Assembly: GCA_021234155.1 (NCBI GenBank)
Contig: JAJEKV010000001.1
Span: 15,058,245-15,122,244, forward strand
Origin: Isoetes taiwanensis
Lineage: Eukaryota > Streptophyta > Lycopodiopsida > Isoetales > Isoetaceae
Reading direction: 5' to 3'
DNA: 64,000 nt
Part shown: piece by piece, positions 1 through 64,000 of the stretch
How positions within the stretch are numbered: position 1 is the first letter of the stretch
How the letters are laid out: the number at the start of each line of letters is the position of its first letter
Notes under the pieces: generated by a model
Database searches by the model: none
Told to the model about the DNA's origin: nothing
Seen by the model: the letters and a program-made list of their open reading frames with translations, nothing else
Translations under genes and position numbers: made by a program

Positions 1-3000
1 ACAGGCTGAGGAATTGAAAATCAAGTATTGAGAATAAACTATAGAAAAATGTTATCGTTATACATGTCCAGATTCAAGTTAATTTTGAAAAGCATTTCAT
101 GTACAAATGTGTGCATTTGATGCATGGAGTTATGGGTACCTCTTTGAGTAGTTAAGCTTCGTTGTTTATGTTAAAAATAATTGGTCAAATTCACGAGGAT
201 TTAGAATAACCAACATATAGCAAAAATGACGCATGACATTGCCCCCCTTAATGGTATAGGTTCAATTGTTATGGGTTATGTTGACAACGTTGCTTTTTGT
301 GAAACTTTTAGTTTTGCCTTAGCAATATCTCTATTCCACATTATAATGAAAGTGTTATTTAGGAAAACCTCCCAAACACAAATCATTCAATATATGATCT
401 TGTAAATTGTTCCTTTGTGCATTTGAATAAATAGTGCCAAAACAAAGAAGTGCATGCCAAATTCCTTACTTGTGGGTATACGAACTTCTTAATTCCTACT
501 ATATGAATTTGTTTGTCTCACTTTTGGTGTAACGTGCTTATAAGGCTATCCAAGCAAGTTTCCATCTCCATTCTGGATAATCGGCTTTTCAAATATCCTC
601 CAACCTTGCAGCTAAATAGCTCTCTTGCAAAGAGTCGATACATCTCGAAATATTGATTGGGGAGCGAAGTTATACAAGGCATTGCAATCTTTCTAGTCTT
701 TGTTTGCATCATTGAGCAATGGTGGATGTTTGCATCTACCATGCTTCAAAGTGAGACTTTGAAAATTATTTCATTCTCACTATTTATATAATTTTGGGGT
801 TGTGGTTCATTTGGCTCATAAAGAGGGCGCATATACATTTGATATTAAAGTAAAGCCAGCTATATCTTATAAATCCAAACTTGAGATCTCTATTATAGCA
901 TGTTCTGCTAATTCTTTATTACTCCGACCGATGCAGGCACCAAGAAATGCCCTCCAAGCTGGCTGAATCGGTGGCGATCGATCGAAACTGTCGCGATCTC
1001 TTACTTCCGGCAAGCATCCCTGCGTCCAAGCGGATCAATGGTACATGCATAATGCTCCTCTAACATATTATTACGCCATGTTCATGCATACAAACGAAAT
1101 GATGGTGGCCTTCGTCTACTAAACCCATGTGACTATAAGCATTTAAAATTGCAATATGTGTAATGCAGTGCGGCGTTGAGCCCTGCGATTGCATTTCGGA
1201 CAAAAGCTTCAAAGCTTCTCGATGACCATGGTCAGCAAATGTTGAGATAATGGTGTTCGGGAAATAGAATCTCTTGTGAACATGTGATCAAAAACTTGTT
1301 GAGCACATTCCATCTTGCCACAATGGCCATACATGACAATCAAGTTATTTCCCATAAAGATATCGACTCAGTTCGGTTTTTAGTAGGCGAGAATGGACAT
1401 GCTTTGCCCATGCTAGGGCTCCTACATTTGCAAAGGCGAATCGAGCAGGTGAGATAGGTAACTTTGTTTGGCTTTAAACCATCTTCTTTGCATATGCGAA
1501 GCATATAATAGCCTCCTGTATAGGCCATGTCGAGCATGCCCACGAAATCATCGTAGTCCATGAAACTATGTTAGATGCGGGCATCATATCAAACAATTCA
1601 TAGGCACTTACAATACTTTGCACATTCAAAATACATGTCAATGAGAGAAGTTCCAACAAAATATCAGTCAATTTATGGTTGAGAATGTGGACATGAATGA
1701 CTTTGCCAAAAGCTAGAGAAACGACATTACAACATGCATCTAAGACATCTAAATATGTTACCTTGTTCGGTTTGAAACCAAAGGCTGCGCATTTGACAAA
1801 ATAGTTTCATGGATTCAGCGCTCCCAACTTTGGCATAATGCGACCAACCCGGCACTACCATTATTTGTCTCTCCGGTCTGAGGAGAATTTCTTTGAAAAA
1901 ACATAGATTACGCCACCTGACTATATCCTCCAAATTCTGTCAAATAAAGCTCTAAATTTCTCAAAATGAGTAGATTACGAGATTCTATGCATTGTGTCAC
2001 AGATAGAAGATAGATGACTAATTGCACTGCTTCATTTGTATAAACGAAAATGGCGTAATTGACATCCATGTAAAATAGATTGCGGTAACTCCACTTCATT
2101 CCATCCACAATAGAGTAGACCCGGTGAGATAATCCATACATCGGTTCCCTCGGCATATTGATTGCAAATCCAGATTTCGGCGGTGGCCAATTTGGTGGTG
2201 CACTTCTTGCAATCAATTTAGCTTCATCCACAACATTTAATATGCATGGTTAAAAGATCTATGCACATTTGGGGCACCGCCAATGACCTCTTTGCGAAGT
2301 AACTTTAGAGATGATTGCGGTACTACGAGACTAAATCTTGAATATGAAAAGCATGTACATCCGGCTGTGATTGTGCCATATAAGCTAGCCGTTTAAGGGC
2401 ATCAACCAAAAAGCTATCAGCGAAAAAATGCCTTTATTATCCTATCAAGAATTGAGAAACGACCCGGGGCACTCATCTTAAGGCTACCCGATTAGACATG
2501 TCCAACATGTTTGATATGGCTTGCTTGTTAGGAAAGGATTGCGGGGACATGATTACAAGAGAGGCACGTGTTCTATTTAAAATGGCATCAACGAGAGCCG
2601 CAACTTAATGCACTCTTCATGCATGGATACTTCTTCCCCAAGGACAAAAAGAATTGCACTTTCGCCCCAAGAAAGGTGACATTTGACCTCAACATGCCAT
2701 TCAGAATTTTGCTTTTTCACAACATAACAAGGGCATACATGCATCGCCCACTTGAAGGCTGGACTTTCTTAATAAACGTCTTCTGCGAGTTGCATGGATG
2801 CATTATCTTTTCGCCATCGATTTGGCTCGCATGAAGAAGCATTGCCTGAACCCTTGGCACGCCAAGGTGCCTAGATAAGAAACATTCCTTTAGATTGTGC
2901 ATAAGAAGGACAAACGAATCGGAAGCTTTCGTTATTGCATCCATGATAGATCAAACTATTCAAATATACAAAAACTTTCCCATACCATCGTTTGTGCTCC

Positions 3001-4155
3001 TCACATTTTTAAACCAGCCATTGTCCAGGAGCCAAAGTATGAAGATCTTGGCATCACAAAGGTTAAATTTTGCACATTTAAATGCTTAGAAAAACCATAG
3101 CCAAAGGAGCATTGAGCTTGCTTACGTTTTGTATAGAATAGAATCTCTAAAAGCATGCCATCGAAAGTATATAGTGAAAGAAAAAGTGAGCTTCAAGTAG
3201 ATTACCTCATCAATTTGTTGCTTTTCCATTTCTTCTTTCCGAAATTGTTGCTTAGAGATGAATCGTCTCTATCTTCTTTCGTTTACTGATTCATTCATGA
3301 ATTGGGTCACCAAAGTGAAAAAAGATGTGGATATAGCGGGAGAAAGAAACACAATACGTTGTTGGTTTACGAAATGATTCGAAGACCAAAAAGTGTTTTC
3401 AACAGAGGTGTCCTATTCATCTCGACTCTTTTAAATCAAGACCCTGAGTAAATTAGCTACCTTATTCATTTTCCTCATTTGGCGGACCCATTTGGATGCT
3501 GTTGGTGCTTTTCTTTCTCCTTCCTATTCCGGGTTCCATTTACGGTCTCGTTTCTTGTGCTCTAAAAGACCGGACAACGAGTATTTAGACAAAAGCGGCT
3601 ACAAAGGCAACACCACATTGTCGGATTTAAGAATCAATCTTCCTTTTCTTTTGTGAACACACATCGATAATTCATAACCTAAGGAAAAATAGTATCTGAG
3701 TCCACATATCTACCATATTTTTAGGCGAAGAAGATGCGGCGGCGACTTCATGCGCCCTAAAGCTTTGCTTTTGCAATAACCATAGTGTGCACAATCCTAT
3801 AGATTTATAGCAGATCCCTTTGATAGAGAAGGGAGAGGTTTCCCTTTGAATCCAAGCTTTGGAGTTATCGATCTAAGATCCTATCGAAAACCCGGCAAAA
3901 TATTATTCGCAAGCACACAATTTATTTTGAAGAAAATACTCTCGTCGCCAATAGGGCAAGAAAATACTCTCAGTCGCAATAGGGCAAAATCGTTCAGGTC
4001 ATTTCTCCTATGCATTGATCGAGCAACGAAAGGATAAATAATAACTACTTACTATAATGACCCCCAAATGAAAGCTGCAAAAACAACAAAATTGCTTGGT
4101 AGAGATGCTGCGCACACACACTACATTTTGCTTTTATTACTATATATAGATAGAT
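1..4155. repeat. Left copy of 4.15-kb direct duplication
   Basis: The sequence from base 1 is collinear with 7969-12134 over its whole length and stops matching just after a shared TATATATAGATAGATG. The left end may lie outside the window. The block carries a minus-strand PPR relic and flanking non-coding sequence. The two copies are nearly identical in AT-rich parts, but this copy is altered at most CAG/CTG trinucleotides. Confidence 0.95.
900..2230 (-). pseudogene. Decayed PLS-class PPR gene, copy A
   Basis: PPR proteins bind organellar RNA and act in editing, splicing or stability. On the minus strand, short open stretches in different frames resemble PPR motifs, for example an AYELFDMMPASNIVSWTTMI-like segment near 1600 and a KLFCQM segment near 1800. 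They are the same motifs as in copy B at 8834-10205 but are more broken by stops and frame changes. Most differences from copy B fall at CAG or CTG, so part of the disruption may be technical. No continuous reading frame exists. I infer a pseudogene. Confidence 0.75.
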
Positions 4156-4440
4156 GACACCAATACTAACTTGTGATGCGCAAAGACTATTTGTGTTCCT
4201 AGAAATGAGGTTTCCTTCGTTTCACCGAATAGAAGGAAAACAAGGTTCTAGAACTACGGAGGTAGTTATCTGTTAGTTATTTTGTCCTTTCCCCTTCTAG
4301 CCCTATTTATGTTCTTCCACGTCCCTGTTCTATCTCATCAGCTCTCATTGCATCTCCCTTCTGTCCTTCTACGGTTTGGTCCCATCTGGTGCATCAATCC
4401 TTTTTTCCCTAACATCTCCGTTAGTGCATCGTTGGAGTTT
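4156..4440. repeat. First LTR-like direct repeat with hairpin
   Basis: The segment from about 4195 to 4385 is repeated in direct orientation at about 6183-6376. Each copy starts with an imperfect hairpin: a TTCTAGAA-containing arm, CCTTC, then GAAGGAAAAC and a GGTTCTAGAAC arm. The spacing of about 2 kb with an ORF between the copies resembles a small non-autonomous LTR or TRIM-like element. I did not find a primer-binding site or polypurine tract, so the class is uncertain. Confidence 0.5.
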
Positions 4441-5025
4441 ATGGTCCCCAAGGCCAGTGCGAGAAAGCTTAGGAAAAGGCATGGAGGTGATTTCCACGAC
4501 GAGGATCATGCATGGCTGGAAGCTATGGAAGAAAGTTTGAAAGCTAAGATTGACAATCTGAGTCACGTCATGGAGGCCAGGTTACAGGCCAAATTAGATA
4601 ATCTGAATGGCACTAAGGCAGAAGTTATTGTGGCCTTAGAATCCAAGATCTCATCTCTACAAAAAGAGATCCAGCGGAAGAGCAGCAATGCAAGATCCCC
4701 TGTCTTTAAGTTTCATGAAAATTTCAAGGAGTTTGATTTCTTGAATCAGTTAGAAGACTCTTTTACAGAGTTAGAAGGGCACTTGCAGTCGCATAAGTTC
4801 TTGGATGCAGCAACCAAAGACGTCATTGAGAAAGTTAATACCTTGATTGCTAACAGAAAGAAGCTTATTTGCATCAGAGATAGGGAAGGACCGAGAGTTG
4901 CTGAATTTTACGAAATGGGGTGTTTAACTCTGTTTGATGTGGAAGACGGCCTTAAAATGAGGATCTTACCTGGCGATGGCTACGAGGTTACGTGGTACAT
5001 AAATTTCGAGAATGATTGGGCCTAA
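4441..5025 (+). CDS. Coiled-coil ORF of unknown function inside repeat element
   Basis: The frame is open from 4282, but the upstream part lies in the repeated LTR-like segment. The methionine at 4441 (MVPKASARK) starts the non-repeated part, giving 194 residues. It has a basic start (about residues 5-12), then two heptad-like stretches with KAKIDNLSHVMEARLQAKLD at about residues 30-50, predicted as coiled coil. An acidic and aromatic C-terminal part ends in FENDWA. No zinc knuckle, protease or polymerase motif is visible. It lies between the two LTR-like repeats, so it could be a gag-like or captured ORF. I do not recognise the family. Confidence 0.45.
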   Translation: MVPKASARKLRKRHGGDFHDEDHAWLEAMEESLKAKIDNLSHVMEARLQAKLDNLNGTKAEVIVALESKISSLQKEIQRKSSNARSPVFKFHENFKEFDFLNQLEDSFTELEGHLQSHKFLDAATKDVIEKVNTLIANRKKLICIRDREGPRVAEFYEMGCLTLFDVEDGLKMRILPGDGYEVTWYINFENDWA

Positions 5026-5228
5026 AAGACTCGCTCTAGCTTTTCCATAGAGTTGCAAAAAGTTTGACGAATTTAGTTGGGTCACGAAAGTTTGTTTCTG
5101 TTGATAATTTTTACGTCGTCAATATACGTTTCTACCTCGGTTCTTGCGGTATTAGTAATGCAAGAACCACATGTAGGGGAAGGCCAGCCGAATAAGATCT
5201 GTGGCCTTTTCTAGCTACAACTTTTGTA

Positions 5229-5520
5229 AATTAAAACCCTGTTCTTGTCTATTGCCTGCTTCCTTACCATCTTGGGACACCTTAACCGCTTACCGATGTA
5301 GCGGGACACGCTTTGAGTTAGAACTCTAGATCCATGCTTGAATCGTACTAAGATGTAGGCGGATTTTGTTGTTCCTCTGCAGATTAAAACCATTCATGTC
5401 TTTTGCCCGCTTTCTTACCATGCTTGGGACACCTTAACACAATGCGGCGATGTGCGTGAGAACCTTCTTCTAGAGATTAGAGCTCCAGATCCATGCTTGA
5501 ATCGTGCCAAGATGTAGGCC
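5229..5520. repeat. Two-copy tandem repeat, about 154-bp unit
   Basis: Two diverged copies start near 5229 and 5383. Both contain CTTACCAT, TTGGGACACCTTAA, AGATCCATGCTTGAATCGT and AAGATGTAGGC in the same order. No coding function is seen. Confidence 0.75.
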
Positions 5521-5766
5521 AGAAGACCCTAACCGGTTTTGTGCTCCAGTTCTTTCATTTCGTAACTTCCTTTGTTTTAGCCCTAATTTAATAATCCTAA
5601 TGATTATGGTGGATATTTAAAGGCATATTGGCATTCTAGGTTTACTACGATTTAGGCCAATGTTTATTCTCTTGTTAATAATGGTTTTAAGCAAGGCTTA
5701 GGTTGTGTTTTTCTAATGCTTCATTTAAAGAATTTGGGTTGGCTAACGAGTGAGGAACTTTAATAT

Positions 5767-6105
5767 TTGAGTCTTACCAGAAAATACTATTATAGTCTCA
5801 AGTGCTCTGGTTTACGCTTGTTATATGATGTTGTGGCTCAAATGTTGCCTTTTGGGCTTATACGGTTGCTTGATGGCCAAAGAGTAAGCATAATGGTTGC
5901 TCCTAACTTGACTTTAGTGCTTTCCAAGCATATGTCTCTCCTACATCAAGACGTTTTTGCCTTTTTTCCCTCTGGTGGCCTTGTGTTTTTCTCATTAGAA
6001 TCGTTGTCTTTCATATTTATCTTGGAAGGAAGGTGGCCTTCTACGGTGAGTTACTTATGTTCTACCCACCTTTTTAGACTTTCCAAGTTTATGAACACCC
6101 TCTAG
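5767..6105 (+). other. Hydrophobic open frame, probably non-coding
   Basis: A 112-codon frame opening with a non-ATG codon (TTG) is rich in Leu, Phe and Ser and has no recognisable motif. It lies in the interior of the LTR-like element between the coiled-coil ORF and the second direct repeat. Composition alone explains such a frame in T-rich DNA. I list it only to account for this stretch. Confidence 0.15.
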
Positions 6106-6182
6106 CTTTCTTGCTTGGACCTTGACCAATTGGATTACTTATTTTTTATTACGCCTCTTTTTGGCATTCTTGTCAGGTGTTT

Positions 6183-6376
6183 ACCATAGTAGTTCTAGAA
6201 ATGATGTTTTCCTTCGTTTCTTGAATAGAAGGAAAACAAGGTTCTAGAACTCTGAGGTAATTATCTGATAGTTATTTTGTCCTTTTCCCTTCTAGCCCTA
6301 TTTATGTTCTTCCGTCCACTGTTCTATCTCATCAGCTCTCATTGCATCTCCCTTACGTCCTTCTACGGTTTGGTCC
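6183..6376. repeat. Second LTR-like direct repeat with hairpin
   Basis: This is the partner of the repeat at 4195-4385, with the same hairpin and the same CCTTCTAGCCCTATTTATGTTCTTCC run. It is preceded by TGTTTACCATAGTAGTTC, which recurs at about 6938, suggesting a further repeat boundary there. Confidence 0.6.
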
Positions 6377-6433
6377 CACCCTCCCACCCTTTCCCGATTG
6401 TAAGTATACTTTATTTGTTAGTTATTATCTAGT

Positions 6434-6530
6434 TGGAGGTCCTCGTATCTAATGGGGGCCTTTGTGCCTGGCTGAGGCCCTCGTGCCTGGAAGGAGGCCC
6501 TGGTGCCTGGATGGAGGCCCTCATGCCTGG
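6434..6530. repeat. Minisatellite, about 24-bp unit
   Basis: About four units carry variants of GGAGGCCCTCGTGCCTGGAT. They lie in the spacer behind the second LTR-like repeat. Confidence 0.8.
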
Positions 6531-6961
6531 ATAAGCCTTAGTGGCTTTTGGTTCATTTTTCTTGTGTATGCAGGGATATTGGTGAGAATTTTTCTATAGC
6601 TTGGCATTTGAGGCAAAGAAGTTGGAATCTAGACACAAGATGAAGACAACAAAGAAGGCAATTCAAGCATACTTTCTAATTGGCAAACTTCATTGCCATA
6701 ATGTATTTTCACCCAACAAGGCTAGTCAGCATGAGGGTATAGAGCCTACTTTAATTTTGACTATAGCATAAGTTAGTGATCCCATTATTGTCAGGGTTTT
6801 TCCTCGGAAACCCGAAAGGGCGAGGTTTTTTAGTCCCGGCCATAATGGGTTTCACTAATTTGCTTTCAGTGTATACTTTATTTTTGGTTATGAAGGAGAT
6901 GCCAGCAGCGAGCATTCTTGTCAGCATTCTTGTCCGTGTTTACCATAGTAGTTCCTAGAAC

Positions 6962-7231
6962 ATGGCTTGGTGTTATAATTCTAGTCACAAAGTCAACAAA
7001 AGGTCAAGTAATAAAGGGTTTGTATTGGAGTACTCGTTTATCAGAAACAATGCAATTAAACCAGATCATTTAAGAATGATAGAAACAAATACCATGGAAG
7101 AAACAGAGGCACCTAGGAGCAACAATGCAATTAAACCAAATCATTTAAGAATGATGGGAATAAATATCATGGAAGAAATAACAGTACATGTTCTTGCACT
7201 TTACAAATTAAATAACCATCCGGCATTTTAA
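6962..7231 (+). other. Small ORF with in-frame 25-residue duplication
   Basis: The frame has 89 codons from ATG at 6962. A 75-bp direct duplication (starts 7046 and 7121) produces two in-frame copies of NNAIKPxHLRM...MEE. Conservation of frame between the copies may be chance, because 75 is divisible by three. No family is recognised and no promoter or splice context is evident. Confidence 0.25.
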
Positions 7232-7721
7232 AAGCAGGCATGAACCAGTAGAGGAAAGGCTATGAAGTAAACATGTACCGTTTTGAACAATTACATGTCA
7301 TGAACAATCTAGCAGCAGCATGGCACGACATATTGTGATGCAATCTGCAACCGAGGCAGTGAAGTAGACCTAGCATATAATGCCTCGATAAAGGTTCCCG
7401 TGCCAATTTATTAGCTTATCATGGCGAACCTATCAACATGTGAAAACCAAAGATTCTTATCTGAAATTCATACCGTCATGCATTGAATTGAATTGATGTG
7501 TCACCATGGTGGAGTTGTACAGAACAGATATATAAATTGCAGACATATTGAACACGTTTGACCCATAATAGAATTCAAATTCATAAGGCAGATATTAAAG
7601 TGCTGCAGAATGCTCTGGCTAGCTGGCTGGCTTGGACTTGTCTAAAACACAATTAGCATACGGTTAAAATGTGTACTGCTGAACATGTTAACAGCATATT
7701 TAAAAGTCCCAATCTAGGATT

Positions 7722-7751
7722 ACTAGAAAAAGTGCCCAGCGTTGCTGGGCT
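7722..7751 (-). mobile_element. Helitron-type 3' terminus
   Basis: Read on the minus strand, the sequence shows a GC-rich hairpin GCCCAGCAACGCTGGGC (7734-7750), then a short AT spacer, then CTAG followed by T (7722-7726). A hairpin about 10 bases before a terminal CTRR, inserted next to T, is the established 3' signature of Helitrons. A degraded second copy of the hairpin start is at about 7840. I could not define a 5' TC end or a Rep/helicase gene, so this would be a non-autonomous or truncated copy. Confidence 0.6.
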
Positions 7752-7968
7752 TTCGTCAGGCACAAGTTAAAAAGCTAATAAAAATAAATTTTATTCTTTT
7801 AGAGATGTAAAAGATAGAATTATGCTTTAAGAGAAAGTGCCCAGCATTGATGGTCTTTTCTATAGGCATAAGTTCAAAAATAATAATACATGAAGTATAT
7901 TTTACAAAGATCATGTTTTGGCGATGTAGGGTAGGATACATATGTTATTCACATAGAATATGTACACA

Positions 7969-10900
7969 ACAGGCTGAGGAATTGAAAATCAAGTATTGAG
8001 AATAAACTATAGAAAAATGTTATCGTTATACATGTCCAGATTCAAGTTAATTTTGAAAAGCATTTCATGTACAAATGTGTGCATTTGATGCATGGAGTTA
8101 TGGGTACCTCTTTGAGTAGTTAAGCTTCGTTGTTTATGTTAAAAATAATTGGTCAAATTCACGAGGATTTAGAATAACCAACATATAGCAAAAATGACGC
8201 ATGACATTGCCCCCCTTAATGGTATGGGTTCAATTGTTATGGGTTATGTTGACAACGTTGCTTTTTGTGAAACCTTTAGTTTTGCCTTAGCAATATCTCT
8301 ATTCCACATTATAATGAAAGTGTTATTTAGGAAAACCTCCCAAACACAAATCATTCAATATATGATCTTGTAAATTGTTCCTTTGTGCATTTGAATAAAT
8401 AGTGCCAAAACAAAGAAGTGCATGCCAAATTCCTTACTTGTGGGTATACGAACTTCTTAATTCCTACTATATGAATTTGTTTGTCTCACTTTTGGTGTAA
8501 CGTGCTTATAAGGCTATCCAAGCAAGTTTCCATCTCCATTCTGGATAATCGGCTTTTCAAATATCCTCCAACCTTGCAGCTAAATAGCTCTCTTGCAAAG
8601 AGTCGATACATCTCGAAATATTCAGTGGAGCAGAAGTTATACAAGGCATTGCAATCTTTCTAGTCTTTGTTTGCATCATTGAGCAATGGTGGATGTTTGC
8701 ATCTACCATGCTTCCAAGTGAGACTTTGAAAATTATTTCATTCTCACTATTTATATAATTTTGGGGTTGTGGTTCATTTGGCTCATAAAGAGGGCGCATA
8801 TACATTTGATATTAAAGTAAAGCCAGCTATATCTTATAAATCCAAACTTGAGATCTCTATTATAGCATGTTCTGCTAATTCTTTATTACTCCGACTGATG
8901 CAGGCACCAAGAAATGCCCTCCAAACTGCTGAATCTGGTGGCAGTCGCATCGAGCCTGTGCAGTCTCTTACTTCCAGCAAGCATCCTGCACGTCCAAGCA
9001 GATCAATGGTACATGCATAATGCTCCTCTAACATATTAGTTCTGCCATGTTCATGCATACAAACGAAATGATGGTGGCCTTCGTCTACTAAACCCATGTG
9101 ACTATAAGCATTTAAAATTGCAATGTGTAATCTGGTCTGGCGTTGAGCCCTGCAGTTGCATTTCAGACAAAAGCTTCAAAGCTTCTCGATGACCATGGTC
9201 AGCATATGTTGAGATAATGGTGTTCCAGGAAATAGAATCTCTTGTGAACATGTGATCAAAAACTTGTTGAGCGACATTCCATGCTGCCACAATGGCCATA
9301 CATGACAATCAAGTTATTTCCCATAAAGATATCTGACTCCAGTTCAGTTTTTAGTAGCTGAGAATGGACATGCTTTGCCCATGCTAGGGCTCCTACATTT
9401 GCAAAGGCAGTCAGAACAGTGAGATAGGTAACTTTGTTTGGCTTTAAACCATCTTGCTGCATATGCCTGAAGCATATAATAGCCTCCCTGTATAGGCCAT
9501 GTCGAGCATGCCCTGAAATCAACGTAGTCCATGAAACTATGTTCCGTGCAGGCATCATATCAAACAATTCATAGGCACTTACAATACTTTCACATTCAAA
9601 ATACATGTCAATGAGAGAAGTTCCAACAAAATATCAGAGTCGAATTTATGGTTGAGAATGTGGACATGAATGACTTTGCCAAAAGCTAGAGAAACAGCAT
9701 TACAACATGCATCTAAGACATCTAAATATGTTACCTTGTTCGGTTTGAAACCAAGCTGCTGCATTTGACAAAATAGTTTCATGGATTCCGCGCTCCCAAC
9801 TTTGGCATAATGCAGCCAACCTGGCACTACCATTATTTGTCTCTCCAGTGCAGAGAATTTGCTGAAAAAAACATAGATTCTGCCACACAGCTATATCCTC
9901 CAAATTCTGTCAAATAAAGCTCTAAATTTCTCAAAATGAGTAGATTCTGAGATTCTATGCATTGTGTCACAGATAGAAGATAGATGACTAATTGCACCTG
10001 CTTCATTTGTATAACACGAAAATGGGCGTAATTGACATCCATGTAAAATAGATTGCGGTAACTCCACTTCATTCCATCCACAATAGAGTAGACCAGGCTG
10101 AGATAATCCATACATCGGTTCCCTCAGCATATTCAGTGCAAATCCAGATTCTGACGGTGGCCAATTTGGTGGTGCACTTCTTGCAATCAATTTAGCTTCA
10201 TCCACAACATTTAATATGCATGGTTAAAAAGATCTATGCACATTTGGGGCACTGCCAATGACCTCTTTGCCAGAAGTAACTTTAGAGATGATTGCAGGTA
10301 CTCTGAGACTAAATCTTGAATATGAAAAGCATGTACATCTGGCTGTGATTGTGCCATATAAGCTAGCCGTTTAAGGGCATCAACCAAAAAGCTATCACTG
10401 AAAAATGCCTTTATTATGCTATCAAGAATTGAGAAACCTGACCAGGCACTCATCTTAAGGCTACCCTGATTAGACATGTCCAACATGTTTGATATGGCTT
10501 GCTTGTTAGGAAAGGATTGCAGGGACATGATTACAAGAGAGGCCTGTGTTCTATTTAAAATGGCATCAACGAGCCCATAACTTAATGCACTCTTCATGCA
10601 TGGATACTTCTTCCCCAAGGACAAAAAGAATTGCACTCGCCCCAAGAAAGGTGACATTTGACCTCAACATGCCATTCAGAATTTTGCTTTTTTCACAACA
10701 TAACAAGGGCATACATCTGCATCGCCCACTTGAAGCTGGACTTTCTTAATAAACGTCTTCTGCAGTTGCATGGATGCATTATCTTTCTCGCCATCGATTT
10801 GGCCTGCATGAAGAAGCATTGCCCTGAACCCTTGGCCTGCCAAGGTGCCTAGATAAGAAACATTCCTTTAAATTGTGCATAAGAAGGACAAAGCGAATCG

Positions 10901-12134
10901 GAAGCTTTTACGTTATTGCATCCATGATAGATCCAAACTATTCAAATATTCAAAAACTTTCCCATACCATCGTTTGTGCTCCTCACATTTTTAAACCAGC
11001 CATTGTCCAGGAGCCAAAGTATGAAGATCTTGGCATCACAGGTTAGGCTGCACATTTAAATGCTTAGAAAAAACCATAGCCAAAGGAGCATTGAGTTTGC
11101 TTCTGTTTGTATAGAATAGAATCTCTAAAGCATGCCATCGAAAGTATATAGTGAAAGAAAAAGTGAGCTTCAAGTAGATTACCTCATCAATTTGTTGCTT
11201 TTCCATTTCTTCTTTGCCGAAATTGTTGCTTAGAGATGAATACGTCTCTATCTTCTTTCGTTTACCTGATTCATTCATGAATTGGGTCACCAAGAGTGAA
11301 AAAAGATGTGGATATAGCAGGAGAAAGAAACACAATACGTTGTTGGTTTACAGAAATGATTCTCGAAGACCAAAAAGTGTTTTCAACAGAGGTGTCCTAT
11401 TCATCTCTGACTCTTTTCGTCAAGACCCACAGAGTAAATTAGCTACCTTATTCATTTTCCTCGCTGGCGGACTTGGCTGGGTCTGTTGGTGCTTTTCTTT
11501 CTCCTTCCTATTCCCGGGTTCCATTTCTGGTCTCGTTTCTTGTGCTCTAAAAGACCAGACAACAGTATTTAGACAAAAACGGCTACAAGGCAACACCACA
11601 TTGTCGGATTTAAGAATCAATCTTCCTTTTCTTTTGTGAACACACATCGATAATTCATAACCTAAGGAAAAATAGTATACAGAGTCCACATATCTACCAT
11701 ATTTTTTAGACGAAGAAGATGCAGCGACAGCTTCATGCGCCTAAGCCTGCTTTTGCAATAACCATAGTGTGCACAATCCTATAGATTTATAGCAGATCCC
11801 TTTGATAGAGAAGGCAGAGGTTTCCCTTTGAATCCAAGCACTGGAGTTATCGATCTAAGATCCTATCTGAAAACCGGCAAAATATTATTCAGCGCACACA
11901 ATTTATTTTGAAGAAAATACTCTCAGTCGCAATAGGGCAAGAAAATACTCTCAGTCGCAATAGGGCAAAATCGTTCAGGTCATTTCTCCTATGCATTGAT
12001 CGAGCAACGAAAGGATAAATAATAACTACTTACTATAAACGGCCCCAAATGAAAGCTGCAAAAACAACAAAATTAACGGCCGAGATGCTCTGCACACACT
12101 ACATTTTGCTTTTATTACTATATATAGATAGATG
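7969..12134. repeat. Right copy of 4.15-kb direct duplication
   Basis: The block is collinear with 1-4155. This copy retains normal CAG and CTG at nearly all places where the left copy differs, so it is the better template for reading the PPR relic. The two copies are separated by about 3.8 kb. Confidence 0.95.
8557..10657 (-). pseudogene. PLS-class PPR gene relic with E domain, copy B
   Basis: Minus-strand open blocks, in order 5' to 3', are as follows. 10211-10657 is an N-terminal block of unknown type. 9579-9833 has PPR-like KLFCQMQQLGFKPNKVTYL. 9256-9606 is two PLS repeats with NIVSWTTLISGHARHGLYRE and GLKPNKVTYLTVLTAFANVG. 9102-9308 has RDSISWNTIISTYADHGH. 8834-9097 has the E-domain-like HYACTIDLLGRAGCL and WRAFLGAC. 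Family knowledge: this order is a PLS-E(/DYW) organellar RNA-editing factor. The blocks shift frame at about 9100, 9300, 9590 and 9840, and no DYW domain is visible, so the gene is broken or fragmentary. A retained single-copy parent elsewhere is likely. Confidence 0.85.
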
Positions 12135-14300
12135 CTGGACGAGTTTAAACCAGTATGGAAAAGACAATTTGGAAGCACATAACATGAACACCTGATCTAT
12201 TAAGGTAACATACCATAAACAATTGTTTATGAATAATCAAACATCATACATGATGCTCTGTTTCTATGAGCAGAAGGGGACAAAAACATGTTTCTATTAA
12301 CTAATATCAGTTTAGATAGAACTAATAAATGAAAATAATTCAGATTATAACGACAATCTGTTTATTTAGGACCAGAAAGGGACAAAAAATGTTTAAGTTA
12401 GTTAATGCTACTACTACATAAGTTAGAACCTAACCATGGAGAAGGGTAATGAATGGATTTATGTTGGCACAGGCGCTTCTTAAATACCTTAACCTTAGTA
12501 ATGTGAATTGTTGTGGCCTTTATGTCGTCCTTACAACAAGCAACAAGCAATTTATTCCGAGTTGACCTCAAAAGAGAGCCATAGTTTTGGCCATGATCGT
12601 TGGGGGGGGGGGAGGGATGATGGTCCATTCCTTTTCAGTTTCCAACGAACATATTTTAAAATACACAACGTGTTAGCTGGCCACACAATCATCACGGGTA
12701 TGGAATATCAGAAGTACAACAATTTGCAGCCTACAAAGGATGACAAAAAATGAAAAACCTTAACACAAGAAGATAATGCCGGAGTTTGATTCAAAAAAAT
12801 TCTATCTATTCCAGGATTCAATTTTGGCTGAGTGCAACTTGTAACTAAATATGGTCCAGAAGATTCAATTCAACAACTGGAACGGGGGAAAGTTTCTGAA
12901 CTCTGTGTTCTTTAATCCAAATCCGACAAGGCATACACAGATTTAAAGGGATCCTTTATGAAACAAACATGTCAAAACAAGAGGGAAAGGACGTCAAGGG
13001 CTAACGGACTAGAAGCATAACGCCAAAATGTAAGAGAACAGAGCAGAACAGAGCCCTAAAATTTAAACAGGGACCAATAGCAAGCTTCCATTTATTCCAG
13101 ATCGGGTCAAGATTCAGGAAAAAACAGAACCCTAAAATTTAAAACAGGTCTGACCTAATCTGTTCGAAGCCTGCGCCTTCAAGCCGACAGCCTGCATGTG
13201 GATCTGCATAATTTACCGGGGCCTCACAAACTATAAAATCCTAGTCTTACACTCTGTATGAAGATACATCACGGAAGCCAATGCTGAAGCAGATGTCAAG
13301 AAAATGGTTGCTCTTGGCGAGAAGCTGTAAAAGAACCTGTATAGAAAACCAGATTTAGTGCTCTTTCCTTAACCGTTAAATATCTAGACATGCAAGTGTG
13401 AAAATGCTGCTTCTCGCGGAATTTGTTATTCTAAGAAGCAAATTTGAGGCTTTTGTACCAGATTCAAACCCAAGAACCTTAAAATGGAAGCAAAAATTTA
13501 CCATTTGTTGGGTCTCGAGAGTCCTAAACACATCGGGAATATTCACGCATCTTGCAGACGAAATTCAGAACAGGGGAAAAAACCTTACCTTTTGGCTTTG
13601 TGGAGACCAGAATCACCTATTGCCAGAATCTCTTCCATTGGAAAATCGTATCCAGTTATTAAACCTTTCCTTGCTTGCGTTCGCACCATTTGATCGCATC
13701 AGATTGCTCGTCTGAATGAAGAGTACCCAAATCTTCAAAACATGGGGGCCGGTCTTACTTTTTGTTATTAATAGAAGCTATGGCGGATAGGGGAAAGACC
13801 CAGTGTTCAGAAGGACGGGCTTTGCGGGATCACATCCTCATTTTTTTGCAATAGAAGAAAGACCAGTGTTCAGAAGGGTGAGCAGCTATGGCGGAAAGAG
13901 CAACAACTGGGCAAGCTAAAGAATTGGGTACGTCGGATACATAGTTAATGACATAAAGAGAATTAGTTAAGGCCTCTACCCTTGCTAAACCAGCCTGTGC
14001 GTCACCAGAACTCGACCATGCTCGGCTTCCCAAAAAAACTCAAACGCCATAGCGTTGATGGACGAACTTACCTTCTGGCAGAGTTTTGGAACCGTCATAT
14101 CTTTGGACTAAACAACCAAAGGTTTCAGAAGCTACCCAAATGTCAGGTCTCAGCAGCCAACTGAGCGATTCCTTCCCATCACCATGCTTTGCCGTAGGAA
14201 ATTGGAGAAAACTATGGCAATCACCTGTGACCCAGTTCAATGCTTCCTGATATTAACGGATATGGAAGAAGAAGGGTCGAGCTGCGCCATAGCCATGCCT
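12135..14300. other. Spacer without recognised gene
   Basis: This AT-rich DNA has a G-run at about 12600-12612. Two copies of a short repeat containing AGTGTTCAGAAGG and AGCTATGGCGGA lie at about 13780-13900. The frame at 13398-13715 has no recognisable motif. No RNA gene was recognised. Confidence 0.5.
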
Positions 14301-14309
14301 GCGACCCCT

Positions 14310-14480
14310 GCAAAGGAATGGGGCTGGATGACCGACCATTTACAGGCAGCAGCCAGTTTTTAGCAGTCATCAGCATATGCTAGGTATATGCCAGTATATA
14401 CTTGAATATGCCCACATATCCACATAAACGAGGGTTTGCCCCCCTAGGGGCAACCCAAAAATAAGGCGTTAGTGGCACGG
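14310..14480. repeat. Dispersed repeat shared in inverted orientation with about 50550-50700
   Basis: GGGTTTGCCCCCCTAGGGGC followed by AACCCAAAA at about 14433-14460 matches the reverse complement of the sequence at about 50579-50606. Both are flanked by several CATATGC and ATATGCC motifs. It is probably a small MITE-like family. Ends were not defined. Confidence 0.45.
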
Positions 14481-14705
14481 TATAGGTTGCCTTGAGGCTG
14501 ATGTAGTGTGCAATATATATATTGCGCCTTGTTGTTAACGGATTATATTAGGTATATAAGATCACTGCACAACCTGTTCCAATGCTTAGTAGAGTTTGTG
14601 CATCAACATTATTATCTTCAATTGAATATACCAAAGTCTGAACCCTTGTCAGCCTATCCTTCGAAAACCATGGGTTTCCATTCAAATGGCTCATTATGGT
14701 TGACT

Positions 14706-15259
14706 TTAAGATTCTCTTCCCTTCCATCTCAACAAATCTAACATTTCATCAAATGCATAACGTAATTTAGACCTAGCCACATTAGCCTCATTGATTACCT
14801 CGTTCCTGACTTGATTCATCACCTTCAAGCTCCATATTGTCTTCCATAACATCGATCTCGGAAATGTGATAGAACTCGAGTTTTTAGACAAATTACTTTG
14901 AAACCAATCCTCAAATTTCCATGGCTCATTAAACCAACTATTAGTGCCCGTGCATGTAATGCCTACACTCTCACACAATTCTTGTGTAGCTTTTTGTCAT
15001 CCGCATCCACAACACTATAATCAACAAGGTCACAATTCAGCACGTTTCCATCACTATCTATCTTTCTTTCTAACTCCTGCCAAATGTGCTCTTGCTTAAC
15101 ATGAGTTGTAGAAAATAAGAGGGTTGTGGCAGCTTGAAATTCATAAATATGATTCAAGGCAGATACACTCTCCAACAAATCTACCCCAACGTACGACCTT
15201 TCGTTACGTACCATGCCAACCACTTTGGGGAAGAAGTTCATGCATCCGATCATGTACAC
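14706..15259 (-). other. Two minus-strand open frames, unrecognised
   Basis: Frames at 14963-15259 (98 codons) and 14706-14978 (90 codons) overlap slightly and run in the same direction. The first has ordinary protein-like composition with VDLLESVSALNHIYEFQAA; the second has NEPWKFEDWFQSNLSK. I recognise no family. They could be exon remnants of a transposon or host gene. Similar minus-strand fragments occur at 17288-17530 and 17552-17749, perhaps from the same element. Confidence 0.3.
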
Positions 15260-15586
15260 TTCAAGGGCAACTCTAAATCCCCAAATTTATCTCTGAAATA
15301 CTGTATGAGTAGCACAAAAGAATGCCATGACAATTGCACATCCATAAGCCTTTTCGACTAATGAATTTCTTACTCAATGAATGCGTGCTTTGGTTCTTCA
15401 ACCATAGCCTCCAAAGCCTGCTATGGTCAACGAAGTTAGAGTGATTAGCAACCTCCTAATATATAGCATAATAACAGGGGGTTTTCTTTGTGTTTTTGTA
15501 CGCTTTTCACTAAGGTTTTCCTATGATTTCGTGATGTATTCAAATGGATGTACTAATGCGTACATCTAGAGTGCACCATTTCTGAG

Positions 15587-15790
15587 CCATTGATTTTAGC
15601 CTTTTTTTTTTCAATGGTCAACAACCAATGGCTCACAACAAAAGCCCTTTTTTTGTGCGTGTGGTGCATAATGGGTACATGAAGGGCCATTGATTTTAGC
15701 ATTTTTTTCCAATGGTCAACAACCAATGGCTCACAACAAAAGCCCTCTTTTTATGTGTGTGGTGCATAATGGGCACATGAAGGGCTTGAA
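15587..15790. repeat. Two-copy tandem repeat, about 105-bp unit
   Basis: Two copies contain CCATTGATTTTAGC, a T run, CAATGGTCAACAACCAATGG, then CTCACAACAAAAGCCC and GTGGTGCATAATGGG. The CCAATGG/CCATTG words make each unit partly palindromic. Confidence 0.85.
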
Positions 15791-16455
15791 GGGCGCATGT
15801 AGTGCAGTTTCCCTGCCGGCAACACATTTCTTATCATAACTTTTGATCCAGAGCTCTGTTTGAGATGATTTTTATTGCGTTGGAAAGCTCTCTCTGAGAT
15901 CTTTTTGATAGTGTATGATATGGATATGTTTGGTTAAGTTATCTATGCTAAAACATCAATTTTTCGGCCGGGTTTGGTAGGCTTTCACATCCTACCAGTT
16001 GATTAATACAGGATTGCGCTATTGGATATTGTTTTATGGCTCATTCCGAATGAAGCTTGCAAAAAATGACCATGCTTTTTTAGATTTTGAGGCAGTTCTT
16101 AAGCAAATTCCAAGGCTTCTAGATCCTTGTGCTAACAAGCAGAAAAGTTTTCCACTTTGGTTTCTCACCACAAGAATCCATGGAGGCCAAAGGCTGCTGT
16201 TAAATTCCAGTTGAAAAATGTTTGTGTATGGGTGTTGCAAACTTTATGACTTCAGAATAATGGGATCAATCTGCTCTATCTTTATGGTAACTTTTACTTA
16301 TGTTCTTTTTGTTTTATTGTGATCAAATTCAAAAGTTACAGGTGATGAAAGCCTCAAATGAATTCTAGTTTTTTTCTGGTTTGAATTCTAAAATTTTTGT
16401 GGGGGGGAGGGGGGGGTCCCTAAGGCCCGAAGGGGCCAAAATTTTTTTTGCAACA

Positions 16456-16996
16456 CAAACCATTAACATCCAACATATAAAAATTAAATCCCCAACACAT
16501 AACAACCATTGACATTAACAACCAACACATAACTACCATTGACATTAATTAACACAACCATTGGGTCCAACACATTTTAAATTAAAATCCCCTTAAACCC
16601 CCTTTGGTTTGGGTGCATATTCACACAGGGGGTGACGAGGGGCGCCGAGAGCCCTCATAATTGTATTTTGCACGTACGAAATCAACACCATATAGTATTT
16701 CGCTTGAAATCTTATAGTATTTTGCGAATCTTGTTATACAGTACAACAAATTTTGTACTTGCATACCCCACAAACGAGGAACTTTACGTACGGTGTAGAT
16801 TAAGGAATAAGGGGTGAATATGCCTATCCAACAGCTCTCGTTGCCCGGAGTCACCCCCCGTGTGAATATGCACCCAAACCAAAGGGGGTTGAAGGGGGAT
16901 TTTAATTTAAATGTGTTGGACCCAATGGTTGTGTTAATTAATGTCAATGGTAGTTATGTGTTGGAAGTTAATGTCAATGGTTGTTATGTGTTGGAA
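16456..16996. mobile_element. Foldback (long-TIR MITE-like) element
   Basis: An arm at about 16456-16637 is repeated as its reverse complement at about 16850-16996. The arms share CACCCAAACCAAAGGGGG, GTGTTGGACCCAATGG and internal TAATGTCAATGG repeats. The central 210 bp is AT-rich and unrelated to the arms. Long near-perfect arms around a short core without transposase fit a non-autonomous foldback or MITE. The arms could extend into the G-rich sequence on the left. A target duplication was not identified. Confidence 0.75.
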
Positions 16997-17009
16997 AGAA
17001 CAATTTAAA

Positions 17010-18370
17010 CTAAAAGAGGAAAAAATTATTCATGCTCACTTAAAAAAGGGATACTATTGCAGTGGCCTTAACCCTTGCTCTCAAGTCCATAGTAGACGAC
17101 AAGAAGATGTCAACATATGATGCCACAACTTCCAAATAGATTTTTATTCTCAAATTTCGCATTGGTAGGCCTACATAAACATCTCTCAGTTCGTCCAAGT
17201 ATTATTTAACTCTTTTAGAAGCAAGACCTGAGCAGCCCTCTAGTTTTGCCTATCTTGATGCTTCACATCTCCACAACCATGCTTTCCTTAGCATAAGTCA
17301 AACACATGGCATATGTCATTTAGAGTCACTAGCTCGTTCCCTAAATACAATTTTCTAGTTGCACTATCCAAGGAATTAACAAGCTTCTTGTCACTGTGCA
17401 CTGCCTCCTTGGATGTATAATCCTCAAACACGCATGTTCTTCTCCTTGAATCTCCATCCGAGCTGTGGCCGATTAGAGGGCCAACAACCATTCTCAATTG
17501 CACATCCACAACTCTTGGATGTGCCTCCACTGAGGTCTTACTTCAAGGTGATCAAATCTTTACATGCAAGAATAATAGCAAGGACGAGCTTGGGCAGCTT
17601 AAGGGGTTTACAATAAGAACTCTTGCATAGTGAGAAATGACATTCTCCTCGAAGACCTTCATAGTGACATTATAGCCCTCTTCATTGGAGCCAACAAGGC
17701 AATCAAATGTGACATGTCTTTCCTTCACAAAAGCCAAACAAACAGTCATCTCTTGGAATCAAACGAACAACCAACTTTGTAGAAGAAGCTTTCTTGTGTG
17801 GAGCGCATCGTAGTGGACATACTTGGACCTGCAAAATTTAGAGAAAGAAAATTGTGCATTCTTCTCCCTCTCCAAATCAAATTGTTTCAAACAATGCTTT
17901 CGTAGTTTCTCTATATCTTCTTTTATGGCTATATTTGACGATGTTTTGAGCTATGTCCCTTAAAAAATCCCACAAAGTCGGTTTTCCACTAAATATCCCT
18001 TATCGATGTGCCTCCACTATGTCCTGGCAAAATCTGTTCACATCCTTCCTGTTCATGGACTATTTCAAACTTACTCTTAGAGACCTTTCTTTCATAGACA
18101 ATGCAGTAACTCTCATTTTGGAAAACATTAATTCTATTTTTAACTTTCTTATCTCATGACCGGTAGACCTAGCCATTTTCTTTATCTCTATGCTATTCAG
18201 GTAATCTGATCTAATATATAATTTAGTAGTTCTAAATCCCCTTGATACCTTATCATCAGTCTATCTATGCACTCTCATGTAAAAATCCTTTTCCTCCAGA
18301 ATAGCAGCACAAAATGAACATTGAAAGCTTTGATTAACATGTAGTCTTATATGTTTAAAGAATGTTTGTA
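17010..18370. other. Spacer with unassigned minus-strand fragments
   Basis: Short minus-strand frames at 17288-17530 and 17552-17749 have mixed composition but no family match I can make. The remainder to 18370 shows no gene, RNA or clear repeat. Confidence 0.35.
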
Positions 18371-18389
18371 ATGCAGCTCATATGCCAGG

Positions 18390-19480
18390 GCTTACTTTGA
18401 AAAATAGCATTAACACTAGAGTGGTCCCGGGGACCATTCCTAGTCTATAGACCAGAATTGGTCCAGTTCGTGGGAGTGCTGCCTCCGCAACTGTCTGACG
18501 AGGAGGCACATATACCTTCATCTTGCCATTAACTAAACCAGCAGCCCCTCCAGCTTGTCGAATCTCTCTTATCTTGACCAACTCTTGGCTTCTTTCCCGT
18601 TGTTGTAGTGGCGTGAGATCCAGATCCAGGTATATGGACGTACCTTTCAAGCGACTGGTGCGGTGCAACAACAAAGATTTTGCCTCCCAATCCAAGACTG
18701 CAAACTTAACTAGCCGAGGCTTCATGTTCGGTCCTCCGACCCTGATTGGACTCTTGATAACCAAATACTGTAATTGGAGCTTTGCAAGTACCAGGGTGGT
18801 AAGCTTACCTGGCAAATCCTCGCCTTGCTCCTCCGGCAATCCCCGCACAATAAGGTTGAGGCGTGCACGGATGTCTTGCTCCTCGAAGTACCCGCCCTGA
18901 TTCCCGAGCCACCTCGGCCTGCGGCATGGGGGTCTTTGGTGCGGATTTGTGGTGCACTACGGACTTGTTGCACCTCCATCGGGAGGTCCTGCATCTCTTC
19001 TTGCGTAAGTGGGCCATATGGTTCTCTATATGTGAGCATCTTCGACATCTCCTGCCAATGCGCCTTTGCTTCATCAAGGAATTGGAGCCTCCCCCGCACC
19101 GCTTCCACATCCTTTTCCTTAGCATCTATCCGACCAGCCATGCTTGTGACTTGTACAATCTGCTGTAGCAACCCCTTCATGTCAGCCCGTGCTTGCGCCA
19201 TGTCTTCTATCCACTACTGGTGGACCTTATCCAAGCGGTGCCCCATCTCCGTGACTAGCTGCGTTGTTGCTTGTATCTTCCCTCTTATCTGGTCATGAGC
19301 CTTTTGGGCTCCCCTGCAATCATAATCCCCGCGCCGAACTTCCACAAAGGAAATTCGCTCCTTCTGTTGGAGAAGCTGCTTCTTGAGCTTGACCCACAGG
19401 TGATGCCTCCAAGCTTTGCAATATAACTCTCTATTTTCATATTGAAATAACGTATTATTTGAAAGATACAAATATAATTA
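18390..19480 (-). pseudogene. LINE ORF1 fragment, first copy
   Basis: This is a minus-strand L1-type ORF1. It has an N-terminal coiled coil (AGRIDAKEKDVEAVRGRLQF region, around 19080-19200), then a segment with RLNLIVRGLPEEQGEDLPGK, then a C-terminal part with GTSIYLDLDLTPLQQRERSQ. This order (coiled coil, RRM, C-terminal domain) is that of the Transposase_22/L1 ORF1 RNA-binding chaperone. The copy starts at the same point as the second copy (19480 versus 26220) and is cut at its 3' side near 18490, where endonuclease sequence should follow. Frames change at about 18850 and 19200. Confidence 0.85.
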
Positions 19481-21559
19481 AGCATGAACTATTTATGGTC
19501 CATAACTAGACCAATTGTATAGAGCATATATCTCTCACTAGCCCTATCTATTTTGTCCCCATAATGATACCATGGTTTCTTACCTTTGATAACATAATCT
19601 TTCAAAGGTGTGAGTGGAAGTCCATGTAGATTCAATTGGTGAATAAGTACCCCATAAATTCTCAGTTGTTTGTGCTTAAACATTGCTCTCAAATTATGGA
19701 AGCTCGTTTAGCCAATTAATTTTATCCTATAGAGAATTGTACGCATAAACTATATTCTAAAGTTGAGAACAAAATTGATTAAGATGTTGTCTCTATTAAT
19801 TTTTAAACTTCCAGTCCTATGGACCAATAATGGTCTGCAAGTGGAACTGCACATAGCAGTCTAACTTGACTTTTTGTAGTCATAAACTTCCATATTTTGC
19901 TTTGAATTTTTTTGCATTGATTTCATGACATGGGACATTTTGAGAATGTGATTTTTCAAAGTCATATCTCAAGGCATAAATCTAGAATAAACATAGAAGA
20001 TATATTTGAATTTAATGCTATAAAGTTTAATCCAAATCTCACGGTTATGATCAACAAATATTTTCATTACTAAAGTAAATCAGAAGCTATTCATATCCCA
20101 AAATTCAACATGAGGTCAATTAACATAAGAAAGTTATTGATTTAAATGGACCTATGGACTAGTAATGGGCTCATGTACAGAAACCTTTCTTGATTTCTTG
20201 TCACCATGTCTTTTGCGTTTTTAATGAGCTTGTTTTTGCATTGGTTTCATATCATTTTGAACTTTCATACTATGATTTTTTGGAGGACATCATAAAGTAA
20301 GTTTTGCTCTATATGGGGAAATATTAATCATTATTACAAGTTACCTAAAATTGAGATCAAAAGTGAAAGTCCAAACATCAAATTCAAGGCCAACCAACAT
20401 TTTTATGGGATGGAGAAACTTGTCAATTGCTTATATATCAAATATTAGCTCAAAATGCATTTCCCTGTGAAAGTTGTTGTATTTAAACTACAACTGCCTT
20501 CTGGGAACCATAATTGGTTCTGAGGAGGCAGAAAGCAGTTTTGACCCTGTCATGTTTGAATGGCCCTGTCTTTCTTCACAGACTTCAGATTGACATGTGA
20601 TTTTTTGTTTTATTTTCCTTATCTCGTGTAGAAAAATATCATGGTAATCAAAAAATTTGAAAAAATCGTTTTTGTCGAGACCGTTTGACTTTATGTAAAC
20701 ATGAAGCTTTTAATACTTGACCCCCCTGAGTTTGCTAGAGCATAACTTACAAGAATGGAGACATATATAATTTTAGGTATTTTTCAAGTGGACTATAACT
20801 GCCATATATGAACTTCTAAAAAGGGTTCGAATAGATTTTGTACCATTGATTTTATATGAATTTTAAAGTGAAATCTTCAAATGGACCATTTCTGGTCCAT
20901 CACCTGACCACTTTAGTGTTAATGCGGGTGCTGGTGTGGTTGATGCTGGCTTCAAGAAACGAATGTTGTTTGCTGAGGCCGTTTGCCGTTCGTGGAAAAG
21001 ATTGATGATGTAGTTACATGAAAAGGCCATTCTGACAATGCTCCTCCAGTTGCTATATCCATTCTGTCGAAGCAATTCTGGAGAGTTAAACTGTCTTTTT
21101 ATTGGCCAAAACCTTATTAGATTTGCCTTACTCTGTTATAAATTTCTTGGAGTTTCATACATTGGCTAGAATTTTCTATGTCCCTTTTGTAAGTAGATAT
21201 ACCTTCTGCTTTATTTGCTATGTTTTTGTAGACTGATGTAGGTCCTGCATGCCAGTTCAAACCATGATCTGTACACTGCTATGTGATCAAGATGCTTTAT
21301 TATACTAAACTGCATAGTGTATTAGTGTTGTATTGCAGAATACTGCAAGGCATACCTTTTATTAATGAATGATTGAATTTGTGTGCAAGGCACTTAAGTT
21401 TTGAAGGCAACAGTTTTCTTCCAGAAGGAAAATAATATTCAAAGCGTAAAGAGAGTGAACATAAAGCAGGGTTATGTAAATGAGGCCCTTAAACTTTAGT
21501 GAGTATATTCCTTAAATTAATATAAAGCCTAATGGAGCAAGGAGATCACTTGAGCCTTT
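19481..21559. repeat. AT-rich intervening block, first copy
   Basis: This block is nearly identical to 26230-28308. It lies between a truncated LINE ORF1 and the 3' tail of the next LINE. It contains several diverged units, roughly 300-350 bp apart, each headed by a palindromic motif of the type TGGACC...TGGTCC (about 19500, 19820, 20155, 20510, 20885) followed by TTTTGCATTG(A/G)TTTCAT-like text. No coding capacity was recognised. It behaves like a degenerate satellite or an unidentified element. Confidence 0.7.
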
Positions 21560-24500
21560 AAGGAAGGAAGGAAGTTTATTTTAACGTCCATGGCCAGAGG
21601 CCTATGAGACGGTACATGCAGAGACAGGCAAAAAGCCAAAAACCCCAACACCAAAAACAAACAATGTAACTGTACAGTAGATCCCTACTACCGGGATGAA
21701 AAAACCCCCACTTGGGAGGAAAAACCCTAACAGTAGGCTCTCAAATACCATGCCTCCAAAGAGCAAGTCTGACGGCCGAAATCTGCAGGATGTAAGCTCC
21801 CAGTCGTGCTACCATAGGTGATGCGAGTAACTGATGTAGCGGTGTGTCAGAGCATCTAAGATTAGTGTGCACTGCTCGGACATGGGCATATGCTGGGCAC
21901 CGCTGGAGGGCATGGTGCTCATCCTCTATCACGTGCATCTCACAACACTGACATATCCTCTCCTCCCTGGGGATCCCGTGCCCGCCATTCACCCCCCAGC
22001 GACCTGTTTCAATTCTGAGGTAATGGGATTTCGTCCTTATGGCAGCAATAGCTCTCCGTTTCTTCACAGAGATGTGTGCTTTCAAGTCCCAATGGGGTCC
22101 ATGCTCAAGGCCGGGATTAATCTGAGCATGATAGTGCTCTGTCTTGGGCTTTGCAAGAGTAGAGGCATCCCACAGAGTGGTAGCATAGCCCGCATCCAAT
22201 TGCCCATTCTCGCGCATCGAATGCCCGATTGCCACCATTTGTTGGTAATCCATAGACCACCTCCTAAACCATCCCTTACGATTTGCTCGTGCCATACCCT
22301 CTTCATTTGGGGGGCCTGCGTTAACAACACGGCCTATGAAGGCAAGCGATGCTCATCCATCCCATCCACCTTATGGAAGCAAGTAAGATGCTGCGCATAG
22401 CGTATCTTTGTAAAGGCGAAACCCGTCTCATACAACAAAATCGTCTGATGCGGTGTCCTTCACTCCCAAGCTATATGTCAAGAAAACTTTTCGCACCCTT
22501 TCCAACCTATCCCGCGTGTTTTGCTAAGCTCTTTGGGCCCCAAACCTCCACCCCATATAGCAGCACCGGCTCGACCAAAGCCCTAAGCGGTGTGCTCTCC
22601 TCGCCCGATCCACAGAGATCTATCCAGGCAACACGCTGCGTTTTGCACTGCATATAGAGCCTTCCGGACGACCGGCTCTCCTCTCCACACACTCATCCCA
22701 CAACATGTTAGTAGTGAAATCAATTCCTAGATACTTGAAGCTCCGCACCATCTCCACTTTCTCGCCCCCGTAATATAACTCAGGGATAGGGTGTTGCGAG
22801 GACAAGATCGAGAAGCTTAGTTTTGTGCAAGTTCCTTTGTCATTCCGTTGCCCCACGTAACCCCGATGGCATCCAAATGCTGCATACCTGGCGGGCCGTG
22901 TGGGCTAGCAAACCTACATCATCCGTGATATAGTAACCGGCTCCACAGAGGTCGACGATAATTGCACCCGGCTCCCCATGGTCTTTGCATCCACGTCTCC
23001 AAGCTATCAATGTACAACCCAAAAGCGTTGGAGACAACGGCAGCCCCCGCTTAACTCCCATAGTGCTAGCTACCGCCCGATCTTCATAAGGCAAGTAAAG
23101 CATAAATCCCATCATAAAGCTGGTGCACCACATTCTCGCAACTCTGTGGAACTCGCAATTCTTGAAACCTCTCGCCATAGCATGTCTGGGGGGGACGATA
23201 TCATATGCGTCTTAAAATCTACAAAGCGGCAATACAAGTCTCGGCGCAAGATTAGGCTTGCCTCCATCAACACTCTCAAAGTGAAGATATGGTCGGGTCG
23301 TGGAGTGAGTGAAAAAAGCTTTGCCTGGCCAATTTGCCCCCGCCTCCCTCGCCCACTTAGTGAGTTTCTTCTCCACCACCCCTGCCGGGAGCTTTGCAAA
23401 CAGCGAGCTTACCATAATCATCGGTAATTCAGCCGGCTCATCCGTATTACCGGTTTTATGAGCGGGAACAACCTTACTAACCATCCACTCTCGGGGAGCC
23501 CTGCATTTCGAGCACGGTTAATGATCACCGCGTTAGGGGCCCTACCACGAGATGGGCCACCCCATTTTCAACGGCTTCGACTGCGGCCCCTGTAAAATCC
23601 TTTGCCTTGCCATTCGCCCGGATGCGAGACCTGCTGGACATCCTCCCCGGCGTGAGCTGCGGGACCTCTCCTACTTGATCCAGGGACCCGGCATTAGCTC
23701 ACGGGGGTCATATAACTCCCGCAGCGGTGCATCCATTGCTCCACACTTACATTACCAGCCACCTAACACCTTATGCCAAAAAGCTTTTGGCTCGCCATGA
23801 GCATGTCAAAGCGGGCACTCACGGGTTTCGCCATAATCTCCCCTTCTTGGCTTTTAGGAAGAGCTTATAGTCTTGCGAGGGGCGTGTGGCGCAATTGTGG
23901 ATCTATGAAAGCGCGGTGGCTCTTTAGAGCCTTGCAATCAGCATCAAACCCACGGGTTCTCGGGGAAAATCTTGGCGGTGTCCCTCTTTGGAGGGCCCTT
24001 CACCGCAAAGGAAGCACCAAGAAATGCAGCGGCGCCCTCACCACCATGCACACTGTCTTGCGGTGTGTGGAAGCTATCAAACCCCACAGTAACTCCCGCA
24101 CCAACCAGATTCATCTGTCCCTCGCCCGATAGCGTGGGATGTATGGTAATCCTCCACGCCCTCTTTTGGTGTCTCCACTATTGAGTGCTCCCAATTTGCG
24201 TGACATAAAGCGGGTAGTGATCGACAAAGCCTCCTCATCCCCGTGCTTGTGCCAATGGACAAGTGTGTAACCATGTCAAGTCTTTGCTCGGGGATGCGAA
24301 GGTAATCCAACACACTAGCTCCCCATCCCCGCCTATCACTCCCGCAAGTAACACCCCCGAAAGTGTGGCCATGGCCGCATACCATTACAAATTACCATGT
24401 CAAAAACCTGGCGAGCTGGACCCGGCTGCACGCCAAATGGTCTAGCCACCATATCACGGAGTGGTGTATCTTTGAATAGCGGGTGTCTCAGCCAAAGCGG

Positions 24501-25235
24501 ATCGGCATTAGCGTCACCTTGGAAGGTCACCGACCGCAAGCAAGCTGCCGCCCATTTGAGCATTGAAATCTCCTAGCAAAACACGTCGCCCTTGCTGTCT
24601 ATAGCGGTCTATGTCATCATACGGTTCCTATCGGCATCACGGACATCTATGTCCGCATCATGTACCGGTAGAACTTAGAGCTGCATGGGGAATGCAAAGA
24701 CTAGCAAGAAACAATGGGACATGACCGGGCTCTAATACCATTACCCACATGTAGCGGTTAAATGCATCGGACTTACGAAGTGTGATCTTGCATGCTAAAG
24801 CGTCCCTAAAGTAGCAAGCCACTCCACCGCACCCGCGTGCGTCGCCATGGCTCATTAGCAAGTGAGAAATGCCGATATCCTCGAATGTGCGGCAATCGAT
24901 GCCCTTCATACTCCCATGTCTCCCCGGGAAGGCGATGTCCATGTCTGTCGCGATCCCATTCAAGCCCGCGCCCTTACGCCACGCGAAGCCCCTACAATTC
25001 GAGGGGAAACAATGCGAAGACACTTTCCCTATCTTTGAATGCGGTTGTGGACCCATCGAGTGCCGAGGGGCCCGGCTGCGTGGTTGGAATTTCGGGCAGC
25101 CCGCTCATGGGACCACGATGGATGTCTTTGCCGATTGTGGAAGGCCTCAATCCGCCCTCTCCACGGCTCGCCTCGGTGCGATGCCCCTGGACGCTCGCGC
25201 TGCGACGCCACTGCTCGTGGGAGTCTTTGCCTCGA
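21560..25235 (-). pseudogene. LINE ORF2 (endonuclease, RT, C-terminal domain), first copy
   Basis: This is the minus-strand L1-clade ORF2, broken into many frames. Parts in order are: endonuclease near 24658-25056 (RDALACKITL, RYMWVMVLEPGHVPLFLAS); an EN C-terminal part near 24077-24385; reverse transcriptase near 22840-23180 (GVKRGLPLSPTLLGCTL, and YITDDVGLLAHTARQ at the YADD position); thumb and C-terminal region 22082-22700; and a zf-RVT-like end at 21741-22295 (ICQCCEMHVIEDEHHALQRC). The 3' end is a TTCC microsatellite (sense strand) at about 21560. It copies itself by target-primed reverse transcription in living relatives. This copy is inactive as written. The EN keeps the site that is interrupted in the second copy. 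Confidence 0.85.
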
Positions 25236-26220
25236 ATCGCTGTCTGACGAGGAGGCACATATACCTTCATCTTGCCATTAACTAAACCAGCAGCCCCTCC
25301 AGCTTGTCGAATCTCTCTTATCTTGACCAACTCTTGGCTTCTTTCCGTTGTTGTAGTGGCGTGAGATCCGGATCGGGTATATGGACGTACCTTTCAAAAG
25401 CGAATCGAGTGTGGTGCAACAACAAAGATTTTGCCTCCCAATCCAAGGCGCAAACTTAACTAGCCGAGAGGCTTCATGTTCGGTCCTCCGACCCTGATTG
25501 GACTCTTGATAACCAAATACTGTAATTGGAGCTTTGCAAGTACCAGGGTGGTAAGCTTACCTGGCAAATCCTCGCCTTGCTCCTCCGGCAATCCCCGCAC
25601 AATAAGGTTGAGGCGTGCACGGATGTCTTGCTCCTCGCGGTACGCTGATTCCACGAGCCACCTCGGCCTGCGGCATGGGGGTGCTGGTGCGCGACGCGGC
25701 GTGGTGCACCACGGACTCGTTGCACCTCCATTCGGAGGTCCCGCATCTCTTCTTTAACGTAAGTGGGCCATATGGTTCTCTATATGTGAGCATCTTCGAC
25801 ATCTCTGCGCAATGCGCCTTTGCTTCATCAAGGAATTGGAGCCCCCGCACCGCTTCCACATCCTTTTCCTTAGCATCTATCCGACCAGCCATGCTTGTGA
25901 CTTGTACAACTTTGTAGCAACCCCTTCATGTCGGCGGGTGCTTGCGCCATGTCTTCTATCCACTACTGGTGGACCTTATCCAAGCGGTGCCCCATCTCCG
26001 TGACTAGCTGCGTTGTTGCTTGTATCTTCCCTCTTATCTGGTCATGAGCCTTTTGGGCTCCCCTGCAATCATAATCCCCGAGCCGAACTTCCACAAAGGA
26101 AATTCGCTCCTTCTGTTGGAGAAGCTGCTTCTTGAGCGCAGCCCCTGGGTGATGCCTCCAAGCTTTGCAATATAACTCTCTATTTTCATATTGAAATAAC
26201 GTATTATTTGAAAGATACAA
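25236..26220 (-). pseudogene. LINE ORF1, second copy
   Basis: This has the same L1-type ORF1 as 18390-19480, with coiled coil, RLNLIVRGLPEEQG and MKVYVPPRQT parts. It is continuous on the minus strand with the EN of the first ORF2 at 25235, so together 26220-21560 is one 5'-truncated LINE. The 5' truncation point (after WRHHPG) adjoins the AT-rich block exactly as in the first ORF1 copy, which argues for duplication of the whole unit rather than independent insertion. Confidence 0.85.
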
Positions 26221-28308
26221 ATATAATTAAGCATGAACTATTTATGGTCCATAACTAGACCAATTGTATAGAGCATATATCTCTCACTAGCCCTATCTAT
26301 TTTGTCCCCATAATGATACCATGGTTTCTTACCTTTGATAACATAATCTTTCAAAGGTGTGAGTGGAAGTCCATGTAGATTCAATTGGTGAATAAGTACC
26401 CCATAAATTCTCAGTTGTTTGTGCTTAAACATTGCTCTCAAATTATGGAAGCTCGTTTAGCCAATTAATTTTATCCTATAGAGAATTGTACGCATAAACT
26501 ATATTCTAAAGTTGAGAACAAAATTGATTAAGATGTTGTCTCTATTAATTTTTAAACTTCCAGTCCTATGGACCAATAATGGTGCGCAAGTGGGCGCACA
26601 TACTTGATCTAACTTGACTTTTTGTAGTCATAAACTTCCATATTTTGCTTTGAATTTTTTTGCATTGATTTCATGACATGGGACATTTTGAGAATGTGAT
26701 TTTTCAAAGTCATATCTCAAGGCATAAATCTAGAATAAACATAGAAGATATATTTGAATTTAATGCTATAAAGTTTAATCCAAATCTCACGGTTATGATC
26801 AACAAATATTTTCATTACTAAAGTAAATCAGAAGCTATTCATATCCCAAAATTCAACATGAGGTCAATTAACATAAGAAAGTTATTGATTTAAATGGACT
26901 TATGGACTAGTAATGGGCTCATGTACAGAAACCTTTCTTGATTTCTTGTCACCATGTCTTTTGCGTTTTTAATGAGCTTGTTTTTGCATTGGTTTCATAT
27001 CATTTTGAACTTTCATACTATGATTTTTTGGAGGACATCATAAAGTAAGTTTTGCTCTATATGGGGAAATATTAATCATTATTACAAGTTACCTAAAATT
27101 GAGATCAAAAGTGAAAGTCCAAACATCAAATTCAAGGCCAACCAACATTTTTATGGGATGGAGAAACTTGTCAATTGCTTATATATCAAATATTAGCTCA
27201 AAATGCATTTCCCTGTGAAAGTTGTTGTATTTAAACTACAACTGCCTTCTGGGAACCATAATTGGTTCTGAGGAGGCAGAAAGCAGTTTTGACCCTGTCA
27301 TGTTTGAATGGCCCTGTCTTTCTTCACAGACTTCAGATTGACATGTGATTTTTTGTTTTATTTTCCTTATCTCGTGTAGAAAAATATCATGGTAATCAAA
27401 AAATTTGAAAAAATCGTTTTTGTCGAGACCGTTTGACTTTATGTAAACATGAAGCTTTTAATACTTGACCCCCCTGAGTTTGCTAGAGCATAACTTACAA
27501 GAATGGAGACATATATAATTTTAGGTATTTTTCAAGTGGACCATAACTGTCATATATGAACTTCTAGGAAGGGTTCGAATAGATTTTGTACCATTGATTT
27601 TATATGAATTTTAAAGTGAAATCTTCAAATGGACCATTTCTGGTCCATCACCTGACCACTTTAGTGTTAATGCGGGTGCTGGTGTGGTTGATGCTGGCTT
27701 CAAGAAACGAATGTTGTTTGCTGAGGTCGTTTGCCGTTCGTGGAAAATATTGATGATGTAGTTACATGAAAAGGCCATTCTGACAATGCTCCTCCAGTTG
27801 CTATATCCATTCTGTCGAAGCAATTCTGGAGAGTTAAACTGTCTTTTTATTGGCCACAACCTTATTAGATTTGCCTTACTCTGTTATAAATTTCTTGGAG
27901 TTTCATACATTGGCTAGAATTTTCTATGTCCCTTTTGTAAGCAGATATACCTTCTGCTTTATTTGCTATGTTTTTGTAGACTGATGTAGGTCCTGCATGC
28001 CAGTTCAAACCATGATCTGTACACTGCTATGTGATCAAGATGCTTTATTATACTAAACTGCATAGTGTATTAGTGTTGTATTGCAGAATACTGCAAGGCA
28101 TACCTTTTATTAATGAATGATTGAATTTGTGTGCAAGGCACTTAAGTTTTGAAGGCAACGGTTTTCTTCCAGAAGGAAAATAATATTCAAAGCGTAAAGA
28201 GAGTGAACATAAAGCAGGGTTATGTAAATGAGGCCCTTAAACTTTAGTGAGAGTATATTCCTTAAATTAATATAAAGCCTAATGGAGCAAGGAGATCACT
28301 TGAGCCTT
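26221..28308. repeat. AT-rich intervening block, second copy
   Basis: This is near-identical to 19481-21559. I see only a few differences, such as GGACCATAACTG here for GGACTATAACTG there. It has the same degenerate internal units and the same junctions to LINE ORF1 on the left and the LINE 3' tail on the right. Confidence 0.85.
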
Positions 28309-31300
28309 TAAGGAAGGAAGGAAGGAAGGAAGGAAGTTTATTTTAACGTCCATGGCCAGAGGCCTATGAGACGGTACATGCAGAGACAGGCAAAAAGCCA
28401 AAAACCCCAACACCAAAAACAAACAATGTAACTGTACAGTAGATCCCTACTACCGGGATGAACACTTGGGAGGAAAAACCCTAACAGTAGGCTCTCAAAT
28501 ACCATGCCTCCGAAGAGCAAGTCTGACGGCCGAAATCTGCAGGATGTAAGCTCCCAGTCGTGCTACCATAGGTGATGCGAAGGTGGCGATGTAGCGGTGT
28601 GTCGAGCATCTAAGATTAGTGTGCCTTTGCTTTCGGACATGGGCATATCTTTGGCACAATTTGGAGGGCATGGTGCTCATCCTCTATCACGTGCATCTCA
28701 CAACACGACATATCCTCTCCTCCAGGGGATCCCGTGCCGCCATTCACCCCCAAATGACTGTTTCAATTCCGAGGTAATGGGATCCCGTCCTTATGGCAGC
28801 AATAGCTCTTCGTTTCTTCACGAGATGTGTGCTTTCAAGTACCAATGGGGTCCATGCTCAAGGCGGGATTAATCGAGCATGATAGTGCTCTGTCTTGGGC
28901 TTTGCAAGAGTAGAGGCATCCCGCAGTGGCGGCATAGCCCGCATCCAATTGCCCATTCGCGCGCCGGAATCTGCCCGATTGCCACCATCATTTGGTAATC
29001 CATAGACCACCTCCTAAACCATCCCTTACGATTGCTCGTGCCATACCCTCTTCCGGCCCATTTGGGGCCCTGCGTTAACAACCGCGACTGTGGAGGCAAG
29101 CGATGCTCATCCATCCCATCCACCTTATGGCAAGTAAGATGCTGTAGAGGAATCTTTGTAAAGGCGAACCCGTCTCATACAACAAAAATCGATACTGCGA
29201 TGCGGTGTCCTTCACTCCCAAGCTATATGTCAAGAAAACTTTTACGCACCCTTTCCAACCTATCCCCGTGTTTTGCTAGCTCTTTGGGCCCCAAACCTCC
29301 ACCCCATATAGCAGCACCGGCTCGACCAAAGCCCTAAGCAGGGTGTGCTCTCCTCGCCCGATCCCGCAGAGATCTATCCGGCAACACGCATTTTGCACCT
29401 TTGCATATAGAGCCTTCCACCTGACGGCTCTCCTCTCCACACACTCATCCCACAACATGTTAGTAGTGAAATCAATTCCCGGATACTTGAAGCTCGCACC
29501 ATCTCCACTTCACGTCCCCGTAGCCAATAACTTTCAGGGATAGGGTGTTATTGCGAGAACGAGGATCGAGAAGCTTAGTTTTGTGCAAGTTCAATGTCAT
29601 TCCGTTGCCCCCACGTAACCCAATCGAGGGCATCCAAATGCTGCTTTGCACCGCTGGCCGTGTGGGCTAGCAAACCTACATCATCCGATATATAATAACT
29701 GGCTCACGAGGTCGTCGCATCGAGATAATTGCACCGGCTCCCCCCATGGTGCCGCATCCACGTCTCTCAAGCTATCAATGTACAACCCAAAAGCGTTGGA
29801 GACAGCGGGCAGCCCCGCTTAACTCCCATAGTGCTAGCTACCCGCCGATCTTCAAAGGCGGTGCGGCATAAATCCCATCATAAAGCTGGTGCACCACATT
29901 CTCGCAACTCTGTGGAACTCGCAATTCTTGAAACCTCTCGCCATAGCATGTCTCTGGGTATCATATCATATGATCTTAAAATCTACAAAGCAACAATACA
30001 AGTCTGTCGCGCATTAGGCTTGCCTCCATCAACACTCTCAAAGTGAAGATATGGTTCGGTCGTGGAGGAGTGGGGGAAAGCCTTGCTCGGCCAATTGCGC
30101 ACCCCCGCCTCCTCGGCCCACTTAGTGAGTTTCTTCTCCACCACCCCTCGCCGGGGAGCTTTGCAAGCAAATGAGCTTACCATAATCATCCGGTAATTCG
30201 CCGGCTCATCCCAGATTACCGGTTTTATGAGCGGGAACAACCTTACTAACCATCCACTCGGGGGAGCCCCTCGCCGAGCACGGTTAATGATCGGATTAGG
30301 GGCCCTACCACGGATGGGCCACCCCATTTCAACAGCTCGGCCTGCAGCCCCTGTAAATCCTTTGCCTTGCCATTCGCCCGGATGCACGAGACCTGGCTGG
30401 ACATCCTCGCGTGAGCTGCAGGACCTCTCCTACTTGATCCGGGACCCGGCATTAGCTCACGGGGGTCATATAACTCCACGCAGCGGTGCATCCATTGCTC
30501 CACACTTACATTACCGACCACCTAACACCTTATGCCAAAAAGCTTTTGGCTCGCCATGAGCATGTCAAGCAAAGCTCACGGGTTTTACGCCATGTATCTC
30601 CCCTTCTTGGCTTTTTAGGAAGAGCTTATAGTCTTGCGGGGCTGTGGGCGCAATTTGTGGATCTATGACAACGGCGGTGGCTCTTTAGAGCCTTGCAATC
30701 AACATCAAACCCACGGGTTGTCGGGGAAAATGCGCGGTGTCCCTCTTTGGAGGGCCCTTCACTGCAAAGGAAGCACCAGCAGCTGCAAGCAGCGCCCTCA
30801 CCAGCCATGCACACTGTCTTTGCGGTGTGTAGAAGCTATCAAACTCACAGTAACTCCCGCACCAACCTGATTCATCGCCCCCCTTACGATGGCGTGGGAT
30901 GTATGGTAATCCTCCACGCCCCCTTTTCGGTGTCTCCACTATTGAGTGCTCCCAATTCAGCGTGACATAAAGCGGGTAGTGATCTGACAAAGCCTCTTCA
31001 TCCCCTGTGCTTGTGCCAATGGAGAAGTGTGTAACCATGTCAAGTCTTTGCTACCGGGCGAGAAGGTAATCCAACACACTAGCTCCCCATCCCCGCCTAT
31101 CACTCCCGCCGTAAGTAACACCCCCGAGTGTGGCCATCGGCGCATACCATTACAAATTACCATGTCAAAAACACGGCAGGAGAATTTGGACGGGGCGCAC
31201 GCCAAATGGTCTAGCCACCATATCACGGGAGTGCAGGTGTATCTTTGAATAGCGGGCCGTCTCAAGCCAAAGCGGATCGGCATTAGCGTCACCTTGGAAG

Positions 31301-31438
31301 GTCACCGACCGCGAAGCAAGGCCCGTCGAGCATTGAAATCTCTAGCAAAAACACTTGTCCCTGGCTGCCTATAGCGGTCTATGTCATCATGAGTTCCCTA
31401 TCTGACATCACGGACATCTATGTGCGCATCATGTACAC
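28309..31438 (-). pseudogene. LINE ORF2 3' part, second copy, interrupted by transposon
   Basis: This minus-strand LINE body is collinear with 21560-24662. It ends at a TTCC microsatellite (about 28312-28335) and includes the C-terminal region and broken RT/EN frames. At 31438 the EN reading (NLVRVHDAHIDVRDVR) stops at the inverted repeat of the inserted element. The EN N-terminal half continues at 39718. Many CAG/CTG positions are altered, as in the first copy, giving dense frame breaks. Confidence 0.85.
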
Positions 31439-31464
31439 GAACAAGATTGCGTATTAAGCGGGAG
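31439..31464 (+). repeat. Left terminal inverted repeat
   Basis: GAACAAGATTGC, a two-base variable step, then ATTAAGCGGGAG. It pairs with 39692-39717 with four mismatches. Just inside, at 31487-31500, lies the perfect palindrome AAGGAATATTCCTT. Confidence 0.85.
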
Positions 31465-31754
31465 CAAATCATTGAAACGAGGCTTAAAGGAATATTCCTT
31501 AAAGATTCCTTTTTTTTTTTTATAAAAAGGGGTAAAAACGAGGTTAAAAAAAAAAAAAAGATGCATGAAATTCTATTTTGACCCCCAAAAGTGACTAATT
31601 TTTTGTGCAACGAAAAGAATTGTTTTTAAAGTGTCATTTTTCTTAGCAAATAGAATGTTCTTGAAGTATATTTTACGTGAGAAACCCTAATTTCAGAGGA
31701 TAAAATATTCAACAAAAATTGAAGTTAGTCCCAGATGCTTAAAGCGTAGTATTC

Positions 31755-34700
31755 TCAAAATTTGAAGATAGAATCTTCATATTCATATGCAAAATTCTGA
31801 TCTTTTTCTAAGACTTCGTTATGTGCAAAAGTGTGAGGAGTGATGAAGGAGGGATCCAGGGCGTCATCATGCTCATTTATGCCATCCTCATCACCTTCAC
31901 TTTTTACATTGTCACTAGAGGAAGTGCTTGAGTTATCTTCCTCATCACTATCAATAGATGGTGTAGCATTGCCACCACCTTCTTCATCCTCTTCTTCGTA
32001 ATTACAAGCTTTTTTAAGCAAATTGATAGTCCTCTGGCGTGAGGCGATTGTCGATTTCAATTTAAAATCATAGCACAATATAGTCCGTCATTAAGGATCA
32101 GCTCATCCCTACAACCCACCTTCTTGGACTTTCTTCCTTTTCCTTGGCTTCTCATTTCTAACTCATATCTACCTTCAAAAGCATTTTCTGAGCGTGTTGC
32201 AAGCCAATGAATCTTGAGTTTAGTGACTAAACCTTCCTCCTTGACTGTGTCAAGCACTTTTGCTATCCAGAAAGGTCGACCTTTGTCATCCTCCTCAGTT
32301 GGAAGAGCAATTAGCATACCCTTGGTAATTTCTGTGATATTACCTTGAGGTTCATTCCTGCGTCTTGGTCAGAGGTACATGACTCGATCCTCATCTTCTT
32401 CTCTGCGGTGCTAATGTAGCTTTGCTTGGACTGCTTAGTCTTTGGGGTTGATGGAAGGTGTTAGGCCATCGAAATGGTTCTTGCAAGCTGTCTTAGAGCT
32501 ACATTTTTTTCACAACAATTTTTACATTCGAGAAAGAAATTACTCCACCACATCCGATCTTCTTCTAAGAAGTACTTAAAACGAGGAAATTCCATTTTCA
32601 ATGGCTTTTAAGGATGACTCTGGGGTACTTTTCTTACGCTTGGACTCCTTAGGATTTTTGAGAGGAAGTTGTTCAAAGACGTTCTATGAAGGAAATAATG
32701 CGGAATATATTTAAGGAAGCGTAATCCCTCTTGTGGACTCCAATCCTTAGTTGTGGTATACTTTTTCCCTGTAAGAAACTCGGCCATCCTTCAAGTAGAA
32801 CTTGATGTGATGTTGAAAGGTGAGATCATTCAACTTGTTCACGGCTTGTTCTCAATGTCGAGCGTTGAGAGAAAACAAACTCTCTGAAATCAGCAGTCTC
32901 TTTAAGAAGATCGATCACCGGGGTGGGAGTGTAAGAATCTTCAATAATTTGAACTAATGTAGGAAGGGAGAAAGCCTTCTTCCTTCTAAAAATACCTAAA
33001 AATCTCTTTGAACATCGGTCAATCTGATCATGAGTGTGGCCTACAAGTAAAAAACCGAGCTTCACTTTTCTAAAGATCCCTAGCTCCACTAACATAGCCA
33101 CGGTATGCAAAGAGTGTTTGATTCTTGTTCTCCCTTGTAGTATTGTCAAGTTGCGTAAAAAGCGTGGTGGTAATTGCTCTTGCTCGCCGACAGGGACTGG
33201 TAAGAATTGTAATTGTGAGGTTGGTCACCATGCAAGTTTGGATATGTCAAAATACTTTGCACTTTAGACTTCCTTTGAAGACCATAGCTCCTACAAGGTG
33301 GACCTTAACAAAACATTCCTCGGCACATCTTTAGGAATGTTCAAGAAATGTGGTAGAGTAGTTTTTTTTGGTCCATTCCATCAATCAATGAGACATATAT
33401 TGCGGTGGGACGTTCAAGAGCTTTTTTTACGTGTTTGGCAAGCTTTCTTCTCTCTCTTTGCTTGTTGTTCACGATGCGGCAAGGTTACATTTGCACAATA
33501 TCTCGTAGAAGAAATAAGGTCAAAGCATTTTTTAAAACAAGTGAGAGATTGAAGAACATGAGCTTACTTCTTTTCGACCCTGCGTCTTTTGCGGTTTCTC
33601 TTTGACTTTTTAATTACGCACACCTTGAGCAAAGCGGACATTACATTGTCTCACAGGAATTTTTCAATTCACTTTTCCACAACGGTGAAGTGTGAGTAAG
33701 AGATGTCTTTGAAGTTGAGTGCAAGTCTCTTTGTACTCATTAAAAACATTTTTGGTGATGTTATCGGTTAAATGATACATGTTCTTTGTTAGGCGACTTC
33801 TCACATGTTTCTCTAAAATATTTCTCCATCCATGACCGGCCGGCAAGGGCATGCATGGTTACAACTCTTCTTGGTCCACAATGATCATCAATTGCTGGAT
33901 TTTTGTCGATCTTTTGTGTATTCTAGACATTACGGTAGTCCCTAAGCGGTGGACAACCATAAAGCATTTTCGGCAAACTTCTTGGCCGGTTAATGTAGTG
34001 CAAGAAGGTGTTGCGGTCTGGCCTTACATGATAGGCCAAGTAGGCATTCTGGTCAGCCAATGTCATTGAGCTGTAGTTGTCTCTAATTGCTCGTAATTTA
34101 GACATGTTAAATTTGTTGATGCAACCCAATGCAGCGGCATTTACTTCTTAAAAGTCTTCTCATTTTATGCTCGTCCATAAGGTTTCTTCTTCTTCTGAGG
34201 AAGAGCATGCTCTCACACCATAATCCACCTTGAATTTTTTGGTGGGTGGCTAGAGAAGCGTGTAATCTCGTTGCACTTTGTTGGTGTCTTCATCTTACAA
34301 GAGAGTTCTACTCACGGGGGTGACCTCCCTCGCCCTTAGTGGTGTGCTTGTAGAGGAGAACAAACCCGTGAAGTGGTATGCAGGAAAAGGCGGAGGTGCG
34401 GTGTTGAATGAAGGAGATGGGCGGCATATGATGTGCCAATGAAAGTTGTTGTAAGCGTCTTCACGGGGAGTTCGATCAAACATCTCTCTTATAGCAGACC
34501 GAAATTACGCAAACCCATGTGTCCTGCGTTTGTGTGAAGAGGAGTAGATCTTTGCGGGGTCGCGTCTTCATTTGTAGTGAAATCGTGGTGGGAGAAGCGA
34601 TGGAGAATCTCATGATCTTGAGCGAGCTGTATTCTGGCATGTGTAAGTGAAGATGGAGAAACAACAAGCGGCGGAGGTAGTGTTAGAAAAATTTCTTTGA

Positions 34701-35006
34701 GATCGAGCCATTGTAGTGTCGGGGATGGAACAAATGGTGGTGGAAGATTGCTACGTGCAGCAATGGTGAGGGTTGGAAAGGTGGTGGCAGCCGGTTTCCT
34801 ACTGGACTTGGAGAGGGTTGGAAAGGTGGTGGCAGTCTACTAGTTACTGGACTCGGAGTGTCTTCTAGAAGTAACAAAGACCTTGTCGAGGTAGGTGTTG
34901 AAGAAGCATCTCCGTCTTGTGTTCCATCTGAAGTAGAGGTACTTGGGCAAACAAATGGTGGTGGAAGTTTGTTCACGAAGCGGTTAACCATGTCAAACAA
35001 CTGCAA
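31755..35006 (-). pseudogene. DUF7869-family transposase-like gene
   Basis: Minus-strand blocks in order are as follows. An N-terminal low-complexity part has RLPPPFQPSP repeats (34683-35006). Next is KLRAIRDNYSSMTLADQNAY (near 34090), then CRKCFMVVHRLGTTVMSRI (near 33940). A GHGWRN...LTKNMYHLTDNI block follows (33664-33852). Then come QLDNTTRENKNQTLFAY and, after a frame change, VELGIFRKVKLGFLLVGHTH plus DQIDR (32826-33150). A TLPTLVQ-like and FREF-containing segment is next, then a FWIAKVLDTV...LKIHW block (32057-32317), and an acidic tail (31755-31960). The LDNTTREN and VGHTHDQID pair is characteristic of the DUF7869 family found in plants and other eukaryotes. I infer an RNase-H-like transposase. 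Frame changes at about 33130, 33850 and 32080 break it as written; some may be sequencing errors. Confidence 0.75.
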
Positions 35007-35322
35007 AAAATTGTGGGCTTGTTACTAACTCATAAGTCGATTCGACTAATGATATTCGAGAATACAAATGCTATTCTGGAATAGTATTGTGTGTGCAGCA
35101 TTTGCTGTGTGTGTGCAAGAATGCTATTCCAGAATACACTTATCCAGAGTGTTTGGACAAGACGTATTCCGCATCACATAGAAAAACACAACCCGAGTTG
35201 CCTACTTTAAAAAAGGAAAATTCGGCGCCTCGATTCGTATTGGCTTCGGAGATTTAGTCGCCAGCCCGAGCGCCTTCCGATCAATATACATTTGCTGTAT
35301 TCCGATTCACATAGCGAAAACA
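35007..35322. promoter_or_regulatory. Divergent intergenic region with palindromic core motifs
   Basis: About 315 bp separates the presumed starts of the two element genes and should hold both promoters. It contains shorter versions of the element palindrome: ATATTCGAGAATA (about 35052), CTATTCTGGAATAG (about 35071) and CTATTCCAGAATA (about 35124). Half-sites GTATTCCG and TGTATTCCG lie at about 35163 and 35296. No TATA box can be assigned with confidence. Confidence 0.4.
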
Positions 35323-38300
35323 ATGGACAGGTAAGCATGTAAAGTACATAGTACGTCTTTCTTTTGTTTTCTGATTTGCTTCTGTAGGCCAAAGTGTATT
35401 CCGGAATACACTTTGCCCTTCAAAGAGCAAAGTGTATTAGGAATACACTTTGCACTTCGCCGATGGGCAAAGTGTATTACGGACTTTGCCCATTCTGGCG
35501 AGAATGCAAAGTGTATTCGGAATACACTTTGCCCTTCAAATGAAGAGCAAAGTGTATTAGGAATACATTTTACTCTACGCTGAAGGGCAAAGTGTATTCG
35601 GAATACACTTTGCTCAAATCTCAGATGGGAAAAGTGTGTAGGAAGAATACACTTTTACTCTCGCTGAAGGGCAAAGTGTATTCCGGAATACATTTTGCTT
35701 GTAGTTTTGAGAACGCTTGCTTTTTTCACTAAAATAACACACTTTTTAGCTGCAACAGACAACTTTTTAAGATAAAAATTACTCTTTTGAGTCCAATTAA
35801 GGCACAAGAAATTGACTTAGACTGACAACATTTTAGCTTGTTTTCCTGTCTTTTTCTGGCCTTTAGGGCACAAGATTAGTAAATGTTATTCTGGAATACA
35901 AATTTCGTTTGAATTTCTGTCTTAACATGGTTGTTTTAAACGTTTCAGTGGCAGGGAAGAAGGAAGCAAGAGGGCATCAAAGAAACTTCAGAAGCCCAAG
36001 CGTCCACACCCTCAGAAGCACACCGCTGACACAGATGTGCCCGCTATTTATGAGAACTATCAAACGCTATGGTTCGTGACCAGGGGTGCAGATGGAAAAT
36101 ACAAACCTGCTTGACGTTTTTTGTATCGCCGTAAAAATTTTGGTAACAAAAAGGCGCCCGACTCGAGTTTGTTAACCTTGGGACAATAAAAGATGTCTCC
36201 GAGGTTGCCGGACAAGGAGGTCAGGTGGGGAGGCTATCCTTCAAGACCTCCCAAGGCTTCATTGTTGTGGACATCGCATTCTTTAAAATTGTCAGTGTGC
36301 AACCCACAAGCACTATACAAATTCTTTTTCACACTCTGGGACAAAGCGAAGGTTGTGTTCATGTATTAGGCGAGGTTTGTTTCCAAAGACAAGCGAGGAC
36401 TTTCCTGTCAGTGAGTCCGAGCAATCAGATGGAGAAAGATCACAATCACCACCTTCTGCTAGTTCTTCAGGGAGGTCATCAGATAAAGGTTCTGAGGAAG
36501 AAGAAGAGGAAGAACCCCCTGCGCGGCCAAAGAAACTTAGCAGGCCAAGACTTACCATAGCTGCCAAAGAACCAAAGAAGCGAAAAGTACAGCAGCTTGA
36601 AATCACAGAAGTCCCCGAGGGAAGCACAAAAAAACAAAAGGGAAAAGGAAAAGCTCCCGGGGTAGCAATAAAAGAAAAGAAAGTTGATAAGACCTCCGAA
36701 AGAATGGAGGTAATAAATGCAGAAAAATTTGTACAAGGGGTGATCTATCTTCCTGTAACTTGCATGAGGCTGCCCCCAAAGAATGAAGCTGGTGAAAGGC
36801 CGCTTCAGGTTCGTAAAATTTATGCCGACCACTTAAGGAACCTGAAGGATAGAATTAGGAGCAATCCTAATGCTCATGTGGCGCCAATAGTTGTCCTTGT
36901 TGACAGGGAGCAATGCAACACCCCCCAGGACTATGACAGAGAAAAAGCAGACACTTACACTCACTACGTCTTGGGAGGAAATCATAGCTTCAAGGCAAGA
37001 AGGCAGCTGTACAAGGAAAAAAATAACCCCGGTATCTCAGAGTCCCGTATGCGCGCCTCTCCGTGGTCTCACCAAGCGAAGAAGCAAAAATCGTTGCCAA
37101 CACACACAATGGCGACAACGAGTACAAATTAAAGATGAGCTTTGTCGACAAGATCCGGTTCATGCACGGGGAGTACATGATTTTTAAAGAAAAATATGGG
37201 GAAGACTTGAAGAAACCAGTACTCCTTAGAACCCGAAGGAAGCTCAGCGATGGAGTCTTTGCCTGAAGTACGACGAGGCTAACAAACGGCAGTCACTCAT
37301 ACCGCATGACAACTGGTTTCAATTAGCCTTTAGAGACGGCAGAGTAAGTTTCTTTTGTATTCTGGAATAACTTTCTTGCCCACCGACTCGACTGACCGTT
37401 TATTCTTGTCTTGATTTGGGACCTACAAAACGAGATATTTACCATGTTCGAGCGTGGTGAATTGAAAAGTAAAGGAAAGGTCTCAGAAAAGAAAAAAGGG
37501 TCTGATGTCCCAAAAAAAGAAATGACGATAACAGTGTGGAGAGAAATGCAGGGCTTCACTGACATGGACATACTAGAAAGGCTACTGCAGAAGGTCGTAG
37601 ACAAAGAATTTACTCTAGAAGAAATGTCCAAGGAACTGCACAGGTAACAACGACAGAACTTTAGTCTAAAGTGTATTCCAGAATACACATTCCCTTACAA
37701 GCCGAAGCCAAAGTGTATTCCGGAATACACTTTTTTTTGCTTTCGACAAAAGTGTAAAAGGAAAACTTTTGTATTCGAATACACTATACACTTTTAAACT
37801 TAAGGAATACACGTCGAAAGCAAAAGTGTATTCCGGAATACACTTTGGTTTCCTCTTCTTGGTGTTTTCGTTTTTCGAAAAGAAGTCTTATTTTGTTTCC
37901 TTGTTGTTGACTTCCAGCCAAAAAAACGTTATTACGTGCCAAACGTGTTTAATGGAGCAAATTGAGCGTGGGACAGGGGACGGTGCAAAGAGCTCTATCC
38001 CATTGCTACATCCGACGAGCGTATTATTCAATACGCTCCAAATTTTGAGGGCTGGGTACGTGTTTTTACTGTTTTTAGAGTTTTCCCTTTGTGTTGCATG
38101 AAGCTAACTTTAACCATTAACAGAGCAAGAAGAAGAACAAGGACCTGCCAGAAGGTTTTATGCACTGGTGCGAACGGCCCGAGAAGAGAGGACTCTAGCG
38201 GACGGCGTGTTGTGTAGATCTTTGAGCCGTCCGGACTACGAGAGGTTTTCTATGTTCGATCAAAATAATTTTTATTCTATCATTCATGGGGACTGCACTA

Positions 38301-39178
38301 AGTTGCCAGGAAGTATAAAGCCACAAGATTTTACATTGGTTATAGCAGACCTGCCATATGGTTTTAAGATGAAGGATAGCCGCTACGACGATCAGCCTTT
38401 TAAAAACTCAGAATTTAATGCTTTCGTCGATGGAATTAAGCAGGTTACCACAGCAAAACACTGGCGTCTTGTTGTGTTCCATTCAAGCATGCAGGCCGGC
38501 CTTGTGGAAGCTACTTTCAAGAACCACTTCGGTTCCCCTATGCAAGCCGGTTATGAAAACATGGTCTGGTGAGTCCTACAATCAAAAGTGCCGTTCATGT
38601 GTTCTTTCTTTCAAGTTTTTATTCATGGTTGCAATTGTAACCCGTCAGGGTCTATTCTGGAATACGTACTTACTATTCTGGAATACGATCTTGCAGGTAC
38701 AAAACTAATATTAACTACCATGGTGGAGGACCGAGGCTGCTGAGCAAGGTTGAGTATCTCCATGTAGCTTACTGGAGTTTCGACGGGAAGCGTACCATGG
38801 AGCACTTCAACACTGCAACCTGCCAGAATTTTTCTAATGTCCTAGAGTTCCCAGCAGTATTACAGAAGCTCCAGGACCCAAGTGCACAAGGCAGAATTGT
38901 AAATCATTATCAGAAGCCACAGAAGCTAATCAACCATATTCTGGACATGTTCTCACGTCCAGGAGATTGGGTCCTTGATGCTTTCTCTGGCTCTGGTACA
39001 ACAATAGCATGTGCACTTAAAAAGGGCCGTAATTGTGTTGCTGTTGACATTGATAAAGAGGCTGTAGACTTCATCAAGATGAGGTTGTCTGCTCTACCAA
39101 CTCTACCAGATGAAAATCAAGAGTTAGGAGCTAAATCATCATCAGATTTTGCCAAGATGACATCCTACGAGATCTGAC
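35323..39178 (+). CDS. ParB-like domain plus permuted amino-DNA methyltransferase, intron-containing
   Basis: Likely transfers methyl groups from SAM to an exocyclic amino group of DNA (N4-cytosine or N6-adenine). Proposed exons: ATG mini-exon 35323-35330; 35949 to about 36113 or beyond (joins in phase as MDSGREEGSKRASKKL); about 36353-37343; about 37422-37643; 37918 to about 38055; about 38124-38568; 38697-39178. GT/AG pairs are visible at 35331/35948, 37644/37917 and 38569/38696. Order of parts: basic N-terminus, acidic low-complexity stretch, ParB-like domain, linker, motif IV DLPYG (38347-38361), C-terminal motif I FSGSGTT (38983-39003). This permuted order is class beta. Frame changes near 36113, 36180, 36345, 37040, 37990 and 38190 interrupt it, so it may be decayed or misread. 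AATAAA-like signals follow at about 39430. Confidence 0.7.
35390..35705. repeat. Tandem palindrome array in intron 1
   Basis: About eight units at roughly 40-bp spacing (starts near 35396, 35429, 35472, 35510, 35552, 35594, 35634, 35677) each contain a long palindrome. Its core is GTGTATTCCGGAATACAC, flanked by GCAAA on one side and TTTGC on the other. Some units are shortened at the centre (TATTAGGAATA, TATTCGGAATA). The array lies wholly inside the proposed first intron. It can form hairpins of up to 16 bp per stem and could bind a dimeric protein. Confidence 0.9.
36353..37343 (+). CDS. ParB/Srx-like domain exon of the methyltransferase gene
   Basis: A 259-codon frame opens with an acidic Ser/Glu run (residues about 20-55) and Lys-rich text, then the ParB-like core. 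The core includes VRKIYADHLRNLKDRI, then APIVVLVD, then YVLGGNHSFKARRQLYKE (a GxHR-like motif as GGNHS). After a one-base frame change near 37040 the domain continues as YARLSVVSPSEEAKIVANTH, NGDNE. These match the order of the ParB N-terminal fold (GGxHR motif, then LSxEEA...AxxHN). In bacteria and phages this domain binds or cuts DNA and is often fused to methyltransferases. Exon end 37343 is followed by GTAAGT. Confidence 0.75.
37660..37850. repeat. Second palindrome cluster in methyltransferase intron
   Basis: GTGTATTCCAGAATACAC (about 37671), GTGTATTCCGGAATACAC (about 37714 and 37830) and a collapsed TGTATTCGAATACA (about 37771) sit inside the intron 37644-37917. Single shorter copies (TATTCTGGAATA) occur in the introns at about 37361, 38651 and 38675 and upstream at about 35889. 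Confidence 0.9.
38124..39178 (+). CDS. Methyltransferase catalytic exons
   Basis: The first exon has FTLVIADLPYGFKMKD, the motif IV catalytic loop. The usual motifs are DPPY for adenine and SPPY/W for cytosine, so DLPY is a variant and the substrate cannot be read from it. The exon ends TG|GTGAGT at 38568 and joins 38697 in phase (GYENMVW then YKTNINYHGGG). The second exon runs open to TGA at 39178 and holds HYQKPQKLINHILDMFSRPG, VLDAFSGSGTT and VAVDIDKEAVDF (SAM-binding motifs X-I-II). This is a clean match to PF01555-type N6/N4 methyltransferases. The exon pair is intact and in frame. Confidence 0.85.
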
Positions 39179-39672
39179 CTCCTTTTACAAGCTCTCACGG
39201 AAGATGAAGCTACCTTTGCGAGCTCAAAGAAGTAGCTCTAGCTACTATTCTGAAGAGGCGTTGACACCAGCAAAGATCAAACAGTGCCAAAGGAGCAAAC
39301 TGAAGAGAAAGAAAAAGGTGAGACGAGCAAACCACACACTGAGGACTTCGATTTAGACCTCTGAGTTTTCGTTTGCTATATTATTTATTATTGGCTGCAA
39401 AATACTGCCATACTTACTGTACTGAAAGAAATTAATAAAAAAAAGTTTTACTTTTAACGTATTTTGGATGTCTTCGACTTCTTAGTAATGTTTCTGGTGT
39501 ATTAGTGTCTGCAATTCTGCCATTTTCAAGTGCTCCTTTCTACAAATGCGAGATTATCATTTTAAAGGGCCCCAAAATGCATGATATAATATTTTGTTCC
39601 ACTTAAAATCCCAAGCTTCTTTTGAAAATGATCATTTTTTCAATCTTGGTGTTTTTTTTAAGGGAATCTTTG

Positions 39673-39700
39673 AAACGGGAGTGATGCAACACTCCCGTTT
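39673..39700. repeat. Subterminal hairpin of the transposon
   Basis: AAACGGGAGT and ACTCCCGTTT form a perfect 10-bp stem around an 8-base loop. The outer arm overlaps the right terminal inverted repeat. The left end shows no matching hairpin, but has the palindrome at 31487-31500. Confidence 0.85.
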
Positions 39701-39717
39701 AATTTGCAATCCTGTTC
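39692..39717 (-). repeat. Right terminal inverted repeat
   Basis: Read on the minus strand it begins GAACAGGATTGC and ends ATTAAACGGGAG. It pairs with 31439-31464. The LINE endonuclease resumes immediately outside, at 39718. Confidence 0.85.
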
Positions 39718-41403
39718 CTGGTAGAACTTAGAGCCTGCATGGGGAATGTAGCAGCTAGCAAGAAACAATGGGACATGACCAGGCTCTAATACCATTACCC
39801 ACATGTAGCGGTTAAATGCATCAGACTTCTGAAGTGTGATCTTGCATGCTAAGGCATCCCTAAAGTAGCAAGCCACTCCACCGTACCCGCGTCTGCCATG
39901 GCGCTCATTAGCAAGTGAGAAATGCTGATATCCTCGAATGTCTGGCAATCGATGCCCTTCATACTCCCATGTCTCCTGCAGGAAGACGATGTCCATGTCT
40001 GCATCGCGATCCCATCAAGCCCGCGCCCATACGCCACGAAGCCCCTACAATTCGGGAAACAATGCGAAGACACTTTCCCTATCTTTGAATGCATTTGTGG
40101 ACCCATCTCGAGTGCCCGAGGGACGCCGGGCTGTGGTTGGAATAACTCGGGCAGCCTGCTCATGGGACCCTGATGGATGTGCTGCAGTTGTGGAAGGCCT
40201 CAATCTGCCCTCTCCCTGGCCCCGCACGGGTGCGATGCCCCCGGACCGCTCGCCCCTGCTGACGCCACTTTGTTTCGGGGAGTCTTTGCCGCCTCCGAAT
40301 CGGAGGAGGCACATATACCTTCATCTTGCCATTAACTAAACCAGCAGCCCCTCCAGCTTGTCGAATCTCTCTTATCTTGACCAACTCTTGGCTTCTTTCC
40401 CGTTGTTGTAGTGGCGTGAGATCCAGATCCAGGTATATGGACGTACCTTTCAAGCGACTGGTGCGGTGCAACAACAAAGATTTTGCCTCCCAATCCAAGA
40501 CTGCAAACTTAACTAGCCGAGGCTTCATGTTCGGTCCTCCGACCGTGATTGGACTCTTGATAACCAAATACTGTAATTGGAGCTTTGCAAGTACCAGGGT
40601 GGTAAGCTTACCTGGCAAATCCTCGCCTTGCTCCTCCGGCAATCCCCGCACAATAAGGTTGAGGCGGCGTGCCTGGATGTCTTGCTCCTCACGAAGTACC
40701 CGCCTGATTCCCTGAGCCACCTTGGCCTCTGGCATGGGGGGTGCTGGTGCAGACGACTGTGGTGCACTACGGACTCGTTGCACCTCCATTCGGAGGTCCT
40801 GTATCTCTTGCTGTAAGTGGGCCATATGGTTCTCTATATGTGAGCATCTTCCTGACATCTCCTGCCTGTCTGCCTTTGCTTCATCAAGGAATTGGAGCCT
40901 CCCCCGCACCGCTTCCACATCCTTTTCCTTAGCATCTATCCGACCAGCCATGCTTGTGACTTGTACAATCTGCTGTAGCAACCCCTTCATGTCAGCCCGT
41001 GCTTGCGCCATGTCTTCTATCCACTACTGGTGGACCTTATCCAAGCGGTGCCCCATCTCCGTGACTAGCTGCGTTGTTGCTTGTATCTTCCCTCTTATCT
41101 GGTCATGAGCCTTTTGGGCTCCCCTGCAATCATAATCCCCGAGCCGAACTTCCACAAAGGAAATTCGCTCCTTCTGTTGGAGAAGCTGCTTCTTGAGCGC
41201 AGCCCCTGGGTGATGCCTCCAAGCTTGCCAGCTTAGCCTGGAGGGAACCGGCCTATTCCTGTACAACCCTGATTGCCTCAGCCTGTGATACCTGCTCTGA
41301 TGGGGACGAGGTATCCAAATTGCGGGCTCTTTTCTTCAACGCATGCATGCTGTCAGGGGTTGCCATAGAGGGCCGGGACTGTCAGGTGGATTCCGTCGAC
41401 TAA
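39718..41403 (-). pseudogene. LINE 5' part: 5' region, ORF1 and endonuclease start
   Basis: Minus strand. ORF1 start MATPDSMHALKKRARNLDTS is near 41370, followed by a stop and a frame change near 41266. A 283-codon open frame follows at 40160-41011 with coiled coil, RRLNLIVRGLPEEQGEDLPG and TSIYLDLDLTPLQQRERSQ. This is an L1-type ORF1 (coiled coil, RRM, C-terminal domain), the best preserved ORF1 in the window. The EN N-terminus (MDIVFLQETWEYEGHRLPDI) runs 39996 to about 39718, where the transposon interrupts it. The LINE continues at 31438. It is the only copy with the true ORF1 N-terminus. Confidence 0.85.
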
Positions 41404-44293
41404 AACAGAGGAAACACCATACAAATCATACATTGACGGAAAGCCTATTCGATAAGCTTTCCAACGAGCCCAAGAACACCTGAATCTGACACCGAAATCC
41501 CGAGTTATGAGCAAAAGAGCAGGGCTGAAACCCTAAGCGCCAGCATGAGCGCCCGAATCAAGTGACAATTCTAACTAATAACTAGGTCATTAATTCCTTA
41601 CTATTCTACTTGAATTGTGAGCTTATAAATTCAAGAGCAACGTCATTGTTAACTCCTCCTTACTAAATCTATGTGACCCCTCGTCAACTTCAATATGGTC
41701 CCAACAATATTTAGCACAACAACTGCCTTCTACATGTGATTTGTTAGAAACAAACTAGAAAGCAGATTAGGGCATTTGCCACAACCATAGGTCTCAAAAA
41801 TAAACATTGAACTCAAGTGCTACCGTGCTAAAAGAAAGATGTTCGTTCCAAATCGCACATCATTCTATATTCAAGCATTATATGAATAAACAATGTCTTC
41901 AAAACAAAATGAATCAAAAGCTCAATGTCCAGGAAGAAATTGCTAAATACTTTATAATCGAATAGCACAACCACAACAATGCAAAACTTTTCACACACAT
42001 ATTACACCTACATCCAAAATGGAAACTCATAAATGCTATTCTATTCTCACCATCTTGGTTCTCAATTTTTTTTTTTGCACAATTAGCACATCTCCTGCTG
42101 CATCTAGCCCAACCTACTAGCAACATACTTGCACTCCATTCCTACTGGAAATAACCAGAAATATTGCTATTTTTAGCAAACAGTTTTCCTGCTATTTCCA
42201 AACTATAATGCGAAATTTCAGATTTACATGGTAGGTTATGAGTTCCGGGGAATTTCTCGAACCAAGCTCACCGTGTAATTCGACCAAACAAACAAGGCAA
42301 ATGCCAAACATGCGATAACCTAACCAACTATGCAACCAATCCAACTCAATCCATTCTCCAAGCCTGTGTTACTGCTAGTTTATTTTCAATGGTTCCTTGT
42401 CCATAATTCTTTCTCAAGTTGTCCACTATTGGTACACCCCATATCAGAGAATCAAAACCTTTTGACTGGCCCTAATTTTAAACACTCCTGGTGCTAATAA
42501 CAGGGGCCAGGCAGGATCAAAAAGTGCTCGAGGATTACTGGTTGGAGTTCTTATTTTCTGATTGACTCTTTTGCATGTCAGGAAAAAAAATTAGTAGCAA
42601 AAATAGAGTTTATATGTAAAATCCGGTATTTTTTAGTAGTAGGGTTCGAAAAATATTTGAGATATAACCAGGAAGTTTGCCTGTGTATGTTAGTATGTAT
42701 CGGATTTCCTATATACTAAAGCTCAAATATACCGAATTTTCTAAATATATATAAAGATTATAGGCTCTTTCATTAAATTGACACATAGCTCTTCTATTTT
42801 TTCTGGGTACAACTTATATCGGTTGAATTATTATAGGGGTTATGACACGTTGAATCTGGAGTTGACAGGTGTTGCTTTTTTTTTTCCTGAATACACTTTT
42901 CCGGCATGATCTTTGGTGAATGTTTTTCATCTCTGAGCTGCGTGGGATTGACCACATTCTCTATATGCATACAATTAAAATTTTACAAATATTAAATGGT
43001 CGGGAGCAAGGAAATTTGGGTCAGTAGATCCACGAGATTAGAAATGATGAGCAAAATTTTATTTGGCCTATGGCAGACAAGCCATGATTCGCCCTCTCGC
43101 TGCCTTGCTCTGATAATCACAATGCAAATATCAGAATCCTTGGAAATAGAGTACTTTGTCAAGGCTAAGATTTGGGCTCTAAGGAAAAATGCAGATCCGT
43201 GTTGCAGAAGCATATCATGTTTGAGCTTATTGGGATCGCCCCACATAAAAGAAAAACACCATTCTTTTGGTCTGGTTATAGCTAACTCTTCCTGCAATCG
43301 ACCGATCAAATAATGAACGCCCATATTGAATTGACCTATCAGAGGACACACTTACTGCCTTCTATTTTGCATTACTTTCTCAAGTTGGAATCACAGCAGA
43401 GGGCATCTGCTGCGAAAGACTCTGAGTTTCGGTATGGCCATTTTCTCTGTGGCAATTTCCAATCTTGCTGATTTCCAGAACGAAATTCCGGATCTTGCAA
43501 TGGCCGATTTCCAGAATGAATAATGCGGAGGCATGGATTGACAGAATTGTGCAGAGGCATGGATTGAACGAATGGTGCAAAGGCATGAATTGATAGCTTT
43601 GACAGAACAGCACCGCTGGCCTTTGTAGTTGTTAGGGATACCGAGAGACGATATCCTATTTTTCTAATGTATTTAGAGTTTTGGGATCGTTGTTTTTTTC
43701 ATAATGAATTTATTTAATGGTTCCAACCATTGTTTCTTTTTAACTCTTACCTCATGGTATCCAATGTCTAAAGACTATTGTTCCTTGGTACCTTGGTACC
43801 CCAATGCTTCATTTCTTTTCTCCTATCATGTCCATGGCTTCTCCCTTGGTCCTCGATGAACCTAATAACCCACTCTTAGAAAACAATAATGCCTAGCTAA
43901 TGGATAAGCATAATAACCCACCTCTAAGAAACAATATTGCTTACCTAGGGAAATATAAATCCATAGTCTATCTTTCTTGCATTGAATGCATGAGCCATAT
44001 AGAAGCCAAAGATTCTAAAGGCTATACCACAACAATGCTCTCAAACTAATTGTCTTTGATACTAAGACTTCCTCGCAATATCTTGAATAATCACGTTCAA
44101 AGGTTCAAATAGCATAGGTTTAAATACTATGCCACAAATATCCCCAAATGCAAGGGAGTTGGGAAAGAGAAATGTTCTCTGCTTTTGCTACCATTTTTTT
44201 CCGGGCGTGCAAAAGCATCAACCAGAAAATAAGAAGTCCAACCGGTAATCCTCAAGCATAACCCCCACTTTTTCGATCCCTAGCCAGGCTGCA
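41404..44293. other. Spacer without recognised gene
   Basis: The first 200 bp may be the LINE 5' untranslated region. A minus-strand frame at 42992-43351 (119 codons, with GRLQEELAITRPKEWCFSFM) has protein-like composition but no family I recognise. At about 43510-43600 there is a three-unit 27-bp repeat containing GAGGCATGGATTGA. The rest is AT-rich with nothing supportable. Confidence 0.4.
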
Positions 44294-45978
44294 ATGGCGC
44301 TGCCAAGCATTGTATCAGTTGCACCCTCGTCTTCCGTGTTCGATCCGTTTCAAGACTTGGAGCAGCTTCAACTTCTCAAATTACAGGGACGAGACAAGCT
44401 TAATCGCCCTATTCTCAGAGTTGTGGGCAAGTTCTTACCAGGTGAGACACACCTTAGCAGGCACAATATTCTGTAAAATACATTATCAAAATAACTCTTG
44501 CCTGCTGTCATTAGCTTAACATATCGAGGGCTAGCAGGAAAGGATCCACACATTAGATATGCTTGTCAGGTTATGACCATTGTTGAGCAAGATTTCACTA
44601 AATCATATACACTGTAACTTAATTTCATGTATTAGTGCTAAACTAGTGCTAAACTGATTGATGCAATAATACACTGCACCTAATTGCATTGTATTCGTGC
44701 TAAACTGATTGATGCAATAATACACTGTAACTTAATTTCATTGTACGTCTTAGTTTCTGACTGATTGATGCAATAATACTACAAATGATCGTCTTATTGC
44801 ATGCTTTATTTATGTATCAGGTCTCAATGAAGGAAATGTGGTAAAGGGAATCTGTTACTTGGCTTCAGAACCAAATGACCACTGCTTGGACATCAAATAA
44901 TTTCTAGAATAACTGCATGGACCATCAACTGATTTTGAAAATAAAAGTTTGTAGAAAGGCCTATTGCACAAATCACACAATATGATCAGACTATGTTTAT
45001 GATTTCACTGGTGATCAACCAAGTGAGGGTTTTCAGGCTACTTACGGTGAGACCCAAGGATTCATTTTACAGCCAGGCATCATTATAAAAAGTAAGATAT
45101 ACCCCACACGAGAATAACGAAAAACTGGTATATTGTAGGAGCCTGAGGCATATATTTGACTGCTATGCTTTTTGAAGTCCTTAAAATTATATGGCAGACC
45201 TTATACACTCGGGGGTGCCCACAGTCCTTGTAATTGGAAATATTTGCCCTCTCCTCCCTCAGATTTTTAAGAACAGTTAACGAACATCTGAGTGTTACTG
45301 CATAAGTACTGTTAGTATATGCTTACGGAATGTTACTGCATAAGTACTGTTAGTATGTGCTCCTAATTAAGAAATGTTGCAGCAACTGTAATTGACAAAG
45401 AAAGGCTGAAGAATTATGTCTTGCACAAGATCAGTAACGAGTTCGAACACACTAAATTTGCAATTCTTTATCTACATACCGCGGTTCAACGAAGTGAGAA
45501 CTCACCAGGAATCCTTACATTGTGGCACATTTATGAGGCACTATCAGCAAGAGTAAAGAGTAATCTAGAGGTAGTGTATTATGTACATCCTGGATTGATA
45601 TCACGGCTACTTTTTGCTACATTTGGACGATTCTTTTTATCTGATGGGTATGTATTTGCTTTTGCTTCAATTTACTCTATTTTATCCGATGGGTATGTGT
45701 TTTCTATTACGTGAGTTTACTCTATATATCTTCATCTCGCTTGTTCTGAGGACTAATTAATGTGCAGGCTGTATTCCAAGTTGAAGTACATCAGCAGAAT
45801 TGAATTTCTTTGGAATTACATGCAGCAAGAAGAAGTCAACATTCCAGATTTTGTGGTTGAGCATGATCATGAACTTGAAGACAATCCTTTGAAAGATTAT
45901 GGCCTAAGTGCAGATCTTCGTACCCCTAACCATGGTTCTGAGTTTCGTAGAACACCATATAGTTCTGGCATATATTAA
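44294..45978 (+). CDS. CRAL-TRIO (Sec14-like) domain protein, three exons
   Basis: Exons 44294-44441, 45383-45647 and 45768-45978 have GT/AG boundaries and join in phase to 208 codons including the stop (207 residues). The start is ATG in GCAATGGCG. The protein begins MALPSIVSVAPSSSVFDPFQ, then GRDKLNRPILRVVGKFLPA (the domain entry), VIDKERLKNYVLHKI, a FAILYLHTAVQ strand, LEVVYYVHPGLISRLLFATF (the typical Sec14-like helix region) and an acidic C-terminus. Length and order fit the short plant GDAP2-like/divergent CRAL-TRIO family, which binds small lipids; the ligand here is unknown. The first intron is long (about 940 bp) and contains a short tandem repeat near 44640-44780. This is the only gene in the window that reads without defects. 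Confidence 0.88.
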
Positions 45979-48600
45979 GGTCCAATTCTCAAAGTTGGAT
46001 CCAATTAATGCTTTGCATGTTCATGTTGTATCTTTACATTGTATGGAAACTGGAGGTCGTTGAATGAAAACATGAACCAGTTATAAATTCAGAAATGACA
46101 ACCAAAAGTTCTTATTGTCAGATCTTGCATATCCTTTCCGTGGTTTACAGTAGAAACATGATGTTTTAATGACTCGTAACTGAGAAACCAGTTGAAAGTA
46201 AAGAATGGTGAATTCCCTATGTGAACCACCATCTCCTAGATAATGGACTTTTTGACTCTATCTGCCTGTTACAGGGGTCATTGTGCTTCGCACTGGAAAC
46301 AAATTATGCTCTAAATTGCCTTTTCATTATACACTATATTCTAAAGAAATGGGGTGCGCTCTTCAAACGTCTGCATGGGCCCTTATGAAGTAAACCCTGT
46401 TGTGCAGTTTAATCATTAACACAAGTTTATTTATGCTCACCCAATACTCACAAAATAGTGATCTGCAAGTCCTTCCCTTCTATTTCAATCCTATTGCCAA
46501 TGACATCCACATCTATTAAGATCTAGCAAACAACCACTAGTTGAAATTATCAACAAAGTTAATTGCAGTAAAAAGTCTGCCAACCATCCAGATTACAAAT
46601 GCAGTGGAAAATTTTATTATTCAAAAGAATAACCGGGGTTGCTCTTACTACAAAGGCAAGACCCAGCTGATAAAAAATAAGTATTTTATATCTTCCCTGC
46701 AAGATTGAATGAGCTCTTACTTGCTCTCAATATCGTAGAGATCAGTTCTGTAAATCGTCAAGAACTCCAAGTGGAGGAAAAACTTTCCTACTTAGAACAA
46801 TACTCTAAGCTAAAACAGAAAAGGTAGGATACACAAGATAAATTCCATGGAAAAGTGCCACTCCAAGGACACCAGTGAACAATCTATCCCTCCATACTGG
46901 ATTCCTTCTCAACCCAATCCTGACTGCATGAATTAAGAACATCAAAGCATTATTTTCAAAATGTGCCCTCTGTAAGGGTTTATTTCTTACTCATGGGTAA
47001 AATGGGTGCATATATTAGTGGAACCAGGAACTTGAAGGGTGCTTTCTTCGGTCGTCTTCTTACGTCTTCACTGGCGTGCATTAACCAAATAATTGTCATT
47101 AACAGATTAAACATGGTATAGAGGAAGATGTTACATGGTGAACTATATTGGCACGAGCACAAAAGAAGTCTAAAAGAAAAGAAACAGAGAAAGAAGGAAA
47201 GAAAGAGATATGAACATACATGTCCTCTTCTGGAGGCGCCATAGAGGTACTAGGAAAAGGAAAAGCGGTTATGGGACTTGAGAATCCTCCTGTTGAAACA
47301 AAAAGCTGTTCTTTTAGCTGAAAATGGCAACCATTACACTTGTAACTATTACTGTGGTCCAATTTCCGTCAGTACTATTTCAATCCAGCATCATTTGCGA
47401 ATATCAGGAACTTCATTACATTTAGTAGTTTCTTACAGCAATATCTACCAATGTCTGAAGTAGAAAGATCCATATGGGAGGCATGTTGCGTGGTCTGTTA
47501 TTGATGAGGAGGCTACGAGATTGTAAATCAGCTTTAGTAAGATAAGATAACCTAACCTGAGAAGCGGATCCCAATACCGAGCGGAAAATGATTCCTAGCT
47601 CTTCCTCGTACTTGAGCTTTTATATGCTTTGAAGAAGACCCTTTTTCTATTTCATTATATATGAAGGGGTTATGCGTACATTACACTCTAGTATGATTTT
47701 TTGGGCAACCTTCAGTTTTGATATTAGAATAGAATCGAATAGAATATACATTATTGTCCCTTGTGCCCTGAGGCCTCTGGACTTATGTAGCATTACCCGG
47801 TGCTACTAGCACAGTATGGTTTTATTGTAGCCTTTTTAGGTCGACTTTTTTTATTAATCTAGTGGCTTTGGATCGGCTTCAAGGCCGCATAGGCGGCCAT
47901 TATCAATCGCCTTTAAAAAGCATTTTGGGCAGCTATGGTTCACCTCCTGGGCGGCTCATAACACAAGCCCTTTTTCTGTGTGTACTTCACGGTGTCTTGT
48001 CGTCATTTCCACAGCAACCTCCTTGCAGTAACCTCCAACAAGTATTATAGTTTTCGGTGTCTCTCGAATTTTTTTGACCATTAGATTGGGGCATATTACA
48101 GGTGATATTCCTTCTCATAGCCTCCCAGCCCTTGAATGCAGGTCAAGATGGGGTCAAATCCACCCCATTTGACTTACCCCTCCAACAGAAAACCATCCCA
48201 TGGTCCCATATGTATGACAACAGAATATTCCCACAGCATATGCGAGCATCAAATTCTTATGATCCTGGGGAGTCGAACACCAGCATGATTCCCATGCTCG
48301 TCCAAGCATAACAGTCATGCCACAGAAGGGATGGCTGCTATGCCCAAGGGCCGAAGCCCACTAATACAGTAAACAAGTTAGTACCTCTATCAAACAGTAA
48401 TAATAAATGACTTTGGAATAATTTCGGACCAGCAGCAATAAGAAATGATTTCAGATGAGCAGCATGTTCACATGCATACAGCCAACAGCACTTAATTTTA
48501 GCACACACTATACATTACCCAAAACCAAACTGTACAATGTATTGAAGGAGACTCAACCAAGCCAAGGAGGTTGAGCTCCCCAATAAACGTGCCCCTGCAA
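45979..48600. other. Spacer without recognised gene
   Basis: A minus-strand frame at 47099-47362 (SNSYKCNGCHFQLKEQ, with a CxxC) could be an exon, but I cannot join it to a gene. The remainder shows no recognisable coding, RNA or repeat structure apart from AT-rich runs. Confidence 0.4.
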
Positions 48601-48603
48601 GCA

Positions 48604-49080
48604 CTACAGTAGACGTCCACATAAAGGGGGGATCACGAGCTCACATGTAAATACAAAAACATAGATAACAAAGCACAAGGACAAATCAAACACTAGTTCA
48701 TGGCAGGGCCACTCTGTGCATGCTTTATCACCGCATCCAACTGGCGTATCTCTTGCAGAAGCAAGGCTCTTGCGAGGCTCATATGAGAGCGCAGCATATG
48801 CAGCTCTGACACTGGGACACCCAGGTGCTCCCAACTCCACAACAGCTATGGCACTATCAATGGACATATAGAATGCCCTGAGTTGTCGTCTAAGCACATG
48901 GAGTGATGCTGCTATCCTATGTGCCTCAGTACCCACCCGAATCACATTGCTAACAAACTCTATTGAGCAAGAAGACTGCCTCCGGTTCAGCTTGATACAC
49001 AACAGGATCGGGATGAGAGGCATCAATGCTTCAAAGATTTTGGCAAGGATAGAACTGGCTGCCGTACACCACCAACCGGA
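48604..49080 (-). other. Possible last exon downstream of the Rep-like gene
   Basis: A minus-strand frame of about 140 codons, preceded by CTGCAG that could be a splice acceptor (near 49100). It reads FVSNVIRVGTEAHRIAASLH and AFYMSIDSAIAVVELGAPGC. No family is recognised. Orientation and proximity suggest it belongs to the gene at 49223-50313, but this is not proven. Confidence 0.35.
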
Positions 49081-49222
49081 TCCGGGTCACCCTCCATTAC
49101 TCCTGCAGCTGTATACCAAAGAAACACATGAAAACAAGAAAACTGCAACTTGAACACAATGAACAACCCAAGCAACTCTATCAATCAATGGCCATTGTGC
49201 TATCACCCTTGTGGATGGGGAT

Positions 49223-50313
49223 TTAATCCACACCAGGTTCGTGTATGATCACAGCACTGTAAGAAGGTATATCCTCAAAATTGTTATCCTCCTCATCAAC
49301 AGGAATGATATCATCCCAATAATGCCTGCGGCCAGGCCCATTCCGCTCCACTGGCACAAACCCAGCTAGCAGCCCAAATAAGATGGTCCTCATGTCGGAG
49401 GGCATGCAGTGGTTGGGGTTCAACAAAACCCTCCAAGTTGCTCGAACCTGGTGCTCATTGATGTGAGCTACGTTTGAAGGTATAATCCACTAGCTAAAGA
49501 GAGTAAACTTTCCAGATCGGATCATTCTGGCCAAGGTATACAACAGGCTGGCAGTTAGCCTATAGTTGCCATGGTAATTGACAAAGTGTGCAGCTCTATT
49601 CAAAATGTTCTTATTGTGTAGAACAACAAGGCTCTTCGTATCACCAGCCCCTTCCCCCCCATCTCAAATACAGGTCTTTTCCCTTCTCAATGACAGACTC
49701 GGTGGTGTTGTACATATGGCAAACATAGTGGATCTTGCAAATGTCCTTCGTGCAATACCCAACCATCGCTTCAAAGCAGTGAAGGCAGCTGTTCTTGAGG
49801 GCCTTGCACACCAGAATCATGCCTGATGGTTTTGAAACCCAATTAAAATCCTTCTTAATAGCATCGTTTATAGCCCTGGGACTCTTGAACCGAGCTCTAA
49901 ATACAACACGGCAGTGTAAGTGATCCACACTTGCACCACGTTCCAGGGCCACAGCCCCAGCCAAGCACCTTCTGTTGCAAAAACCAACAAGGGCATCATA
50001 GAAGCTCGTGGAGACGTCTTGCTCAGACAGGCCCAATGTTACACTGACATCTATGGCAGTCCAATCATGTCCAAGGGAAGGGCCCGCAGCAGGCCCTCCT
50101 GTTTGAGAGCCTCTAGATGAGGACCCAATTTCTAATGAGCTCAGAGAAGGAGGCATAGCAGGCGACCCCCTTCCCTTTCCTGGCTGCCCTCCTCAAAGAC
50201 ATAGTGTCACAGACAAAATAAAACAAGGAACACAGAACCATTACCTGTAGCTGAAGTCGCCAAACCAATTCCTGGGGTTGTACCTGCGAAAAGGCCATGC
50301 AATCGGATGACAC
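49223..50313 (-). pseudogene. HUH/Rep-like nuclease gene relic
   Basis: The minus-strand frame 49641-50156 (171 codons) contains a HUH-like motif HLHC at residues 79-82, then FRARFKSPRAINDAIKKDFN, and at residues 134-137 the motif YCTK, 55 residues later. This HUH then YxxK order is that of rolling-circle Rep nucleases (CRESS-DNA Rep and replitron-type transposases). A one-base change near 49663 shifts the frame. Reading continues through NRAAHFVNYHGNYRLTASLL and, after one stop near 49491, to MPSDMRTILFGLLAGFVPVE and RRHYWDDIIP. No helicase motif is seen. It is probably a decayed mobile-element gene or an old captured Rep; remote similarity only. Confidence 0.5.
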
Positions 50314-50549
50314 CTACCATGTCAGGAACAGACGCCCATCTGCATCTCGCCAAGTGCGGCTTGCCCACGTGAACCAAAGAAATCCCAACCAACAGGAAGC
50401 CAAATTCCAACCCTACATTCCCATTTTTGGAATCCAAGGTGCCATCATCAGCTTATACGGTATTCTTATATGAATACCATCTCAAACCATACAAAATCTT
50501 ATGTTATATTTGTACCATTTCGGCCAGATTATATAAACAAGTCTGGTGC

Positions 50550-50710
50550 TGGTGGGATTGGTAAGCCGGTGGCTAACAGGGTTTTTGGGTTGCCCTTAGG
50601 GGGGAAACCTTCGCTCATGTGGGTTTTTAGCATATTCCAAGATATGCTGGCATATGCCCAGAATATTCCAAAAACTGCTCCAAACTTGCTATTGCCCTTA
50701 ATCTTCTGAT
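50550..50710. repeat. Dispersed repeat, inverted relative to 14310-14480
   Basis: It contains TTTTTGGGTTGCCCTTAGGG followed by a G run, and CATATGCC words. It matches the element near 14433 in opposite orientation. Confidence 0.45.
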
Positions 50711-51197
50711 CACCCTTGTTGCTGCACGAGGCGCGTCCATGTGCAAGCTCTTCATACCGTGTAACCGGATGCTCAGTTTTATACGTTGATGAAGAACCAC
50801 ACTAAATCCCATCATCAAGAGCCCAAATCGGGCCACGTGCACCTGAAGCTCCAACAGATCTATGAAACGATTGAAGCAAAATGATAAAATATGGTAGTAA
50901 GGACTTCCGACAAGAACCAGGAGAGCCGAGATCTAAATTTGAAGATCTACTTTGTTAATTTGGAAATTTCCGGTATGGTCCAAAAACTTTTTTGGAATTT
51001 TTCTAACACGATTTCCTAAGGTTTTAAGGAGTTTTAGACGCCGGAAAAAACTCCGGCTATCCAAAAATTAAAAAGAATTAATCCTCCTATATTATAACGT
51101 TATAGGGTGTTGTATCCAGCCCTAACTTGGACGGTCGTGATTTGGCCTGGCAATCGGATGGTTAGGATTTTAGCGTGTTGGGGTTAAGCCATCTTCT

Positions 51198-51590
51198 GTG
51201 CACGGATTTGTTTGGTGTTGCCGTGCTCTACCTATGGCGGCGTCTTCTGGCTGCGGCAATTGCACTCAACACCATCAAGAGGTTGGGTATGGCATTTTTT
51301 TTCCTTTTACTGACCTGTGGCACATAAGAAGCCATCGTCTTCCAAGACGATTTTGCATCTCCTCTTCTGCTATCGGTGATGGCTTCAAGGCGGCTATGGC
51401 TTGTGTGGAAGCTTTAGAACAGCAAAGGCCCATACTCAGTTTAGAAAAAAGGGCAACGAAGAGCTTTTCCTCTGTAGTATGGCGCAAGCTTCAGATCGAT
51501 AAGGATGATTTATTCACCAGAAATAAGCGACTTGCTCTTCAATCTCAACTCAAAGACGTTTTAGTGCTAATAAGCAGGTCTGGGATTTAA
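51198..51590 (+). other. Unrecognised exon-like open frame
   Basis: 130 codons from ATG at 51198. The C-terminal half is protein-like (FKAAMACVEALEQQRPILSL, LQIDKDDLFTRNKRLALQSQ), and AAGCAG|GTCTGG near 51580 could be a splice donor. No family is recognised. It lies about 600 bp upstream of the TauE-like exons on the same strand and could be unrelated to them. Confidence 0.35.
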
Positions 51591-52200
51591 CTAGAAGTAG
51601 AGGAAGGAGTGATGGCCCAGATCGATTACGCTAGAAACTCCATTTCTTCCCCTTTTTTATTTCAATTATGGTTACCTGCAATTTATGCGAGTCTGTGCAA
51701 CTTCCAATGATGAACTCCGTGCTAGGTCATCCATCTCAAGCCATGATTCTGGATTAAATATTCACTGTCGCTATGCATAAGGTCTGCAAGGCGCACTCTT
51801 GGCAGAGTTAGCAGCATCAAAAGCAGAACATTATTTGCCTCTTGATTTTTTATTATTGCTGTAAGCGAAATGGTAAGAGGAGATGGATGTGGTATTTTCT
51901 TAGAAACATTATCTGCGCTTCTGGTGCTTTTGTTGTGTCGTAAGCTACTGATGATTTCTTTATGTTTTATGCTACAGGTTTTCTTCAAGACGTTTTGCAG
52001 TTCAGGTATTGAAGGGCACCAAGAGGAACAAGGTAAACCTAAAATTCTTTGTTGTTCTAAGGCATTTGATAATCTATAAATTTGATTTTATTTTCATAGG
52101 ATGTCACATGAAAGCATGGTTGATGAAACCAAAGCCTTTGTTAACATCCTAAGGGAGTTAACATGAAGCTGTATATTTCTTAAATCAGAGCTTGCTAAGG

Positions 52201-52641
52201 TATCCATGTGGAGTTGAATGTTGGATCTTGACTGCATCCCAGGTCCCTTTTGCATTTCTTATTACCTATTGGATGGGCATATATGTCCATAGAACTGTGC
52301 AAGAAGAACATATCATCACAGAGGTATGAGTCAAAACATTGTGCATTGTTTATTTTGGTATAAAACCAATTCTCATTGTTGCTGGCATTTAGGAAACAGA
52401 ACAACATACTCTTCTTTCATTAATGGCTATATTTGCTGGAGTTTTGGGTGGTGTGCTGGCCATTGGAGGTGACATGATTGTTAACCCTATTGTTTTGCAA
52501 ATTGAAATACACCCTCAGGTAAGTATAATAGGCCAATAGTTTTTTTTAAAGGTGGGAACTTGAGAATTTTTCTAATTCCATCAATAAATTAGGTAACTCT
52601 TGCAACTACTGCCTTCATGGTCTTCTCTTCACATCAAGCTA
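52201..52641 (+). pseudogene. Partial TauE/SafE family transporter (three exons)
   Basis: TauE/SafE proteins are multi-pass membrane proteins linked to sulfonate or sulfite export. Three blocks with GT/AG borders are visible: up to 52323 (VPFAFLITYWMGIYVHRTVQ), 52393-52518 (SLMAIFAGVLGGVLAIGGD and MIVNPIVLQIEIHPQ) and from 52593 (VTLATTAFMVFSS). The glycine-rich GxxGGxLAIGG helix followed by PIVLQ..IHPQV and TATTAFMVFxS is the family's conserved half-repeat. The intact family motif normally has GGG where this has GGD. The N-terminal repeat and the C-terminal helices are not found, so this looks like a fragment. Confidence 0.7.
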
Positions 52642-53499
52642 AGGTTAACGAGCTTATGTCTTCAGCATCTACCAGAGTTATATTACGAAATATTTATTCT
52701 AATTCAACAAACAATCTCTTGGTTTCAACATAGAATCTCTCTATTTGCTATTTTCTTTGGATTTGGCAGAGATTGAGATGTTTTTCAAAGGAATAGTTGG
52801 GAGCAGTGTATTTCTTATTTCCTTGCACACAGCAGTCAGCAGACCCATGTGTACAAGAAAAAAGAACCTTATTTCACTATCTGCATCCTACATGCAAAAG
52901 ACCATTCTATTTATGTCGAGAATCATGTGAGGGATGCTGCTCATCTAATATTTGAACATGTAAGATAGCAAACAAAGCTTGAGATAGTTTGTAGACTAAA
53001 AACTTCACTTTCTAACATATAGAACCTTTTATTAAAGCACATACAGTTATTTACCTTTTAAGACAGCAACAAAATACAGATATGCAGCTCCATGAGTCAT
53101 TTGCAAGAACTGATGTGCCTAAACTATGATGTCTAGATGTATGTCAAATTCTGCAGCGACATTGCCCAATCTGACAGGGCATGCGTGAAGAAACATAGAA
53201 CGAAGATCTAGACCCAAAGTTGTGGTGTCAATTTGATGTGTAGTGTATAAAGGTTTCAAAACTACAAGCCAAAGATGACCAATGATGTGGTAGAGAAAAA
53301 GATGTGCTAAACTTGGAATGTATTTGTCTATATCTACATGTACTTCATAACAAAAGCAAATTATAATTTCCACAGAGTAAATATATCAGCATTGTCCTGC
53401 TTCAAACCTGAAATTCATATTTTTTTCAATGCATCGTGTCAGTTCTTGCAATCTTTCTGGTATGATAACATATCTTTCCATTTAGTTTGCTTTGGCAGT

Positions 53500-54855
53500 C
53501 GATTCAGCCCGTCGCAGGCCCCTTTGTCACTCATAACCTCCCTTGAATCCGGCCCAGCTACTCGCTCTGCTTTCTTTGTATCCGCCCTTACAGCTCCTTC
53601 TGTTTTATGTCCTGTTTTGTGGCTGTATCCTACAATTCCGATTCCTTGAAGGTTTGATCGGCATGGTGCGTCAGATCAAGCGTATGGCCAGGGAAACTCG
53701 TAAAGAAAAGAACCTCGTTAGGCTGCTGGAGCCGATTTTGAATAGACCCTATGATCCGCTGATTGCATCATATCTTGAGCAGCCCCATTATTTGGGGCCC
53801 CGCGCCTTATATCGGCGCGAACCCGGACACACCCCGGGTGGCGTCGCTCTAGATGTATCTTTGGTCGCGGCCTTGACCAAGATTGATGCTTTGATCCATT
53901 GTTTGCCTTGATTTGTTGGTTGGGATCCGCGACGATCCAATCGTGATCACACTTACGAGGAGCCGCCCAAATTACCCTTGGGAAGTTGGGTCCGGCTTCT
54001 AGAGATGTTGCTACGAAGATCGCCGTTGATTCACCGCTGCGGCATGGCGATTGCTCCACGCATACCCTCGAAAGCATGTGGATGCTACACCTCGATGACC
54101 GGGTGATACCCACCTATGCCCACGGTAGTCATCGAGGATTGCTTGCCTGCGGCCATGAGTCCCGCTTTAGCGGCGGGACCCTGGCGCACCCTTTAGCACT
54201 GAACCTTTATTGTGGGTTTGGAGGAAGCAAAGCGACACCCCAAAGGGCGCAAAGGAGGCCAATTTTCTTTCGCGAGGTGATGCACTTAAAGGCGGATGGC
54301 ATTCTCGGCTCGTCGAGTTGGGCGGAGCGGCTGATCGCCCGTCATTTCTTTGGTGTTCCGGGGATGCTTTGTCCCGGCGCACATCCTCCGCCATGGCAAT
54401 CACTTTGCAAAGGGACCTCCTTCTCCGGATCGGAAGACCTTACCCCCTGCGGCTATGTCGACGGGAAGGATGAATTGTGTCGAAGTTCGCGAGGCTCGCC
54501 CGCCGGAAGTGGGGTGTATAGAGGCGGCCAGGCTATCATTCGGGATCACTGGCCACTTGATCCATGGGCAGTGTCTGTGTAGTGGATTTGATTCCGATAT
54601 CTGCTTGGGCTTATGCCCTCTTGTTTTGTATTATTTTAGTATTGTGATTTGCTATGGGGCATAGTCCCAGAAGTCGTGGTAATTGGGGCCGGATCCCCAC
54701 GTTTGATTTTGGCTTCGGCCTTTTTGGTTTGGTCACGGGGCTTCGTCCCCGACTTTCAGTCTGGGCTTCTTGCCCTCTCTTTTGTATTGGGTCCCATAAC
54801 CCGATTGGGTTCCGCGGACGTTAAAATTTCTTCCTTCCTTCCTTCCTTCCTTATG
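53500..54855 (+). mobile_element. GC-rich retroposon-like element with TTCC tail
   Basis: A sharply GC-rich island inside AT-rich DNA. It ends in GGACGTTAAAATTTC followed by (TTCC)n at about 54814-54852. The same GACGTTAAAAT plus TTCC tail ends the LINEs at 21560 and 28310 (sense strand). Frames 53664-53911 (MVRQIKRMARETRKEKNLVR) and 53986-54582 are open in sequence but unrecognised, with no RT motif. It is probably a non-autonomous retroposon mobilised by the LINE, or a diverged LINE 3' piece. Confidence 0.5.
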
Positions 54856-55164
54856 GAATATAGACAATATGGTGTTGAATTGTTAAGAAAGCATACCTTA
54901 TGTCAAATATCATTTTCAATGATGTGTTGAATTGTTGAATTTATTTTCAAAATACTATCTTTGAGTTTCTTTGGAGAAGGCCAAAGGACCTTAGGTTGTA
55001 TCAAGAATTGGAATCACTCGAGTGCTAACTAATAAGTAAATTTATATTGCTGACAAATTAAAAGACATGCAAAACAGCTAGGTGGAAAATTCCTGCTAAA
55101 TAAGCTTAGAAAATAAGCTCCCAAAATAAATAAGCTCAGTAAATAAGCCAAGCAAGGTAACATA

Positions 55165-55363
55165 ACTATGATCCCAACAAGTTTTGTTGGATTGTACAAG
55201 TTCCGAACATTTACATGTTACTAAATTGAAATATGCTCCCAACAAGTTTCGTCGTTGGATTGTACAAGTTCCAAACATTTACATGTTACTAAATTGAAAT
55301 ATGCTCCCAACAAGTTTCATTGGATTGTATGTGTCCAACATTTACATGTTACTAAATTGTTTC
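55165..55363. repeat. Three-copy tandem repeat, about 70-bp unit
   Basis: Units contain CCCAACAAGTTT, TTGGATTGTACAAGTTCC and ACATTTACATGTTACTAAAT. ACATTTACATGT is partly palindromic. Confidence 0.85.
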
Positions 55364-56033
55364 TCCATGATTTTTTAGGGTGGGCTTTGTCCTCCGTAAA
55401 AATTTATATTCGGGATAAGATAAAGGTAAAGATACGGACTTCCAATTTTCAAGGTCAGATATGGCACCGGTACACCTACCATCGCCGCCCATCGCCAGAT
55501 TTGGATGCTCTACAAACTGTCGACGTCAATGTATTTCTTGGAGCAAGCATGGTCGCTTCTGGCCAGATAACGAAATACACTTCTAGATGCTACAAAATAC
55601 ACTTATAAATATCTTAAATGTTGCATGTGCACTCCTCCAATTGAGTATATCCATCATCAACGTCTATCCTTCCAAAAAATGATAGGAGGATGTATAGCAA
55701 GTACATGCACAAAAACTCATTGATTACCATGTAGGTAACCACATAAAGGCACAATAACTCATCAACTGGTGCGTAGATCACATTCATATATGCTCTCAAA
55801 TTTCACTATTAATTCATCTCAATGTACATTCAAGTTCAATGTTATGCTGTGAGTATTTTTACTTGGTCCAACATAATATAATCAATTTTAAGCCCGAAAT
55901 ACCATATACACAAAATCCATATAATGACCTTTATGTCAATGACCTCTTTAAAAGTTCCTCTATTTACCCTTGCCCCTCCAAGCCACGTTACTTATTCTAG
56001 CTAGCAATTAAACAATCACCACATCAAATTGTT

Positions 56034-56067
56034 ACTAGGCCCGGCAACGCCGGGCACCATAACTAGT
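56034..56067 (+). mobile_element. Helitron-type 3' terminus
   Basis: A perfect GC hairpin GCCCGGCAACGCCGGGC (56039-56055) is followed by ACCATAA and CTAG then T. This is the canonical Helitron 3' end, in opposite orientation to the one at 7722-7751, and the hairpins are related (CCAGCAACGCTGG against CCGGCAACGCCGG). The element body would lie upstream, in the AT-rich DNA from about 54900. A 5' end was not defined and no Rep/helicase is present. Confidence 0.65.
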
Positions 56068-56228
56068 TTAGATTAAGAAGATTTGTTGAAGTATATGCTT
56101 CATGTGGTATTATTGAGACATCACCGGCATGCAAGTTGTATTGTTCTTGCATTCTTCAACATCTATGATAGTTTCCTAAGTGGTCTGGAAATATTCAAGT
56201 GCAAGGAGCTCATTAGATATACAACAAC

Positions 56229-56700
56229 ATGCATATAGTGAATGTAGTTTCATTGAAACATGTGGACTGTCATATTCATCTATGCATAGATGTACCATCT
56301 TTTAAATGGACTATAACTAGAGGGTTGAAGCCAGCCAATGTAACTTTTTGTATTGGAGGTTCTGATGCACTTTGTGCCTTTGCAAGTCTAGTAGAAGAGG
56401 TAAGATTATCCATTCCAACATTGTTTGCCATAGATTCAAGGCGGCTCTTATGACAATGGAATGCCCTCCTTCATATGCAATATTTTGCGGCATAAACAAA
56501 TGGGATGCAGTGTTATGAAATGCCATAGTCATTTTGCACATTCATCGTCTGCAAAAAGAGGTGGCAACTTTGGTGTTCTTGATACCACTCTAGTTTTTAG
56601 ACTTTGCTCAAGTGTAATCAGTGGATCCATTAGCATAATTAAGGAGTGTGGATATATTGAACATGCATTGAGAGTCTTTCAAATATTCACTATCTAAAAT
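56229..56700 (+). pseudogene. PPR gene relic
   Basis: Plus-strand text in shifting frames resembles PPR repeats: GLKPANVTF...DALCAFASLVEE and, in another frame, EEGKIIHSNIV-like text. A diverged copy of the stretch 56386-56615 lies at 57088-57316, so the relic was itself duplicated or contains tandem repeats. Stops and frame changes are frequent. Confidence 0.6.
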
Positions 56701-57049
56701 GTGATGCATAATCGTAACCATATTAACGTTGAAAAAACACTTGAATGCCTCTCTCTATAGTTCCTGATTAGGTTGTTGACGGTGTTATGCCCTGATGCAT
56801 GGTAAGACTGTTTGTAGCTACTGTGTATGATATTATATGGAAAATGGGTGGGAAGTTTGTTGCAGGAAGCATGAATAGAATTCATGGCATTATTGAGTTA
56901 AAACAAGCTGAATCTCGTATATTCAGATGAGCATATACATCAAAATAGAGTGGAGAAAAAGACGTGCAATGATAAATTGTTGCATGTCAAGACGCAACTC
57001 AATACTAGATAAGGTGTATTCTTCAAAAGCTAGATTGCAAAAGAAACAA

Positions 57050-57330
57050 GGCTTTTAATAACAAGTCCTTATGCAATTGTCCTTGACAGTCTAGTAGAAG
57101 AGGTAAGATTATTCATTCAAACATTGTTTGACATAGATTTAAGGCAGATCTCACTACAATGGAATGCCCTCCATCATACGCAATATTTTGCATCATGAAC
57201 AAATGGGATATAGTATTATAAAATGCCATGGTCATATTGCACATTCATCGTCTGCAAAAAGAGGTAGCAACTTTGGTGTTTTTGATACCATTCTAGTTAT
57301 TAGACTTTGCTCAAATGTAATATGATATGT
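57050..57330 (+). pseudogene. PPR gene relic, second partial copy
   Basis: About 230 bp matches 56386-56615 (AGTCTAGTAGAAGAGGTAAG, then ACAATGGAATGCCCTCC). The copy is more diverged and ends in AT-rich DNA. Confidence 0.6.
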
Positions 57331-57462
57331 TATGTCAAACATCGGTTTCTTCACCAGTTCATTTTTATTAAATATTATATTGTAAGTGATTAAAAATATT
57401 GTGAAAGATGTATTATAAGCGATCAAAACACTACGCAGTTGCTCAATGTGGACACTCGACAC

Positions 57463-58165
57463 TTGAAATTAGAAGCACTCATTGTGTCTATTCAACGATT
57501 TAACTAAATACAAATTAACGCTCTCAACGATTTAGCTAAATAAAATTAACGTCCTCAGGAACCATGATATTAATCTCCTAATATCCTATGCATTAGTGCT
57601 TGCCTTGGTGAAATAGTTGCTATTTGCTATATGTATTTTGTTGGCATAAGAGGTGTCAATTGATAAGTTAAAACTAGCAATTATTGTTAGTGGCACAGTT
57701 GATTTAACAGTGCTTCTTGCTCAATATGCATGTTTCGTCTATGTATCAATTGGAGATCTTGATGCATTTTGTGCACTTTTGCATATCCAATTTCTTATTG
57801 CAGAGTTAATTAAGTCACAAGTAGCCCAATGGGACAACCAACTTAGTGCTCAATAAATTTTCTTGAAAGCAAAAAAAATGTCAAGCAAACCACACAAAGG
57901 TCATACCCCAACAAACGCACCACCAATAAATGAATACACCACAACTAGTAAGGACCACAACTCCTCCAAGCTTGTCTGCGGCACAAGAGAGATTAAGCTT
58001 GCAACAATCCGTTTTATGAAAAGATACAATCTCTCCATCTTCCTTACCTTTTCACATAATTTTAGAGCTGCTTCTAGGTCTGTTTTGGCATACTTACAAC
58101 TTTAACTTATTTCATTGTTTGCTAGGAATTTAAACGTTATAAGTTGAACTATAACATAAAACAAA
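57463..58165. other. Spacer, nothing recognised
   Basis: Open frames at 57653-57856 and 57863-58105 lack motifs. I see no RNA gene or repeat here. Confidence 0.4.
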
Positions 58166-58169
58166 GAAT

Positions 58170-61070
58170 GAGAATGATTTTTTATCGTCCACTGAGGCCA
58201 ATCGGCCTATGGGACCCATAAGGAGCGCAGCAAACTTATTACTGTCCGGGTTAAAAAACCCCCGCCCCGAAGGGTTTTCGAGGGAAAACCCGTGGCAGTA
58301 ATAAGAATGTTGTCAAACTGTACAAGTATACATCAATGCTTATATACATGTCAAGTGTGTGCCCGAGGACATAGCTGATCTCGCATGTCCATAACCTCCT
58401 GAAGGTATGATCCTAATACCCGTACGGATGCTGTGCTCAATGTCACATGTAGCGGTTGGCCAAGCGACCAACTCGGCAGATAGCGTCCAATTTGATCATA
58501 TCTTTGGGCAACTTTGAAGGGTATGAGATTCATCCTCAATGACTCCCATTTGGCGGCATTGCCGAAGCCCATCTGGCGTGGCTCACCAATCCATCCGCCC
58601 GATCTCAATTCGAAGATGATGTGCCCCAATGCGAATGGAGGCAATGAGTGCGCCTTTTCATGGGCAAGTGGGTAGTGCCTTGGTAGCATTGCGGGCCCTC
58701 GTTCAATGTGGGATTTATGTGGCTATTTGGTAGTGTCTTTGTCTTGACATGTTCAAGGGCATTGGCATCCCAAAGCTTTGCGAGGAAGCAAGCGTCAAGA
58801 TATTGCCTCAAGCTATGGTGATCGCCTCTGTTTGCACATGTATGCACTGTGCTCCGCACATTCCATCTAGCCAACCATTGAGCTCTCTTTTCCCTCCAGC
58901 CGGGCCTTGAGAGGGCTGCGGCCCCATTGCCATGATATAAGCTAGTTTGGGAGGCGAGCATCGTCCATATTGACCACCTTCCGAAAATAGACAATGTGGC
59001 GATCAGGGGCCCTCACGAAGAGGCAAGAATCTGTCTCTCTGCGGTAGAATTTGATATGGGATGTGGACTTCACCCTAGTGCTTTCGTACTAAGAAGGCTT
59101 TTCGGACCTGCTCCAAGTCATTCCAAGTAGCAAGTGATACTCTTTGGGCCCCATACTTCCATCCCGTATAAAAGGACAGGGCTCTACTAAGACCTTGAGC
59201 AGTGTGTGGTGATGGGCCCAATCATACAACTCCGCTCTATGACTATTGTTTTGCATTGCATATAGTGCCTTCCGGTCTGCCGTCACTTTCGTGGCCGTAT
59301 GGATGTGTCCCGGTGCATAGTAGAAGGAAACTCCACTTCCAAATACTTGTATGTATATGCAACTTCCACATTCGGCCTTGGTGGCGAAGGAGGGGACCCT
59401 CGGTGACGTGAAGATGATATGAAAACCATCTTAGTCTTGGCCGGGTTGACACGCGATATCGGTCGCTTGGCGAGATCGTGTCCGGGGCATCGAGATGTCG
59501 TTGCATGTCTGGCTGGTGTGTAAGCTAGGAGGTCCACATCATCGGCATATATTAAGCGTCTCGATGATTTGATAGAGAAGGTGAGCTCCATCGCCCCATT
59601 ATCGGCAGCCCGACTCTCCAATTGATCAATGTAAAGCCCAAACAATGTTGGGGAGAGAGGGCATCCCCGGCGAACCCCGATACTACTATCAAATGGCTGG
59701 CTTGTCTGGCGCAACCGACCGAGCATCTTTCATATAGCCCGCATTAATCGCATTACGCAAATCTCACAGGAACCCCGGTATTGCGGTCTTGCCCATAGTT
59801 TTTCGAGGCGCGGTGTCAAACGCCTTCGCCAAAATCCACAAAGCAACAATATAGATCCCGACGGCGGTTCTGTTGTCTTCAATCGAGTTATAACGTGAAG
59901 ATGTGGTCAATGGTTGGGTGCGGGGTCCGAATCCGCACGGGTGAGGGCACCTCTCCTGCCGCCCGCCCTTCGTCAAGCTGGCCGCCGAGAATCCCAAAAA
60001 GCGGTTTTGCAAACACCCGGCGACCATGATTGTTCGGTAATTGGTTGGGCAAGGTGGGTCATCGCCTTTATAGATGGGTGCGCTATTGGTCCCGCTGCGG
60101 CGGGAAGCCTTCTGTAATGCCTTGTTGAACAAAGGCGGTCAAGATCGGTATTATGGACGGCCCCGCCCACTTAAGCAATTGCCGCATACCATCCAAGTCC
60201 GGAGCTTTCCCATTGGCAAGATTTTGTAAAGCCTTGTTCCACGTCCGAATCTGTGATTTCCGACCGGGCCTTCTTGCAAGGGTAATGCCGCATGTGCACT
60301 CGAGGGTCGTATAGCTGTTGCAAGTATTGCCTCCACCGCCGGGAGTGATATTCCCCGTGGGTTTTCTTGTTTTCTAAGAACCCTTCGCCGGAAGGTCCCG
60401 GGGTGACGTTCCGAGGTAAAACATTTCCCTTTGATCTTGCCGCAATGTGCGACTTTCTTAGCTTTAAGGAAGATCGCGATCGTTGTCGACCGCATGTGGG
60501 CGTAAAAAGGGGTCTGTGACTTGGCGGACCAGCATTTGTGTTCCTTGCACTCGCATCAAACCATTGATTACGATGGGAAGGTTGTCTTCACGAGGAGTGT
60601 CGTGTCGCGGCGGCTTATCCCAAAGCATCTCTCGCCAGATCCTAAGCACATCGGTCGGCCGGCCCGGTGCATTTGCTCTAGTGTAGGATATTGCAAAATT
60701 TACGCCAGGTCATCTATAAGCATCTAGGCATAAGCCCCCCGCATGTTCATAATCCGGTCGCGGTGAGGCATGTGAGCGGTTGTTGTTGCGGGGTTTGCAC
60801 AACCTGCCAAGCCAACTTCAAGTAAAGTGGTGAGTGGTCTGAGTCGATCTCTTCATCCCTATTAGTTGTTCCCACCTGAAAGTGCTTGATGACATGCATA
60901 TCCTGCTCAGGCACCAACACATAGTCCACCACACTAGATCCGCCCCCCTGGTTTTCCTGCCTACAAGTGCTCTTGCGGGTGGAAGGCCACTGTGCCAGTC
61001 CATTGCAGATTACCAGGTCAAAGATACTACAGAGCAAAAGCAAATGTCGACCATAGCACATAGATAATTC
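58170..61070 (-). pseudogene. L1-clade LINE ORF2, second family, 5'-truncated
   Basis: Minus strand. The endonuclease end at 60747-61061 has SSVVDYVLVPEQDMHVIKHF and DSDHSPLYL (the SDH catalytic motif). A middle region broken in frame runs 59764-60495. Reverse transcriptase at 59283-59726 has GVRRGCPLSPTLFGLYIDQL and RRLIYADDVDLLAY (intact YADD). The C-terminal part is at 58351-58994. The 5' boundary near 61065 lies within the EN, so the start is missing. It is related to the LINE of the 18-41 kb array but clearly diverged. Several frame changes make it inactive as written. Confidence 0.85.
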
Positions 61071-61279
61071 TTACAGTACATGCATGTATTAACATTGGAT
61101 ATTTTACAAATTCATATTGATGGCATATTTCTCTAAGACCATAACAATTCTAACAAAGTATATTGACAAAGATCCTCCATTTATTTAGCATCCCTATATA
61201 GATCGAATGCAATTGCAATTCCTAATTCCTAGTTTTAGAAAAAAGTAGAGTTCCATCCCTAAACTTGTCTAAAAAAAAT

Positions 61280-61365
61280 ATATAGCATATAATAACAGGG
61301 GGTTAGTTTAATATTTTTATACGTTTTTTCACATGGTTTTCCTATGATTTCGTTGCTGTATTTCT
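61280..61365. repeat. Dispersed repeat shared with about 15460-15550
   Basis: Both places carry ATATATAGCAT, AATAACAGGGGGTT, then GTTTTCCTATGATTTCGT in the same order and spacing. They share the plus orientation. The family is unidentified. Confidence 0.55.
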
Positions 61366-62214
61366 GGAGTGAACTTATTCTGAGAAATGGATTTTGAATC
61401 AAAATCCAATCCTGTGGTTGTGGTTTCTCAAAAATTTGGATAGTTGTTGCAATTATAGTTTTGGAAAATGTGGTCGTGGCCTCTGCTATTGAACCTTAAA
61501 ACAAAAAATTACTTGACCATGTCTCCTACAACCATGGTTGGCAGATCACGCATTAGCCCCAAATCCCTAATGCGAGATCCGTGATTAAAAAAAAATAACG
61601 AGAAATAACGGTTATTAGTTTTGTCAGAAAATTACAGTGCTAAAAAATCGTCCAAAAATTTTACAAAAAGTTCCGACTAGGAGGAGCTCCATTTTCGCGA
61701 TTGGAGCCGCTGCTCGTCCGCTGCTGTGCCATTCGATCAGGTAACCTCTCTTTCCTTCCTCTTTTTCTTGGGTATAGATTCCTCTGGTCCATCCACCATC
61801 ATGAGGCATTCGGATCTTCTCCACCAACCCCACCACTGTTTCCAGCGCAAACCCAGGTTTACAAATCTTGCATGACGATGATTCTTATCCATCTTCCTCA
61901 TATTACTCAGTCTGCCAGTTCTCAGACTCTGGATTGAGCCTGCCCATATAAGCTTTTGGAGGTTGAGTTGCAAATTGACAAACAAGATCATCCTTCATGT
62001 TGCCCGATATGGCTGAGCCTGTGACAGGGTCTGACATGCTCATTGCAAGAACTCGCAGAAGATTTGGTTCTGGATCAAAAGCTTGAATGAACTAGAAAAG
62101 AAACAAAAAGAGCAGAATGGACTGAAAAAAATAAATAAGAGGAGGAGAAGGAGCTCATGATAGAACATGGCAAGTATAGATGAAATGGGTATGTGTTCCA
62201 AACTTCTTGTTATG

Positions 62215-62375
62215 TAGAATGGCATGGGGGCAGCAAGAATGGCTGACCCCATGCCATTTCTACTACGTCAAGGTAAGGCAACCGGATTCTACAGGTTTTG
62301 GAGGGGTGATTTGTCATTCTTGACAAGAATGGTTCAAGAAGATGCAGGAATGGTGACCCACTTACCTTGACGTTA
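62215..62375. repeat. Nested foldback repeat
   Basis: AGAATGGCATGGGG and CCCCATGCCATTTCT face each other (about 62216-62262). ACGTCAAGGTAAG and CTTACCTTGACGT face each other around them (about 62266 and 62361). A smaller CATTCTTG/CAAGAATG pair lies between. A transcript would fold into a branched hairpin. It is probably a MITE remnant. Confidence 0.6.
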
Positions 62376-62439
62376 ATTATTTCTTTTGTTAGTTTGTTTG
62401 AAGCTTGATTCTGTATCCTTTTCAGCTTCTTCCACATCC

Positions 62440-64000
62440 GCGCATCAATATAGACTAATTTGAAATGAATTTGTTTACTATTTTTGTATGCAGAAGAGGG
62501 ATCTTGAAATTTTTTTTTCCCGCTGCAACTTCTTCTACATCCTTGCCGATACAGATTTTCATGTTGACTGTAGTAGCTTGCATTCTTTGAGCAAAAATGC
62601 TAAAGGTACATTTGTATACTGCATATACATTATTGGATAATTTATGGAATCCATTATTTGTTTGAAGGTGAATCATGGAGGATAGGATTACATATTGTGG
62701 TTAAGAATGTGGGGATTTTCGTATAGAAGAAGTGGATAAAGGGAAATCGAGGGATCACAATTTGTAATCTCTAGGGTTTGTTTACAGGTTGGAAGGATTT
62801 AGATATGGGAAATTAGAATGATGGTTTCATAACATTTGAAATAGTCTGAATGGTAATGAAGAGCTTTGCTATCTCGATTTTTGTGGTGTTAAGATGGACG
62901 CTACAATAGTATTTTTGTTTTTTGGATTGTTTAAATCAACAAGTTTTATTTTAAGGTAGCAACAATAAGAATGGAATAGTATCATAGGTAACTACTTTAA
63001 ACTTATGACAGTTTGATGAAGTAAGAAGACATTGATATGCGAGACATGTCCATTAGATAGCTTAGATGTAACAAGAGTAAGAATGGAAGCATATCATGCA
63101 TCCACATTCAAAGTAGTTTATAATGAATAGAATGGGTGAAGCTACTATTGTCATGTTTGTGCTCAGAAGCAAGTAGTGTAACTCATCAATACTTAAATTT
63201 TTTACTGCTTGATGGAGTAAGAAAACGTTGATTTGCATTACATCACTTAGGTGTAGCTTTGTTGCGAGTTGAAGGTTGCAGTAAGGCAGGCTTGGGGAAT
63301 GGGTTGGCTTGGTTGCAAGAGTTGGTAGAGGAAGGGAAATTATTATTAGATGAGGGAAAAGCAATAATACTACATTTTGGTCTTCTACATTCTTTATTTA
63401 TTGCAAATTAGAAGATTTTGGATATGGGAAAGAGATTTTCATTAGCGTCTATTTGGATAGAAGGAAGAAGAGTGTGTTTTGTCTGCAAGTGTTTGTAAGA
63501 CATTAAACTTTAAGTTGTTTGTCCGATACCTTGGGCTAAGTCGAGGTAAGGTTAAGTACATGAGGTTATAAAAGGAGATTTTATGCAATGTAGATAAGCT
63601 AGGCTATTGTGTTCATTTTAATGGCAATGCCTTTGCCATATTAAGTTTGTGAACCTCATGTACATACACTCTGCGAGTATAAATTATATGTTCTATATTA
63701 ATGTGCTTTCATTCTTTGTCCTTTGCAAGACTTAGGGTATTTACATCTTTACAACTTGCCCTGAATTTGTGGATATGTCCTTGGTATTTGCACCTCAAGT
63801 AATTACCTTGAACTATTTACCCTAAGCGTAGACTAGGATTAATTAGAACCTACTTAAAGAACATTCTTGCCAGGGCGTAAGTGGATCCTAATGCAATTGC
63901 ACTAGAAGGCATTAACAACAATACTTTGGATATTGTTGAAGCACTGGGATCAAAAGCAATTTAAAGCAGTATATGTTCAATTACTGCCATCAACTAAAGC
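62440..64000. other. Spacer, nothing recognised
   Basis: AT-rich DNA to the window end with short frames lacking motifs. No gene, RNA or repeat is supported. Confidence 0.4.

Follow-up and report, generated by a model that had tools for sequence, protein, structure and literature searches.

The stretch of DNA from the quillwort Isoetes taiwanensis, a lycophyte, analysed here (the window, 64,000 bp) contains, at 31440-39716, a decayed 8277-bp copy of a high-copy transposon with terminal inverted repeats (TIRs), which we assign to family 1. In this transposon a putative transposase gene and a gene for a predicted ParB-like DNA methyltransferase are divergently arranged, and the genome-wide data support two conclusions: the pairing of these genes is not accidental, and the methyltransferase is kept by selection. 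The methyltransferase half of the element also carries, in its introns and intergenic region, arrays of a 16-bp palindrome, TGTATTCCGGAATACA. Our favoured reading, to which we give close to an even chance, is that this is an autonomous transposon with a DUF7869 transposase, whose own methyltransferase is aimed at the element itself by family-specific palindrome arrays.

The element and its two genes

The initial annotation had placed the element at 31439-39717, with 26-bp inverted repeats matching at 22 positions. The element and its inverted repeats are real, but multi-copy matching of the ends sets the true boundaries one base inside these positions, and the left repeat (AACAAGATTGCGTATTAAGCGGGAGC, 31440-31465, plus strand) agrees with the right repeat (39691-39716, minus strand) at 21 of 26 positions. 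In a genome-wide search with the left end, the match began at 31439/31440 in most of the places listed. The right end was recovered in 11 of the 20 loci scanned for it (seven gave no match and two were spurious), and its final bases, ...GCAATC[C/G]TGTT or close variants, are followed by unrelated flanks.

The element had been described as an insertion inside a LINE, and the window contains the corresponding empty site: an uninterrupted second copy of the host LINE (24178-25162, minus strand), 88-89% identical to the interrupted one and continuous across the insertion point. Comparison with this site reveals a target duplication of CACG on the left (31436-31439) and CCTG on the right (39717-39720), the left unit having decayed so that only two of four bases agree; on manual reading of the sequence, the LINE is back in frame once one of the 4-bp units is removed. 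Perfect 4-bp duplications flank seven of seven copies outside the window for which both ends were read, namely L021 (AAAC), L023 (GCTA), L025 (GGTT), L026 (CCTA), the C4 element (ATAC), L060 (AATT) and L061 (ATCT); L022, L024, L027 and L059 do not enter this count, one end of each being missing from the piece read. The comparison of copies proposed in the initial annotation has thus yielded both shared ends and exact target duplications. Inverted ends with a target duplication of fixed length (two of four bases in the window copy) are the hallmarks of a TIR DNA transposon, and TIRs take the place of retrotransposon features, as neither a reverse transcriptase, a tyrosine recombinase nor LTRs were found in the element frames scanned. 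An Rfam search of the window gave no RNA family at gathering scores.

The broken minus-strand gene, annotated as transposase-like, extends over approximately 31755-34995, as judged by comparison with a 987-aa frame in copy L040. Its DUF7869 stretch, which includes the motif GHTHDQID (32826-33224, minus strand), matches PF25273 at E=8.2e-19, and among the profiles scanned DUF7869 is the only one that it matches. We infer that this protein acts as the transposase. Its tentative assignment to the RNase H-type transposases draws on context and motifs, since the AlphaFold2 models were uninformative (two models, with pLDDT of 33.6 for the ParB-like part and 32.5). A 4-bp target duplication is characteristic of the Sola superfamily and is also found in Ginger and piggyBac; the duplication length of the Isoetes element therefore agrees with Sola but is not sufficient for that assignment. 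Membership in KDZ is ruled out by the same 4-bp duplications, as those of Zisupton (KDZ) elements are given as 8 bp in the part of PMC12730594 available to us.

The plus-strand gene (35324-39177) is also broken in the window copy, while long open exons of both genes are present in several other copies. Manual splice-site reading and copy comparison suggest about six exons, with the frame stopping early at 39177. The N-terminal and ParB-like exon (YVLGGNHSFKARRQL, partial; 36287-37132, plus strand) has a frame broken after about 37030, and is followed by exon A (38126-38572, plus strand) with motif IV (ADLPYG) and exon B (38697-39177, plus strand) with motif I (DAFSGSGTT). Both of the motifs annotated in this divergent gene, DLPYG and FSGSGTT, are therefore present, and the profile N6_N4_Mtase (PF01555) matches the plus strand at 38641-39177 with E=4e-18; a separate Pfam scan gives PF01555 66 bits, the cut-off being 26.7. 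In beta-class amino-methyltransferases motif IV, [DNS]-x-P-[YFW], lies ahead of motif I, FxGxG. This is the order found here, with motif IV retained as ADIPYG in family 2, and the closest solved structures are the adenine methylases CcrM and MboIIA. These features place the encoded enzyme in the beta class of DNA amino-methyltransferases, most likely with N6-adenine specificity. The ParB-like domain of the initial annotation is plausible but weakly supported: the exon of copy L022 matches NCBIfam ParB (TIGR03764) at E=0.0073, with a score of 16 bits where the cut-off is 143.75, while a Pfam search gave no match at E<=1 and the family-2 exon gave no ParB match at E<=0.1. Collections of viruses and prokaryotes yielded no relatives save one 42% match over 60 residues; 643 phage records match exon B at less than 60% identity, none reaching 80% coverage, and no phage record matches the ParB-like exon.

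Recurrence of the gene pair and purifying selection

A listed DUF7869 place lies within 25 kb of 37 of the 150 listed methyltransferase places (window included), against an expectation of about 0.7, and in 36 of the 150 the DUF7869 gene is in divergent orientation. These counts are lower bounds, as the lists used hold the best 150 of 3384 candidates for the methyltransferase, and elsewhere the best 150 of 7261 or 9907 or the best 40 of 990. From the 113 DUF7869 copies without a listed partner, 12 were hand-picked across the ranking; a methyltransferase was found beside eight of them, and none was present in the 3 kb read beside the other four. Eight of 39 left-end-anchored copies were also sampled: all eight contain the transposase, and six have the ParB-like exon in its usual place. 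In the remaining two, L054 has no methyltransferase in 5 kb, the only methyltransferase of L053 is of the family-3 type and on the other strand, and the family-1 palindrome is absent from both. The outcome that the initial annotation had set against its own proposal, that other copies never carry the methyltransferase, is not what was found; the search it proposed, for further copies with the same ends and both genes, recovers the pair repeatedly.

At synonymous divergence above dS 0.3, the median omega is 0.050 for exon B (31 pairs, 12 sequences), 0.081 for exon A (50 pairs, 18 sequences) and 0.071 for the transposase (7 pairs, 5 sequences), indicating purifying selection on all three. Omega in the methyltransferase exons is higher, 0.16-0.21, at dS 0.05-0.3, as expected if copies decay. 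The copies were originally found through protein similarity, and those compared are stop-free with coverage of at least 85% (12 of 35, 18 of 33, 5 of 14 and 5 of 18 loci with a match); L001 was left out as a duplicate of the window, L008 of L021 and L014 of L024, and saturation removed 42 pairs for exon A and 6 for the ParB-like exon. On the recurrent pair and the purifying selection we reject an accidental pairing, a host gene and a one-locus artefact.

Palindrome arrays in three families

Two arrays lie in the window copy: A1, of the TGTATTCCGGAATACA type, in intron 1 (35391-35697), and A2 in a later methyltransferase intron (37668-37847). Three solitary TATTCnnGAATA sites are found in the intergenic region (35047-35136) and two in the last intron (38647-38685), and single palindrome sites are present in other introns as well. 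The pattern TATTC-N1-2-GAATA has 14 sites in the element and none in the remaining 55.7 kb of the window. A looser pattern, GTATT-N0-4-AATAC, also has two sites in the window outside the element.

Genome-wide, TGTATTCCGGAATACA occurs at 3392 sites (reversed control 0) and in 910 neighbouring pairs (control 0). Among the matches listed, which run in contig order up to the fiftieth distinct one, all 50 pairs are spaced by 41 or 42 bp where 38-46 bp was permitted; the spacing is not uniform, as 41 of 63 neighbour distances of up to 100 bp in eight copies equal 41-42 bp. Two lineages share the palindrome core, although the alignment of their intron bins reaches only about 55-71%. Invariance of the 12-base frame TATTCnnGAATA, with 2-bit conservation of TATTC/GAATA, is imposed by the search pattern, but the GTG/CAC flanking this required 12-mer carries 1.4-2.0 bits over three bases on each side, and positions further out mostly carry less. 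In eight long copies the arrays are located some 4-6.7 kb into the element, counted from the left end, and TATTCnnGAATA sites are restricted to the methyltransferase half, with none below position 3600. Some copies are mosaic, being nearly uniform in the transposase part and variable in the array-bearing half.

Arrays are also present where the genes are missing. Three of eight sampled palindrome clusters have no recognisable exon within 2 kb, and all three have an element end. Both TIRs, perfect 4-bp duplications and arrays were identified in three copies that lack the genes, and a fourth such copy (L059) has its right end unread; arrays are found in all four at roughly 370-910 bp from the left end, and two of the four have further arrays some 510-760 bp from the right end. 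These copies must be mobilised in trans. Two interior frames of gene-less elements, searched for a captured host gene, gave no Pfam match above cut-off.

Two further families with homologous proteins bear palindromes of their own, GGTATGAATTCATACC and GGTATAAATTTATACC. The outer frame GTAT-N6-ATAC is common to all three families, and the centres are TCCGGA in family 1, GAATTC in family 2 and AAATTT in family 3. GGTATAAATTTATACC has 7218 sites in the genome (control 0) and GTATGAATTCATAC has 64 (control 11). Family 2 is of low copy number, with three of its nine palindrome sites inside a 112-bp tandem repeat, and family 3 is known from partial elements. That each of the three families has its own palindromic "address" suggests an element that may recognise and mark its own DNA.

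A possible role for the arrays, and related systems

In the reading that we favour, the DUF7869 protein would move the element as a transposase through the TIRs, giving the 4-bp target duplication, while the second protein, a ParB-like and beta-class DNA amino-methyltransferase, most likely of N6-adenine, would find its target in the element itself, guided by the GTAT-N6-ATAC arrays (here TGTATTCCGGAATACA). These arrays occupy non-coding sequence of the methyltransferase half and also occur in the non-autonomous relatives, and methyl marks placed on them might identify the element as self and offset silencing by the host, or else control its transcription and its transposition. This reading presumes an active methyltransferase that modifies adenine, and palindromes that are read by this enzyme and not by the transposase; the element may recognise and methylate itself. 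The earlier suggestion that the element methylates DNA, perhaps its own, thus keeps its conditional form and gains a concrete candidate target in the family-specific arrays. It is possible, though less likely than not, that this writing is self-addressed, with the N-terminal part of the methyltransferase reading the palindrome code of its own family and marking the element and its non-autonomous followers apart from rival families. Such a code, which we advance with the same reserve, would have fixed GTAT...ATAC arms and a variable 6-bp centre, displayed in family 1 mostly on one face of the DNA, and would give eukaryotic transposons a counterpart to modification systems that switch specificity.

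Other explanations of the arrays must be weighed against this one. In En/Spm elements subterminal repeats are bound by TnpA, and in IS10 Dam methylation times excision after replication; the palindromes could similarly be binding sites of the DUF7869 transposase, with the methyltransferase either untargeted or modifying those sites and so timing excision after replication. The gene-less copies, which retain arrays near the left end, and two of the four near the right end as well, and must be moved in trans, speak for this, but we consider it unlikely overall, since in the eight long copies the TATTCnnGAATA sites are confined to the methyltransferase half and the mosaic copies are variable in just that half while their transposase part is nearly uniform. 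It is improbable that the arrays simply arose as minisatellites by tandem duplication, or are hairpins, in either case without function and with the palindrome kept by homogenisation. Duplication of a unit would yield the 41-42 bp period, a 112-bp tandem repeat holds three of the family-2 sites, and the measure of core conservation is partly built into the search pattern; against this stand the conservation of GTG/CAC beyond the required 12-mer, the solitary sites in other introns, and the three families with different palindromes in one outer frame.

The arrays might instead contain sites for host transcription factors, such as heat-shock elements (TTCnnGAA), with a promoter or enhancer role for the methyltransferase gene, as the family-1 core includes TTCCGGAA and one array lies in intron 1, right after the inferred gene start. 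The heat-shock reading is weakened by families 2 and 3, whose centres GAATTC and AAATTT abolish TTCnnGAA yet retain GTAT...ATAC, and arrays also occupy a later intron and survive in gene-less copies, making a host-factor role highly improbable. A single capture of a host methyltransferase gene, or a methyltransferase that is a useless passenger, is hardly credible even though gene-less copies exist and some copies have no methyltransferase in the stretch read: there are 150 scored methyltransferase copies (the best 150 of 3384 candidates), the gene has a fixed order with the transposase and is under strong purifying selection, and another family has the same pair, whose DUF7869 exon is 52-64% identical and whose ParB-like exon is 43-48% identical.

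The initial annotation knew of no described plant transposon with this gene pair. Novelty of the pair as such is not supported: a protein with ParB-like and 4mC/6mA-type methyltransferase parts, encoded opposite the transposase strand, has already been published for the transposon Sola1-1_Ec32 of the brown alga Ectocarpus, in a study that also cites comparable proteins of transposons in green and red algae and proposes self-binding and self-modification (Dinatale et al. 2025, PMC12477816). In the Isoetes element a gene with a methyltransferase domain likewise lies inside the transposon and opposite the transposase. Sola1-1_Ec32 is 21.5 kb long as against 8277 bp here, and the sections of PMC12477816 available to us mention no palindrome array. 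A search of the open-access literature, which leaves most subscription journals outside its scope, found no description of such a pair in a land plant. The arrays offer a candidate binding site for transposon-borne ParB-methyltransferases, for which none is given in those sections of PMC12477816. What a transposon gains from its own DNA methyltransferase is thereby opened to direct testing in a vascular plant whose candidate target sites number in the thousands. Internal controls come from the three families with their different centres, from lineages in which synonymous sites are saturated, and from gene-less followers, and the system bears on the use of base marks other than 5mC in plants.

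DNA methyltransferases are likewise carried by the retrotransposons described in the accessible text of de Mendoza et al. 2018 (PMC5890265), namely LINE and DIRS elements of Symbiodinium and Gypsy elements of Klebsormidium, the latter under purifying selection, with DIRS elements bearing Dam-like adenine methylases also cited; these enzymes are of the DNMT or Dam type, whereas the Isoetes one combines PF01555 with a putative ParB-like part. Fungal TET/JBP DNA transposons also carry a DNA-modification enzyme, but as far as the excerpts of PMC12730594 go it is an oxidase that removes or changes marks, in other superfamilies with other target duplication lengths. The N4CMT of bdelloid rotifers is, as here, a bacterial-type amino-methyltransferase linked to transposons in a eukaryote; it was acquired horizontally, has a chromodomain and marks transposons for silencing, and is not described as element-borne in the portion of PMC8885841 consulted. 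The arrays themselves recall VANDAL21 of Arabidopsis, in which, according to the parts of Hosaka et al. 2017 (PMC5735166) at hand, the element-encoded factor VANC21 is matched by arrays of the motif YAGTATTAY that lie in the element's own non-coding parts, introns included, and are enriched in its own family, the targets of VANC6 using other motifs. Unlike the Isoetes protein, VANC is no methyltransferase, its effect being that methylation is lost, and VANDAL21 is a Mutator-type element; family-specific motif arrays in non-coding parts are nevertheless found in the Isoetes element as well.

Element boundaries and the paired genes

The genome searched comprised 1,658,258,908 bases in 1110 contigs, with the window lying in contig 907 at 15058245–15122244. 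A query with the left end of the transposon at window 31440–39716 (8277 bp) gave 40 scored places (the best 40 of 990 candidates), mostly starting at window 31439/31440. The right end was located in 11 of 20 loci from the methyltransferase search and terminates in GCAATC[C/G]TGTT or near variants, after which the flanks are unlike one another. Alignment of copies therefore bears out, to within one base at either end, the boundaries proposed in the initial annotation: the ends are shared, copies with both ends are about 8.15–8.4 kb long, and four full copies have perfect 4-bp flanking duplications (L021 AAAC, L023 GCTA, L025 GGTT and L026 CCTA), while one end was missing from the piece read in L022, L024 and L027. 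Target duplications of 4 bp are typical of the Sola superfamily, and in this respect the element would fit there.

The window copy is flanked by CACG and CCTG. A second LINE copy in the window (24178–25162) is uninterrupted at the insertion point and represents an empty site; it is 88–89% identical to the interrupted LINE (30939–31439 and 39717–40217), whose reading frame is restored, in our own reading of the sequence, by removing one 4-bp unit. The proposed insertion into a LINE is thus upheld, and the window copy can be taken to have once had a 4-bp duplication that has since decayed. Elsewhere in the window, a 183-residue frame on the minus strand (49644–50192) scores above the cut-off for Replitron_HUH (PF21859, E=2e-14) and appears to be a remnant of an HUH-endonuclease transposon.

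On one strand the element encodes a protein of nearly 1000 residues, with a frame of 987 residues in L040, that matches DUF7869 (PF25273; E=7e-52 for L022). Because its three acidic motifs (VVIDGMD, LDNTTRENKN and GHTHDQID) are all kept in three aligned sequences, and because of its context, we infer that it is a putative DDE/D-type transposase. The multi-exon gene on the opposite strand consists of an N-terminal module, a ParB-like stretch, YVLGGNHSFKARRQL, with a weak NCBIfam ParB match (E=0.007), and a two-exon methyltransferase (PF01555, 66 bits) carrying motif IV as ADLPYG and motif I as FSGSGTT. The closest solved proteins by sequence are the adenine methylases CcrM and MboIIA. The order of its motifs places the enzyme in the beta class, and its DLPY suggests N6-adenine as the predicted target base. 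Both genes are broken in the window copy.

The pairing of the two genes is systematic. When the best 150 of 3384 methyltransferase exon candidates and the best 150 of 7261 DUF7869 exon candidates were scored, at least 37 of the 150 methyltransferase places (window included) lay within 25 kb of a listed DUF7869 place, against about 0.7 expected by chance. Among these listed matches 36 of the 37 pairs are divergent, 23 of the 36 being separated by 5.4–6.2 kb. A further 113 listed DUF7869 places have no listed partner; 12 of these, hand-picked across the ranking, were read, and methyltransferase or ParB-like exons were present in the expected 3 kb in eight and absent from it in four. In a sample anchored on the left end (8 of 39 non-window places) the transposase was present in all eight copies and the ParB-like exon was at its usual place in six; L053 carries an other-strand methyltransferase from another family, and L054 has no methyltransferase within 5 kb. 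Both genes thus recur in other copies, the recurrence for which the initial annotation had proposed a search.

Palindrome arrays and their predicted reader

The initial annotation did not mention palindromes. Each of eight long copies (L021–L027 and the window element) contains two groups of TGTATTCCGGAATACA or near variants, in intron 1 and in a later intron. Single TATTCnnGAATA sites also occur, either between the genes or in other introns, and the transposase part, under position 3600, has no palindrome site. In the window outside the element there are zero sites of TATTC-N1-2-GAATA and two of the looser GTATT-N0-4-AATAC. The exact family-1 16-mer occurs 3392 times in the genome (reversed control 0), and neighbouring exact sites with 22–30 bases between them occur 910 times (control 0). 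Among 50 distinct neighbour pairs listed the spacing is 41 bp (12) or 42 bp (38), about four helical turns; with no spacing restriction, 41 of 63 neighbour distances of up to 100 bp in the eight copies are 41–42 bp. Invariance of the 12-mer frame in our conservation measure is built in by the search; the three bases flanking it on each side in arrays carry 1.4–2.0 bits, and most bases beyond carry less. The identical core recurs between lineages that agree at only some 55–71% in their intron bins. Departures from the central CG are TG or CA in 52 of 65 cases (L021–L027 and the window), a pattern that resembles CG-methylation decay and would be expected if host CG methylation reaches the palindromes.

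Eight palindrome clusters, hand-chosen among the first listed sites, were read. Five adjoin transposase or methyltransferase exons; three have no adjoining exons, yet an element end is present. One gene-less element of 3778 bp has both TIRs, the duplication ATAC/ATAC, arrays at about 370–910 and 3020–3270, and no gene match, and matches of at least 570 bp to its interior lie at 16 genome places, this element among them. Three further copies from this set were read: L060 (3690 bp, AATT/AATT) has both ends, a left array and right sites; L061 (2458 bp, ATCT/ATCT) has both ends and a left array; L059 has a left end and array, its right end not being found in the piece read. The arrays are therefore carried along by copies in which both genes are missing. 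From position 2268 of L048, a 578-residue frame, presumably a Gypsy-type pol protein, lies beside or within a palindrome-bearing element end.

We think that the palindromes are read by a protein that the element encodes. The methyltransferase is the best candidate, since the arrays lie in its half of the element. The main rival is the transposase, in whose favour the gene-less copies keep their arrays. According to the accessible text, motif arrays in non-coding parts of VANDAL21 likewise recruit that element's own factor (PMC5735166); that factor is an anti-silencing eraser, whereas the quillwort factor would be a putative writer. Candidate effects on the element are anti-silencing, replication timing or family identity.

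The initial annotation knew of no described plant transposon with this pair. The Ectocarpus Sola1-1 transposon, as far as the accessible text describes it, has a ParB-like and methyltransferase gene opposite its transposase (PMC12477816), so the pair is not new in kind; for land plants, the accessible open-access literature yielded no report. The same literature yielded no mention of palindrome arrays in transposons with this pair, and DUF7869 was not named in the open-access literature searched.

Further families, selection and module exchange

A DUF7869 profile search (best 150 of 9907 genome candidates scored) gave top matches in another family, and no matches in 14 control genomes. Two loci of this second family, L063 and L064, are 52–64% identical to family 1 in the DUF7869 exon, 39–46% in the N-terminal transposase exon and 43–48% in the ParB-like exon. 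Both share its divergent gene order; the frames of L064 are broken, and its methyltransferase retains ADIPYG. Neither contains TATTCnnGAATA, and L063 has no family-1 palindrome at up to 3 mismatches. Each carries nine sites of GGTATGAATTCATACC (up to 3 mismatches), six 5' of the ParB-like exon and three 3', and GTAT-N6-ATAC occurs nine times in L063 versus a shuffle mean of 0.24 and maximum of 2.

A third family was read in pieces, with GTATAAATTTATAC sites in L065 (5), L066 (13) and a stretch of L053 (4). L065 and L066 adjoin DUF7869 places; the L066 ParB-like exon is 33–46% identical, and the L053 methyltransferase exons 29–41%. L053 is a copy with the family-1 left end, within which the family-3-type methyltransferase and its GTATAAATTTATAC sites occupy the other strand at 4100–4900, in what appears to be a nested or recombinant element. 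Genome counts were 7218 for GGTATAAATTTATACC (reversed control 0), 64 for GTATGAATTCATAC (control 11) and 13 for GGTATGAATTCATACC (control 0); an unrelated centre, TGTATCTCGAGATACA, was found 0 times in the genome and its control once. GTAT...ATAC is common to the palindromes of all three families, and the central six bases differ. In L066, 5 of 12 neighbour distances are 28–32 bp, and family 2 spacing is irregular, so the 41–42 bp phase is specific to family 1.

Nei-Gojobori estimates were made on stop-free copies with duplicates removed. For pairs with dS>0.3, median omega was 0.050 for the methyltransferase exon with motif I (31 pairs, 12 sequences), 0.081 for that with motif IV (50 pairs, 18 sequences) and 0.071 for the transposase (7 pairs, 5 sequences), and omega was 0.033 for the ParB-like exon (2 pairs); at dS 0.05–0.3 the medians were 0.21, 0.16, 0.20 and 0.11, respectively. 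Selection therefore maintains the methyltransferase about as strongly as the transposase. In 12 pairs among the eight long copies, the left end and C-terminal transposase part (positions 0–2700) are mostly 87–99% identical, with one end bin at 81%. The methyltransferase half (positions 2700–8100) falls into lineages agreeing at only about 55–81%, the bin of the ParB-like core standing at about 90%. That half consists of old lineages with mosaic joins, copies swapping modules by recombination; clear mosaics are L022, which is like L021 at 2700–5100 and like L025 past 5100, and L025, which is like L026 at 2700–4800.
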